Positions 1 through 64,000 of a stretch of 64,000 bases of DNA are shown one piece after another. The translations under genes and the position numbers were made by a program. Below the pieces are notes generated by a model. It did no database searches, was not told the DNA's origin, and worked only from the letters and a program-made list of their open reading frames with translations. The stretch comes from Membranipora membranacea. Lineage: Eukaryota > Bryozoa > Gymnolaemata > Cheilostomatida > Membraniporidae. The stretch covers positions 31,220,162 to 31,284,161 of the forward strand of contig OU612067.1 of NCBI GenBank assembly GCA_914767715.1. The letters run 5' to 3'. The first letter of the stretch is position 1; the number at the start of each line of letters is the position of its first letter.

Positions 1-3000
1 AGAGCAAACTGGCGCAGTTATTGCGGCCTCTCCACTAAGGCACTAAAATTCTGCCCCCATGCCTAGGGATGTGGCATGTGATATGACATCTGATTTCAAT
101 CAAGTTTCATCAAAAAATGGAAATAAACAATAGGATTTACATCGCTAGTTGGCCCATAGATTCCGCAAACAACATGGAAAACTTCTACTAGGAACATTGA
201 TTCGATGGTAAAGATTTGAATGTTTGCCTTTCATTAAATCATATAACCTCTATTTTACCAGAAGTAAGAATGGTGAGGCGTGCATAGAGAGTTATCTTAC
301 CAGTGGTTTGCTTGCAGACGAATGCATGAGAGAAATAACAGAAGGTATCGTTCCACTTTCCTGTGAGAGGATTGAGTGTCGTACACTTCATCTCATTATT
401 CTCAGCTCTGATTGGTCGGCCATCATCCCATGTAGTGTATGTTACGGGAAATCCGTCATCCCACAGGAACATGCTGGAGGTAGCATTCTTTGCCTGTTAG
501 TAAGTAAACGCAATATTGTAAAGTTAATACCAGCTTTGCAACGAAAGTATATCAATGAAATAATCCCCCCCCCCTTTGCGAACACTATCACTTAAAGCGT
601 CATTCTAGTTAAAAAAACATGTTACCTATGTGAGATAAATTATAAGAAGCGATAGAATTATTATTCAAAACTATAAGAAGTATGTTTTTGCCATTCACAC
701 GCTGGACAATTCTCTATGCTAGTTATAATATATAATATATCTATATATATATATAGTTATGTAGCTTTATCTATCTATATAAACATTCAATCAGTGTTGC
801 TGCAGTAAACTGTATACATCAACTTACCGGCTGGGCTTGTACTTCGATTAGTCCGATCCAGACTGGGTCGTTCTCGTAAGCGAGGAGTGACTCGACGAAG
901 GCCTGCTCATACGCATTCCTGACAGAGACAAGGGCTGCATTCTCATTGGCGCACTCGTTGTTAGCGTCTTCCCATCCAACCTGTGATAATAATATGATTG
1001 GTCAAATACTGAACTGGCTTTTAATTGGACAGTGCCATGAATTGCAAACAATTAGAAAAAGGGATCTGCACTTCCTTTCCTGATCTGGGCGAATACCGCA
1101 GTTATAAAAAAGACCTGAGCTTGTTCATAAGCAATGTCAGTTGCAAAAAGAGATGATTACCAACAACCTTTCCTCATGACACATAGAGACAATGATTATG
1201 TATAGATATGAGTACAAACTGTAGTACTATGATACTCTTACCTTGCTGGTGTAGAGCTTGTAGCAGGCACCAAAGTATTCCCTGTATCCCTTCTGACAGA
1301 GAGAGCTCGGCGGGGTGGGGGCAGGGGTCATTATCCTAGTATCTACAGCGTACAAATCTGATACTTTACATACTTTTACCAAAATCAATAATTATAATAC
1401 TATCTTCCCTGATCTCTAACTTATTGCAACATTACAAGTTGGTGCCCTTAAAATGATAGTCACAGGAGCTGAAACTATGTGTAAACTACGCCAATTGTAT
1501 TCCTAAAGATAGGACAAGGGCACTCAAACGCAGTGCCATAAGCCTCAAAAATTGTTCTGATCATATTTTCAGGTTTTGTTGGGACACCCATCTGGGTCTG
1601 GAATGAAGGAAAACGCAACCAATGTCTTGATATCAGATATGCTGTTAGCTTACCTTTATCCATGACACACATATAATCCTGTTTGAGCGAGCAGAATTGT
1701 GTTCTCCATTTACCCGGCTGCTTACGATGTAACAACATCTCTATACAATCCTACCAAATATAGCAGCAGAGGCTTTATATTAGGTGGAGCCATGAAGGAG
1801 GCCAAACAAATTGAGATCAGTGACGACATCGTCTCTTGTATTCATACTCAGACATAGTAAGACCAAGAAAACTGTTTCATTCACTAGTTATATTTCAGCA
1901 GAAGCAAATTTTAGCCAAAATGAAATTAATCAAAACTTTTATGGCGCTTCTTTTTCATTTACAAATACAAGTACTCATCAATCAAAACACTGTCATACCA
2001 GGGGGGTGCCCGTGAAAAGATTTAGATAGCAGAGCCGAGGCATTCCTGCCGACTGGGCCTCCTTTTACTACGGTTAAAAGAGAGGATTATATTTGAGCTA
2101 GTAGTAACATGACTAAACTCACCCCATCGCTAACATCAGGTTCACCCTCTACCCAGTTAGTATACTCGACGGGATGCTGGTTACTCCACCAGAAATGTCT
2201 GTTCCAGAACTTATCGTTAAGTCCTATCCAGATATTACCATCCATCTGATATAGCTGGCTCGTGATGAACGCTGGCAGAGGTAAATAAAAACAATGTAAG
2301 CTGCATTACTCAGACACTTAGATAGATTGTGTTTGGGTCTCCGTTCCTTTTGATTTATTTCAATGTTGTTTTATGTAGTTAAATCTAGACAGATCTAACA
2401 GAGGAATGCTTAGTGGTGCTTTGAGGTTCTATTTTTCAGACAAAGACAATATGGCTGTAAGTTTAGGTTCAGACTATCGGAAAGAGAACTCAAGCTTCCC
2501 ACAGTTGTATATAATAAATACGCCAGAACAGATAGATAACCTCTTCTCATGAAACAGCAGGTAAAATCTGTTATTTACTGAGACTTTTATCACACGGTAG
2601 GATAGTTTGCTTAGTTTATTGATACTCTCTATTGACAAGGCCTGACACATATGATTATGCTAAGAGGGGTAACATACATTGATCCTTGACGTTGCGTACT
2701 TGTACGAGATCAGCATGTGGACCTCTGCTTCTACAGTCATCTCTGGCATCCGTCCAATTTTTAGCTGTTTCTTTTCCCGATATCAGCTTATAACAACGAT
2801 TACCTGCACCAAGGATAGAGCATAAACATGATCATCATTTTATTTCTTCGCTGTGAAATTTGAGTATTTTCATTGGAATTAGAAAAAACTTGAAAAGTGA
2901 TCAGTTTATTGAGTTATTGGCTGATTAAAAATGGAAGACAACTCCTTGCAAATATTACAATATTATCATTATCGATATGCAGTGTAGCGTTATAATAACC

Positions 3001-6000
3001 AGAAAAAGTGCCACAATTACCCATTACACTCTCAAAAAAGGGAGAAAACCTCAAACATAAAAACTCACCATACTCTACCCAATCTGCCTCACAGTGTCCC
3101 GGTCTGAAGATCATGATTGCCGGGTTCAGGCCGATAGGTTTTGGCACTTCAGGTCTTTTACAGACATAAGCTCCCAGTGTGTTACAGTGCTGATCATTCC
3201 ATCTTCCCTTCTCATATACTGTACAGCAAAAAAGAACAGGTCAAACATGTCATGAAATAATCTCTCTGGATAATTGAACTAGCTGGAGGGGTGATTTGAC
3301 AGTTGGTAGGCTATAAGCCTTTGAAAGAGACATCTGATTCGCTTTCTGGCTCCCAACATTGTAGTGGTACAGTACCAACTTCAACAAAACATCATATCAA
3401 GCTTTTGTCCCCACATAATGAACAACAAGCTCTGTGAATACACCCGTTGTAAACCAAAAGGAATAACTACTTTGACTCTTCGCTAGCTTAGGTGGGAGTT
3501 AGCCGGATATTTTGCTCTTTAAATCAGATGTGAACAGGCTGTTTTTCCTGCAAACGCTTTAGCCCTCTCGGGTAGGCAGATATTAACAGACACACCACAT
3601 CACTTACGAGTTCCTCTGGTGTGAGTGAACATGAAGGCACATCTCTCTGATCCGTCGTGGTTGTTTGGTTCTCCTTCCCACCAGTTACTGAAATCTACCA
3701 GAGATTTGTCCGTCCAACTATTAAACCAAAACACTGATTACAGGTCATCCGTAAAAAGTAGGATGAGTGTCAGACAGCATTGGGATAGATAGCAGTGATA
3801 TTGAGCCTCATCTTCATAAAGTATGATTAAATGTTAAGGCAAGGATGTTTGCTCTGAGCGACAAGTTGTAACTCGTTGTTCGAGAATTTACCTTTTGCAT
3901 AAAGAAAAAAATGGTATCCCCTACTGTAGCCTGTCTTGACCATAGAGTTATAACTCTATGGTCTTGACAAGCTTGTCAAGCTTGTTGAAACAGGCTACCC
4001 CTACTGTAGCTTTCTATAATGAGTAAGACCAGTCATCCTTGTGGAATTTAAGCTGCTGAGACTGATCTCAAAGAGCTAGAGTATACTACTTACGCCCAGT
4101 TTGCTCGTCCCAGTTTTGTCAGACCGATAGCAGCGATGTATGAGCTCACCCATGAACCTCCGAACTACAACGAGAAAGCAGAAGGACAATTATCCCAGCA
4201 TCTCCCAAACTGGTAGACAGAAAAATGCAAAGTCTCAAAAGAAGGTGAGAAGACATTATTCTTCCTTATTGTGACAGAAAGTGTTATCAAGAGAATCTGC
4301 ATCAGGAATGTGTAAACGACAGAAGAGGTTGGTGCAAGAACGAGAATATACAAAGCCTGAACGGAATGGATTGTGAGCATAAGAAAAGGCCTTATTCCGT
4401 TGATTGGCAAGATACTTACATCGAGCTACATTGAAAAATAGAACTGGAATAGACTACCAGTAACGACACCAGAACCAAGCGTGAAAATGAGGAAAGGATA
4501 TCAGGTGGCCAAGGTTGCAAATTTGTCGTTTACTTTTACAACCAACTACAGTTTAAGCCTTCAACATTACAATACCTTTCAAAATAACAAATATATGAAA
4601 TGATACATCTTATCAGATATTTAATCAATTTTGATGTCTAGGAAACAGGTGAAAAAGTACATTTGTATTTGCACCAGCTGGGAGTCCAATCTGCCAACTG
4701 AAATTAAACTGAAAAATAGAACTCACGATAGCATCGATCTCATCAGTACCGTGTAGACTGGCTAACTCAGAGCTCATACTTCTACATTTATCATCAGCAT
4801 CATGCCATGATATCTTCTCATTACCCACAAAGTAACAACTCTCATTGAAATACTTCCAGTTACTGTCGCCATCGCAGTATTCTGTAGATAATACAATACG
4901 TTGAGTGAATATTACGGGATAAGGTTGGCCGAGAATTAGTGATTCAGTTTGACATTAGACTCAGGTCTGTGAACAAACTACAAATAGCTATCATTATTTT
5001 ATTGTCTATCAGACCAAATGTCACAACTCTAGTTGATCAAATTAAGCTTTTTCTACTCCATAATATGATTGTTACGTCTCTCACCTACACCCTAAACCAG
5101 ACATGGACACCACTTGGCTACACAATTATTACTCAGAGGCGAGATTTGATAATTCCAATCAATACTATACTATACTAGACAATAGAAAAAAGGCCTGATA
5201 TAGTACTATTTTTTACACATTAACTTACTTTTCTCTGTAGTAGTAGGGAATGTGGTTGGGGGTGTGGGTGTAGTTAGCAGTAACCCCTCTTCCTGACATA
5301 TCCACCCCTTACTGGCGTAACATCTGTCTGATGTCCAGTTAGCTCCTATAAATAGAGTGACAGGAATAACAAAAAGTCAGGTACACCACAGTGTATTTTG
5401 TGAGAAAATATTTTAAATTTTGTACTCAATTCTTTAAAAACTGTATTAGCTGTTTTCTATTAAACCAAAGATTTTAATAATTTTAAATTTGAAAGGGTAT
5501 AACGGAGGCTTCCGTAAACATGAAGCTTTAGTGTAGATAAGGGGAGCATAACACACAGCAGCTTTTAGCTGTTGCTGATTGACTGATGAAAATGTATTCC
5601 CCAATTGTAGGGTATTGATTGACTTTTGTTGCTTCGTCATTTATACATGGGCAATCTTACATTGCCTTATTGGAACTAATTATAATAATATTAGTAGTTC
5701 TCACCGTAACTCAGTGACAAGCTGTCATCATACTTGAGGAATCCACAGATATCGTTCTGATTCTTATGTCCGGGTGATGGCTGACCTGGTCCCCACTGCT
5801 CAAACTCTACCTCGGATCCGTCCGACCAAATCCAACTCCCTACACAGGATAAATATTACATGAGAGTCCATCCTGCTCACACTGATTGGAGCAGGGAAAT
5901 CATCAACTTATACTCACTAGATCTAGCAGTATAATGTAGCCAATTTGTTGGCTCTGATCTGATCGGCTGTTAGGTGGGAAAGAAAACCAATGCCGGGTCA

Positions 6001-9000
6001 CTGACAGTATCTATTGAGATATAGTGAAAGTGAAACTGAAACTGAATTACTTTCAAATTCACTATATATCGTTAGGCGCTATTCCTCCCACCAGCCAACC
6101 AGAGCCAATATTTTGGGTCGCAAATCGAATCTACATATTACATGTATATAAACATACCTCGCTTGTTTTTGACCAAACCAATCCAGACTTGAGACGGGTT
6201 CTCAGAAAATCCGACTAGGTTTGTGAGGAAATCTTGGACATCACCATCATGGATACTAGCAAGCTGCATTCCTTCCTACAAAACAAATACCTCAACAGTC
6301 ATCATTAATAAGAAAACTGCATATGTGCATTACAAAGTGAAGAAAGACAAACCTATTCTGAAATGGTACACTGTAAACCATAACCAAAAGTAAAACAGAA
6401 TATTTCAACGCGATCATATTGAACTCTTCTAACCGTGTGACATGACTTGAGAAAAAACTGTCATGTTTCAGCTTAAGCGCTCAATCTATTGCTCAGCAGG
6501 ATGGAAGGGGGCGCCATGCATCACCTTGACCAATGGCAGTTTTGCAACTTGATCTTAGCTATTTTAAGTTTCAGTTTCTAAACAGCTCACTTACCATAAC
6601 ACACTGTGTAGATGATTGATGGAAGTTTTTACCATATTTAGGAGTATGTACAGTATAACATTGATCTCTGTAGCTGACAGCGTTGGGATTTGTGCATAAG
6701 TATCTCTGCGGTGAATGAGTTATGACCGGCTCTACAAAAAATAAAAATAAAAAGATATAATAAATAATTATAATCACCAAAATAATATAGTAAATGATTA
6801 TTTAGACGCACTTTATCTAATAAGGGCAAAATTTGGGGAGTTGATCTCATTTAATGGCATAATGAGGAGATAATATTTAGACCCAACTACAACAGCATGC
6901 AAGTCTCGTATGAATACTTTATGAATCATTAAACGGTACATGGTCTTGTTGATCACATCACGAGGCTCTTTGCACCGTATTCAACCATACAAAACTGTGT
7001 TCTTTGGTATCATCCAAAGACAGTTTTCTATACAGTGAACATTGTATTCTCGAATGAAACAGAAACCAGGGGGTACTGATTTCAAACCCACCTGTTGAAT
7101 GCTTGCAGATGAACATTTTCTTCTCCTCACAGTTGACAGACGTCCAGTAGCCTGTGGTACTGTTTATACTGACACAGTTTGGGACGTCCTCTAGGTGTCT
7201 CGGCTGGTTCTCTGACCAGTAAGAATACTTAACTACTCTCTTATCCTGCCATTCATACTGTCCTACCTTCAGTTGCTGTTCAATATATACACATGGTCAG
7301 TTTAAGTTATGATAAATAAAAATCGTTGCTATTTTGAACTTAATTAAATGAACCATCAATTTGATCCAGGAAAGTTTTTATTGGAACCATTCACTAGTTA
7401 CCTTGGGTTCCATTGAAAAATTTGGGTTTCTAACTAACCTAGAGCAGCAGGGGAGAATTTTGCGGTTTCTCACAGGCTTGAAATTTATGCCTAGCTCATG
7501 TTTCCTCAACATCATCACTCTGCCTTAAAATCAGCCCTACGCTAAGATTAATCCTACGCTAGCTAGCTGGCATTAAGTCACCCCAAAACTAGCTAAACTA
7601 AACTCCGGCTAATATTTACTCATCTCAGGTATCTTCCACTCACATTAACATAATACTCCTGTCTCTTCATACCGATCCACAGGTCAGCTCCATCAGGTAT
7701 CTCTTTAGCCTTAGCCATCATAACCTGCAGGTAAACCTGCTCACTCACGCTACCTACTGAGGCTAAATGTGTGTAACCAGCGCTACAAATATTACACGTT
7801 AGAATCTTATATATGGTGTGCGTAGAATGGAGTAGAATGCTTGGCAAAGCAAAATTATAAGGAATATCAGAGACTCTACTATATTTTGGTTTGTGGAGTG
7901 GACAGGCTGCTTTAACACAAACATCACTCTTGGTATTGGTATTGGTTTATTTTCATTTCTATATCAAACCGAGGTTCGATAACATTGAAATGTCGCGCTC
8001 ATTTTACTCAATATAAATGTTGCCATTGTTAAAAAATCTCTTGTAAAACTGAAAAGAAGCGGTATTTAGTGCATATATTATTAGCACGGGAGGATCTCTT
8101 AAGATTGTTAAAACTCTGTGGGTTTTCTTTCCATTAATGCAAAAATACTCACAGCAAGAAAGGATATGATTAAGCGATAGTCCACGCTTACCACATAAAC
8201 TCAAACGCTGAGAACGATGCCTTTAGTAGGTATTTATATTTTGAAGACAATAAAATAGGTTAACTCACTAGTAGCATTTTTCAGCAGCATCATCAAAAGT
8301 TTGAGGTTCGGTGATCAGTTTATAACACTCCCCATCGTACTCCTCGTATCCAAACTTACAGATCGTACTAGCTGGGGTGGTGGCTTCAGTCAATATCGTC
8401 TTGTCTGTAAAATAATTCCCACAAATCAATAGCACAACGTTATTAACAATGCGCCGTTTTCACCTCAGACATTTAGAGTTTTTGTGTCCATTTCTTCACT
8501 GGTGGTCAGCTCAATATGTGGGAAATTCAAATGCTTACAGTTTTATGTAACTTATGTACTATATAATTTGTATTAAATACTTGAATGCTCGTGCCAATAT
8601 CTTCAAGGGCTCAGAGTAAGCGGCTATGACTGTTAGATATACTAAGTAACAGCTGTATCACACTCACCGAGCGGCCCACTACAGGCATATGGTAACTTTA
8701 TATCACATGTGTCAGGCTTCCATCGAGCTAAACTGTTTCTCTCGTCAGTCTCTAACCTTGTGCATCGTGGGTTCTGAAGAAAATATTAGTTTTTTGCGAA
8801 CCCATACAGAGCAGATACAACCGATAAAGTTGGAATAACATTTGTGATAGTACAGAAAATACAAGAAAACCCAGAATGTCATGGTGAAAGATTTATGCAT
8901 ATATAGAATCTAGTCAAAGATCCTCTGTGCGCAGCATGTCTTTTGAAAAAAAAATTACGAACAGAGCAATTAAGATAAAATTCCGATTTCCATCAGAAAC

Positions 9001-12000
9001 ATTTGAAAAGTAGCACATGCTTTGAGCAGAATCTTACTATAACAATAGGTTTCTGAGCATGTCCTACAGGTCCTACAGGATGAGTTGACTACAAGCAATT
9101 TGGTTTGCATGCTATAATCTCAAACATGCACAGCAGAGAGAAAGGTCCTGAAAGCCTGTATCAGTGATTGGACAGAGTTTCCAGGAAAATCCAAAAATGG
9201 AAAGAAAATACAAATAAAGCGAATTAATGCATGTGGCCAACTTGTTACGCTTGGTTTGATTATTATGAACTTACATAGCCAGACCCTGGTGAGTTTGGAG
9301 CCCAGTAAGTCTCACTTATCGCGTCACTGTTAGACCAAACAAATGTATTAAAGCCGAGCAGATCAGCTAAACCAATCCACACTGAGGAGTTCATTCTGTG
9401 TGTCTCAAGGCCGAGGTAAGCTGAAAAAGTGTACAACATGCGACATGCTAACATGCAGTGAATATAGCGGGGATGGATTCAGTTTGTACGATAGCGTCAT
9501 GCTTAGGTGATGGGATTGGTAGAGTTAGAAAATGTCAACTCAGTCAAAATGATTTTCCTACTGCATGAGGAAAATTATATGACTAAATCGACTATGTCAA
9601 ACACTTCCATGCTATGATCATAACATAAAAATAAGGAGAGGATAATTCTGATCGCAATAAACCTTACGTAACTAGTGATGATATCCTCGGTTTATTAGTA
9701 TGATATGATTTCTAACGGGAACACAAGCTTTCTTAGATGGTGGTGAGCCATGCAGCATGGCCACTCACTTTGTTACCCCCAGGCTGTTGGGGGGCCCAGA
9801 AAGTCTCTTTCACAGCGTCAGAGTTTGACCAGAGAAACTGGTACTTTCCAAGCAAGTCAGCCAACCCGATCCACACGGATGTGTTCTGGGTTGATGTTAT
9901 TAGGCCAACGAAAGCTATAATAGCAATCGTCATGTCTATGCTAGCATGTGTTTCAGTGTTATAATGAAATGTGTGTTGCAGTCATGATGGGGTAGATACT
10001 TGACTTAGCAGTTAGTAACATGGTGTGTGGGAGTGTTGTAATTAGTAAAGAAAAGCTTATGCTGACGACGCCATAAATCAAACCTATTCCTATCTACATT
10101 TGAAGTTGCTCCTCAGTTCTGTTGAAGTTAGGAGAAACTGCATCGGAATATTTTCAAATTTTATCTATATCATGCAAAATGGAATTACACTAGGTTCGGA
10201 TGACAGAGTAGAAATTGAAGTTGTTTGAAAATGATCTTGGCAAGCTAACAACATTATATAAATCAGAACGGAACTACGCTATGGTATGATGTCATCGTAG
10301 AAATTGAAGTTGCTTGATAGAGATCTTGGCAAGCTAATAACATTTATTCAATAACTACAGATGTGAGGATGTTACATTGTTCGGTTTTGGGTTCACTCAC
10401 AAAAATATCTCCCTTATGACATCACACAAGAGAACACAAGATCATACCTTGTTCCTGTAGGCTGCTGACAGAAGTGAGGTCATATCCTTTACCGAACATT
10501 CTACAAACTGTCTGAGCATTCGTCCAGTTCAGTGGGTTAACTGAGCCAAAAACGCCATAACATTTATCTCCTGAAATAGAATCAACCACATGATAATACA
10601 CATTTACATTTAGCCAGCTGTTTTGATAGAAGGCGAGAGTAATATGAGTGTGAAATTGCAAAATATTTAAGTAGTTCCCTCTGCATTGCCTATATAATTT
10701 CCCATTCAGTTTCAAAATACGACGATCAATCATTGTCCAATGTTCAGAGAGCGAATAAAGGTATAATGATGATGGAAACTCTACTATATACTACATAGAT
10801 TTTGATCCAATTTGTCTGAATTTGGGGTTGCTCTTCCGCAGACAGCTTACCAGTAGAATGTGTACAAATGCAAACAAATTGTATTGTTGGATTTGGAGCT
10901 GGTTCTTTTTTTAAAAAAAACTCAACGTTTCAACAGAGACAAAGTGATAATCATGTTGACTGAGTTCATTGTACTTACCAAATTTCTGGAACCCATGTTT
11001 ACAGTTTCCATAGGCAGGCTGAGGCGTGGTGGTAGGAGGCAGAGTCATACCATTAACTGGTCTCTGACAGATGTGTCCTCTGTGCTGCATTCCACAATTA
11101 TAATCATTCCAAAACCCTACAAGGTCATATGTACTAATCAACCTGTTGTGATTAAGTTAATATCCCATGATGCAATATTAATCTGAGCTACATGGGGTAT
11201 TCCAGTGAACTACATTGCGGGATATATATTTGATACTTTTCTACACTAATGGTACAGCGAGCGGGTTATGGGCTACACTAAAATGTCAGTGTGAAAGGGG
11301 GAAGAAATTCTCAAAAACAAAGCTACTGAGTCAACATACACAGCATGACTTCATGCATTCAGTCCTGGAAAGTTTATTAGCTTTCATGCACATAACAGTT
11401 CAATGTTTTTCATGTATTATGCATCATGCTTGGTTTGGCACCACTTGTGGCCAGGCTCCCTAATAGTTCTCATGCTTTAAGGGATTAGGTGAATGTCATG
11501 CTTGGCCGAGCCAGCATACCTGTCTTGGGTTCCATACCAGCACACAACTCCCCAATAGATCGATGATTCGAAGGTTCACCTTTGTCCCATATGACAAAAT
11601 AAAATGGATCACCGTTCACCCAGCTACAAAACCACAACCAGAGAAATTTTAAAACATTATTGGGGTTATTTATTACCGGCGTGGTGCCACATTTCACCAC
11701 AGTTCTCAAATCCTCCGTGACCCGAGGGCTCGTCTTCTAACCAAGCTACAAAGTCAAACGCTGATCCATCTACCCATCTACAGAAGATAAAGCATCATGT
11801 CGATTATGGGAATATATGTCTCCTATATGAATTATAAAAGTTTCCTAGATTTGAGGTGAATGTGTGAATCAGTCCTGGCATCAGAGAGTAAACTAAATGC
11901 GTTACTTTTAGAATATTTTCATTTTTTTTAATGAAAAATGTAAATTATGACTGACGTTCCTTGAGACAGACCCTTCGATTCTTCCAACATACTTTCACAT

Positions 12001-15000
12001 ACATTTATCAAAAATTGTGTACAGAAATATACCAACAGAGAGAGAGAGAGAGAGAGGGTAATCTGTGATTAAATCATGCTGATCTCAGCATTTTATATTG
12101 AAACCTACCCCCATTGGTCATCGCCATATTTTGTCAAACCAATAGTCCAGTGCATCTCATTTCTCTTTGTGATCTGCAAATAATAACTACTTATATATTC
12201 TGTATCTCATCACATTTTTTTTTTACAACTGTCATTTAATGGTAATGAACTGCAGTAGTTGAGGAGAGAGTGTACAGTCATAATCTAAGAAAACTGATAT
12301 AGTTATTGTCTACTCATCTTTTTAGTGAGGACAACTCCCAATTACCTTAGTATACAAACCGTGAATCCTGCACAGTTCCTGGCAATAAACCTACCAATGA
12401 ACATGACTGTCACCATCACACTAACCTGGCTATATATGAAGTCATTCTGTTCTTTGCTATGTATGACAGCCAGATGTCCGTGCTCCTTCTGACAATCTTC
12501 CTTCGCCTCGTGCCAGTTAAACCAATCTCTCTTAAACTTGTAACAGATTGTTGTGTACTGCAGCCATCCTGGCTCACATTTACCTGCAAGATTGTAAAAT
12601 GACAAAGATTCACATTTGATGAACCCAAAGAGAAATTAAAAATAAACTGCGTAGTAATATTTTAAAATTTTAAATATTTAGTGCTCATATATTGAATAAT
12701 AATCACATTTTTTGTAACTCTTGACCAGAAACACATAAAATATATTAGACTATAATAAAATAATCATACATGTTCATTATCTTGGCATATGTAAGAGCAA
12801 CTAGGGAGAAAATACGGGACATACCTTGAACACCTGTAATCGGTTTGGGAGTTGGTAAGGTTGTTGTTGGTGCGAGTGTTCCCGATATGGTACCTTAAAA
12901 TAAAATGAAAGTTCTAGTATTCAAACAGAACAGCCAGGATATTATCAACTATACCTGAACCTTATCAATTCATCAAATAAAATAACCTGGAATATTTCTA
13001 TCAATTATTCTATTCATACATCAACCAAAAGTTTGATGATCTCCAAGGTATGTGATCACCTACACAATCGCTTGTAAGGTCGACCCTCTCAATAACGCAG
13101 AGTGATTGAAAATACATCAATGTAATAAGCAGATAATAATGAGACCGTACCGGTTGGTATTTGGCAGACATAGTCGTGATGACCCTGACAGTATTTATCG
13201 TTCCATGAGAGTACTATAGGCTGATTATAGGGAGCCTGGATGTTTGCGACGGTGCACGGCTCCAGGTATCTCAGGTTGTTAGGCTCACCGTCCTCCCACA
13301 TAGCTATATCAAAGTTACTACCGTCGGTCCATCGATAACCTGACCATTCAATATATTATATATTAGAATATTTTTGTCCAGTTACATTGTTCAGTGTCAA
13401 TAATAAAAATGTATATATATAATTATAATCATATATAATTCATATAATATATATATTATATTATTTATATATATAATTTTATGAAATGATCTCCAAATCT
13501 GCGTTTAAGATAGGGTAAGGACTAGATTGGGGGCACTTGATGTTTTGTTTGAGGTTGCGTTGTACAGAAAATAAAACATTTTGGTCACTCAAACTGGTAT
13601 TACCGTCGTGGATGAGAAAATGTTACAAAATAAGATACTGTATCTTTAGCTAGACTCATGCACATGCACAAGTTTTCACAATGTATGCGTTTTCATATGT
13701 GACATAAAATTATGGATTATCCAACATGCAAGCTACATGCTTAGTTATTATAGATGCGCATTTCTTGCGTTATTGTCATACAATACTGTTAATGGCAGTC
13801 TCCAGACCCACACTAAAAGCAGCATAGGTTTGAGCAAGAACATTCTCAACAGCAAAATATAAAGTTATTTGGGTGTTGCCCTTTCTTACATGATGGTAGG
13901 ATTGCTCTTAGAAACCATGCACACATTTGCTACTGTGTAAAACTGGGTTTGCCAAAAAAATCATTTTTGATGGGGAGGATTGTTTTTTATATTGGCAAAT
14001 GAGATTTGAAGCAATAAACTAGACCATGCATTGTTATTCTGATTACATGCAGACATGCATTCCTTGTCAAGCTAAAGCTACCTTGTCCCAGTCCATCAAA
14101 GCCCGCGTCATGCAGACCGATCCAGTATTCGGACTGGATTGCAGTATTGTATTTATTCCTGTAAATAATAGTGTGAGATCGAAACTTTAAAACAGAAAGT
14201 AAGTAACAAGTTTTTGTAAGTTTAAGTAAAAGACATACCTTTAGTTCTGTCGAGTAGATGTAGTCCTACCCAGTACTCAGATTTCATCACTGCATCATAC
14301 TCATTTCTATCAACATACAGCTCATTAAAACATGCAGCCATAATCAAGTGGTGGATATGGTAGTGATGTGCAGTCCACCTTTACATACATTTATTTTATC
14401 CAATCGGGAGTTCACTGTGTGGGGCATTCTAACCTATCATTCAAATAATGGTAAAACATTTTTTAATACTTGCTACCAAAAACTATTATTTGCGGCTATC
14501 AGGGCAACGGTTGCGGGTCCACCTATAAGCTGTATGGGCAAAATTTTGAAATTCCCGAATAATAGTTATATTGGTTGCATCCTGTGCTATCAAACGTCAT
14601 TTCTGTCCAGGAAGCGCTACCAGCTTCTCCCGATGTACTAAAGCCTCAACATAACAGGTTTCATCATGGTGTGAAAATTCTGTACGGAGGAAAAGATGCT
14701 CCATCTATTGGGATTCTGGTCCACGAGTGTTGTCATAAAGGCAACTTCATGCAAGTCTCAATGACAATGATATATAAACAAAAGTTAACAATTGAAAACA
14801 ATATAAAACTTACTGGAACATGGATTTAATTGAGGCCTCGTCAATATTCTGAGCATGTATACTGGCTAAATCACCTCCTAGAGCTCGACAATGATCTCTA
14901 GCATCAAACCATGATTTCTTCTCTTCTCGACTGTATGTTTGGAAGGCCTGCAGGTTACATAAATAAACCACATGTACGAGGAGAGGTTGGGGGCGTCTTA

Positions 15001-18000
15001 TTGACCACCCAACAATTACTATCAGTGTCATAAAGTATCCTGTATGCGATCAAAGTGTGACATCCTGTAAGTTGGACGGTGTGTATGTAAGATTAGAACA
15101 AATGGTTCCCTATATTCAAAACATTACTCCAGGACTCAAACATATGATGCTCATATCATTAGTATGTTCGAAAATAATCATGACACACTACACTGGAGTT
15201 ATGAATGCAGAATCCGCTCAGTTATAAGAGCGAGAGAGAGTAATCTCTAGTCTTAGTATTAACTACAGTGCAGTTCACTTAATTCAAAACTCCGGGGACC
15301 GCAAAAATTTGTTCTTATTAAGCAGAATTTGAATTAAGTGACATTAGAAGGCATTGAGATCTGGCTGAAGAGACCAATTTTCATTGTATGAATTAACAGG
15401 AAATTTAAATTATCAAGTTTGAATTAACCAGCTTACACTGTATTAACCAGCTTACACTGTATTGAGTCGATGAATTATTTAGTTTGCTTAGCCTTGTCAC
15501 GCGGCCAAAAAACCCAAAAACCGTGGAGTGTCAGTGGAGCGTCAGTGGTGTGTCAGTGGAGTGTCTGTGGCGCGTCAGTGGAGCGTCAGTGGTGCGTCAG
15601 CGGAGCGTCAGTGGCGCGTCAGTGGAGCGTCAGTGGCGCGTCAGTGGCGCGTCAGTGGTGCGTCAGTGGTGCGTCAGTGGAGCGTCAGTGGTGCGTCAGT
15701 GGAGCGTCAGTGGAGTGTCAAGGCTTATCTTTGCTACAGTGGAGTGTCAGTGGAGTGTCAAGGCTTATCTTTGCTACAGTGGAGCGTCAAGGCTTATCTG
15801 TGCTACAGTGGAGTGTCAAGTTATGATGGCTGTATTTGCTCAGATATAAGTAATCACTACCATACCTTGTAGCACTTATCGTCGATCCTGCTCCAGTCAT
15901 TAGGACATGATGTATCGTAGGTTGGAGGTGTGGGCGTGTAATCCAGTCTCTTTGTTTTACAAGCAAAGTGCATTCTCTCGTTACAATCATTGTCATACAG
16001 TAGTCCAGTATAAGGTGATATATACACGCATTTACCAAACTCGTTACCTGCAAAATAAATAATGTTGGTTAAAATTGCAAGTTTTTGTCGCTGTCCGAAG
16101 ACTGAGAAATAAATGTGCCTTAAGGGCGCGGCCTCCATATTCGGCGCCAAGTTGCTCTCAGTTTGCAGGCAGGTCGGAGCACACCTGGGGCAGGAGCTCT
16201 AACCAATTGAGCTACATCCTATTTCTAAGCTGAATTCTTATTAATTGATTGGAGAACCATACGTTTTCACCTTAGACTAAATTACCAAGTCTGTGGTTCT
16301 CACACATTGGCTAAGTTTGTGCATCACAGATACCAAAAAGGGGTCAGAATCAACTAGTCCCATAGAAAATTTCAAGCTCTATGAGTACCCATCACCTTTA
16401 CAAGTATTTTTCAGAGCTCCAGAATGACATGGTGACCCTACATTTCCTCTAATAAACTTTGAATATCATCTCCTGGGTGACACTATCGGCAGCCGTACAG
16501 CTTACCGAGTTCAGCTTGTTACTGTATTACAATATGTAATAATAACCTTACCAGTGTGGTCCTTATTCCACAGCGGCATATAAGATGTAGTCGGGACGAC
16601 CGCTCCATCCACTAAGTAAGTACCGTTAAAGTTCTTATAACCGAGCCACACCTTACGGGCTCCGCCTCCGCGGTAAGAGTCGATCAAATACTTGGCCTCC
16701 TCACTAGATAAAAAATAAAGATTCATGTATTGCTACAGGTATTCATGGATCTTCATCAAATGCAATTGCTAGCCTAAGACAAATATGAATATTCACTGAC
16801 CAATTCGGAGTGTTATTATTGAAAATAAATAATAATAATATTGCTCTCTGTCAGGGTTGACAATGACTGGCACTGATGTGCTGGCTTTGAAAAGGTTTTT
16901 AATAAATCTTGCCACCGAAGAAAGAGGAAACACAATTTTGATAAAAAAATCTACTTGCATTCTAAAATCCGTAAATATGCCTGCCATCATTAACTTACGC
17001 GCTGTCAAAAGAGGCGAGCTCCATACTGTTAGTAGAACACGACCCAGTCGCTGTCTCCCAGTTAAACTGTGAGTAAGCCATCAAATAACAATCCGTGTCT
17101 GTCATATGATTCTGTAAAGAATTTGAGAAGAGTTTGTAACGCTCTTAGGCTGTTTCCCAAAACCAGACACCATCATAATGGCTGATATTCAAGTTCAACA
17201 ATACCAGCCAAATTTGATCCCCGTTTGTATCAATCATTTATCTGGTGCTAAATTCCACAGTAAACTCGAATGAGCTGGAAGGAGTTTGGTCTCCATGCTT
17301 TATAATTCTAGTTGCTATTCATATTAAATTGAGGCAGGAAAGGTCTGTTGCAAATGCATTCATATGGTTCTTTAGGTAAGAAACACTGCCCTAAAACTGT
17401 GACGTTCTTTTGTACAGCTAACTTACAGCCATAGGAGGGCAGACGTCCCCTATTTTGACAGCACCAGCAGTGGCTGCCGTTACCAGAGGAGCACTCTTAC
17501 AGATAAACCCGTCAGCTTCATCGTGACAGTCTCGTACCTCCCATGTGGCCTTCTGTTGAGTAAATAAGAAGATTGTTTAGCGGATGCCTAAAGTACCCCA
17601 AGCAGAACCGAGCTAGTACACAGGTAACAGGTTAGTGATTACAGAACCGAGCTCGTACACAGGTAACAGGTTAGTGATTACAGAACTGAGCTCGTACACA
17701 GGTAACAGGTTAGTGATTACAGAACCGAGCTCGTACACAGGTAACAGGTTAGTGATTACAGAACAAAATCACAAACCATAGAAATACTGAAAATGTAGAA
17801 TTATCTAACTAAACTAAACATAAATGTATATTTTAATTTATAGAATTTATAAATCACAAGTATCGTCTGATAGTTATAGATATAATAATTTGTATTGATA
17901 AAAGATATTCATGGCCTGAACAGCATGACAGCCAGTTTTTGGTTAGTGATTAGATCAGGTTCGATCCAGTTTGTCTGACTTTGAGGTTGCCCCCAATCTG

Positions 18001-21000
18001 CTAGTATGCTGCCAGCGATTCAAGGGATGCCACTTCAAATGCTGGAATGTTAGGTCATCAATGAACTAAACAATGATGAGGGCACAACTCACGGTATGAG
18101 TCATCATGACACATCTCTCACTAGAGTATATCTCAGCAGGCTGGTGTTCTCCCCAGTCTAGGTAAGTGACGGGGCTGCCGTCCTGCCAGGTAAAAACACC
18201 ATCAGCATCCTTATCTTCTAAACCGATCCACCAGAGGGGAGTGTCTCTGTGTCCTGAAGAATGAGAGAACCAAATACATCTAAGGTTCATGGTTGACCTG
18301 TTATTTAGCATTTTGATGGGAATGATGAATAAATTATATAGATTAAGCTCTAGGTATGTGATAAACGTGAGGACATACAGGATATATATATGTTACTGTG
18401 CCATAATAGAATCTGGCTAATTAGCACTAGCAACGACTCACTCGGCTTGAGTTTTAAGGCTTTTCACAATATCAAGTCTTTTTTTTTCTTCTGTTTTGGC
18501 ACTAAATATAAAACATTTTCCTCAAAATGATTTAGATTGACAAATGAAAAATTAACACAGACTTGTATTAAAGGTCATAGTAGTATTGATTGAAGCACTG
18601 TATCCTACCTTTGAACACCCATCCAGCGTGTATCTCATTGATATCCTCTAGCTCACTGGCAGCGCTGGCCAGGAAGGCTCCGTCAGACTTACACTCCTTA
18701 GTCGCCTCAGACTGAGTCGACGTCTGATTATAGAATTTATAACAGCTGTTACCTATCAGGTCATAGTCAGCTGGACACGACTTTGTCATACCTAGACCAT
18801 AAGAGCAAAGGTGTCACACTTTAAACATTGTGTAATTTTAATCAAACAGAGTTATCACTTTTCTAGTTCAGGTTTTAGTTAAGTTGAGTTAGAGCATCAT
18901 TTACATCAAATTTCTGATATCTTTTGGCCATGTTATATGTTATAAATTAATCATTCAGGAGCTAGCAAGACAAATTGACTTCTTCCGAGCAGTTAGAACA
19001 GCGACGAATTTTGACCCATAACCTTGCTTTTAATTTGCTCAGAGCCCTCACTGTTTTGGTCTTTCCACAAATTCCTTTAAAAAAATGAAGTTTGCCTGTT
19101 CTTATTGGAAGACCTGAAGGTAGAAGGGGTCATTCATACATAAACTTACCAGGAGCTAAGGTAGTAACTGGTGGAATAGTTGGTGGAGCGAGAGTAGATG
19201 ACAGCTCTGTAAAAATCACAAATAAACTGCGATACTAACTTTATGTATGACAAGAATACAAGTACTATACAAATGATGATGAAAAGTACTAAAATACTGA
19301 GAAAGAAAAGTAGAAGTATTTCGGTGTATTGGTTTGCTGTAGTGACATTAGACATTTATATCAAGGCATCCTGCAGATGATGTGGTCCACAGAAATAAAT
19401 GCTGGTTACCCTTTTAACAGGATGTCTATGAATGTGTTTTTAAAAGTATGTTTGAAGGGAAAACTCTGCAACATCAGCGTTGAGACAATTTAAGCATCAC
19501 AGTACGCCTGTATAAGTTCAGAATGAATTTGTACATTCTTTTGAGTTAATTTGGGTTAAAACATTAATAGTATTTAGTATCATTATTATTTGACGATCTG
19601 TTAAACTAAGGCCTAATTGTGCTTCAAGAACTCAACAAAGCTAGAAGAAGTTTTACTCCGACTCACTCATTTTCTTGCACATGTACGGCATCTTAGCATT
19701 GCAAGGTATGCTATGCCATGTCTTAGTATCTAGCTTCATGGCCACACATTTGAAGGTTCTAGCTTGGTGTTGCTCGATACCCTCCCAGTTCATATAGACA
19801 AACGGTTTACCATCAGACCAGCCCCAGCCTGAATTAGTCGTCTGATCACTACCGCCGAGCCACAGGGCAGCTCCTGCTAAGTTCCATGGGATGTAATCTG
19901 TTAGAAAAATGCAGAAAAATACCATGACTTATATACACCTCATTGCTGAATCAGTCTGTATATCATTATGACAAAGTTAGAGCTTACAGATCAGACAAGT
20001 TTATCATAAAAGTTACCTCATTCTTACCTAGACAAGTTAAACAGTGAACAAATCCTAAACGCAGTACATTTTCTCTTCATTCGAATTGTGCCTATTTACT
20101 GCATGTTTACGCAATTCTGGGTTGATCATGTATTACATTCCATCAATTTGACGATTTCCGACCAGGTTATTACATGTGATTTGGCTTGTTTTACTCACTA
20201 GGAGTGGTAATCATCCCAATTTTGAAACTAAACCAAGTCTTAATTGTTATTTGACATCAGACATACTTTCCACAGTAGTTTGTTCATAAGGAGAGAGTAC
20301 ACTAGCGAGTTGTCCTCCCTTATTTCTGCAGTCGGCCTGTGCATCTCCCCACTCCAGATTCTCCTTATTCAGCTGATAGCATGAGTCCAGATGTGTATCA
20401 CTTGTGCTGTAAACTGGGGGTGTCACCCAGCCCACCCCACAATCTGGGTCAACTTCTACAAAGTCAGGAAAGGCTCAATTAAACCAGAGCCTTGTACAGG
20501 ACAACGTCAAGCTTATGGCATAGAGTCTTTTATAAACTTCTCTCCCTGCACATATTATCAGCAAAGCCAGCATGCAAACATAAAAATACAGATTTCAGAT
20601 CTCAGATTTCAATGTAAATACCCACTCTGATCATGTGATATACCATCGCTATAGAGCTATACTTTAGATAGAGCATAATTTAGTTCATTTCGTACAAGAA
20701 ACTCACACACGAGAATTTTAATGAGACAACCCAAGGATGAGAGGCAGCCAGTCAGGCACACCAATGAACTCCCTTATCACTCGGCACACGTACGATGGGT
20801 CCTTAGATTAATTGAGTTTGATGATGAGAGACACACGCCACACACGCTAATAATGTAATAGTGATGTCAGGGTGGTACATCAGAGTACATACCTGGTTGA
20901 GGAGGGGGAGTGACTGGAGTCATGGTTCCCTCCTTCTCACATATATAAGGTAACTTTGTATTACAGTCATTAGTACTCCACTGTCCCTTATATCGACCTG

Positions 21001-24000
21001 CCTGTCCGTTCATATTCACACAGTTATTAGCTGAATAAATAAACAGTATGGTTTGGTTTAGTATGTTTCTTTATGTTCATGATGTCTCCTTCACAAATAT
21101 TACCTTCTGATGGTAATGATCAGACTCAATGGGTGGTTGCAATATTGGACAGACCTACTGACTAGATCAGAAGTTGTGACCCTATACCATAGAGTTGTGA
21201 TGTAAAAATTCTATGCCCTAAACCATAGCTTGTTAATTTTATTAACCGTCACTCTAGGTAGATTGAGACTGCTTGTTCGCAGTTCACTGTTACTACAAGA
21301 AAGGTAATGAAGAAAATCTTTTAACAGTTTTAATCCAACACAATATTATAGTATCTATGGACAATAGTGTCTTCCAAACTGTTGACAATGAAGGGAACAT
21401 GAATATCTAATGATATGTAACTCACCACTAGGTAGAAGATTTCGTGTGTAGCCAATCATGAAGTTTCTGTAGGTATTAGGAGTAGAAGCATCCTGCCAGC
21501 GCCATTTCATCGTCTTACCCCAGCCTGACATTCCTATCCAGTATATCCTTGACATATGTGCTAAAAATAGATTATTACCTCATCTTACATCACTATGTAA
21601 TAAGAAAAAACAAGATGGGCAGTCATCCTATTTTTTAACATGTACCCACAACTCCCAATTATATCAAGATGTTGCTATTTCGTTATTCCAGCCCTGTCTG
21701 CAAAGAAACTCCTCATTTTATTGAAAACATTGTACTAAAGGTGTGTACAAACATAAAACTAGACATATAATCTCTTGAAATATGAAATACATCATAAAAG
21801 TAAAAAAATGACAAATTCATCCATAAAAAGCTAGTCGATTATCATCAATGGGATCATGGATCTTCTCTTAAATCTTACTATTGAGGAAGGCTTGTTCCTG
21901 ACTGTCGGATATGGACACCAGCTTAGCTCCAGTGTTACTACAGGCTTTCTGAGCTTCATACCAGGTAGATTTAGTCGAGTAGGGCTTATAACAGTGACGT
22001 CTGTACTGGTAGTGATCAACCTCACAGAATGTATCAACTGTAAATATCATAGCAAAGTTAATTTGACAGTAAGCAACTTAATACACATCAGGATGTGAGA
22101 TGCAGCGAATATGGTTTGCTAGTAAACACTTGTACATATCACAAAACAAAAGTTTTCAATTATTTTAACAAACAAGATATAGTTGAGACAGAGACACACT
22201 TTGATCTAATTTTATGAAAATGCCCATGGTAATTAAACTTTCTAAAACAGATGGACAATCCAAACGTCATCTAGCTAATACAACCATATAAATCTTTACC
22301 CTGCGACATCGTATTAAATTCAGTACATGGGAGCAAACACGGCTCTACAAAAATCTGTATTAAAACGCAAAAATACATGTACGTCACATGTCATGTCATC
22401 ACAGGTAAGGAATTTATCACGCACCTGGTGGATGCTGGAAATCAATGACTGAATCGACAGCGGCTGCCTCACAGATAAAGGGGAACTTCTGAGCACAGTT
22501 ATCTGTAACTGTCATATTACCATCTCCATCTGTAAGATAAGCAGTTCAGCATGTAGTGAATGATTACAGAACAAAACCCGATCGGGCCTCGGCCCTTGAT
22601 AAATCAACAATAAAGACATGACAACTCTAAATTACACATCACATATGAAGCACATACCTGTAATAAGAACACCACACAGCTTGTTTCCCATATTCAGAGT
22701 TCCAGATTCCGGTATCTCCAGGGCGGACATGTTTACTTTCTCACCATTCACCCAAATATACTCATTCAGATAATCTAAAACAAGAATTCAGCAAATTTCC
22801 GTTACCCACAATGCAAAGATAATGGTTTTTGATAACTGTACATAATTACAATCGAATAGGTGGTACTTCAAGCTGAATTTTTATATTTGAATCAACCATT
22901 ATGACAACTTAATTTTGAGTAGTAAGAGTATTTGAATTTCGTAAACTTTGTGATTTTTCTTATTCTCCTATTACCGATTCGTTTGTAAAATTCAATCAAG
23001 AAGATTCCATACTGCGAATCCAACTTATATGTATCTGAGTTTTCTGATTCCATTCATCTCATCGGCAGCCTCACATGTTTATGGTTTACATACATTCAAA
23101 TCCCAGCCATACAGCAGAGATATCCAGCCTTGAGAGAAATCCAGAGTGAATCAGGAACCGTCTCTCATCGGCTGAGTCAACAATCATCAGAGTCGTGTTT
23201 TGAGCATCACAGTATTTCTTGGCACCTAGCCAGTCTCTCTTGTTCTGCTGGTTAAACTCATAACACCGTCCATTGTAAGTCATCCATCCCGGCGGACATA
23301 CACCTGTTCAAAAGAACAACTTCTGTCACAGAAATGGAAACACTCTCAAGAAATTCTGTATGCCAGTAATGGACGTTCTAAAATTAAATCCAATTGTGAA
23401 TCTTATGCCAGATGCACTGATCTAAACCGTAAAATTTCAGAGGGACTCACCGATTGGTCGCTGACATGCAAATGGTCTGTCATCGTAACAGCTGTCAATA
23501 TGCCAGCCCTCATCATTAATCTTTGTACTATCCTGATATACACAGCCACGACTTGTCCTGTCAAATGGTAAATCAGAACATTAGTACATTCTTTAAATAA
23601 ACTAATATGTCAATCAGTTAATCGTTATTAGGACCAAAAGGTAAGAACAGTGGAGCATGGCACAACATTAATAGCTTAGCAGGGATGCACACAAGCGACG
23701 GGTTACATAGCAAAGCAGTATGACAAACACATGAATCAGTAGGCTATGCTTTTGAAGTTCAGGTGACCACACATATCTAGCTTAACACAATGAAATTCAG
23801 GGTAATGAAATATAGATGAATACCAATATATACGCAAATACAATATACATGCAATATTAAATACATGTTAATATAGTTTTTCTGTTCTTTAAGAGTTGTC
23901 TCCTTTTTCAACAAGAACAGATAACTGCTATATTGGGAAAACTTGTAGAAAATCGCCTGCCGTGTCACCAACTATGATGTAGATTAGTGCCACAGCGAGG

Positions 24001-27000
24001 TATCTTATATTATTTGGAGGATGCATGCACACTGGCTCAGCAAATAACTAACCTAGATACAGGATCCTGGATTGTATTGCTGAAATTATGTATACACATC
24101 ATTGTCAGAGTTTAAACCAATATGGTCTGCAGTTTTTGATGAGTAAATGTTATCCAAGTATTTCATAATTTTGATCCAAATACTTGCATATATCTCAGGC
24201 TTAGATAAGCAATATTGGAGAAAAAATGTGTATAAGTAAAACAACAATTCATAGAATGACCTGTAATAAGATGATCAGGTGTACTCGGTATGGTGACCCC
24301 ATGCTCTACATAACGTCTACCTATTAGTGAAGAAGCAATGATATAACGAGAATACGAGTCATTGGAAAAGCTAAGAGGTATAAGTGAGCTGTTCAGACGT
24401 AAATCTATGAAAAATAAATGTAATATGTAAATATAAAGTTAGAAGCCGAACCTTGAGAAGTCGGGTTGTGCCGATGCCCAGTAAGTGACCTGATCATCGT
24501 GTGAGTAAGCACTGCCATCTGTCCACTCGCCTTCTACCACTGCTCCGGTCTACAACAAAATACAAAATATATATCAGAATAATATAAACATAATGCGAAG
24601 GCCGTTTCAATACACAATCACACAGAATCATGGGGCGTCAAACATAAAGCAAGAACATCACTAACCCCGCGGGTTTCTTTGTTCAATGAACTCCCTCAGT
24701 TAATTGCTTTGTTATAGATGAGCCTTTATATAAATTTGGCTGACTAGTGCTTACAAAAACTATCATAAGATTAGTTTTCTTGTGCTAATGTAACAATACT
24801 CCTAAAAACATTTTCAAATTGCGCTCAAAAATCAGTTTATAGGCTTGGAGTAACATACATGGCAAATCAATACGCGGGTCAAGGTGTATCTGCATGGTAT
24901 TCAATTCTGCAATTTCAGGTTTGGAGATTCTATGAACAGATAATAATATACAGATAATTCTTACAGACCACCACAGAGAGGTCGGGGTTAGACAAACTGT
25001 AAAATACAGCTGCTCACTCACCTTATTAGCCTGTAGACCTATCCAGTACTTGTAGAATTCTTCTGTTGATATGGCCAGTAGAGATTTGTGATCTGCCTTG
25101 GAATGGACAGTGGCGAGTCGGCCATTTTCTGCTCTATCGCAGTGATCTCTGAAAAGAAACAGATGGAGATATTATGACGCATAAAATACCTGTCTTAAAA
25201 TGCTGCACTGAACATTGCTAATGCAAATGGGATAGATAGATAGAGCGAATGTTAGTTATCGACTCTTACAACACCTTTCGCCATTAGATCAGAAGTAATA
25301 ACTTTGTAAGTCTGTCACTAAAAGAGAGGCTTGTATAATGTAATAAGTGACAGAGATGTAATACTTGTATTGGCTCTGACTGAGTAGTGGTTGAGAGCCA
25401 ATCCTATTTGTTCATTCAGAGAAACATTGGCTTCATGGATGTGTGCTATACTTAAAACAGGGAGAAGAATGGAATTCCATTCTCCCTGCTAACATTATGG
25501 AGCTGTCAATTGTGACCCAACACATAAAAATGATGAAGTTGATCTAGTTAAATATTACCTAGTAAGAACTAAGGTAACTTTGCCTGCAAGTATGTTTGAA
25601 TTGGATATATATACTCTAATTTACCATCTAATCTATCTATCCTTGAATTGATCTATCTATTATCTATCTCTAGATGGACAACACAACACAGGACCAGTCC
25701 AAGAGCCTCACCCATTAGATGCATGGAGTTTTGACAGCTTGAAAACCTGTGGAGACAGGAACCTATGGGCTTTCTTTCAACCCTTGCCAAGACGATCACT
25801 CCCGACATATTGACCACTTTTTGTGGCAAGGCAGAGACTGAGAAATACAGAACTCAATTTTGAAATTTCCTCTCAGATATGAGATGTCAAGGTCAAATTG
25901 AGTTACAATCAAATACTTATTATCCTCTCAATGTCAATGGGAACATAACTCTGATCTAAAGTTATATTTTCTTACATTGCTAAGGACTCAAACCAGCCAA
26001 TCAAACAGTGCGTTATGATACATTTATAAATGAATCACATAAAACTGAAAGGAACAAACCCTTTTGCAAGTTTTTTTACGAGTTTTTTAAGTATTAATAA
26101 TAGACATATGCTTTGTCTGTAGTATATCGGATCAGATCTCTAACTCCTTGATCAGATAGGGTAATTTTGAAAGGATATAAAAATTATTAGTATTTTTATA
26201 ATAATTACATGTGCAGCATTCTTCACTCCAAATTGATCATGAGTCTATGTCTTCCTGTTTGACAGGTTATAAAAAAGAAACAGGTAAATAAATTTACGGT
26301 CATAATTTATTATGGTAATTCATACCTTGCATCATACCAGGAGACTTTTCTGTCCTTAAAAAGTTTCCAGCAGGAATCGTCAATATGATGCCACCCGTCA
26401 GCATAGTCACATTTCGAAGGTGTTGCTAATAAGTGAGAAGAACAAAAATAACGGTGAAACTTTATTTCACTATGTCACCAGAGATAAGATGCATTTTCTG
26501 CTCGTACCTGTTATTCATCAATTTTTGTCTTGTATCTCAGTTAAACATGCAAAAAATTCACTAAGGTGAACCCAGGCACTTTGCTTCAGAAGTACCGTCA
26601 ATTATTTGGAAAACAATTTGAGAATAACTGCTAAATACACTAATGAACTCCTTCTCCGAGTGTAAGTTCATCGATAATGCTTACTTGTGATGTTTGGGCG
26701 TTTACAGATGTAAGGATTTTTAATCTTACAGCCTTGTTCTACTAATCCACGAATAGATACGACCTTCCTGTTTGGTGGAGTAAACTGTATACTTGTAGTC
26801 AGTAAGGCGCAGTGGTTACAGCTTGTATGCTGGCAAGCTTGATCATTATGCTGATGGGGGTAGCTGGCAACCCAGGGACTACAACGAAAGAATAATAAAT
26901 GGCTTTATAAAAGGAAAGGTAGTAATGAGTTAGAGGCAGAGATATAACCATGTGGTATATTCATGTACATGTTTTTCCAGGCACATAATTCATCCCATTC

Positions 27001-29189
27001 CCGTTCAAGATAAATGTGTCACGCATAAAAATTAGTAAAGGAAGGAGGAAAAATCCACCCTCCATACATACTAGAATTTGTGAAACCTAAAATGATAGCT
27101 AAATTTGACTAAACTACATATTATTATATATACTTTCATCTTAGCTAGCGAAAGTTGGTTCTGGCCGAGATTAAATCCCCTCCCCCCCCCCTAAATAGAT
27201 AAACTAGATCCTAGCCGATATTAACTTCACTAAGGTAAACTCTATCAGTCATTTTATACCATCATGGTGATATAGACACGGAGGTGTGAGCGGACCAGCA
27301 CGAAACTTACGATTATTGCATGTATAAAATATGATAAAACAATGTCCGTTAACTTGCATGCTGAGATAACACTGCATTATATGAATAGAACATCATTATA
27401 AGATAAGCTACCGATTACTGATATAATGGGTCAGATTTTTTATCTCTTTGAATGGAATGATTCTAAATTGACTCTTCCTAACTTGTGATTCAAAACTACA
27501 CACTAATCATAAACAATCCGAAGAACTTTGCTCTCTTTTGTGCTCTGAGATAAGAAAGTACATGTAAACAGCACAATCATTGTCTTAGAAGAATTTTGTT
27601 GCATAATTAATTTCCCAGTTTACATTTCAGACAAAATAATGCGGTCAATGTGAATATTTGGGATGAGAGAGGCTGTTTAATAATTTGAGTGTGCGTTGGT
27701 TAATATTTGGGTAAAGTAGATTACGGGTGCTGACGTTGTTGCTAATTTCGAAGAAAATCATATTGGATTTGCTTCCTGATACACTGCAAGCTTAGCAAAG
27801 AAACAAAATAAAAATAAAAGACCAGCCTGAATTTTCTAAAAAAAATATGTTTATATCTCAAACATTATAGCTTGCACATCTATGCAGGAGCAGGAGCTAA
27901 GTAATAAGGGAAACTGATCTCACTGTGGCTGATATCTAATATAGAGGTGGCCATTGAAGTTGTTACAAGTGTGTCAGGCTGGAGGGAGGAGTGACTTACA
28001 TTTCAGTATCGATGTTCATCTTTTCACCATTAAAACTCCAGACCCAGTCATTGGCAACTTTCTGATCGGTTAGTCCTGTCCACCATTGCTGACTTATCAC
28101 AGCCTCTGATGTGATCTCATTTAATATATTTGATAACCATTTCTATAACATATATATATATATGAATAGTCATCAAGTATATTTGTTAACACTTGTTGTC
28201 TGTTCTTTACCTATGTGGAGACAACTACTTATTTGATAAACGCCATAGATAGACCAGGGAGGGCGGTAGACAACGATGCAAGTCAGCAGATGCACCTTTT
28301 ATATTTTTTGTTGCTATTGAGGAACACCAGACTGACCTCACTGCTCAGATTGACCTCATACCTGTAGTAGTAGTATTTAAGGCCTGTAAAGTCCCCTGCG
28401 GTATTCTAGGTAAAGCCGCAAGTGATGAATCATAAAAAGACAATTAGCTATATGAAGTTGGAAATAAAATCCACTGATGCTTATAGCACAGCAAAATCAG
28501 GCAATATTTGTAATTATGTTCAACGGGTATTGTTTGAGATAACTGAGAAGGTTTACTTCAACAAACTGAAATGAATGTGAAGTAAAATTTGACTTACAAA
28601 TTCTTCTTGAGATTCGATACTGAGTAGATTGCCCTGCATTTGTGTACATATGTCGTGGGCTTGTTCCCAGGTCTTATATTGATTACTTCGCAGTGAAACG
28701 TAGTAGCAGTTGTCTCCCCATTGTACCCAGCCAGGCGGGCAGACATATCCACTAGCTGTGTAAAGTAGAAGAAGATGCGGTAATATTAAAACTGATTTAT
28801 TAAAATATTAAAATTTTTAAATATTTACGACCTATAAAGTCTGTTTTTGTAGTTTAATCTACTAATATTATTAATAATTGGGGGATAATATTATAGCTAC
28901 GAGAATAACATCTTTTTTTTTTAACCAACTGCCAAAAGTTTATGCAGTTTGTTTCATTGACACATTGAAAGTTTTGGCATATATTTATTATAATTTAAAC
29001 TGCAGCAAATCTGCATATACGCAAGTAGGAAAACTCAATATAATATGCCTCCTATCTTGGTAAATAGGAAAGATTTAGAGATTCAATAGGAATAATAAAA
29101 ACGAAAAACTTACCAAGATTAATTGTTGCAAGCATGAGCAGAAATATCCGCGACATACTTAGCGTTTGTAACGAATTCCTGCGAGACAT
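1..29189 (-). CDS. Multi-CTLD mannose-receptor-like C-type lectin gene, 3' end outside window
   Basis: A single spliced gene whose exons share strand and compatible phases throughout. The product starts with a hydrophobic signal peptide and then has at least 15 CTLDs, recognised by repeated W-I-G-L cores, four spaced cysteines per domain and C-terminal W-N-D-like or F-x-C-K motifs. Short Pro/Thr-rich linkers lie between some domains. CTLDs bind sugars or proteins, often Ca2+-dependently, and mannose-receptor-type proteins act in uptake or recognition. Unlike vertebrate mannose receptors there is no N-terminal ricin-type or fibronectin-II domain: CTLD1 follows the signal peptide directly. Only CTLD8 and CTLD13 show both EPN and WND, the classical mannose-type Ca2+ site; CTLD2 has QPD without WND. 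No transmembrane segment is visible, because the gene runs off base 1, so secreted versus membrane-bound is undecided. An internal group of domains (8-10) has duplicated exons. About 54 coding exons are recognisable. Family assignment is firm; the ligand is unknown. Confidence 0.93.
301..1342 (-). CDS. CTLD15 of the lectin gene (exons 1242-1342, 828-980, 301-493)
   Basis: Linker and entry TPAPTPPSSLCQKGYREYFG plus CYKLY, helix NAALVSVRNAYEQAF, core PVWIGLIEVQAQP, loop FLWDDGFPVTYTTWDDGRPI and end GKWNDTFCYFSHAFVCKQ. WND is present but RPI replaces EPN. The acceptor of exon 1242-1342 must be the TGTAG ending at 1343. The nearer TAG (just before 1335) would bring an in-frame stop. The exon at 301 ends in phase 1, so more gene follows beyond base 1. 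Bases 1-60 may hold its acceptor, but the exon cannot be read. Confidence 0.87.
1654..2803 (-). CDS. CTLD14 of the lectin gene (exons 2678-2803, 2123-2271, 1654-1750)
   Basis: Exon 2678-2803 gives GNRCYKLISGKETAKNWTDA and the helix. Exon 2123-2271 gives NIWIGLNDKFWNRHFWW and TNWVEGEPDVSDG. Exon 1654-1750 gives CIEMLLHRKQPGKWRTQFC and QDYMCVMDK. EPD replaces EPN and WRT replaces WND. Confidence 0.88.
3069..4881 (-). CDS. CTLD13 of the lectin gene (exons 4727-4881, 4094-4164, 3608-3717, 3069-3218)
   Basis: Entry YCDGDSNWKYFNESCYF, core YIAAIGLTKLGRANW, loop DFSNWWEGEPNNHDGSERC and end GRWNDQHCNTLGAYVCKRP. EPN plus WND make this the second domain with a full mannose-type Ca2+ motif. Its exon layout (short core exon, loop exon, WND exon) matches CTLD9, but the loop exon is single here, which gives an unduplicated reference state. 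The last exon continues into CTLD14 (HCEADWVEY). Confidence 0.91.
3925..4000. repeat. Nested palindromes in a CTLD13 intron
   Basis: The perfect 22-bp palindrome CCATAGAGTTATAACTCTATGG (3940-3961) is followed by CTTGACAAGCTTGTCAAG (3963-3980). Both are bracketed by GTAGCCTGT and ACAGGCTAC and by direct repeats of CCCTACTGTAGC. It is strongly self-complementary, possibly a fold-back micro-element. Confidence 0.8.
5229..6731 (-). CDS. CTLD12 of the lectin gene (exons 6595-6731, 6158-6275, 5705-5839, 5229-5345)
   Basis: Entry CTNPNAVSYRDQCYTV, helix and core MQLASIHDG to SQVWIGLVKNK, loop WIWSDGSEVEFEQWGPGQPS, and terminus CYASKGWICQEEG followed by a Pro/Thr linker (TTPTPPTTFPTTTEK). QPS occupies the sugar-motif position. 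The phase of every join is consistent. Confidence 0.89.
7092..8404 (-). CDS. CTLD11 of the lectin gene (exons 8269-8404, 7644-7782, 7092-7275)
   Basis: Entry ICKFGYEEYDGECYKL, core ADLWIGMKRQEY, loop YWSENQPRHLEDVPNC and terminus CEEKKMFICKHS. A Thr-rich linker opens the first exon. QPR replaces QPD/EPN and YWTSVNC replaces WND, so the Ca2+ site is doubtful. Confidence 0.89.
8668..10570 (-). CDS. CTLD10 of the lectin gene, with a duplicated core and loop exon
   Basis: The entry GNCKHGFQKF comes from exon 10979-11116. Exon 10448-10570 gives DKCYGVFGSVNPLNWTNAQ and the helix, one of exons 9769-9914 or 9275-9420 gives VWIGLADLLG and the long loop, and exon 8668-8773 gives the terminus CDIKLPYACSGPL. 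Neither alternative has EPN or QPD (they have SPG and QPG), and RWKPDTC replaces WND, so a classical Ca2+ site is not evident. Confidence 0.9.
9275..9420 (-). CDS. CTLD10 alternative exon b (3' member)
   Basis: A 146-nt exon (TTTTTCAG acceptor, GTAAGT donor) from YLGLETHRMNSSVWIGLADL through ETYWAPNSPGSGY. It shares SVWIGLADLLG, WSNSDA and ET[FY]WAP with exon a, and differs at the helix preceding the core and at the loop tip. Identical phases and length indicate a tandem exon duplication with both copies kept functional. Confidence 0.86.
9769..9914 (-). CDS. CTLD10 alternative exon a (5' member)
   Basis: A 146-nt exon (TATTATAG acceptor, GTGAGT donor). It encodes the segment from FVGLITSTQNTSVWIGLADL through the loop ETFWAPQQPGGNK. 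It enters in phase 1 and leaves in phase 0. Its length is exactly the same as exon b, from which 348 nt separate it. Confidence 0.86.
10208..10345. repeat. Short direct duplication in a lectin-gene intron
   Basis: TAGAAATTGAAGTTG, TTGA, GATCTTGGCAAGCTAA and AACATT recur in the same order about 88 bp apart. It lies in the intron between exon 10448-10570 and the CTLD10 alternative exon 9769-9914. No exon-like coding is seen in it. Confidence 0.75.
10979..12583 (-). CDS. CTLD9 of the lectin gene, with a duplicated ligand-loop exon
   Basis: Exons 12426-12583 (entry KCEPGWLQYTTICYKF, HLAVIHSKEQNDF) and 12109-12173 (core MHWTIGLTKYGDDQWG) are followed by either 11677-11777 or 11520-11623. Exon 10979-11116 then supplies FWNDYNC and CGMQHRGHICQRP, and runs into a linker and the entry of CTLD10 (GNCKHGFQKF). 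Both alternative exons provide EPS in the long loop and the third conserved cysteine, so together with WND a Ca2+ site of variant type is plausible. Confidence 0.9.
11520..11623 (-). CDS. CTLD9 alternative exon b (3' member), long-loop segment
   Basis: A 104-nt exon encoding WVNGDPFYFVIWDKGEPSNH, then RSIGELCAGMEPKT. The acceptor is TTTTGTAG and the donor GTATGC. It is homologous to exon a (WV[DN]G, F-x-FV, EPS, C), but most loop residues differ, so swapping it should change the ligand-contact surface while the fold is kept. Confidence 0.85.
11677..11777 (-). CDS. CTLD9 alternative exon a (5' member), long-loop segment
   Basis: A 101-nt exon encoding WVDGSAFDFVAWLEDEPSGH, then GGFENCGEMWHHA. 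The acceptor is CTGTAG and the donor GTAATA (weaker than most donors here). It covers the long loop with the EPS tripeptide and the conserved cysteine. Only 53 nt of intron separate it from exon b. Entry after two bases and exit after one base are identical in exon b. Confidence 0.85.
12038..12058. repeat. GA dinucleotide microsatellite
   Basis: An (AG)n run within the intron between the CTLD9 exons 12109-12173 and 11677-11777. No effect is inferred. Confidence 0.9.
12825..12893 (-). CDS. Pro/Thr linker exon between CTLD8 and CTLD9
   Basis: A 69-nt exon with phase 1 at both borders encoding TISGTLAPTTTLPTPKPITG, a stalk-like spacer likely to be O-glycosylated. It could be skipped in frame. 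Acceptor TTTTAAG and donor GTATGT are good. Confidence 0.8.
13151..14947 (-). CDS. CTLD8 of the lectin gene, with a duplicated internal exon
   Basis: After the entry in exon 15866-16047, exon 14814-14947 gives the helical part (AFQTYSREEKKSW to SIKSMFQ). Either exon 14239-14306 or 14082-14158 then gives the W-[VI]-G-L core. Exon 13151-13339 gives YRWTDGSNFDIAMWEDGEPNN and SWNDKYC, then CQGHHDYVCQIP. EPN plus WND are the mannose-type Ca2+-coordinating motifs, so this is one of two domains in the protein most likely to bind mannose-like sugars. The long intron before exon 14814-14947 contains an 11-bp minisatellite. Confidence 0.9.
13405..13480. repeat. TA-rich low-complexity block
   Basis: Alternating AT with short self-complementary stretches. 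It is in the 742-nt intron between CTLD8 exon b and exon 13151-13339. Confidence 0.85.
14082..14158 (-). CDS. CTLD8 alternative exon b (3' member of pair)
   Basis: A 77-nt exon encoding NKYNTAIQSEYWIGLHDAG followed by FDGLGQ, with a CAG acceptor and a GTAGCT donor. Its phases are the same as exon a, and it lies 80 nt downstream of it in transcript order. Exon b supplies three more residues than exon a just before the YRWTDGS strand. Splice-site quality is acceptable for both, so neither looks like a dead relic. Confidence 0.85.
14239..14306 (-). CDS. CTLD8 alternative exon a (5' member of pair)
   Basis: A 68-nt exon encoding NEYDAVMKSEYWVGLHLLDRTK, bounded by a TAG acceptor and a GTATGT donor. 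It enters after a codon with two bases already supplied and leaves with one base. It is clearly homologous to exon 14082-14158 (SEYW[VI]GLH shared), but the residues after GLH differ in sequence and number. Using both members or neither shifts the downstream frame, so use of exactly one is predicted. Confidence 0.85.
15523..15820. repeat. 11-bp minisatellite with a higher-order unit (lectin gene intron)
   Basis: About 18 copies of an 11-bp unit close to CAGTGGAGCGT, with two alternating variable positions, followed by three longer units containing CAAGGCTTATCTTTGCTACAG. Because 11 is not a multiple of 3 and the unit has no stop in any frame, three overlapping frames stay open on the plus strand. 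This is a compositional effect, not coding. It lies in the intron between exons 15866-16047 and 14814-14947. Confidence 0.9.
15866..17111 (-). CDS. CTLD7 of the lectin gene (exons 16999-17111, 16552-16703, 15866-16047)
   Basis: The first exon begins NHMTDTDCYLMAY. The second carries the core KVWLGYKNFNGTY and the loop VPTTSYMPLWNKDHTG. The third has the terminus CNERMHFACKTK, a Pro/Thr linker (TPTPPTY) and the entry of CTLD8 (SCPNDWSRIDDKCYK). No classical Ca2+/sugar motif is visible. Confidence 0.87.
17427..18791 (-). CDS. CTLD6 of the lectin gene (exons 18609-18791, 18093-18253, 17427-17552)
   Basis: The entry is SCPADYDLIGNSCYKFY, the core PLWWIGLEDKDADGVFTW and long loop YLDWGEHQPAE, and the terminus CHDEADGFICKS. 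The last exon continues into VCPPMA, the first residues of CTLD7. The donor 3' of codon ACC at 18093 is GTGAGT and the following exon starts in phase 0, so the frame is sure. A four-copy 39-bp tandem repeat lies in the intron between 17553 and 18092. Confidence 0.88.
17604..17759. repeat. 39-bp tandem repeat, four copies (lectin gene intron)
   Basis: The unit AGAACCGAGCTCGTACACAG plus GTAACAGGTTAGTGATTAC is repeated four times with one or two substitutions. It begins 52 bases upstream (minus strand) of exon 17427-17552. Near-identity suggests recent expansion and likely length polymorphism. Confidence 0.92.
19150..20455 (-). CDS. CTLD5 plus Pro/Thr linker exon (20277-20455, 19667-19897, 19150-19206)
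   Basis: The entry exon begins VDPDCGVGWVTPP and includes the helix motif GGQLASVLSPYEQ. The second exon carries the core ALWLGGSDQ, WSDGKPFVYMNWEG and the terminus CNAKMPYMCKKM. The separate 57-nt exon 19150-19206 encodes a Pro/Thr-rich spacer (LAPPTIPPVTTLAPG) with both borders in phase 1, so it could be skipped without frame loss. No EPN/QPD/WND is present. Confidence 0.88.
20893..22037 (-). CDS. CTLD4 of the lectin gene (exons 21879-22037, 21426-21560, 20893-21030)
   Basis: The entry is FCEVDHYQYRRHCYKPY, the core RIYWIGMSGWGK, and the terminus CNTKLPYICEKEG. It is followed by a Pro/Thr linker (TPVTPPPQP) in the same exon. The loop contains QDASTPNTYRNF rather than EPN/QPD, and QWSTNDC rather than WND. 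All three exons have consensus acceptors and GTAAG/GTGAG/GTATG donors, with phase 1 at each border. Confidence 0.9.
22435..23303 (-). CDS. CTLD3 of the lectin gene (exons 23094-23303, 22658-22774, 22435-22529)
   Basis: The entry is GVCPPGWMTYNGRCYEF, the core AVWLGFEYYLNEYIWVNGEK, and the terminus CAQKFPFICEAA. Phases are 1-1-1 and the joins read cleanly. The long loop lacks EPN, QPD and WND, so this domain is probably structural or protein-binding. The introns of 114 and 128 nt on either side of exon 22658-22774 and before exon 23094-23303 are among the shortest ordinary introns of the gene. They are useful for comparison with the 53-nt spacer in CTLD9. Confidence 0.9.
23451..26425 (-). CDS. 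CTLD2 of the lectin gene (exons 26326-26425, 25022-25148, 24452-24549, 23451-23557)
   Basis: Four exons. The entry is CDYADGWHHIDDSCWKLF, the core YKYWIGLQANK, the long loop YWASAQPDFSR, and the terminus CYDDRPFACQRP. QPD is the galactose-type motif, but the usual WND is replaced by GWHIDSC, so the Ca2+ site looks incomplete. The donor at 24451 (GTTCGG) is weak; the join there is inferred from frame and homology. The 1.2-kb intron 25149-26325 holds a GATA/TCTA-rich stretch and no recognised exon. Confidence 0.87.
26685..28755 (-). CDS. CTLD1 of the lectin gene (exons 28598-28755, 28000-28142, 26685-26878)
   Basis: The first exon carries the domain entry (CPPGWVQWGDNCYY) and the helix region with SIESQEEF. 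The second carries the core WWTGLTDQ and the strand after it. The third ends with CKIKNPYICKRP, the usual CTLD terminus. The long-loop sugar motif is absent (WSFNGEKMNI instead of EPN/QPD), so classical Ca2+-dependent mannose or galactose binding is unlikely for this domain. Introns of about 1.1 and 0.45 kb inside it show no further exon. Confidence 0.88.
29114..29189 (-). CDS. Exon 1 of the lectin gene: start codon and signal peptide
   Basis: The ATG complement is at 29187-29189. The exon encodes MSRRNSLQTLSM followed by SRIFLLMLATINL, a typical hydrophobic signal peptide, and ends at a GTAAGT donor. A second in-frame Met at codon 12 sits immediately before the hydrophobic stretch and would give a tidier signal peptide, so either could be the start. 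The splice is phase 1 and joins exon 28598-28755 to give Ala-Ser-Gly-Tyr-Val-Cys at the mature N-terminus. Confidence 0.82.
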
Positions 29190-29825
29190 CGCGATGCTGT
29201 CTCTCCAAACACCAAACTGACCAGTGGTTTTTACCCGAGAATGAATCTACATCTATCCTAGTCATATGACAGGAAGCAGTAGCTATCTCTGGTGTCTGAT
29301 TGGCTGACCCGATGAATCAGGCAGTCACAAGCACCTAATAGAGAGGACAATGCTGCTCACATGGGGGATGGAACAATGACTACCAGAAGATAAGACTGCT
29401 GTTATCTTACACCCTGTGATATAGCATGCTTCCATATATAATCTATTCGGCAGGTATTGAACCTGAAGATTGATAAGAATAATTTGTTGATAACTCTAAT
29501 AAAACAATGGGGCCATGTGATAAAATATTAGTCATGTACGGAGAACTGATTCCCTCATTATGGAATACATGGTGAAAATGTGAATACAGATTTACTCTAT
29601 CTCAGAATGTCCAAGTTTACAGAATAGAAATTTCAGATAATTTCCATGAACTGATAGAAACTAAAAGATCGGTTATGATGTTAATACAGCTGATGGTGTA
29701 GTTTTCTGAGAGGTTAGGATTTGATCCGAACAATTCTAGAGCCTTACAACCAATGTCCTGAATCTCAGAAGAGAACAAACTTGGGGAATAGCTGATGTCT
29801 GGCCAAAACTATAGGCTCACACATA

Positions 29826-29871
29826 GACTTAATAATAATAATAATATTATTAATATATTATTAAGTCTATG
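29826..29871. repeat. AT-rich perfect hairpin
   Basis: The arm ATAGACTTAATAATA is followed by an ATT/AAT-rich centre and the reverse complement TATTAAGTCTAT. It could extrude or be the remnant of a small fold-back element. No target-site duplication was recognised. Confidence 0.7.
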
Positions 29872-30143
29872 GGCTCGCATTAAGATTAGAATTCGGGCTG
29901 GCTAGTGAATATTATTTCCAAATATTATTGGAGTTGTGTTCGGTTTCCCAAACCACGTGACACTTTTGTGTTCAATCAGCTGATACAATCTCATACAGTG
30001 GTGAAATGCCGATGTGATCCAAAAGTGAACCAAACCATTATTTCTATGATTTGCTTGCTCCTGAGATCGATGTGAAATCAATGCATGGGAACTTACAGAA
30101 TGTAATAAGGATTGTGAAATACTCTAGATAACTATATCTATAT

Positions 30144-30390
30144 CTGAAATCTGTTTGCTACAGGCAAGTGTGACCAGCCAGGGAAACTCAATTTAATTCA
30201 TCCTCTACATTCTAAAATCTATTTAATAACCTGACTGATCTGCCGCCCTACTCCAAACTATGGTACTGAGCATGGGGAGGTAACTAAAAAATTGATAATA
30301 TAATTGTAAATGACAGTTGTATGGTAACCATGGCGACTGGAAACAAAGCATCAAGGGAGATAACTCTGATGTGGCTGACTCCAAATATGA
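30144..30390 (-). repeat. Interspersed repeat R2, copy 1 (inverted relative to 36903-37133)
   Basis: Read on the minus strand, this segment matches 36903-37133. Both contain GAGTC-GCCAC, CAGAGTTATCTCCCT, GATGCTTTGTTTCCAGTCGC, TAGGGCGGCAGATCAGTCA, TTATTAAATAGATTTTAG and a CTTGCCTGTAGCAA-CAGATTTCAG end. Internal indels show the copies are old. It is a non-coding dispersed repeat of unknown class. The two copies flank the nucleotidyltransferase-TPR region in opposite orientation. Confidence 0.75.
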
Positions 30391-31025
30391 ATCTGACAAA
30401 CCAAGGACAAGCCTTGAACAAACTATCACCCTTCACGTGAGGTAACATAGCTGACAGGACATAAAGTGACGAAAGGTAATGTAAAATAACATTTTATTAT
30501 AACTACCCGTTATGCTTAGCTCAGTTTTCAGTTCAACCAAAAGTTCTTGAATGCAATTTTGCAAAACTGCTGTTATCTCATCTCACTTCTCAGCGCAATA
30601 ATTTTATATATATCCCATTTTTATTCTGGAGAAGAATAGGTCCTCAGGACTTGTACCCAGAAAACAGAAATATTGGTAAATTATATTGTGTAACTAAAAA
30701 ATCAAGAACAATAACAGGTAAAATTACGAAGTACACACAGGTACTAATTAGCAGAAAAACATTACACAAGTCAATACACAATAGCTGGGAAAAGAAAGTT
30801 AGATCAACGCAGCAGAAGACTTAAAATGAAATAATACATAATGTATAGAATAATGAGGTTCATGAAACAATTACTCAACAAACTTTCTAAAAGGGAGATC
30901 ATTTCACACCAACTAAAATGAATTTAAAAAAATACAGAAGCTCTTAGCAGAGAGATTAGTTATCATTGATCGAAATTTAGCGTATAATATGATAAGCAGA
31001 TTGTGCAATAACCTGTGTCATGCTC

Positions 31026-32866
31026 TCACTCATCTATTGTTGGTCCTGAGTAGGTAATTTTATACTTGTGCTCCTTTGCCTCCTTTCGTCCTAGAAAACG
31101 GGATATGTTCGCGGCATTATGTTTTCCCACGGGCCCAGGCTTGAACGATAGTCTATCACGTAGCACCTCTATCTTGTCACTTTCTGGTTTAATCTTCTCA
31201 TAAATCTTCAGGGCTTTTGCATTTATCCTCATCGCCTCGCTGTACTCCATATTGTTGCTCGCGTAATGGGAAGCGATGTTGAATAGGATATCTGCATTTG
31301 TTATTATTTCCATCTCACCCATGTTTCCTTTACAAAGCGCTAGCGCTTGAAACCAACACTCATTGGCTTTGTAATACTTGTTGAGCATTCTGTAACTGTT
31401 CCCGATGTTCACTAGTGTTGCTCTGATTTTGACTGCTTGATCTAACTTTCTGAACCGGGATAAGGCAAAGGTGCAGGCCTGTTCTGATTTGCTGTGTTGT
31501 TCCATTTTCTGATAGACGACTCATAACATATCAAATGCTTCGGGCCATGTCAAAGATTTTGTTGTCAGATGCCTGCTGGTATGCTGATATAGCCTTAATA
31601 AAATGCACTTCAGCTCTCCTAGGTTCTCCTCTGTTGTTCAATATCCAGCCCCTATTGAAATAAACAAGTCCTTTGAGGGCATGAGCGTCAGCAGTTTTCC
31701 TTGATAGTGATTTGGATGAAGCGTTGTGTAGAGCTAAGCCCTCTGAAATACATTTGTCAGAATTATTGAACTCTTCGACTTCTTGATAGATTTCAGCTGG
31801 CTTGAAGAGTAGCGCTGTTAATTGATCGCATGTATGCTCCTGTGCATAATCTTGGTACATTTTAATAGCGTTCTTGCAACATTCGAGAGCACTTTGAAAG
31901 TTCTGCTGTTTAATGTATAAGTCAGCTAAGTTTCCCAATGTTACTGCAGTAGTTAAGTCAGCAGAATCGTCACCAAAAAAATCTGAAGCAGAGTCTAAGG
32001 TGCATAAATAATATTTCTCTGCTAAAGTATACCTGTGTTGGGCAAAATAAATGGTACCCAGTACTTGAACATTGTAGGTGTTGCAATTGCAAACTTGAGG
32101 ATATCCAGACGTTGCTCTGGGGAGGCACTGGCCAGGTCTAAGTAATGTCCTATTGTGGCAACTTGAGATAGGGCATTTCCACTGTGGTCTGTCAGAGAGT
32201 CATAGAAGCGCATCATATTATATTTATCCTGTATCGATAGTACGCAATGTTGTTCTGCTTTGTGATAATTTCCTTTGCTTCTATAGATCCCTGCCAGAGC
32301 TGCATGATAGAAAGAGTCCTGAAAGTCAATATCAGTTCTGAGTATTAGTTCTAAAGCCTCGTCAAACTTTCCAAGAGCTTCAAGACACCGGGTAATTCTG
32401 TAAGTACAGTGTATGGTCGATTCTCCTGATTTTGCTACATAAGAGTACAATGAAGGGGCAGCTTGATACTCTCTGCACCAAAGCATGGTCTCTGATATAA
32501 TATTGAAGACAAACGAATTTTCTATGATTCCCTGGAGAGTTGTTGTAAGTTGAACTGCAGCAGAAACAGGGTCATCAAGCAGCGTATCACCGCAGAGGAC
32601 TTTGAGAGCAGACAGGGCTTGTGAGTATCGACCACTGAAAAACCGAGCAATCACTACTGACCATCCTTCATTTGTATTGAAGTCTGCACGAAAATCCAAC
32701 TTTGATAAACATAACTTCAGTGGAAACATCATAGACCACAAATGAGGAAATAGTCCTACCGGCATAAACCAGCGCATTCGGCTCTGTTTTGAATTTGGGG
32801 TGAAGCCGTGTTGGCGTTGTTGACCAACAGACATCCGCTCATCTTGGGAATCATGATAGAGGTAGG
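31026..32866 (-). pseudogene. TPR part of the broken NT-TPR gene
   Basis: Removing one 8-bp duplicate and the element makes the reading frame on both sides continuous (IRFSA joins YLYHDSQDERM). Downstream, TPR-like helical pairs are visible: RITRCLEALGKFDEALELIL, SFYHAALAGIYRSKGNYHKA, LGTIYFAQHRYTLAEKYYL, LGNLADLYIKQQNFQSALEC and VNIGNSYRMLNKYYKANECW. The third and fourth lie in a frame different from the others, which fixes two frame breaks. Confidence 0.75.
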
Positions 32867-32874
32867 CCGAGAAT

Positions 32875-33289
32875 CAGTGGCGTATATTAGCACTCACGGC
32901 CCACGGATTTCCGTGAGTGGCTGAATAGCTCAGTGTGTAGAGCGTTCGCTTTATAATCACTGTTAATAAGATTGTTGTGTGTTCGAATCCCATCAAGGTC
33001 AGTTTTTTTTCAAATGGGTGCTTTATAACTGGAGAATTTTTACCGTAATCTTCTACTGCTATTGAGTTGTTTTCTGAAAGTAGCCAACAGCTCAGTGAGC
33101 TATTGAAATACCTCTCTGCTTGCACTATTTTGCTACCGATATGCAAAAATTTCCGTGGTGGGAGGGCGCTTAAGCGCCCCTCCCACACCCTCCCCGCCAC
33201 GCCTACGGCGTGTGGAATGGGCTGCGCCCGATTATTATGCTCATCTCTGAAAAGTCAGTGAGTGAAATTTTTTAGAATATACGCCCCTG
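32875..33289. mobile_element. Non-autonomous hAT-type MITE (415 bp) in the NT-TPR coding region
   Basis: Ends are CAGTGGCGTATATT at 32875 and, inverted, CAGGGGCGTATATT at 33289, flanked by the 8-bp direct repeat CCGAGAAT (32867-32874 and 33290-33297). An 8-bp target duplication and CAG-GGCG termini are typical of hAT transposons. There is no transposase. Internally it carries a tRNA-like stretch (A-box-like TAGCTCAGTGTGTAGAGC, B-box-like GTTCGAATCCC, 32920-32990) and GC-rich small palindromes near 33160-33210. The host frame is exactly restored in its absence. Confidence 0.88.
32920..32998 (+). other. tRNA-like sequence inside the hAT-type element
   Basis: The order TGGCTGAATAGCTCAG, GTGTAGAGCG, then GTGTTCGAATCCC resembles pol III A and B boxes of a tRNA. 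The acceptor arms pair poorly and the anticodon region is long, so it is unlikely to be a functional tRNA. More likely it is a SINE-type head captured by the element, or convergent sequence. Confidence 0.5.
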
Positions 33290-34430
33290 CCGAGAATCGT
33301 ATATAGACAGCTGCAGCGAGACAGAAATTCAAAGCATCACCAACATCTTGTGATATGTGACCTTGTGTCATTAGATTGATTGCCTCCCATGATGATAGTG
33401 CTTTAATACCGAAGGAGATGGTTAGATCTAACGCTATTATTGAAGCAAATCTGTATAGCTCCTTTTTAACACTGACATTGAACCCATTATGAGCTAAAGC
33501 GTCATTTGGTTCAAAATCAAATTTCTTCACATCGGCTTGAAGCATTGCCTGATTCATTTCTGTTCTAGCCTTAGTTGGAACTAACGATGATAGTTGTTGC
33601 CTGAACATTTTCAGCAAATCTTTCCCTTTTGTTAGCCTAGAGTAGATTGTTGTCGTATAAGTAAGCATTGCAGTGAGATCACCTTTTATTGCCTCCTTCT
33701 TTGGATTGTCAAATATATCTTTGTAGCGCTCCGCCAGCTCTTCTGGTGTTACTATGAAATGATTGTGTTTTCCTGGTGAATCATTACCGGTTGGAATATT
33801 ACCTGCTCCGACTGCTAAACCGTCTATTTTGAAACCATTCTTTCCTTGATCATCAAACCATCCATGCAGCTGTTCAATGGCCATATGAGATAGTTTGGTC
33901 TCTCCAAGATTCCCGATTAGAAAGTAGGATGTAACAGCCAGCTTCTCAAAGTATCGTGTGATTTCAGAATCTTTGTTGTTCTCGATAAAAAACAAATACT
34001 CCAAATCAGAGTATGGAGTTCCCTCTCCTTTGGCCAGTGACCCAAATGCTACTGCTTGAAAGTCGCATGGTAGACTTTGTGTTAGAATGTTGATGCTGTG
34101 CTGAATAATCAAACCTGAAAACTTACACATCATTTCCGAAAATTTTACAGAGGCTGTCTTTATTTGAGTATAGAACTTGCTGTTCAGAGGGCGATTTACG
34201 GTGCAATTTTCATATCCGTTAACTAGGCTGTCAGTAGAAGTCATTTCTGATCGACAAGAGTGTCTCAAATGTTCCAATGATTCCTTCAATGTGCCCGTAA
34301 TTTGTGTCTGCGTTTCATAAGTGAGTTTTGAATTGTTCCCCCAATAGAGCTGCTGCATTATGAAAGCCTTCCTTGTCCATGATCCATTCTCAGGGTCCCT
34401 GATGGCTAACGAGTTGTAGAGACTATGGGC
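33290..34430 (-). pseudogene. Nucleotidyltransferase part of the broken NT-TPR gene
   Basis: Open from the splice acceptor through about 380 residues up to the insertion. After the insertion border the frame runs 11 more codons into the element and stops at 33255. The predicted catalytic motif GS-x(10)-D-L-E is intact. Further conserved-looking blocks are KIDGLAVGAGNIPTGNDSPG and HFIVTPEELAERYKDIF. If transcribed alone this part could give a truncated NT-only protein. Confidence 0.75.
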
Positions 34431-35307
34431 CTACCAACAAAAATGAATAACTCACATAATCTCTGATTGCAACACATGCTCTCTGATGAAACAACAGCGC
34501 GGTCAATATCGTTAAAGTGGACACATCCATCAAAGTGATATCAAAGTGAACACAGAATATCCAATAGACTATCAATTTTCCATGCAGAAATTTGAGGTTA
34601 CACAAGCACTGACTTCACGTTGTGTTACATCCAGCCATCTTTCAGATTTGGTATGGTATGTATTGTAATGGACGTGGGTAGAGTTTTTACAAGGTTTTAA
34701 GGCAGGTTCTGGATTACGTAAAAAGATTGAATTATTTTGTCAAGGGGAAAATTCTTTTCCGCTATATATGTCAAAACTAGAAAAATATTTTGTTTATGTT
34801 TTTCAAAAAAGCAATTTCGATGATGTCATTTAAATATTTAAATTTCATTTGAGTGTTTTGGGTTCAAATTATTTGAAAGAAATCTTTTTTTTTCGGAGAA
34901 CACGGAAAATATATTTTAATTGTTATCAAATTTGGTCCTAAATTATTTTATGAAATAAATTGAAGCCTATAAAGAAATCCTTCCAATGCTTCGAAACCCT
35001 AAAAATCAGAGGTGTTTGTTTTAATGTTGCCTCCAACATCGACCTATGCCAGCTAAGCACAGTTTACAGAATTTATAGTGTCGTCTTGAAACTGTGAAAA
35101 GTCTAGCCTTACAATGATTCCTGGAGTGAATATCTAAAGGCTGGTGCTGGGCAGTGAAGACTGTGCTGGCTGTTTGATATTTGTGTTCACATTAGATATC
35201 ACATTGGTGAATGTGCACACTTTGGGGCTACTGATCCCGCTGTTGATTCCATAGAGAGTATGTGTAGGTCTTAGAGAATATGTGTAGTTTTCCGTTTTCA
35301 TTGGTAG

Positions 35308-35480
35308 GCACATAGTCTCTATAACTCGTTAGCCATCAGGGAACCTGAGAACGAATCACGGACTAGGAAGGCTTTCATAATGCAGCAGCTCTATTGGGGA
35401 GACAACTCAAAACTTACTTGTGAAACACAGACACAAATAACGGGCACATTGAAGAAACACTTAGAACATTTGAAACACTC
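35308..35480 (+). pseudogene. Truncated inverted second copy of the NT-TPR gene start
   Basis: Following a TTGGTAG acceptor as in the main copy, the sequence reads AHSLYNSLAIREPENESRTR and then KAFIMQQLYWGDNSKLTCET, closely matching the first residues of the minus-strand gene. Homology stops at about 35480, where repeat R1 begins. The two copies lie head-to-head about 880 bp apart. The shared acceptor shows duplication of genomic DNA rather than retroposition. Confidence 0.82.
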
Positions 35481-35484
35481 GAAG

Positions 35485-35830
35485 CTCTGGCTACACACGC
35501 CGTACTATCCATAGGATTGGGAAACTTTTAGTAAGGCTACGGATTGGGCAAGGTGCTACACACGCCTATTAATAGCTAGGCCTATTCCTTTCAATTACAA
35601 TACAATCTGGGTCTGCTTTGCCTTCCTATTGTTCAAATTGAATGAATTAAACCAATCACTATTTAGTAATTTAATTAAGCCCCGCCTCTTTCACAAATAA
35701 CAGAGGAATAGCTGGCCGTACTACGGCTACGGATAGAACCGACAAGTTGGTTAGCCCATCTGAGGCATCTGGCAGAGCTAACCTAGCTATCCTATACATC
35801 TGGCAGAGCTAAAGATGCCCCAATCCTGTG
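35485..35830 (+). repeat. Interspersed repeat R1, copy 1
   Basis: Shares about 310 bp with 60304-60615 and, inverted, with 63622-63935. Common blocks are ACACGCCGTACTATCCATAG, GGGCAAGGTGCTACACACGC, AGGCCTATTCCTTTCA, GCCCCGCCTCTTTCACAAAT and CATCTGAGGCATCTGGCAG. This copy lacks about 25 bp present in the others after AAACTTTTAG. No protein is encoded. It is probably a MITE or SINE-like family; the class is undetermined. Confidence 0.85.
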
Positions 35831-36902
35831 GAAAATATGCCGTATTTTCCACAGGACAACATAATGCTCAAACTCGTTACGTTTCTAGCGGAGGGAAAGG
35901 AGCACAAGCATCGTATTACTTACTCACAACCACCGATAGATAAGTGAGAGCGGTGTTATATCTGAAACTAGGGGTTTTAGAATAACCGATACAACTAAAC
36001 TCAATACAATCAAAGGAACAGGCTCACCTCAAATCACTGTTACAAATGTCTGATTTGCTCAGGCAAGATCTTCTCAGTACAGAGCTATCAGTGTATTGTC
36101 CTCTCTACTAGACGCCAGCCTTCTGGGTGACTCTACAAGTAATATAATCCTCATATGAGTAATCTTGCTGTCCTCATGAGTATACATTTTGTACAGTAAA
36201 CAGTCAAAAGTAGAGTCCCTCTCCCAATCTTGCCTTCTTCTCTTTTTCCCTTATCTTTTTTTTAGCTTTTGTCTGTTTTTATTGTAGTTTTTGTTTGGAT
36301 CCATAATATGTAATAATAATATATATACGTAGTTGGTACAAAGGTATAATATGATTCCTCAGTACGAAGTATGATAGTAGTCTGCACTATCCGTTTGCCT
36401 CTACGTGACTGACTGGTTTCTGGCTGAGTTATATTATTTATACCTTTGTATTCCAACTACATGTAAAAATCGGAGTTGCCTACATTTATGTGTGGTGGGG
36501 CAACTCCAAAGTAATATATGATGGCTATTAGAATTTGACTAATATTCAATATAGCAGCGGGACACAAGTTAAGCTGAATCCATTTATTTATTAAACCTAA
36601 TTTCGGATCAATGATAACTGATCTGAATGCTATGAGCCCCCCCCCCTCCCCCCGAGTGGATGTGAAATGAACTCCCTTACATCATTAAACTTGTAATTCT
36701 ATATATTATATTAAAATATTGAGCTTTGAAGGGATCAGATAAAAGTTGGTTTTACCTTTTGCACCACCACATACCAATTATATGGCTTGTGCTCAATCCT
36801 TTATTCAAGAATAAATGTTTGGTTGAAATTTAATTGAAACTGAGCAAAGCTTAAGACTATAATATGTGACGTTACGTTACGTTACGTTATCTCATGTGTT
36901 TT

Positions 36903-37133
36903 ATTTTGGGAGTCGGCCACTCAGAGTTATCTCCCTCGATGCTTTGTTTCCAGTCGCTATGGTTACCAGTCAACTGCCGATTGCAGTTTGCAATCTTCGA
37001 GTTACCTTCCCATGCAGTCTCAACTTCTGGCAGATTCCATCATGTACTACTCAGTGTCATAGTTAGAATAGGGCGGCAGATCAGTCAACTTATTAAATAG
37101 ATTTTAGCTTGCCTGTAGCAACCAGATTTCAGG
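36903..37133 (+). repeat. Interspersed repeat R2, copy 2
   Basis: Inverted partner of 30144-30390; shared blocks are listed there. The short reading frames here are not coding: the same stretch is non-coding in copy 1. Confidence 0.75.
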
Positions 37134-37896
37134 TATACAATATAGATATCAGAGTCCGAATCAGAAGCAGAATCAGAATCTGTTGAATGCTACAAGAAAG
37201 CTTGTGAAATCTACCAAGATATGAAAAAGTATGAAAAATTAGACAACTGTGTGTGTGATTTTGAGAGTTATCTCCTCCTGGAAAGAAAGAAGAAATAATG
37301 TTCTTCAATGATGTCTCCGTAAATTTCATTAACTCACTCCCAAATGTTTGAGATATCATGTGGTTTCAAAGGGAAACAAAATTTGTTGGGTTGGGTGTTT
37401 GAACAAGACATGAAGTTGGGCTCATTTCTCTGAGTCAGTAATTGGAAAATCAACAGAGCTTTATGAACTGACTAATCTGTTATAATCTTCAAGTGGGTAA
37501 GCTAACTTATTATTGTTCTGATTTTAAATATGGACTGAGTAGTTAGTATGAGGGAGGAATGAAGGGTTATTAATTAAGCTTTTTGTAACATTGTATTGTT
37601 ACTCACTGTACTTGCAGGCTAGTAAGTATCTCACTCTGTCTAACTGAGTGTGTATCTCTAGTCCATTTGTCTATAGATGGATTTATTGATACCCTTCCCT
37701 AGCGAGGTAGCAGTGTGTTAAGTGGTACTTACTTTTTGTGTTATGGGCGCCTGGGCGTCACAAGGAATAGGATATATTCAGAACAAGGAATTATCCAGGA
37801 TGAGGAGAGGAGTGCCTGCCATCTTCAGTTAAATCGAGGAGCAATGCTTTACTTGCTTTTGCTCCTTGTTCAGTTCTTGCTTGCTGTTGCAAACCA

Positions 37897-37977
37897 TGGG
37901 CCCCTGGTTCTTACATGCCTTTACTTTGCCAATGCCCGGTATTGGCAAAGTAATGGCATGCAAGTCTCAGGGGCCCA
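37897..37977. repeat. Imperfect 81-bp palindrome
   Basis: TGGGCCCCTG...ATTACTTTGCCAAT-like arms face each other around GCCCGGT (arm blocks TACTTTGCCAAT/ATTGGCAAAGTA and CATGCC/GGCATG, outer TGGGCCCCTG/CAGGGGCCCA). It is a strong potential hairpin in DNA or RNA, possibly a small fold-back element. Confidence 0.75.
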
Positions 37978-40052
37978 TATTGCAAACATACAGGCGTACA
38001 TTTTCAAAAAATTCACTTATACAATTGCAACTATGATTATTGTAAAATATATATATATATATAAAGATAGTTACGTTAATATTAGGCCTAGCCCTATACC
38101 TAACAATGTGTATTAAGGGATAAGACATAGGGAGACTGATCCCTAGGCCTAGTGCATTCAATTCAAATAAGATACGAAAGTTGCTCACTACCCAAAGCTA
38201 ATTTTTTGTTTATATATGGGACTTAATAAAGCTAGGAAATTTATGTCATTTTCCACTAGGGCTTGAGGCGGAGGGAAGGTAGCTACAACAAGATGACAGA
38301 ATTTATTAGTGTCTCAGATGGAATATAGGCTGGTAGCCTATTATTTTGCCGTAGGTCTTGCTACTGCTGTTGATTTGGCCCATAAGCATTCTAAAATCCC
38401 CTAATAAATAAGGTCACTCCCCACTATATATTTTCCTTAGCATATCATGATCTAGAATCTAGATGTAAATCAAAAGAACAGTCTTCTGCACGATGACACA
38501 GACAAGTGATCATATCTTCCCAAGTGACATTATCTGTCGACAGCTTTAATATTAGGACAGTAACATCAGTACATCTAGCAATTCCCTTTTGTCTGCAAAA
38601 TCCCAGAGCAAAATCCCAGAGCATATGCAGAGTTTTATTTTATCTAATTAGCTGTGAGTAGACAAATTATGTAATGTCTGATTATATCTGCCCTGTTTTG
38701 TTTGATTTGCCCACAGTGTGTGGTATGCTATCTCGCTGTGTAAATTTCAACGGCAATCAAATCACAAAGTTTTTAAAAGAAACATATTTACTTGAGTGGT
38801 GGGTCCACAATGTACAACTTCAGCATAACTAAGGGGTCAATTTTTCGTCCCTAGTATATTGCCGGCGGTGATCATTTGACAGAAAAATATTGAACAAGAA
38901 AATTATCAGCCGCTGTGAGTTTTTCTGCCAAGTCATATTTGAGGTTTGGATAGGATTTTATTAGACACAAAGCTGTTAGATTAACTCACTGAGCCGATCA
39001 TGTACTAATCACAATTTGCCAGCGTAACATTGTTCAACTTTGATAAATGCATCAAACGGATCAAAATTCCAAATCCAACACTTCCTACTATCTCTAGGTT
39101 CAGTACTCCATCCATTAACAGTATCTTGTGTATTTGTGATACAAGCTAGCCTTTTGGGAGTTTGTTGACGTGGCCGTTGAGTGAGCCGAGTGGGTTTCTA
39201 TTATCAGTTTTTGTTTGCATAACTCTTATCTATCATTCATTACATTGTTTTACTGTTTCTTTGCATTGCTTCATTAATTGTATTTGTGGGCACTAACTCA
39301 ACAGTAGGACTATAATGTGAACATTATAAAATTAGCTGCCTAGGCCAAAGCTATGGTAATCACAGAAACTCTATGTTGAAGAAGTTCTAACTCTTTTGAT
39401 CAATGCAGAACTACGCATGTTGATAGTTTGGAAATATCACTTACCAAATGAAACCCCCTTAGGCCAACGAGTCTTTAGTACCAATGCCACATCTAAGTGA
39501 ACCGTGATATAGCATAAACATCAAAATCAGAGTTTTGCCCAGTTTGACAGCCTTGTCAGTGCAGGGTTATGTGGACAGACCACATACGATGTTTACAATT
39601 ATGTGGTTTGCATTTTCAGTTATCTAGCTGATATTTGAAATTAAGGGTATTTCACTTGTCATGCTTATGAAAGTATATTCTGATAATGAACTGACACTTG
39701 CCTTGTCTGCAACACAAAACAATGCTCCATGTTAGAGAGGAAAACATAACAATTTTATTTGAAAACTCTCCCAAAACAAACAGGAGCTTACCCCCAGGCC
39801 CTCTCTGAGCCCTAGGCCCTCTCTGACCCCCTGGCTGTATAGGTATGGGCTTAAAGGTATTTGCCTTCATGTCACATACAAGGCAGTACTTATAAAAGAA
39901 GTGATTAAATTCTAATCATCTGTTTAAGGTCGTGATCGGAGACAGAAGTAGAGAAATAAGAGATCAGAATTCGAACCTGCTGGCTGTTGTAGCTCATGAT
40001 GTATTAAGAAGTCAAAATCTATATTTGAGATCGTTGGAGACAAGACGCCACC

Positions 40053-43000
40053 ATGGCGTTGATACGAATGAATAGGAACACAAAGACAATCATCAGGATC
40101 TTGGCAGGAGTTGGGTTATTATGGCTCTTTGTCAGTGTGGTGTTTATAAAATCTTCATCAGACGAAAACCGACCAGAACATTTACGCAGGTAAGAATATG
40201 TGATGGTTGGTTTTACTTGTTTAGGCTGTTTGTTTCAGACCAGTGTTTTTTCCCTCATATATATCCACAATAACAGCAATCCGCTCAGTTTCTAGTAGAG
40301 TACACCTTTTTGCAATAACTCTCCTACTTTAAATACCGCAAGTAAATTAATTGATGTGCTATCCTAACTTCACTCTAAATTGTGAAAAAAGTACTGATGA
40401 TCTTCATGACACAGATCCAATAACTAGGGTGTTTTTTTAACCTGGGATGTATTTAACCTTCTCCACACATAATTTACACACAAGGATCACACCAGCCGAT
40501 AATGATTCTAACAGTAGTATAATTGTTCTGTACCTTCTCAGTACTATCATTAATCAATCCGACTTGTTACCATGTGATATGTGTCTGTAACATTTGGTGA
40601 AGACAATATGAGGTATATTAGCACCCTCATTGTTATTACCGAACCCCTCAATTAATGTAGACATCGCACCTAAACGAGTGAACTAGTTTGAACGGAGCCG
40701 GAACTGAACTTTTGACCAATTGAGCTAATTTCTAGTCTTGAGGTAGGCTCTGTGGTATATTAGACATGTTGCAAATTTTACAAAATAATGTCTGAATCGC
40801 TTTGAAATCCCACTACAATTCGATGTCTAGTTACTACTCAGCTGCAACATTACTGCCTAGTATAAGATCCGTATGTTCAATGGGGTATCTCCTATGGAAT
40901 CTGAGCTAAGCCTTTCACCCACCATTAATCCGTATTAATTTGGATAGAGCGGCTCTGTATCACCTTCTAGGTGATAATCATCAGCATGAATCTTAACTCG
41001 ATGAGTAATATTTCTTGTACCATGTTGGGATGTTTTTGACACGTGGTCACAACTCATAACAGTGTAGGTAGAGTACTTTCTTCAAGTTATGTAGCATCTG
41101 GCCCAATATTTGCCAACAAAGCAGAAAGCTCCACTTGAATAAATATGGCGACATCATGACGTAACAGTAGATTGGTTTGACTGAAGGTGAACATGAGTTT
41201 GATACTATCATAGATTGCAGCTGCCATAAAACTTATTGACGTGATATATCGCTTTTTAAAACTTTTTAATATTGTATTGGTGATCATGTCTAATAGTTAT
41301 TTTCACAGTTGAAACCTCCCAAATATTTGACGTTGAGTCGCAGTGACCTCTGGAAGTTCATTTTGGGGCAAAAAGTGCCCTTTTTAAATTGAGCCCTCTG
41401 TGCCTTGTTTTTGAGGTATTTGATTAGTTTAGTCTCTCAACATATAGAGGAGGCATGGCAATAACTGGAGGAGTTAAATTTTTGTGAAACATTATGATTT
41501 TAGGTCTTCGAGACTTGAAATTGATTTTTGCAATAGTAATAGGGCCATTTCTGACCCCTCATAACATGTCACCCCAATGATGCAGAAACTAAAATTTCCA
41601 ATTTATTACACCATTTTGATCTTTTACTGTCACTTCCATCAATAATCTTACCAGCTTACAGATCCTGGTTGTCACAACTTGAAGAGATAATAACCCAAAT
41701 TTTAACTAATTTAGGTCAAAATTTTCCAGCCAAAATCCAAAAATTCAGAGAGATGTCAGTCAAATTTGTTGTCAGCATGATAAACAGCAGGAGATTGTCT
41801 AGATTTGATCGAAGCGATTATTAATTATGGCTTTACGTCTTGAGATATTTGGATTTTTGTGCCTAAACTAGCTTTATATGGTCCAAAACATGCACTCCTC
41901 TCCAGCCAAAAAACTGAAAATATGTTAAACAACATGTTACACACATTAGCTTCCATTAGACTAGAGAGTATTTCCGAGGTTTTGATCGTGGTGTTTGATG
42001 ATAAATTCAATAGCTGAGAAGTTATGAGCATAAACATTTCTCTTTTGATGCTAAACAATCACCCAAAAAGGGTGATCCATTGTTTTACACAATGTGCTTT
42101 GCATGTAATACTGCATAGATTTTCATCACGCTTTTGCATAACGTAATTTGCTGCATCATTTTGCCCATTGCTGCCTATATGTTTTCAATGTATTTTAGTT
42201 AACATACAATTAATCAAGTAAGTAACATGCGGTTTAAAAAAAATTGCGATATTAAACATAAGTCTGCCTACTAGCAACGTCGTGTCAGTGAAGGAATCTT
42301 TGAGATTGGACAAGTAGTTCCTCAGAAACTGAAAAGGCGATATATCACGTTAATACTGATAATATCACAGAGAAGGATAAATATATCATTACTGTGTGAT
42401 ATTATGTTTCAGGTAGTTTTATACTCAGGCCTATATGGTTGATTAATCATCAAGTAAAAATAATAAGGAATTTTTTGCACACCCTTACTCATGGTCATAG
42501 GCTTGGCATGTCTTTACCATTAACTTAATAATAATTATTTATTATTGGGTCTATGGTTTTTACTGTTTCCTATCTGGTCCTCTGGCCTACTCTTTTTTCA
42601 GCATTTCTCATTTTGATTTTTACCCTTGATTTTAGCTCGGGTGATATTGGTCATATTGTTAAGTAAGATTTCTCGTCCTATTTTGCTCTCATCTGTTTCC
42701 CAATCCCTCAAACATTGTCAGAAATAGAGGGTCTCAGGCAGAATAGTGTATGTGCTCTAAGCTGTATATACTGACTTCATATTTATGTCGGTGACGGGCA
42801 TAGAGTTATCCCTATGGTGACGGGTAACTCTGGGGATTATGTTGTACACACTGAGAGAAAACTAGTGCTAGCCGTCAACACTGCAATTTGTTGGTTCCAG
42901 CAGTACATTATTTGTTGCAATGCTCACAATAACCTGAAATATGACTAGGATTTTGGTGAAATTAGTTTTTTTGTAGTACGTTTGAAAGGCAATCATCCAA

Positions 43001-46000
43001 CAAAAAGTTAATTAACCATGATGTGGTTGGAAGAGAATAATACATTGTGTTTTTTTATGTTTTATAATTACTCTAAGCTGTAGTGTGATATCTGTTTCTA
43101 GTTTTGTTCGATAGGCCTTCATCAATAAGACTATGACAGAACATGTTTTTTTGTTGCTGTTTATCCCAAGTTTTTAATGAATCCCCAAACCCCTCTCCCT
43201 TCATGCTGGGCTGAAATGGGCTTGAGGTTTTGGAAAACTGCTAATCTTCTGACATTGTTTGCTTCCTCTAAAATCCGGAAGGGGTTTACGGTTATACAGT
43301 TATCTTAATAGGATTATGGTCTGCATTTTCTAAATTAGCTGCCAAGCAAGAATACCGCACACCAACATTGCTGCCCCCTCAGTGTTAAATAATTTAATCT
43401 CATTACTGGCCTCAGCTAATTACAGGGCAGCCTCCAATCAGTGGTATTATGTAGGAGGCTGAATGGTATCCTACATTGTGTACATTGTGTACAGGGTACC
43501 TGGAAATGGTTGTGAAGTTAGATTGCAGTGAAAGCTGATCTTAGGCTAATATTTGGCATATAATAAATGCGATTGTACCGGTTGTCCATGCCGTTCTATG
43601 TCCGGTTCTGTTATCCCATTAGAGCTGTTTTATACTTTTAAAACGCTGCCTCGTCCACTCTAGAGGTATAATAACTCTTTGGTTATCCCTCTCATAATTA
43701 TGCATACTAGTGAAAGTTTGAACTGGCTAAGATATCACCATGTTAGCAATGAGCTATGTAATGTTAGACAAGGAATTTCTGATGAAAAGAGTGTTTTTAA
43801 TCTTACTTCTCTTCATTGTCATGAGTCACTCTGAGTGGTTTTTGTCTCCGCTTACTGTCTCATTACTGTTTGTATTATTTGTAGGCCCCGCTCGGACCTC
43901 GATCAGTTCAAGCCATCTCAGCCTTCAAATAGGTTTGAGTTCCCCCAGGTGCCGCTAATGGAACCAGTGAACAGAGTGTTAGGCTTCTTTCAGAAAGAGG
44001 AACCAGATAGAAACATTATACCTCCACCTCTACATATACAACTAAAAAAACCTACCAACAATCCCAACGCTCCTGGTTAGTATGCTCATTACGCTCCTTG
44101 TTAGTATTCCCTTATTGCGCCCCTGGTTAGGATGCTCAGTACACCCCTTGTGAGTATGCTCAGTACACTCTTGGTCAGTGTTCTCAGTACCAGGGGTTTA
44201 CTGATCATACACCAAGGGTGCATTTAGTAAAAGTCTATAGTTAGTATTCTCATTACACCCCAGGTTAGTGTTCTTAAAGACTTTGTTTGAGGCTGCTCTT
44301 TTGTATCACATCTTATTCTCCATATTTTATTCTATCACGTGCGTGAATTCCAGTTATAGAATCCAAATATTGAGGCAGTTATGGCCTCTCAAACTTCCAA
44401 GGTGACTGCAATTTATCGGCAGTAAGAATCAGCCGGCAATCCCTATGGTACGGCAATCCCTATGGTACGTCAAAACCATCATACTTATTACGATTCACTA
44501 ATGAATATGTTGATGATCAAAATGTTCAGATCTGTAACGGTCTCGAACCCAGGTCCAGATGGCTTTGCAGGCAACGCCGCTAACACTGACCTCTATTGTC
44601 TACAGGCTCACCTAGTTGGTCAAGGTCCAAGTGGCCTATAGATTTGTGGACCAGGGTTCGATTCCCACCCAGGTCTGAATTTTGATCATCATCTTATCTG
44701 TGATATTATTAGTGTATTAACTCATAATAAGTATGACCATAGACAAAACACATGTCTATGGTTGTGACGTACCCCAGGGGAAACATCCGCTTATTCCCAA
44801 TGCCGATTGAAGGCAATCACCCTGGAAGTTTGAGAGGCCATAACTTCCTCAATATTTGGATTCTAAAGCTGAAAATCGCTCACATGATAGAATAAAATAT
44901 GGAGAATAAGATGTGATACAAAAGAGCAGCCTCAAACTAAGTCTTTAATACATCCCTGGTTAGTATGCTCATTACGCCCCTGGTTAGTGTTCTTGTTACA
45001 CCCCTGGCTAATATTCACTTGTCAATTCAATTACACCCATCTAGAGTGATAGATACGATAGATACGCAGCCCTGGTGAGAGAATACTTTTATTTTTCCTT
45101 CTGGTGGTATTCTTCTTACGGGATCATCCTGTCAGGTTGTTCTCTCGATACTCAACTGAACAAAGAACACCAATAAGCTGCAAAAAATAAAGATTTCTAC
45201 CAACCATCATTTCTAACCCCCTTATATCCGGGTGGCAGTTGGCAGTACACCAAACTACCGCCATAACCAGTCCTGCATATTGATTTGCATTGTGAATGAA
45301 ATCATGATGATGGATATGCAACATGTTTCTAATAGTAGTTCTAATATAGCTAGAATGTGCAATATCATAGCTTTTCAAGTCTTTGACAACACCACAAGCC
45401 TGCCTGCCTCCAAGGTATTAATATTCGAATTTCCATTGTCTGCCTAATATGCCAAAATTGACCATTCAATGGGCTGTCCAATATTTCGTATATCATTAGC
45501 ACGGACTATCACAATTTCTCACAATGTATGTGTGCATGTAGGTAGTTTTGAAAACCAATAATGTTGCTTGAATGTTTTACATGTTGGCCATAATGGCACC
45601 ATACATGCCTGTAATGTAATACAAAATAACATTTTGTGATTTTCAGGAATTCCCAGGCAAAAATGTCAATGGCTGTAACACCCTGGAAATTCTTACTTGT
45701 ATCACAGAGAATCTAGTTTTTATGTCCTTCCTGTGAACAAAACCAGGCCTCAATCAATATATATATATATGCCGCTCGATGCAATATGGTTACTCAAAGC
45801 GTATGAAGGAACCTGAAGCAATGTGAACCGAAATTGAATATTCCCATGAACCGACAACTCCTGAAATCGATGCATGGAATCCTAGTGAATGTGTTTTGCC
45901 TGTGGCTTATCAGTAGAGATTTACATGCAGACAGTGATCTATTATTTAACAAGCTTAATCAAGCCAGCAAGGCTTCAGTGGCCTCTTACATGATAAGAGG

Positions 46001-49000
46001 CTGAAGAGGCGTGTCGCTCACTAGATACGACATTATGATGTTGCCAGAAAAATTGAAAACGTCTGGTCTATATAGTCTGCAATTCTTCATAAAGCAGCAA
46101 TTTCAGTCGGTATGAAAAGTGTTCTTTTGTGTTCAGAATTTAACAAAATTTGGAGCTGATCTATATATACTAATGCTATCACACTTATACTCTTGATACC
46201 ATCAGAATTATTTATTGTCTGATGTGTCACTCCTGGGTGTTTGCTAAATCATATCACTACATTTATGCTGACACGTCAAGGCATGGTAATGGTGTCAAAA
46301 GATACTGGTCCTGATATTCCCCCTGTCTGCGGGGAGGGGAAGGGGGCTTTGCGCTACAATTAGTCTACCGTTGGGTTAACAAATATGAAGAGGATCTGGT
46401 TGTCGACTAATTCTGTATCAGATTGTCAATGAGATCTATTTTTTTATGGTTCCTAAAAGACCATGCTCAATGAACCAACAAGAGCTAATGGCATAATTGG
46501 TCTGATAAATGGGTGATGGCATGACAGTATCAATACACATCATGAACATCATTCTTTTGATGGTCTAAACAAGACATCTACAATAATGGTGATAAATCAA
46601 CTAGGTATTATTATAATTTATCGTGAAATGAATCCCAAAACTAAGCTACTCAGTAAAGCTAGCTAAACTTGATTCACTTCACCAACATAGCATGTACTTT
46701 GATGTTTGCTGTCTGGCGGCTGGACAAATATCATCAAACACAAATACATTATTACTAAAACATAAAATCATGGATCAAATATTTAATTCATAAGTGAACA
46801 GGTATAGGTGCCAGCAATGCCGGTCTCATTTTTTATGCAAAATGTACACTTAGGTTATGGAATTCTGCATACTGTTGGTGAAAATATTGATCTCCTAACT
46901 GCCAATGTCATTTAAAATAGAACTAGCAAAATTTCTAGGTAACAAGCACTATCAGATGCTTTATTCTAGGAACCCTCAATCATCTACTGCAGTCCAGATG
47001 TTGAAGATGGGACAAATACCATTTATACCGTAAGCTCTTTATGAGGTGCTAAGTGGTAGATAATTGAAAAAGAAAACATCACGCAGTTTGCAGCCTTATC
47101 TCTCTCGAATTCGAGTTGGCATTGGCAGAAAAAATGCATCCACTATGACACATTCAAAATCGCAACAGTGAATGACCAAACCCAAATAGTCCTTCCTATA
47201 TACAGGATGTCTACCCCAGTTTTCTTTGGAAGACTAAATAATGTGTAGACCTTACAGGATTGCAGATTTTGGAGAACTAAAGAAGAGTGATGGTGTCAGG
47301 GAGTTTGGGGGGGCTCAAACCCATACTCTCTGGTGACGTGTGTTGAGTTCTGCCTATGTTTCCCTCCTGATGTGGAAGAAGATATGCTGTTATGGTATTG
47401 TATTAATTGTGTCATCAGTCTCTGATAATAATGTTTTACTCTTGTTCATTTCCTGTAGGTGAGTTGGGAAAGGCTGTAAATATAAAAAAAGAGGACCTGA
47501 CCCCAGAGGAGAGGAAAAGGTTTGACGAGGGCTTCCAAAACAACGCGTTTAATGAGTACGCTAGTAAACTGATCTCAGTACATCGTCAACTACCCGACAT
47601 CAGGGACCAAGAGTACGTATGAGGGGCACATTGGGTGGGGCAGGACAAGATCAGACTCGGCTTGCTCTGTTTTGTCGGCGTTTGAAGTTGTCCCTCTCAC
47701 ACGGTCTGGCTGAAGCTCCAAATTCAGGATAAATGTACCAAATGTATATCTAGATTTAGCTGACAGCTGTTCGTGTAGGTTTGGCAGTCTGGAGGATACT
47801 ATGTTATATAATACACAGCCCTATAACAGATAATTCTCCAGTCTTGAGAGTATCTATATTATAGATACTCTCAAGACCAGTCTGTCTTCATTTGAAGTCT
47901 TGTTATATATCTGAATGCTCAGACGAGGATAAATTTGTAGGCCTGCTGTTGAGCCTGGGACTTGTCGGGAAAAAAAGTGATGATTTGTAAAGTGCCCTTC
48001 ATAATATGTGCTTTGTTCAACTTTGTTTTCAAAATATATACACTATATATACACACCATAGAGGCTCTCATGAGTCATTGTTCACAGGATGTGCTTCAGT
48101 CTAGCCCAGTATATAAAAAATAATGATTGTTTCCCAACAGACTTTTTCATTTTGTGATAGATATTCTCTTTTTTTGTGTGAGAAAAGTGACAGTTTTATC
48201 AAGGAGTTGGAGGTGACTCCCAACATTCATTCATTGTCAGTGAGAGAGCCCATACCATAGACTTGTGAAACACACTAGTCACTAGTTTATGTTTGTCTGG
48301 AAAATTGTATTGCGTGAATTCCCAGTGTACAAGATGCATAAACTAAAACATAGCCAAACATGAGCGCAACATGTTGAACCTCAATGAGACTCACTCTGCT
48401 AATCATTGAGGCCATGCAATTTTGTAAATGCCTACTTATTGAATCGTGATTGTATCTCAGTGAGGGTAAAACCCAATTCTATGCAGCGAGAAAGTCCTTG
48501 ATGTGCCTCAACATAGGTCAGATCTGAAATGTCATATTTATCATATATGATTGTAGATGTAAGTCGGTGTCGTACGCTAAGAACTTACCGGACACCAGTG
48601 TGATTATATGTTTTCACAATGAAGCGTGGACAGTACTCCTCCGATCTGTACATTCAGTCATAGACAGATCTGACCCCAAACTACTTAAGGAAGTCATCCT
48701 TGTTGACGATTTCTCTGATCAGCGTGAGTAGAACAGAGGTTTTTAGCTCTCATTGAGCGTACAGAATTTTTGTGGTGATTAGATCGTACACCTAAACGAA
48801 ATGTAGTATAAACAACTTTTCCACGTACATGCTGCTATTGTTTGTGGTGATAAAAAGTTTATTTGTATTTACATCAATGTGAGTGGTGAAACATGAAGCC
48901 ATGTATTTGCATGTAGGGAGTTCTTTGTTCATACCCTCAAACAATAATAAAAGTAATGAATGATTATAGTTTTGAAATGCAAATTACAATTCCTAGAAAA

Positions 49001-52000
49001 TGTGGTTCCTGCTATCGAAAGTTGAATTTAGGGGTGTCTCCAAGGTGACCATGACATCCATTGGTGATAAATTCTCTGCCCCTCCCATACAGTGCATAAA
49101 TCATTCTATAAATGACTTGACGATTGACGACAAATAAACGATGATAGTTGCCTTGCACTCTTTCCATCACTTCTCATGCAAAGATTCTGTTTCTGTCAAA
49201 TAAATGAGCACTAAACCGGTCCGCAGTGTTAAGTTGCTCCCAGTTTGAAGGATGATAGGAGTGTACCTAATCAGTAATGTTCTCCCAGTGGACTGACAAG
49301 CATATACAAATTCTTGTCCTTCAACATGCTGTCACAGAATGCGTTAAAGATGACAGGCAGACCAAAGCACTATATAGTCTGGCAGCTAGTTACGGAATAT
49401 TTTGACACTGAAAACATTCATAGCACTTCTGGGTAAAAATTGCGTGCAGTAGCATAAGGAATCCCCCCCCCCCCCTTTTCCGTCAATGGCATCTGTGAGG
49501 TATCAAAACCAATAACTAAAACTAATATCTCATACCAATCTATGTGATATTACAGCTCACCTGGCGGAGCCCCTGAAGGCTTATATGGACACACTGCTTA
49601 TAGTGAAGATAGTGAGAGTACAGAAGAGAGAAGGTCTAATCAGAGCGAGGCTGGCTGGAGCTCGAGCAGCTACAGGGAAAGTACTCACCTTCCTCGACTC
49701 TCATATCGAGTGCTCTGAAGGTTAGATTATTAGATATATGTCTTCTCTGGGTGTCTAAACTGTGAAACCAATCAGATTAAGTTTGATCCAATTTGCCTAT
49801 ACTTTGAGTTGCTTTCCCTCAAGTCTGCGACTGCCTGAAGTAGAAGTCAAGCGACACTAGATGCAGGCAAGTTGGGTCAAAGGATATGTAAGTGGGTTGG
49901 CTAAGAGCGAGTAGTTAGAGGATGTCCATCATCTAAAGGAGGCCATCTAACTCCTTGGTGGGAGAGTATGGTTTTTTCCCCAAGTTGTATCATTATATTC
50001 AGCAGTATTGTTTTCCAGTATTCTAGTACAGCTCAGATATTTGATTATTCGTAAAATTAACCGTAGGACAACTCCCAACTAGGTCTGGAAAAGGTGTTTA
50101 TTGGTTTTGTAAGGATAGGAAGATTGTGATCAGGACTTTCTCTGCATTAAAAGGATACCCTCAATGTCACCATAGTGCATGGTCGTCGAGCATTTAAGGA
50201 GTGGGTGTTGAATAGGGTTTTCTGTTTTTCAGGATGGCTAGAACCTCTGCTCGATGAAATCCATAAAAACAAGACGACGGTAGTCACCCCTGTGATTGAT
50301 GTGATTGATGATACAACCCTGGAGTTCCACTGGGGCAGTGCTAAGCACACCAGTGTGGGTGGGTTTGACTGGAATCTTCAGTTTAACTGGCACTCAATTC
50401 CTGAGAGAGAAAACAAACGCAGAAATAATGAGGTATGTTGATAGAGACCGACGGAAAAGGCTTCTCACAATGTCTATTTGTGCGTAGAGGCCCTATCTTC
50501 TTGGATATGATATTTGCACTGTTTTCTGATCGATTCTGGTACACACAACCCATACCTTAGCAACAATGCAAAAAACGTCAATTTGCTTTCTTTATATTTT
50601 GACTTTTGAGAGATAAGCTCAAGTACACTGCTTGAACTGAGTATAATAAATGTTTATTATTGACCTAATTAAGGTGCAGGTTTTAATATATGCTGCAACC
50701 CTTGCTGAGATATTGCAAATGATAATTTTAAAAATTATTTGATGTTGTGCGAAAATAATAACTTGTAAATATTTGTGAATCTATTAAATGTATGGCAGCT
50801 GACTGGAAGAGCAGAGTTGATATGTTAGCAAATTGGATTAACTTTGAGCACCAGTACAACATATAAATTTAGCTCAAGTCGTGAATCAACACGATATTAA
50901 TTTTCTCGTTACAGATAGCTCCGATTCACTCGCCTACTATGGCAGGCGGTCTGTTCTCTATAAGTAATGAGTATTTTATCGAGCTCGGTACGTACGACGC
51001 TGGTATGGATATCTGGGGAGGTGAAAATCTGGAGATGTCCTTCAGGATATGGATGTGTGGTGGTACTCTAGAGATCTGTCCCTGCTCTCACGTTGGACAT
51101 ATATTCAGGTGAGAAACCTTTAACTGTCTCATAATATAATACATAATATAATACAGTGTACCCCACCTTATTCAGACTTTATGATTCAGAAGTCCTATTA
51201 GAAATATTGTTCGCTCACCTCAGTTCATTGTATATATAGATATTATGTGGCATACCCTCCTTTGATGGGGTAATGTTGATAGGAAGGACAGCACAGGCTG
51301 AATGTGGCGCTTAGTTTCCCTGAATGTCAAATTCTACCTGCAAAAGGACGGTAGTCTGAGGAATGCAGTGAGATTCAAAAGCGCAACCTCTCAACACGTC
51401 TCAGCTGAGCCACATGCTTTTCTTCACTCTGCATTACTTGACTAGGATTTTTTGCTATAATCTGTCGAATTGTGAATGGACATACCATCATTTGCAGCCA
51501 ACTACAGGCCATAAAGCGCTTAATTTCCAAGACTTCAGCCCCCAGTAATACAAAATATGTTATGCATTTAAAAGCATGTTTTTTCGCGTGAGTCAAAATC
51601 ACGTTGTATACCTGTATGGGTCTCTCACATACCGAAAAAGGTCTGTTAGCTGAGGGTCTGAGGGTCAAAAGATTCTTTCAGCCCATCATAAACTGAAAGC
51701 ATCAATATGAAATAGCCTGAAATGGATCAGTATTCTGTTCTTTATGATCTTGCCACCCCCCATAACCATACCCCCTACATGACATTGATATCTAATATTT
51801 TTCAGGAAGAGATCTCCTTACAAATGGAAGGAGGGTGAGAATGTAGTAAGAAAAAACTCAGTGAGATTAGCTGAAGTATGGATGGATGATTATAAACATT
51901 ACTACTATGAGAGGATTAATAATGATCTGGTTAGTAGCCTACTGATCATGTGGTATATACTGTAGCTATATTGTATATATATACTATATATGCTATTCTG

Positions 52001-54211
52001 TATATATACTTTGTAAAATATATACAACATTATATATATACATATATAGACAATATTGTTAGTATAGAATATGTACAATATTATATATATATACACACTA
52101 TATATATTATTGTTGGTATATCTGTTATAGCCCAATTAGTATATTATTCTCATATTGGGTACATTATCGATCAGCAATGTAAATAAGTAAATATGTAAAT
52201 AGTGCGATCTAGATGTTGGTTAGAACATATAAATAGAATAAATGTTTATATGTTTATATGTCTGTCAGTTGTATTACATGGTCTTTGGGTGCCTGCTCGC
52301 TTCAGCTGATTTATGATTTATTTATAATTCCTCTGGGATATTGTCATTCTGTACTTCTCCTGTTTCAGGGAAATTTTGGAGATATCTCCTCTAGAACGGC
52401 TCTTAGGAAGAATCTGAAATGTAAATCTTTTGACTGGTACATTAAAAATATATACCCAGAGCTATTCATACCTGATCAAGCTCTCTATAGTGGTGAGGTA
52501 AGTAAAGCCGATACTCGTTTTATTTGGACTACTACGATGAGGGGTTAGAAAATGTTAGGCCCTGCATGTCATCAAGGTGACCATGCATTTCCAGGTAATG
52601 CCTATTTATGGCTTGAAAGAGCCTGCTTGTATATGAGAAGTTTTGATAGTCGTAAATTAAATCACTGTGCGACAGCACCAGTGGTGTGAGTAAAAATACA
52701 CAATATCCATGATTTATAAATTAGTTTATGTTTGTGAGTTGCAAGATCCTTGATGTTTTTAATTTGAGTAGACAACTCCAAATTGATGATGCGGCACTGT
52801 CCGAAACCCTGAGCACTGGTTGTGACAACTGTACAGTTTGATACTGGGCATTATATTTTTGTGTACTCTATCATTTCTATGGTTTCAGGGCCCTGCCTGT
52901 CTGTATGCATACCCCTGCCAAACCATTACAAATAAGACTATAATACCACAGTTAGTTCCAAACTACATTGTTTCTAAGTAATGATTGAATTTTTGATTTA
53001 CAGATTCGCAACAAGCACAACCCTAACTGTGTGGACAGTCCCGCTGACCACCACTCTTATAATAAGCCAGTTAAGATGTGGCCGTGTCACAATCAGGGTG
53101 GTAACCAGTACTGGCTCATGTCTAACGCCGGAGAGATCAGACGAGACGAAGCCTGTGTAGACTACACCGGTCAGGGAACAGTCAACATGTACATGTGCCA
53201 TGGTCAGGGAGGCAATCAAAAATGGGAATACTTAGATGTAAGTTATGTGATAAGATTGTAATTGTGCACTGCCTCCCTCCTAATGGTGTATGCTATCCCA
53301 CAATGCAGTTTTATAGTTTTCTCAGAGAGAGACAGAGAGCACGCCAATCATGTGATATGCTATTGTATTTATGTCTCTGATCTATAAAGTATGATATAAG
53401 TGTTTTTTGAATAAACTTAGTCTTACTTCTTGATGTCAAAGTTCATCATTAGGGTGGGAACATGTTGAGTACTCAGATCAAGTTGACTCTAATGATTAGA
53501 GATCCACAGGCTAGTATTGTAATCTCTATGTCTGAGTAGAGAGTGAGAGCAGGTGACTGATACTTTCTATCAGTTTCATCTGGTCTCCGAGAAACTCCAG
53601 TATGAGCCTTCACCATGGGGATTTCTTTTAACAAACCAGTTTGACTCAAACCTGTCCAGCCTAGTCTGAGATAATGAGCACTGTTTCCTCCTCCCAATAA
53701 CACAGTAATATTCTTAACTGTCAGTCTGAAGCATGTTACAAGAGAAGAGAACGTCTTCACGACCTGTAAATCTTCAGATATTTTTTGTGTTTTCAATAGT
53801 AAAGGTTAACTCCTGTGAACTTGACTTCAATTGACTGAAATTTCAAACTTTGAAGTTAAACTCTTGCTAGCAGACATAAAGAATTCAATGCTTTTTGTCA
53901 ATTTGCAATGCATTTCAATGTAACTTTTGACCAAATTTTGATGGATTTCAATCTGAAGTTTGTCTTAAATTTAATCAGAATTCTGTGAAACACGGAAATT
54001 AGCCCTGTATCCATGTAGGCCTTTTACCCAATCACTTGGTCTCATTTTTATGTCTATTATTTTGCTATTTTAGAATGGATTGATAAAGCACCACACCTCA
54101 GCTAAATGTATGCAGTCATCTAACGATGGCTCTCAGCTGGAGATGGCGTCATGTGATCCTAATAACGACCACCAGTTGTGGGTTTGGAAGAAAGGCAAGG
54201 GCCAATCATAA
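40053..54211 (+). CDS. GALNT: Polypeptide N-acetylgalactosaminyltransferase (mucin-type O-glycosylation), 11 coding exons
   Basis: Exons: 40053-40189, 43885-44075, 47459-47612, 48557-48723, 49556-49720, 50233-50432, 50915-51108, 51806-51929, 52369-52497, 53004-53237 and 54074-54211. They sum to 1833 nt, 610 codons plus stop. The ATG lies in GCCACCATGG. The enzyme transfers GalNAc from UDP-GalNAc to Ser/Thr of proteins in the Golgi. Residues about 14-33 form the type II signal anchor, followed by a Pro-rich stem. Catalytic marks are [38 protein letters not shown] (the D-x-H metal site), [17 protein letters not shown] and [14 protein letters not shown]. The C-terminal ricin-type lectin domain has three Q-x-W repeats (GGNQYW, GGNQKW, DHQLW). 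All expected GT27 motifs are present, so activity is likely. Which vertebrate isoform is closest cannot be said from motifs alone. The third donor (GTACGT at 47613) is chosen because it gives E-C-K before SVSY. Confidence 0.96.
40190..43884 (+). other. GALNT intron 1 (3.7 kb)
   Basis: GTAAGA donor and TTTGTAG acceptor. Short reading frames inside have no recognisable homology. Nothing else was supported by reading. Confidence 0.75.
44278..44944. mobile_element. Fold-back MITE with TTAA target duplication (667 bp)
   Basis: Arms of about 240 bp begin AGACTTTGTTTGAGG at 44278 and, inverted, AGACTTAGTTTGAGG at 44944. TTAA occurs immediately outside each end (44274-44277, 44945-44948). Removing the element and one TTAA gives a 19-bp stretch alignable with the neighbouring minisatellite unit (GTTCTTAATACATCCCTGG against GTTCTTGTTACACCCCTGG), which confirms the borders. 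TTAA duplication is characteristic of piggyBac-type transposition. There is no transposase. Confidence 0.88.
44590..44690 (+). other. tRNA-like centre of the fold-back MITE
   Basis: The loop region contains CTAGTTGGTCAAGGTCC, GTGGACCA and an exact pol III B-box-like GGTTCGATTCC. It is followed by the second inner arm AGGTCTGAATTTTGATCATC. A complementary GAACCCAGGTCC lies in the left half. Cloverleaf pairing is not convincing, so it is a tRNA-derived module rather than a tRNA gene. Confidence 0.55.
47834..47878. repeat. Perfect short palindrome in GALNT intron 3
   Basis: CAGTCTTGAGAGTATCTATA and its reverse complement meet at TTA. It is a stable stem in the nascent transcript. Confidence 0.75.
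49463..49475. repeat. PolyC tract in GALNT intron 4
   Basis: An uninterrupted C run 80 bases before exon 49556-49720. Similar C or G runs occur at about 27180, 36640, 55966 and 59680. Their lengths may be unreliable in the assembly. Confidence 0.8.
51955..52115. repeat. TA-rich low-complexity block in GALNT intron 8
   Basis: Alternating TA/GTATATA sequence. The reading frames it gives on both strands (Tyr/Ile-only) are artefacts of composition. Confidence 0.85.
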
Positions 54212-54926
54212 CTTACTACAGAGTCGTTAGACATTCCATAAAAAGGTTATATTGAGTAGAAAATGTCTGTGATCGTAACTTTATACATTATTGATAATTT
54301 CAAACGGCATATACTATCAGAAATTCTAACCAGATCTATTAATTATGATGAAATAGTTCATAACCTTATAGGCAAACTCAATTGAATCATAATCAGCGTA
54401 CAGTTTACTTCTTTGTTAATCCTTCCATCTACGCCTTGTCATTGTTATATTATAATATATATGCTCCTTGTTTTACCCTCCTAAAATGGTCACGTATTCT
54501 TAAGTTTTTGAAGATCACTTGTCCAGTGTGAAGTTAAATTGACCCAGATTTCTGGTTGCGGCAGAGTTTTGTTGCGACAGAGTTTTGCTGCTGCCACACA
54601 GTAATCAATCACTACTAATAATGCAATGCTCAACTATGCCACATGATGTGATTCTTCTGATTATTTTCAAAGCTTTTTGTTTTTTCCTGCTATTTGCCTT
54701 TGTTTGATTTTTGTATCACACTCTTTGAAAGCAAGTGTTTTTGTTCTAGGCAGTTTGGTTTTGCTTGCTAATTTTATTTGGAAAAGTAAAATGTAGTGTA
54801 TATAAAAATAATCATCCTAATAACCGGTCTCCTCTTTTGTAATTGTCTCCACTTAACTTTGATGAGAAAGAGCAGAAAGAAGATCTCACTTTGTTAACCA
54901 TTACTGCTACAAATAAGTTAATTTCC
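54212..54926. other. Convergent 3' intergenic region between GALNT and the otopetrin gene
   Basis: About 715 bp, AT-rich, between two stop codons facing each other. It presumably holds both 3' untranslated regions. An AATAAA on the minus strand at 54773-54778 could be the otopetrin-family polyadenylation signal. Confidence 0.55.
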
Positions 54927-57900
54927 CTAATCGACTATATTCCCTAGTGAAACAAGTAGTCTTTTAGATGAATGGAAGCGAAAATAAATTGACAAAGGTA
55001 AAATAAATCTTGTGAGATAGCGCTGATGTCCTTGACCCAAAACACACTCGTTCAGAGGCATCAGGCTTTTGTTACTCTTTGCAAAGTCACCTGCTATGAA
55101 ACTGGTGTAAGCCCAGATTGCTAAATTACAGATAAACATGAAAGTCAGAAGCATTGCAATGATTTTCTTCTGCCAGGTTGGGAATCTAAACTTATCCTGA
55201 TGGCTCGATAAAATCAAAACACACAGGGTCTGAACTAAGACTTGAACTAAGATAACTATGTCTTGTACAACATTATACACTGCAAATGAATGAACTTGTT
55301 TTCCGTCAGTGAAATCACAATCTGTTGATCCATTTGCACTTGTTTTAGCAATCTCTATCAACTTCTTGCTATTGTTCATCTTTAGAAGTGGTACGTGTAA
55401 CACTCCATCAAAGCACCCAATAACGATAACTCCGGCTAAGGCTATGAGAAACAGCACATTCTCAGCATTCATAGGTGTCTTCTACAAAAAAGAAATATTC
55501 AAATTACTCAGGCTAGTCGACCATGAAGCCCATTTTGTTGAGCCAAGGAGTTCAAGTCTTAAACAGTACAGACTTTTCTTTTCAATAGAAGAATAAATCA
55601 TTACCAAGGCTTTCTACAATAAGTTTATTTTTTATTTTCCTAAACTTCCGGGATCCCTGTTGAGCCTGCCCCCCTTTAATTCATAATGGTAGATTCCTGC
55701 AAGGTCATTGATCAAAGGCTGCAAATGGCAACATTGTGCAGAATGATGGAGCATTTTCTTTGAGATCTCATAATATGGTCACCCGCCATAAAACTACCAA
55801 ACTGGTATGACGTAGTAGTTTTCTTTTTGAGGCCTGAAATCATAAGGTGACATTTTTGACAAATTGATTAGTGTGATAAAGAAGTTATCTATCCGAGCGC
55901 AAGAGAAGACAATATTTAATATAAGCTGCTCGACATCAGCTGTGCAAGAGTGGACAAGCTTTATTCCCCCCCCCCCCCCACCGAACAAAGCATGTTAAAA
56001 CAGGCTAACTTGATAGTTCAATATTACCTGCAGTTTCGCGCTGACTTCTCTTATGTTGAAGCAGCATAAGAGTAACAGAACCAGCGTGGCGAGAAGAAGA
56101 AACGTGGTATGTATAATTTCTACTTTAGATTCCACATTGATGCTATCTAAGCCCAGATCATGCTTCACATAATACTTTGCCATGATCAGATATACGATTG
56201 ACAGTAAAAGTCCGGATAAGAGACCGATGGTACTGAGACTATGCGTCCTGCACAGAGTGTGACCTGAGTTATCTTCTCTTTCATCGTCGGCTACGCTGAA
56301 AAGTATCAAAAGAGCCAACATCACATCTGAGGATCACATTCCCTTAGTTCATCGAAAGATTTGATTGACCTTCTATCTACCATTGATTGACCTTCTATCT
56401 ATCATTGATTGACCTTCTATCTAGCCAACTTTTAGTTCCAAAGTTTTCTCCCTTCCTCTTTTGATTCATGCACATGTTGCCATTACTTTTACTCTCTTGC
56501 AGAGTTTTTTTTGCGCTAGTAGTCGCCACCCCCCACATCACTCTTGTTTTACAAAAGAGCGTTTTGGTTGTCCATGGATCTCAGCAATTGGGCATGAAGG
56601 CCAATAAGACTCACATGTACACTGTGCTGCATCTGATGGTAATAGGGATGTGGACTGAGCTTTTGGGATGTGAGTGCCAGAGTCCAAGTAGTACAATGCG
56701 GGCTTGATAATTAGGGCCATCAACCTCCTACTTTTTTGGGATGATAAGATGGTGGGATCGATTGATTAGCACCTTGCTATTCACTGCCAGGACTCCCATG
56801 CTGGTCTATTTCAGCCCCAAGCACACTTGGATGTATCTATCACAGTACATGTATTAGTTATATCAGCATTGTTTGTATTATGTATTACATGTATATCTAT
56901 TTTTCTTCATTATGTTTTGACTCCTAATGGAAAACATTCACGTTGAAATGGTTTTGGCAGCCATTGAAATTTATGAATATTAAACGTATCTACCTTTGAT
57001 TTTGGACTTTGGATCATTTTCACACTGCCAAAAAGGGAAAGTGACTCAAGGAAGTCAATACATGCGTCAAAATTCTAACTTAACTTTCATATGACTTCAA
57101 ATGTCATATTGAAAACTTACATAATCAACCATAACACACTTACTGTGTAAACTCAGGTTTGGTATTGGATTGAGGAGCTCCACCAGCATGTAACATGCTA
57201 CAAATTGTTGCCGCAGCAACCAAACAGAACTCCATCATGAATGGAGTACCTATCTTATCCGCTCTCTCTTTAAGGTCTTTCAGCGAGGTTAGATTGCAGT
57301 TGGAAGGCGAGTCGGTCTTGGCGGTTGTAGTTGTAGATGAAGTTGTAGTTGAATCAGAATTATTAGGCGGTACAAATGATGAGGGAGAAACTTCTGTATT
57401 CTGAAATGTAGAGCAGAGTGTTGCGATTTTAAGTACTTTCATGACAAACATAGTGATTGCTATCTTGTGAAATTGTCTTCCCTCTCCCGATGCAGGACAT
57501 GTTAAGACAGGCTAGCAGACATGCAGCGTTTCACACAAAGGACACACAAAGAAAAAGTAACTACAACATTGGAAACTTTGGTGGGGAGGGGTTACGAAAG
57601 GCCGTGATTCTTGTTCGATGGTTTTACTTGCAATACACACGCAACAAAACACCTGGCGGTGCGCATACCAGTACTAAAAGGAGAACCCAGCTCCGCATGG
57701 GGTCTAATATGTGTTGTGTCTACCTCTTTTTTAATTCAAAGATCTGTCTGAGAGGTCAAGGTTGAATCAAACTGGTTCCTGATTTAAGTTTCACAACTGC
57801 TAAAGCCACAAGCATACATACCGCAATTTCATTAAGGTCCGAGCAAACATATAAAAGAATATTTGCTGCTAAAGCCAAAATGAACAGAAACTGCTGACTT

Positions 57901-59088
57901 CGGTGCATCATTGTCTTTCGTGAGAGATACGAGAAAATGAGCAGCATCTGTGATAAAAGATGAGACTAGTGAGTGATATTACACAACCTGGGTTTGTCTT
58001 GGTCAGGTTGGTAGGACATACAGGTGTCCTGGGTTACCTGTTGTACCACCCAATCAAGACAGCCAACCCAGCTTATCATGGGGTTCAGCTTCAATTCACA
58101 GACAATTCAGCAAATGTCGTGCAATACTGCTATTGAGTTGAGAATGACTGTCTAAGCGAACAAGCTACGACTTTGATGAAATTGCGCCAACATATATCTG
58201 TGCAAAATACTTACCTGAAATACGATGAAGAGTATGATTAGGATATGGGTGGCCCAATGAACAGGTAAGGGCACATCTTTTTTTTAAATCTATTCATGTA
58301 GTGCTTCAGGATGGCGTAGAATATGTGAAGAACTATAGCTCCAACCCCAAACACAAGCAGTTCGATATATGGGGCCTTCTGAACTGCCCATTGTAGTTTG
58401 CCTGTCTTGCTTTGCAGCCTTTCACGCGTGATAAGCCGCGTGGTTTCATTGTGTTGGGACAGCATGTCCATCGATGGGTGTCTGTGGTATGATTTGAGCT
58501 CCATGTCATCATCGATTCCATGTTCTGGATGTTGTCTCTCACTGTTTCTTTGTGAACATGTGTCTAAAATCAATTGAAGAATTGAATGAAATAGCTTGAT
58601 TTTATCTATACCTGAGAGACAGTCTGGTAGCTGTCTGGTAGCAGTCTGGTAGCCGTCTCCACTCTGTCAGCCTTAGAGCGAGTTTTTTGGTTTGGTCTGA
58701 ACCATCAGGAGGCATAACACGCTTTTTATGGATGGCTCCAACGGATTTGGATAGTTATTTTTTATGGATAAACTGTGTTATCATCATTTTTTATTTATAC
58801 TGATTCAGTGTACTCAAGAAGCTGTTTTATATGATGCACAAAGCGTTAAAACAGTGGCTTACTAAGTAAATATGTAAATCTGTATTTAGTTGACTTACCA
58901 ACAAAGAAGCTGATCACCACCCCCAATATGCTTACTCCAAGAACGAAAATTAAAATATAAAAGAAATTTGTTTTTGGATAAAGCTCCCTGAATTTCTCTT
59001 CTAGCGTCAATCCGATGATTGCTGATGAGACTCCTATAGCTACTAATATGCTGCTGATAGCTCCTCCGATGAGAATCTCAAATCTCAT
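54927..59088 (-). CDS. Otopetrin-family proton channel, six coding exons
   Basis: Exons (minus): 58899-59088, 58215-58563, 57822-57947, 57144-57400, 56028-56295 and 54927-55481. The start is MRFEILIGGAISSILVAIGV. The protein is polytopic, with hydrophobic segments in all six exons. Family-like marks are an SRKTMMHRSQQFLFILALAANI segment, the PFMMEFCLVAAATICSMLHAG helix, and the C-terminus RFILPLSIYFRFHSSKRLL, which matches the conserved LPL-I-FYRFHS end of otopetrins. Otopetrins form proton-selective channels with two six-helix halves. The expected length is about 581 aa, if one base is added in the A8 run of exon 2 (see separate entry). Extracellular or linker stretches include a Thr/Ser-rich NNSDSTTTSSTTTT. 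Family assignment rests on motif recognition and topology. Confidence 0.85.
56361..56425. repeat. Three-copy 23-bp tandem repeat in an otopetrin-like intron
   Basis: The unit ATTGATTGACCTTCTATCTA is repeated with little change just upstream (in transcript order) of the intron end before exon 56028-56295. No function is inferred. Confidence 0.8.
58215..58563 (-). CDS. Otopetrin-like exon 2 with apparent frameshift at an A8 run
   Basis: The exon reads DTCSQRNSERQHPEHGIDDD, then a cytoplasmic stretch, then APYIELLVFGVGAIVLHIFY and HYMNRFKKK. In the original frame it then hits a stop after MCPYLFIGPPIS. In another frame the same DNA gives VPLPVHWATHILIILFIVFQ, a good membrane helix ending at the GTAAGT donor with the phase needed by exon 3. 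The switch coincides with eight A's (T8 on the plus strand, about 58278-58285). A ninth A would restore the frame. Confidence 0.82.
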
Positions 59089-60238
59089 GGCTGTAGCTGT
59101 TGTATGCCTTGGTGGTCTAGAACTAGTCAGCTCAATGCGTTGCCTCAGTATGAAGAAGTGTTGTCAACCCTGTGATTATAAAGCTTAGAAAGTTTCGTTT
59201 TGGTTTCATTGCCTCATCAGACATCCAAAGAGATGACTCAACTGAGCATGTTATAAAAAATAAAGCTGCCATAAAACTCCTTTTATGGCTAGTGACTAGT
59301 ATGAGGAAAAATTAACGCTGCCGAGGTCATGATTACGTCATTAGATTAGAGAATGCATCTATTGATGCCATAAAAGTAAAGTATTATCCCAAAAAAACTC
59401 CTACGAGAAATCACTTACATGCTTGACCTCTTCTTCCTGAATAGCATGTGATGATCTGATGTACGATTGTGTGATCAGATTTAACATTACAACAGATGAA
59501 GCTGTCAAAAACAGTTCCTGTTATGAGTAATATTGGATAAATTATAGCAGTACTTACACAAATCGATTTTGATGAACGCTAATCTGGAGCCAGAATTCAT
59601 GAGCCCTGGAGATATGACTGGTATTTAATAATAATCATTGTGCTCACTTCAAATGTGAATTCATAAAAATGTTGATAGGGGGGGGGGGGGGTTGTGCCCA
59701 AAACCACTTTCTTCTAGTTCACTCACAGCAGGGGCGGATTGAAAACTTGTGAAAGAGGGATGATTTTAGACAGGGGTCCAGCTATAAGAAAAGACCAAAG
59801 TAATTATAGGTGTGAGCCTCCAAACACCATGGTTCTCCTTTTCAGCCTGTGCGATTAGTTAATATAGGCAGCAAAGATCCAGCCATACTCTCCACTCCGC
59901 TCATGTCAGAAGCTAACAATGAACTAATGTTTTTTCATTTGCTGGGGAAGTTGAAATATTCGATCTGAATACTAAAGGGGATATTATTATTATTACTTAT
60001 TCGTCTGGGTGTAGTGCTGTTATCTAGTCAGTATTTGAATTCTGCTTTGGCAGGAAGTTGGAAGGCCACCAATCAACCAATTAGAACCAAGTGCCTTCGA
60101 GCAAGAAACTTCTTCAGAGGAGTAAGCAATGGATAACTATGTTTCTAAAGATATTTTTCTGAGGTTACTCAAAATCACTGATTGTGAAATAGTATGTTTG
60201 ATACTGTCAAACAACTAGGAACCCACAACATGAAGTGA
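59089..60238. other. Region upstream of the otopetrin-like gene
   Basis: Presumed promoter of the minus-strand gene. It contains a polyG tract near 59680-59692 and a solitary CAGGGGCGGATT near 59733, resembling a hAT terminus without a recognised partner. No gene is seen. Confidence 0.5.
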
Positions 60239-60303
60239 CAGACTGAAGATGAACAAAGTATTTGAAGTTATTGAAAAAGAAACTGGTATGTCTATTCAAG
60301 GAT

Positions 60304-60615
60304 TCTGGCTCCACACGCCGTACTATCCATAGGATTGGGAAACTTTTAGCAAAGAGTAATAGCCTGCTTTTAGTAAGGCTACCGATTGGGCAAGGTGCTA
60401 CACACGCCTATTAATAACTAGGCCTATTCCTTTCAGTTACAATAAAATTTGGGTCTGCTTTGCCTTCCTATTGTTCAACTTGAATGAATTAAACCAATCA
60501 CAATTTAGTAATTGAATTAAGCCCCGCCTCTTTCACAAATCACAGAGGAATAGCTGGCCATACTACGGATAGAACCAACAAGTTGGTTAGCCCATCTGAG
60601 GCATCTGGCAGTGTT
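60304..60615 (+). repeat. Interspersed repeat R1, copy 2 (in the left arm)
   Basis: Matches 35485-35830 (blocks listed there) and is nested in the left arm of the inverted structure. It is followed by a TTAAAGTTAACG direct repeat. A mirror copy (63622-63935, minus) sits in the right arm. Confidence 0.85.
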
Positions 60616-62723
60616 AGCCTAAAGTTAACGTTAAAGTTAACGTTAAGCGAAAAACAAAACAAACAAAACTGTCAACTGAATGATATGTGTGCCACAAACA
60701 GGAAAATCACTCTTCAAGAACGGGAGCATTTAATTACAACACAAAATTTTGCAAATCATAGGCATAGAAAATTATGAGTTATTGAATGAGTAAGGAGAAA
60801 AAGCCGTGCATTAGAAAGTTTTTCCATTTTGATATAAAAATAAATGTAAAGAATATTATGGAAGCAATGAATAGAACATCAGATAGAACTAATTGACCCC
60901 AGAGACAGTGATTTCCTCAATAGTCTGGTGACCATTCTAATAACTCCGAAAGACACTCATACATCTTACTACAGAGCCATTTAAAAGGAAAACAGCCTGG
61001 AAATAGCAACTGAACTTCAACCAATCAGCCCTTTTAATAATATGAAACCGAAAAAAAGTCGAAATCAGATTAGAAATAATCCTCTCTGAGATCAGATAGT
61101 TAAATAATTATTAAACCTGTGTATCGTCAATCAACATACTGTATTCCCAGCTTCCCAGAACTGTAATTTTTCACAATGACGGTATTTGAAGAGATAAAAG
61201 AGTCTAGGATTCCACAATCAGAGTGTTCACATTCAGTGCAGAGTAATTTACAGACATAAATAAACCAATCATATATTTTTAGAGCAGTTCTATGAACCTC
61301 ATAAATGGCTTTAAAAAGTTATGAAAAATGTAAGTCTAACTCTTGGCTATTGAGAATTTTACTACGTTGAGCTAAGCAATGGCTATGGTAGTGGCCTTAA
61401 TGAAGGCACTGAGAGGAAAGAAGACTGACACACTGACTGGGTTCATTGAACATTGGAATTTGACTGATTCTCGAACATCATTCTGTCAAATCTAAATTAT
61501 ATCACTTCTCTTCTGGAACATCATAATAGGACCTGCAAACGCAATATATACCCATATCTGATGTTACTCCCTCCTCCTCCTCCAGCTGTTGACAAAAATG
61601 AGTGGTGATGTCATAATGAACACACCTTTATTATCACAAATGCTAAGAAGTCCTGGGTACCAGCTAACGGATTTGACGGACGTCGGTTTGAAAGCCAGGG
61701 ATTAAGTCCCGTGTACCAGCAACGAAAAGGGCCAGCATGAAAATATTGATAACTTGGCGGCCGGCCATTGATGCATTTTAAGATGAGAGGCTTAGAGACC
61801 AGATTTATAGTGCATGAAGGCAAATCATGGACACAAGTTTAGGGATCTACAAGGTCTGTGGGTGGGGAAAAAATGATGCACAGACAAAGCTGTTAGAATG
61901 CTGCTTGTTAGTGATTTGGGATCTGCATGTTGGTTTGGATACTAGTCTCAAAGCAAACATGGTATGTGGTATGCCTGGGCAAAAAAAAAACCCTTGCGGT
62001 CTCTATTATGAATATCCGTGTTTAGTTTCATTACATTAGCATTCGATTTTTGGGATAAATCTTTTAAAGGTGTGTTGGTGTTTCTTTTTTATCTTTTGGG
62101 AATTATGATAGTATGGTCTTTATCTCTGTTGATAAATTAGTAACATATAATTTACCACCCTGAGTAGCTTTCATTAAAGTGCGGTTAGGATCTTTTCAGG
62201 ATAAAACCATAGTTTGGCAAGATCCGGGGCATCTTGAGGCTTCTTCATTACAACCACAATCGGCTAATTTGTCTGCCTTACCCGGTGGCTGATAATCCAT
62301 AAACACAATAGGCCTATATTCATCATTTTCTCAAGCTTCCAATTTATTTTCACCACCAAAAGTGGATGCTCTGCTGCTGCTTTCCAGTTTTTATTTCAGC
62401 GTAATTGACTGCCCGTTGACTTGGTGTGAGTCAACCAGGACGACACATGAGTTTGACAGCACTGGCATATGGTGATGGAGGCTATGATAATTGTATGGTA
62501 GGACGTAAATCTATTGGCAATTGGGGCAGCAAACAAGGCCGCAAACAGACGATTGAGGCAAGATATGAACATTTACAAAGGAACACCACAAAGCTAAGTA
62601 AAATATATATATACTTTTATTGTCATTCTACATCATCTTTAGGAATGTTTTTCGTGCAGTGACAGAACAAAAAAGAAAAAACTTAAGCGGAGAGAAAAAG
62701 AAAAAATACTCAAGTAACAAGAA

Positions 62724-62936
62724 TTAATAGGATATAAAGTGCTTTGATAGTTGTTGTTTAAAATGAGTGAGTTTGGTTGCTGAGCGTATCTGAATTGGTA
62801 AAGAGTTTAAAGTTGTAGTGATTTTTTGTCTTAATTGATCAGTGTGATAATGTAATAGGTATCTGTCTCTAAAAAAGGTTTTAGAGCTAGCTGGAATAAA
62901 GCCTTCCAAAAGAAAGTCAGGTGCAATCAAATGCAA
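62724..62936 (-). pseudogene. Possible remnant of a non-LTR retrotransposon reverse-transcriptase C-terminus
   Basis: A 70-codon stretch whose end, LNSLPIQIRSATKLTHFKQQL, resembles the W-N-x-L-P-x-x-I-R-x-x-x-S-x-x-x-F-K-x-x-L motif common at the end of LINE-type RT proteins. The tryptophan is replaced and nothing upstream in the loop continues the protein. The call is weak. Confidence 0.35.
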
Positions 62937-63621
62937 AATTTGAAAACCAAAAAAACATAAAAATATATGATTGGTTTATTTATGTCTGTAAATTACTCTG
63001 CACTGAATGTGAATACTCTGATTGTGGAATCCTAGACTCTTTTATCTCTTCAAATACCGTCATTGTGAAAAATTACAGTTCTGGGAAGCTGGGAATACAG
63101 TATGTTGATTGACGATACACAGGTTTAATAATTATTTAACTATCTGATCTCAGAGAGGATTATTTCTAATCTGATTTCGACTTTTTTTCGGTTTCATATT
63201 ATTAAAAGGGCTGATTGGTTGAAGTTCAGTTGCTATTTCCAGGCTGTTTCCCTTTTAAATGGCTCTGTAGTAAGATGTATGAGTGTCTTTCGGAGTTATT
63301 AGAATGGTCACCAGACTATTGAGGAAATCACTGTCTCTGGGGTCAATTAGTTCTATCTGATGTTCTATTCATTGCTTCCATAATATTCTTTACATTTATT
63401 TTTATATCAAAATGGAAAAACTTTCTAATGCACGGCTTTTTCTCCTTACTCATTCAATAACTCATAATTTTCTATGCCTATGATTTGTAAAATTTTGTGT
63501 TGTAATTAAATGCTCCAGTTCTTGAAGAGTGATTTTCCTGTTTGTGGCACACATATCATTCAGTTGACAGTTTTGTTTGTTTTGTTTTTCGCTTAACGTT
63601 AACTTTAACGTTAACTTTAGG

Positions 63622-63935
63622 CTAGCTCTGCCAGATGCCTCAGATGGGATAACCAGCTTGTTGGTTCTATCCGTAGTATGGCCAGCTATTCCTCTGTTAT
63701 TTGTGAAAGAGGCGGGGTTTAATTCAATTACTAAATTGTGATTGGTTTAATTCATTCAAGTTGAACAATAGGAAGGCAAAGCAGACCCAAATTGTATTGT
63801 AATTGAAAGGAATAGGCCTAGTTATTAATAGGCGTGTGTAGCACCTTGCCCAGTCGGTAGCCTTACTAAAAGCAGGCTATTACTCCTTGCTAAAAGTTTC
63901 CCAATCCTATGGATAGTACGGCGTGTGGAGCCAGA
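63622..63935 (-). repeat. Interspersed repeat R1, copy 3 (in the right arm)
   Basis: Reverse complement of 60304-60615, with a few substitutions (for example GCGGGGTTTAATTC against GCGGGGCTTAATTC read in this direction). It is part of the right arm. Confidence 0.85.
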
Positions 63936-64000
63936 ATCCTTGAATAGACATACCAGTTTCTTTTCCAATAACTTCAAATACTTTGTTCATCTTCAGTCTG

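Follow-up and report, generated by a model that had tools for sequence, protein, structure and literature searches.

Three tandem exon pairs in a mannose-receptor-type gene of the bryozoan Membranipora membranacea are probably mutually exclusive and may be under RBFOX influence

Our data imply that a mannose-receptor-type gene of Membranipora membranacea (Bryozoa) is likely to possess functional mutually exclusive exons in three adjacent lectin domains, CTLD8, CTLD9 and CTLD10, and that RBFOX probably biases the choice within each pair, which would give recognition surfaces that depend on the cell type. The only open transcripts are those with one exon of each pair, the pairs are conserved and GCATG clusters accompany them; it is therefore probable that splicing lets the animal exchange pieces of the recognition surface of this receptor. 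The gene lies on chromosome 3 in a stretch of 64,000 nucleotides, here called the window, whose positions are used below.

The receptor gene covers positions 1..29189 of the minus strand; it opens with a signal-peptide exon (29189-29114), extends as far as the left edge of the window and runs on past it. The model consists of 53 exons, the six paired ones and 47 others, with 15 CTLDs inside the window, and it contains 2,247 codons without a stop when the A exons are in place; the signal-peptide exon is in phase with the model and CTLD1 comes next. The left flank past the window holds CTLD16 and then a strong hydrophobic segment, which would be joined to the model by splicing, giving a receptor of about 16 CTLDs in total and probably with one membrane span, formed by the segment after CTLD16. 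LY75, PLA2R, MRC1 and MRC2 are among the top solved-structure matches, and the likeness to MRC1 is colinear: CTLD8, CTLD9 (with exon 9A) and CTLD10 best match CRD4, CRD5 and CRD6 of mammalian MRC1, while CTLD9 with exon 9B is nearly tied between CRD8 (73 bits) and CRD5 (71 bits). Like the mannose receptor family (MRC1/CD206, MRC2, LY75, PLA2R), the bryozoan protein has tandem CTLDs and is probably a membrane receptor. The bryozoan gene differs in its approximate number of 16 CTLDs, in the R-type lectin and fibronectin II domains, none of which was seen by eye among the modelled exons, and in the three duplicated exon pairs, for which we found no report in the family. A near-identical tandem repeat is present at the 3' end of the gene, and scanning the window for tRNA genes and Rfam families gave no matches.

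All the exons described here lie on the minus strand. In CTLD8 the upstream exon 8a (14814..14947) is followed by 8A (68 nt, 14239..14306), by 8B (77 nt, 14082..14158) and by the constitutive exon 8d (13151..13339), which carries EPN and WND. CTLD9 has the upstream exon 9b (12109..12173), 9A (101 nt, 11677..11777), 9B (104 nt, 11520..11623) and the constitutive 9d (10979..11116) with WND. In CTLD10 the upstream exon 10a (10448..10570) precedes 10A (9769..9914) and 10B (9275..9420), both of 146 nt and bearing QPG and SPG, respectively, at the place of EPN/QPD, and the constitutive 10d (8668..8773). As the original prediction had it, all six paired exons are bordered by AG/GT, have no in-frame stops, share their phases within each pair and are 2 modulo 3 in length; inspection by eye found no U12-like donor in any of the six. 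The same prediction held that the swapped segments are the WIGL core and the long ligand loop. For the long loop this is correct in CTLD9 and CTLD10, but CTLD8 swaps the segment up to WIGL together with the loop that follows, and keeps its long loop with EPN in the constitutive exon 8d. Such exchanges may alter ligand binding.

The reading frame leaves little freedom in the use of these exons. Eight of the 64 include/skip combinations are open, and they are exactly the set with one exon from each pair, as expected from the earlier claim that both or neither would shift the frame; an early stop follows double inclusion or double skipping. We propose that every transcript uses one exon, A or B, in each of CTLD8, CTLD9 and CTLD10, and that the frame-shifted transcripts would presumably be cleared by nonsense-mediated decay. 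The frame shift is a safeguard against joint inclusion at all three pairs, and the gap of 53 nt is another at pair 9. This gap and the 80 nt between 8A and 8B are the two shortest of the 52 intervals in the gene (the next is 128 nt; chance 0.002), and direct joining of A to B would be sterically hard at pair 9 and perhaps at pair 8; the gap of pair 10, 348 nt, provides no steric block. Four of the 12 splice sites of the paired exons are weaker than the 5th percentile set by the remaining 47 exons (binomial 0.002) and eight are inside the normal range. The 8A acceptor scores below those of all 47 other exons, the donors of 8B (GTAGCT) and 9A (GTAATA) are weak, and so is the 10A acceptor. Judged from sequence features, that is frame logic, pair conservation, short gaps, weak splice sites and GCATG clusters, the assignment as mutually exclusive exons is strongly supported.

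The members of each pair are clearly related, with BLOSUM scores of 44, 59 and 163; the best of 12,573 control candidates reached 18. The residue identity within pairs is 44-60%, and 42/67, 58/99 and 92/144 aligned bases are identical. Over 103 codons, replacement differences between pair members amount to 0.34 and silent differences to 0.76, and the differing sites fall on 60 of 103 third positions against 73 of 206 first and second positions (p 1e-4); three codons of 8B and one of 9B that face gaps were excluded. These differences indicate purifying selection across the pairs, the silent sites being saturated and the pairwise test speaking for the pairs as a whole, without placing the constraint on the B members alone. 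A scan for further pairs was limited to AG..GT candidates with an open frame, an unchanged phase and a length differing by at most 30 nt: none of 157 candidates in exon-adjoining introns scored above zero, and no further pair was found in the modelled gene within these limits.

GCATG (GCAUG in RNA) is the motif of the splicing regulator RBFOX, and in the nine introns that surround the pairs it is more enriched than any other of the 1,017 pentamers. These introns contain 26 copies in 3,498 nt versus 9 in 17,886 nt of the gene's other introns (p 5e-14); 1,000 shuffles gave a mean of 4.8 and a maximum of 13, and permutation of the introns gave p 4e-5, the GCATG background in this analysis excluding window positions 8401-15300 and the loci L001-L009 and L012-L021. 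Each of the three clusters is enriched individually (p 7e-8, 3e-5 and 9e-8). On the minus strand, the intron after 8B holds eight copies, seven as TGCATG (13657..14058; at +24, +32, +53 and further), and one copy within TGCATG (14331..14335) lies some 29 nt upstream of the weak acceptor of 8A. There are five copies in the intron after 9B (11352..11501), six between 10A and 10B (9437..9753), four of them within the 82 nt before 10B, and three after 10B (9016..9129), again on the minus strand. The reverse complement CATGC is raised too, to a lesser degree (8 in 3,498 nt versus 11 in 17,886 nt). The genome contains an RBFOX gene, seen as four RRM pieces that follow one another in the right order along the same strand at C1 ~546745-552172; they are 74-94% identical to the human RRM, the shortest piece being weak (E 0.003). 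When the seven longer of the introns flanking the pairs were compared locally, no convincing common element emerged (lowest E 0.011). We infer from the clusters that splicing at the pairs is regulated and that RBFOX, bound to GCAUG in the flanking introns, would bias the choice at all three pairs in one direction or the other, although a protein other than RBFOX might be the reader of GCAUG. By the position rule that commonly holds for RBFOX, it would promote 8B, 9B and 10A, whereas the example of unc-32 would lead one to expect the reverse at pairs 8 and 9.

One would argue that the second exons are relicts, one member of each pair being little used and the gene making essentially one protein. 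The weakness of several splice sites fits this, as does the single close orthologue, a W. subatra protein model, which is A-like at 8 and 9 and equivocal at 10. However, replacement changes are suppressed, no member has acquired a stop or frameshift, the chance of an open frame under neutrality is 0.34, 0.19 and 0.14 for the respective pairs, and the motif clusters occur at all three, which makes a relict quite improbable. Still less probable is unproductive splicing, where one exon per pair mainly yields frameshifted and degraded transcripts: the early stops after double inclusion or skipping and the RBFOX sites, which would permit regulation, are compatible with it, but every one of the exons, taken singly, preserves the frame and reads as CTLD-like sequence, and nothing requires a poison exon to code for part of a domain. 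An assembly artefact, with alleles or misassembled repeats posing as pairs, can hardly be entertained. The near-identical tandem repeat at the gene's 3' end speaks for it, but pair members sharing the residues and bases given above are too divergent to be alleles.

A more serious alternative, unlikely as we consider it, is a repertoire of the Dscam kind, in which three independent choices produce all eight receptors and the mix shifts with microbial challenge. The original prediction of combinatorial lectin diversity stands insofar as eight ectodomains are possible, all eight combinations being open. Independent choice does not fare as well: the same motif is clustered at three places, which suggests shared control and makes a coordinated, cell-type-dependent switch at least as likely. 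Besides, there are two exons per cluster only, and in five of five intron pairs the best duplexes stayed in the range of shuffles (20 mononucleotide shuffles each, one species), giving no sign of competing RNA pairing. Under the regulated switch that we prefer, cell types would differ in the recognition surface of the receptor. A fuller version of it is tentative, and we hold it at somewhat less than an even chance: RBFOX would switch the three adjacent domains together and swap parts of the CRD4-5-6 counterpart as a unit, resulting in cell-type glycan specificities, with pairs 8 and 9 predating the Membranipora-Watersipora split and pair 10 arising later.

The gene has no close paralogues: the best match outside it is 31% identical (E 3.8e-10) and none exceeds 41% among the 86 matches listed, in a search that scored 97 of the 104 candidates. 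Another multi-CTLD gene is located at C1:2.62-2.65 Mb; no tandem pair was obvious there in a coarse listing by tblastn, which used 49 of 144 proteins and the two isoforms, and it nowhere has five GCATG grouped within 350 nt. P0001 is the only bryozoan-labelled protein among the matches listed (best 120 of 220; 3/3; 27 at E 1e-60), some of which are nameless, and no spliced fragment of the receptor was found in the protein database.

A literature search of open-access papers agrees with the earlier remark that alternative-exon diversification is not known for a multi-CTLD receptor of this type. As here, mutually exclusive exons encode an extracellular ligand-binding part in FGFR (IIIb/IIIc) and in C. 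elegans EGL-15 (5A/5B). Those are Ig-type receptor tyrosine kinases with one cluster, whereas the bryozoan gene has three clusters in adjacent lectin domains. RBFOX proteins act via UGCAUG on the mutually exclusive exons of egl-15, according to a passage of PMC3585155, which also describes two mutually exclusive clusters (exons 4 and 7) in the single C. elegans gene unc-32, with exon 7 under RBFOX control via UGCAUG in intron 7b. In contrast to our receptor, unc-32 encodes a V-ATPase subunit, and there the motif promotes the first of the two paired exons. Arthropod Dscam1 likewise varies the recognition part of one receptor through several mutually exclusive clusters; its clusters have many variants each, with RNA structures that compete, as the same source notes (PMC3585155), whereas the bryozoan gene has two exons per cluster, no pairing signal and no large clusters. 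Our reading places the bryozoan switch nearer FGFR, egl-15 and unc-32 than a repertoire of the Dscam kind.

Lectin repertoires are usually described as growing via gene duplication and polymorphism. Our findings suggest that regulated splicing may offer a pattern-recognition receptor another route, the replacement of segments within its ligand-binding domains. The swaps sit at the counterparts of CRD4-5-6, the sugar-binding domains of the vertebrate mannose receptor. Two ideas, that splicing sets glycan specificity and that RBFOX ties together the several exon choices of a single receptor, are made testable by existing RNA-seq; ERR6464929 is poly(A) RNA-seq of the sequenced colony, as stated in PMC10290214.

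The frame of the minus-strand mannose-receptor-like gene permits exactly one member of each of three exon pairs. On the sequence we confirmed the coordinates, splice sites, lengths and phases proposed for exons 8A and 8B (14239-14306 and 14082-14158; 68 and 77 nt), 9A and 9B (11677-11777 and 11520-11623; 101 and 104 nt) and 10A and 10B (9769-9914 and 9275-9420; 146 nt each), which lie in the C-type lectin domains CTLD8, CTLD9 and CTLD10 and of which A is the first in transcription order. The eight ectodomains of the original prediction are possible: the frame is open in 8 of the 64 combinations of the six exons, and these are the one-of-each set. Aligned pair members share 52% (pair 8), 44% (pair 9) and 60% (pair 10) of residues. 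When the introns of the gene model were scanned for AG..GT candidates in phase, no further pair emerged; the pairs score 44, 59 and 163, versus a best of 0 among 157 adjacent-intron candidates and of 18 among 12,573 controls.

The swapped segments had been described as the WIGL core together with the long loop, which holds in full for pair 10 only. EPN and WND of CTLD8 are both in the constitutive exon 8d; in CTLD9, EPS is present in 9A and 9B and WND in 9d, the constitutive exon after the pair; CTLD10 has QPG in 10A, SPG in 10B and no WND. Thus the swaps alter the WIGL stretch and the next loop in CTLD8, the long loop in CTLD9 and both parts in CTLD10. The best matches to mammalian MRC1 (mannose receptor, CD206; P0062) of the exon A forms are residues 646-782 for CTLD8 (86 bits, runner-up 66), 801-924 for CTLD9 (84, runner-up 61) and 942-1078 for CTLD10 (75, runner-up 47), which by their order we take to be the MRC1 lectin domains CRD4, CRD5 and CRD6. 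With exon B the best matches of CTLD8 and CTLD10 are unchanged, and CTLD9 scores 73 to CRD8 versus 71 to CRD5. In CD206, CRD4 and CRD5 bind neutral oligosaccharide, and CRD4 is the only domain to bind monosaccharide on its own (PMC7949135).

The nine introns around the pairs are rich in GCATG, the DNA form of the RBFOX motif GCAUG. It ranks first among 1,017 pentamers by enrichment, with 26 occurrences in 3,498 nt, whereas the gene's remaining 43 introns have 9 in 17,886 nt (Fisher 5e-14); the same comparison places GCATGA first and TGCATG second of 3,614 hexamers, and the reverse complement CATGC is raised as well, less strongly (8 versus 11). In 1,000 dinucleotide shuffles of these introns GCATG occurred 4.8 times on average and 13 times at most, and permutation of introns gave p 4e-5. 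Clusters 8, 9 and 10 (the pairs with their flanking introns) hold 10, 6 and 10 sites; compared with the same strand in the remainder of the window, every one of them is enriched (p 7e-8, 3e-5 and 9e-8). Throughout the 64-kb window, sense-strand groups of four GCATG within about 345 nt are confined to these clusters; the single opposite-strand group, at 8934-9229, is inside cluster 10. The background, 117 kb, had at least four GCATG in 6 of 4,572 overlapping 350-nt windows, and groups of at least five occurred solely in one Gly/Met-repeat-like stretch of L011, another locus of the genome. The genome encodes an RBFOX gene, and in C. elegans RBFOX proteins act via UGCAUG to control mutually exclusive exons in egl-15 and unc-32 (PMC3585155).

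Exclusivity could be enforced at all three clusters by the frame rule. At pair 9, where the gap is 53 nt, A-to-B joining should also be blocked sterically, because the branch point sits some way upstream of the acceptor; the 80-nt gap of pair 8 is borderline as such a block and, judged by its length, the 348-nt gap of pair 10 does not act as one. Four splice sites are weak (8A acceptor, 8B donor, 9A donor, 10A acceptor) and the remaining 8 of 12 are ordinary; the weak sites would make exon choice dependent on a regulator. An RBFOX site downstream of an exon usually favours that exon and an upstream site disfavours it; under this rule RBFOX would favour 8B, 9B and 10A. In unc-32 the first exon of the pair is favoured by UGCAUG in intron 7b (PMC3585155), an intron that we take to follow the second exon. 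We predict coordination of the choice across clusters, its direction being not firm.

Over the 103 aligned codons of the pairs combined, silent differences reach 0.76 (near saturation) and replacement differences 0.34. Differences fall on 60 of 103 third positions versus 73 of 206 first and second positions (p 1e-4), a pairwise comparison whose constraint is not assignable to the B exons alone. The members of pair 8 differ in length by 9 nt and those of pair 9 by 3 nt, which leaves the frame intact. For pair 10 dN/dS is 0.21; for pairs 8 and 9 only a rough bound of about 0.17, if dS is at least 3, can be given because silent sites are saturated. In BLOSUM scores 8A is closer to its counterpart in the bryozoan Watersipora subatra than to 8B (70 versus 51), as is 9A (104 versus 65 to 9B), in comparison with a single protein model that says nothing for or against B exons in the W. 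subatra genome. Pairs 8 and 9 would thus either be older than the Membranipora-Watersipora split or have a fast-changing B member. 10A and 10B score 163 against each other, above the 104 and 121 that they score against W. subatra; therefore pair 10 probably originated after the split.

The suggestion that such exons were not known for a multi-CTLD receptor agrees with our search of the open-access literature, most of it judged by listing, in which we recognised no report of a C-type lectin gene with mutually exclusive exons. The word 'lectin' is absent from the main text of two papers on human mutually exclusive exons (PMC9741552, PMC5740500), and a 2026 review names Dscam for receptor diversity by splicing (PMC13428168). 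Mechanism and receptor family are each already known; the novelty is their combination.

The gene model, built by eye and script, has 53 exons (47 plus the six paired) with AG/GT bounds throughout and encodes 15 CTLDs in one frame without stops. A signal-peptide exon (29189-29114, minus strand) joins CTLD1 in phase and is likely the gene's start; beyond the left edge of the window come CTLD16 and a strongly hydrophobic segment, and the product is probably a 16-CTLD receptor of type I. Among the matches listed, the closest protein is that of W. subatra (52% identity over CTLD8-10). The genome examined, in which the window is C3:31220162-31284161, has 339,339,785 bases in 18 contigs (chromosome 3, C3, 35,043,895; C1, 41,072,641); the published assembly is given as 339.4 Mb in 21 scaffolds, the longest of 41,072,641 bp, with chromosome 3 (OU612067.1) of 35.04 Mb (PMC10290214). 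Window 1-2050 and the left flank (C3:31210818-31222211) hold a tandem repeat of about 5.7 kb whose copies are nearly identical (5,344 bp at 99.85% and 328 bp at 100%) and take in the last exon of CTLD14, CTLD15 and CTLD16; it either arose by recent duplication of the 3' end of the gene or is an effect of the assembly.

The intron that separates CTLD7 from CTLD8 holds a minisatellite of 11-, 29- and 40-base units (15523-15820), and a second one, of 39-base units, lies within CTLD6 (17603-17764). By eye, a stretch at about 16190-16225 (minus strand, CTLD7 intron) resembles a tRNA 5' half and is perhaps a SINE head; ARAGORN found no tRNA in the window. At 31029-32873, minus strand, an adjacent gene has open frames rich in TPR (best Pfam match TPR_12, 64 bits), and an open frame at 54930-55481, minus strand, matches the otopetrin (proton channel) domain at 37.6 bits, over the curated cut-off. 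Another large multi-CTLD gene (loci L022-L025, C1:2.61-2.65 Mb), judged from matching proteins, apparently carries discoidin-like and fibronectin-II-like stretches.
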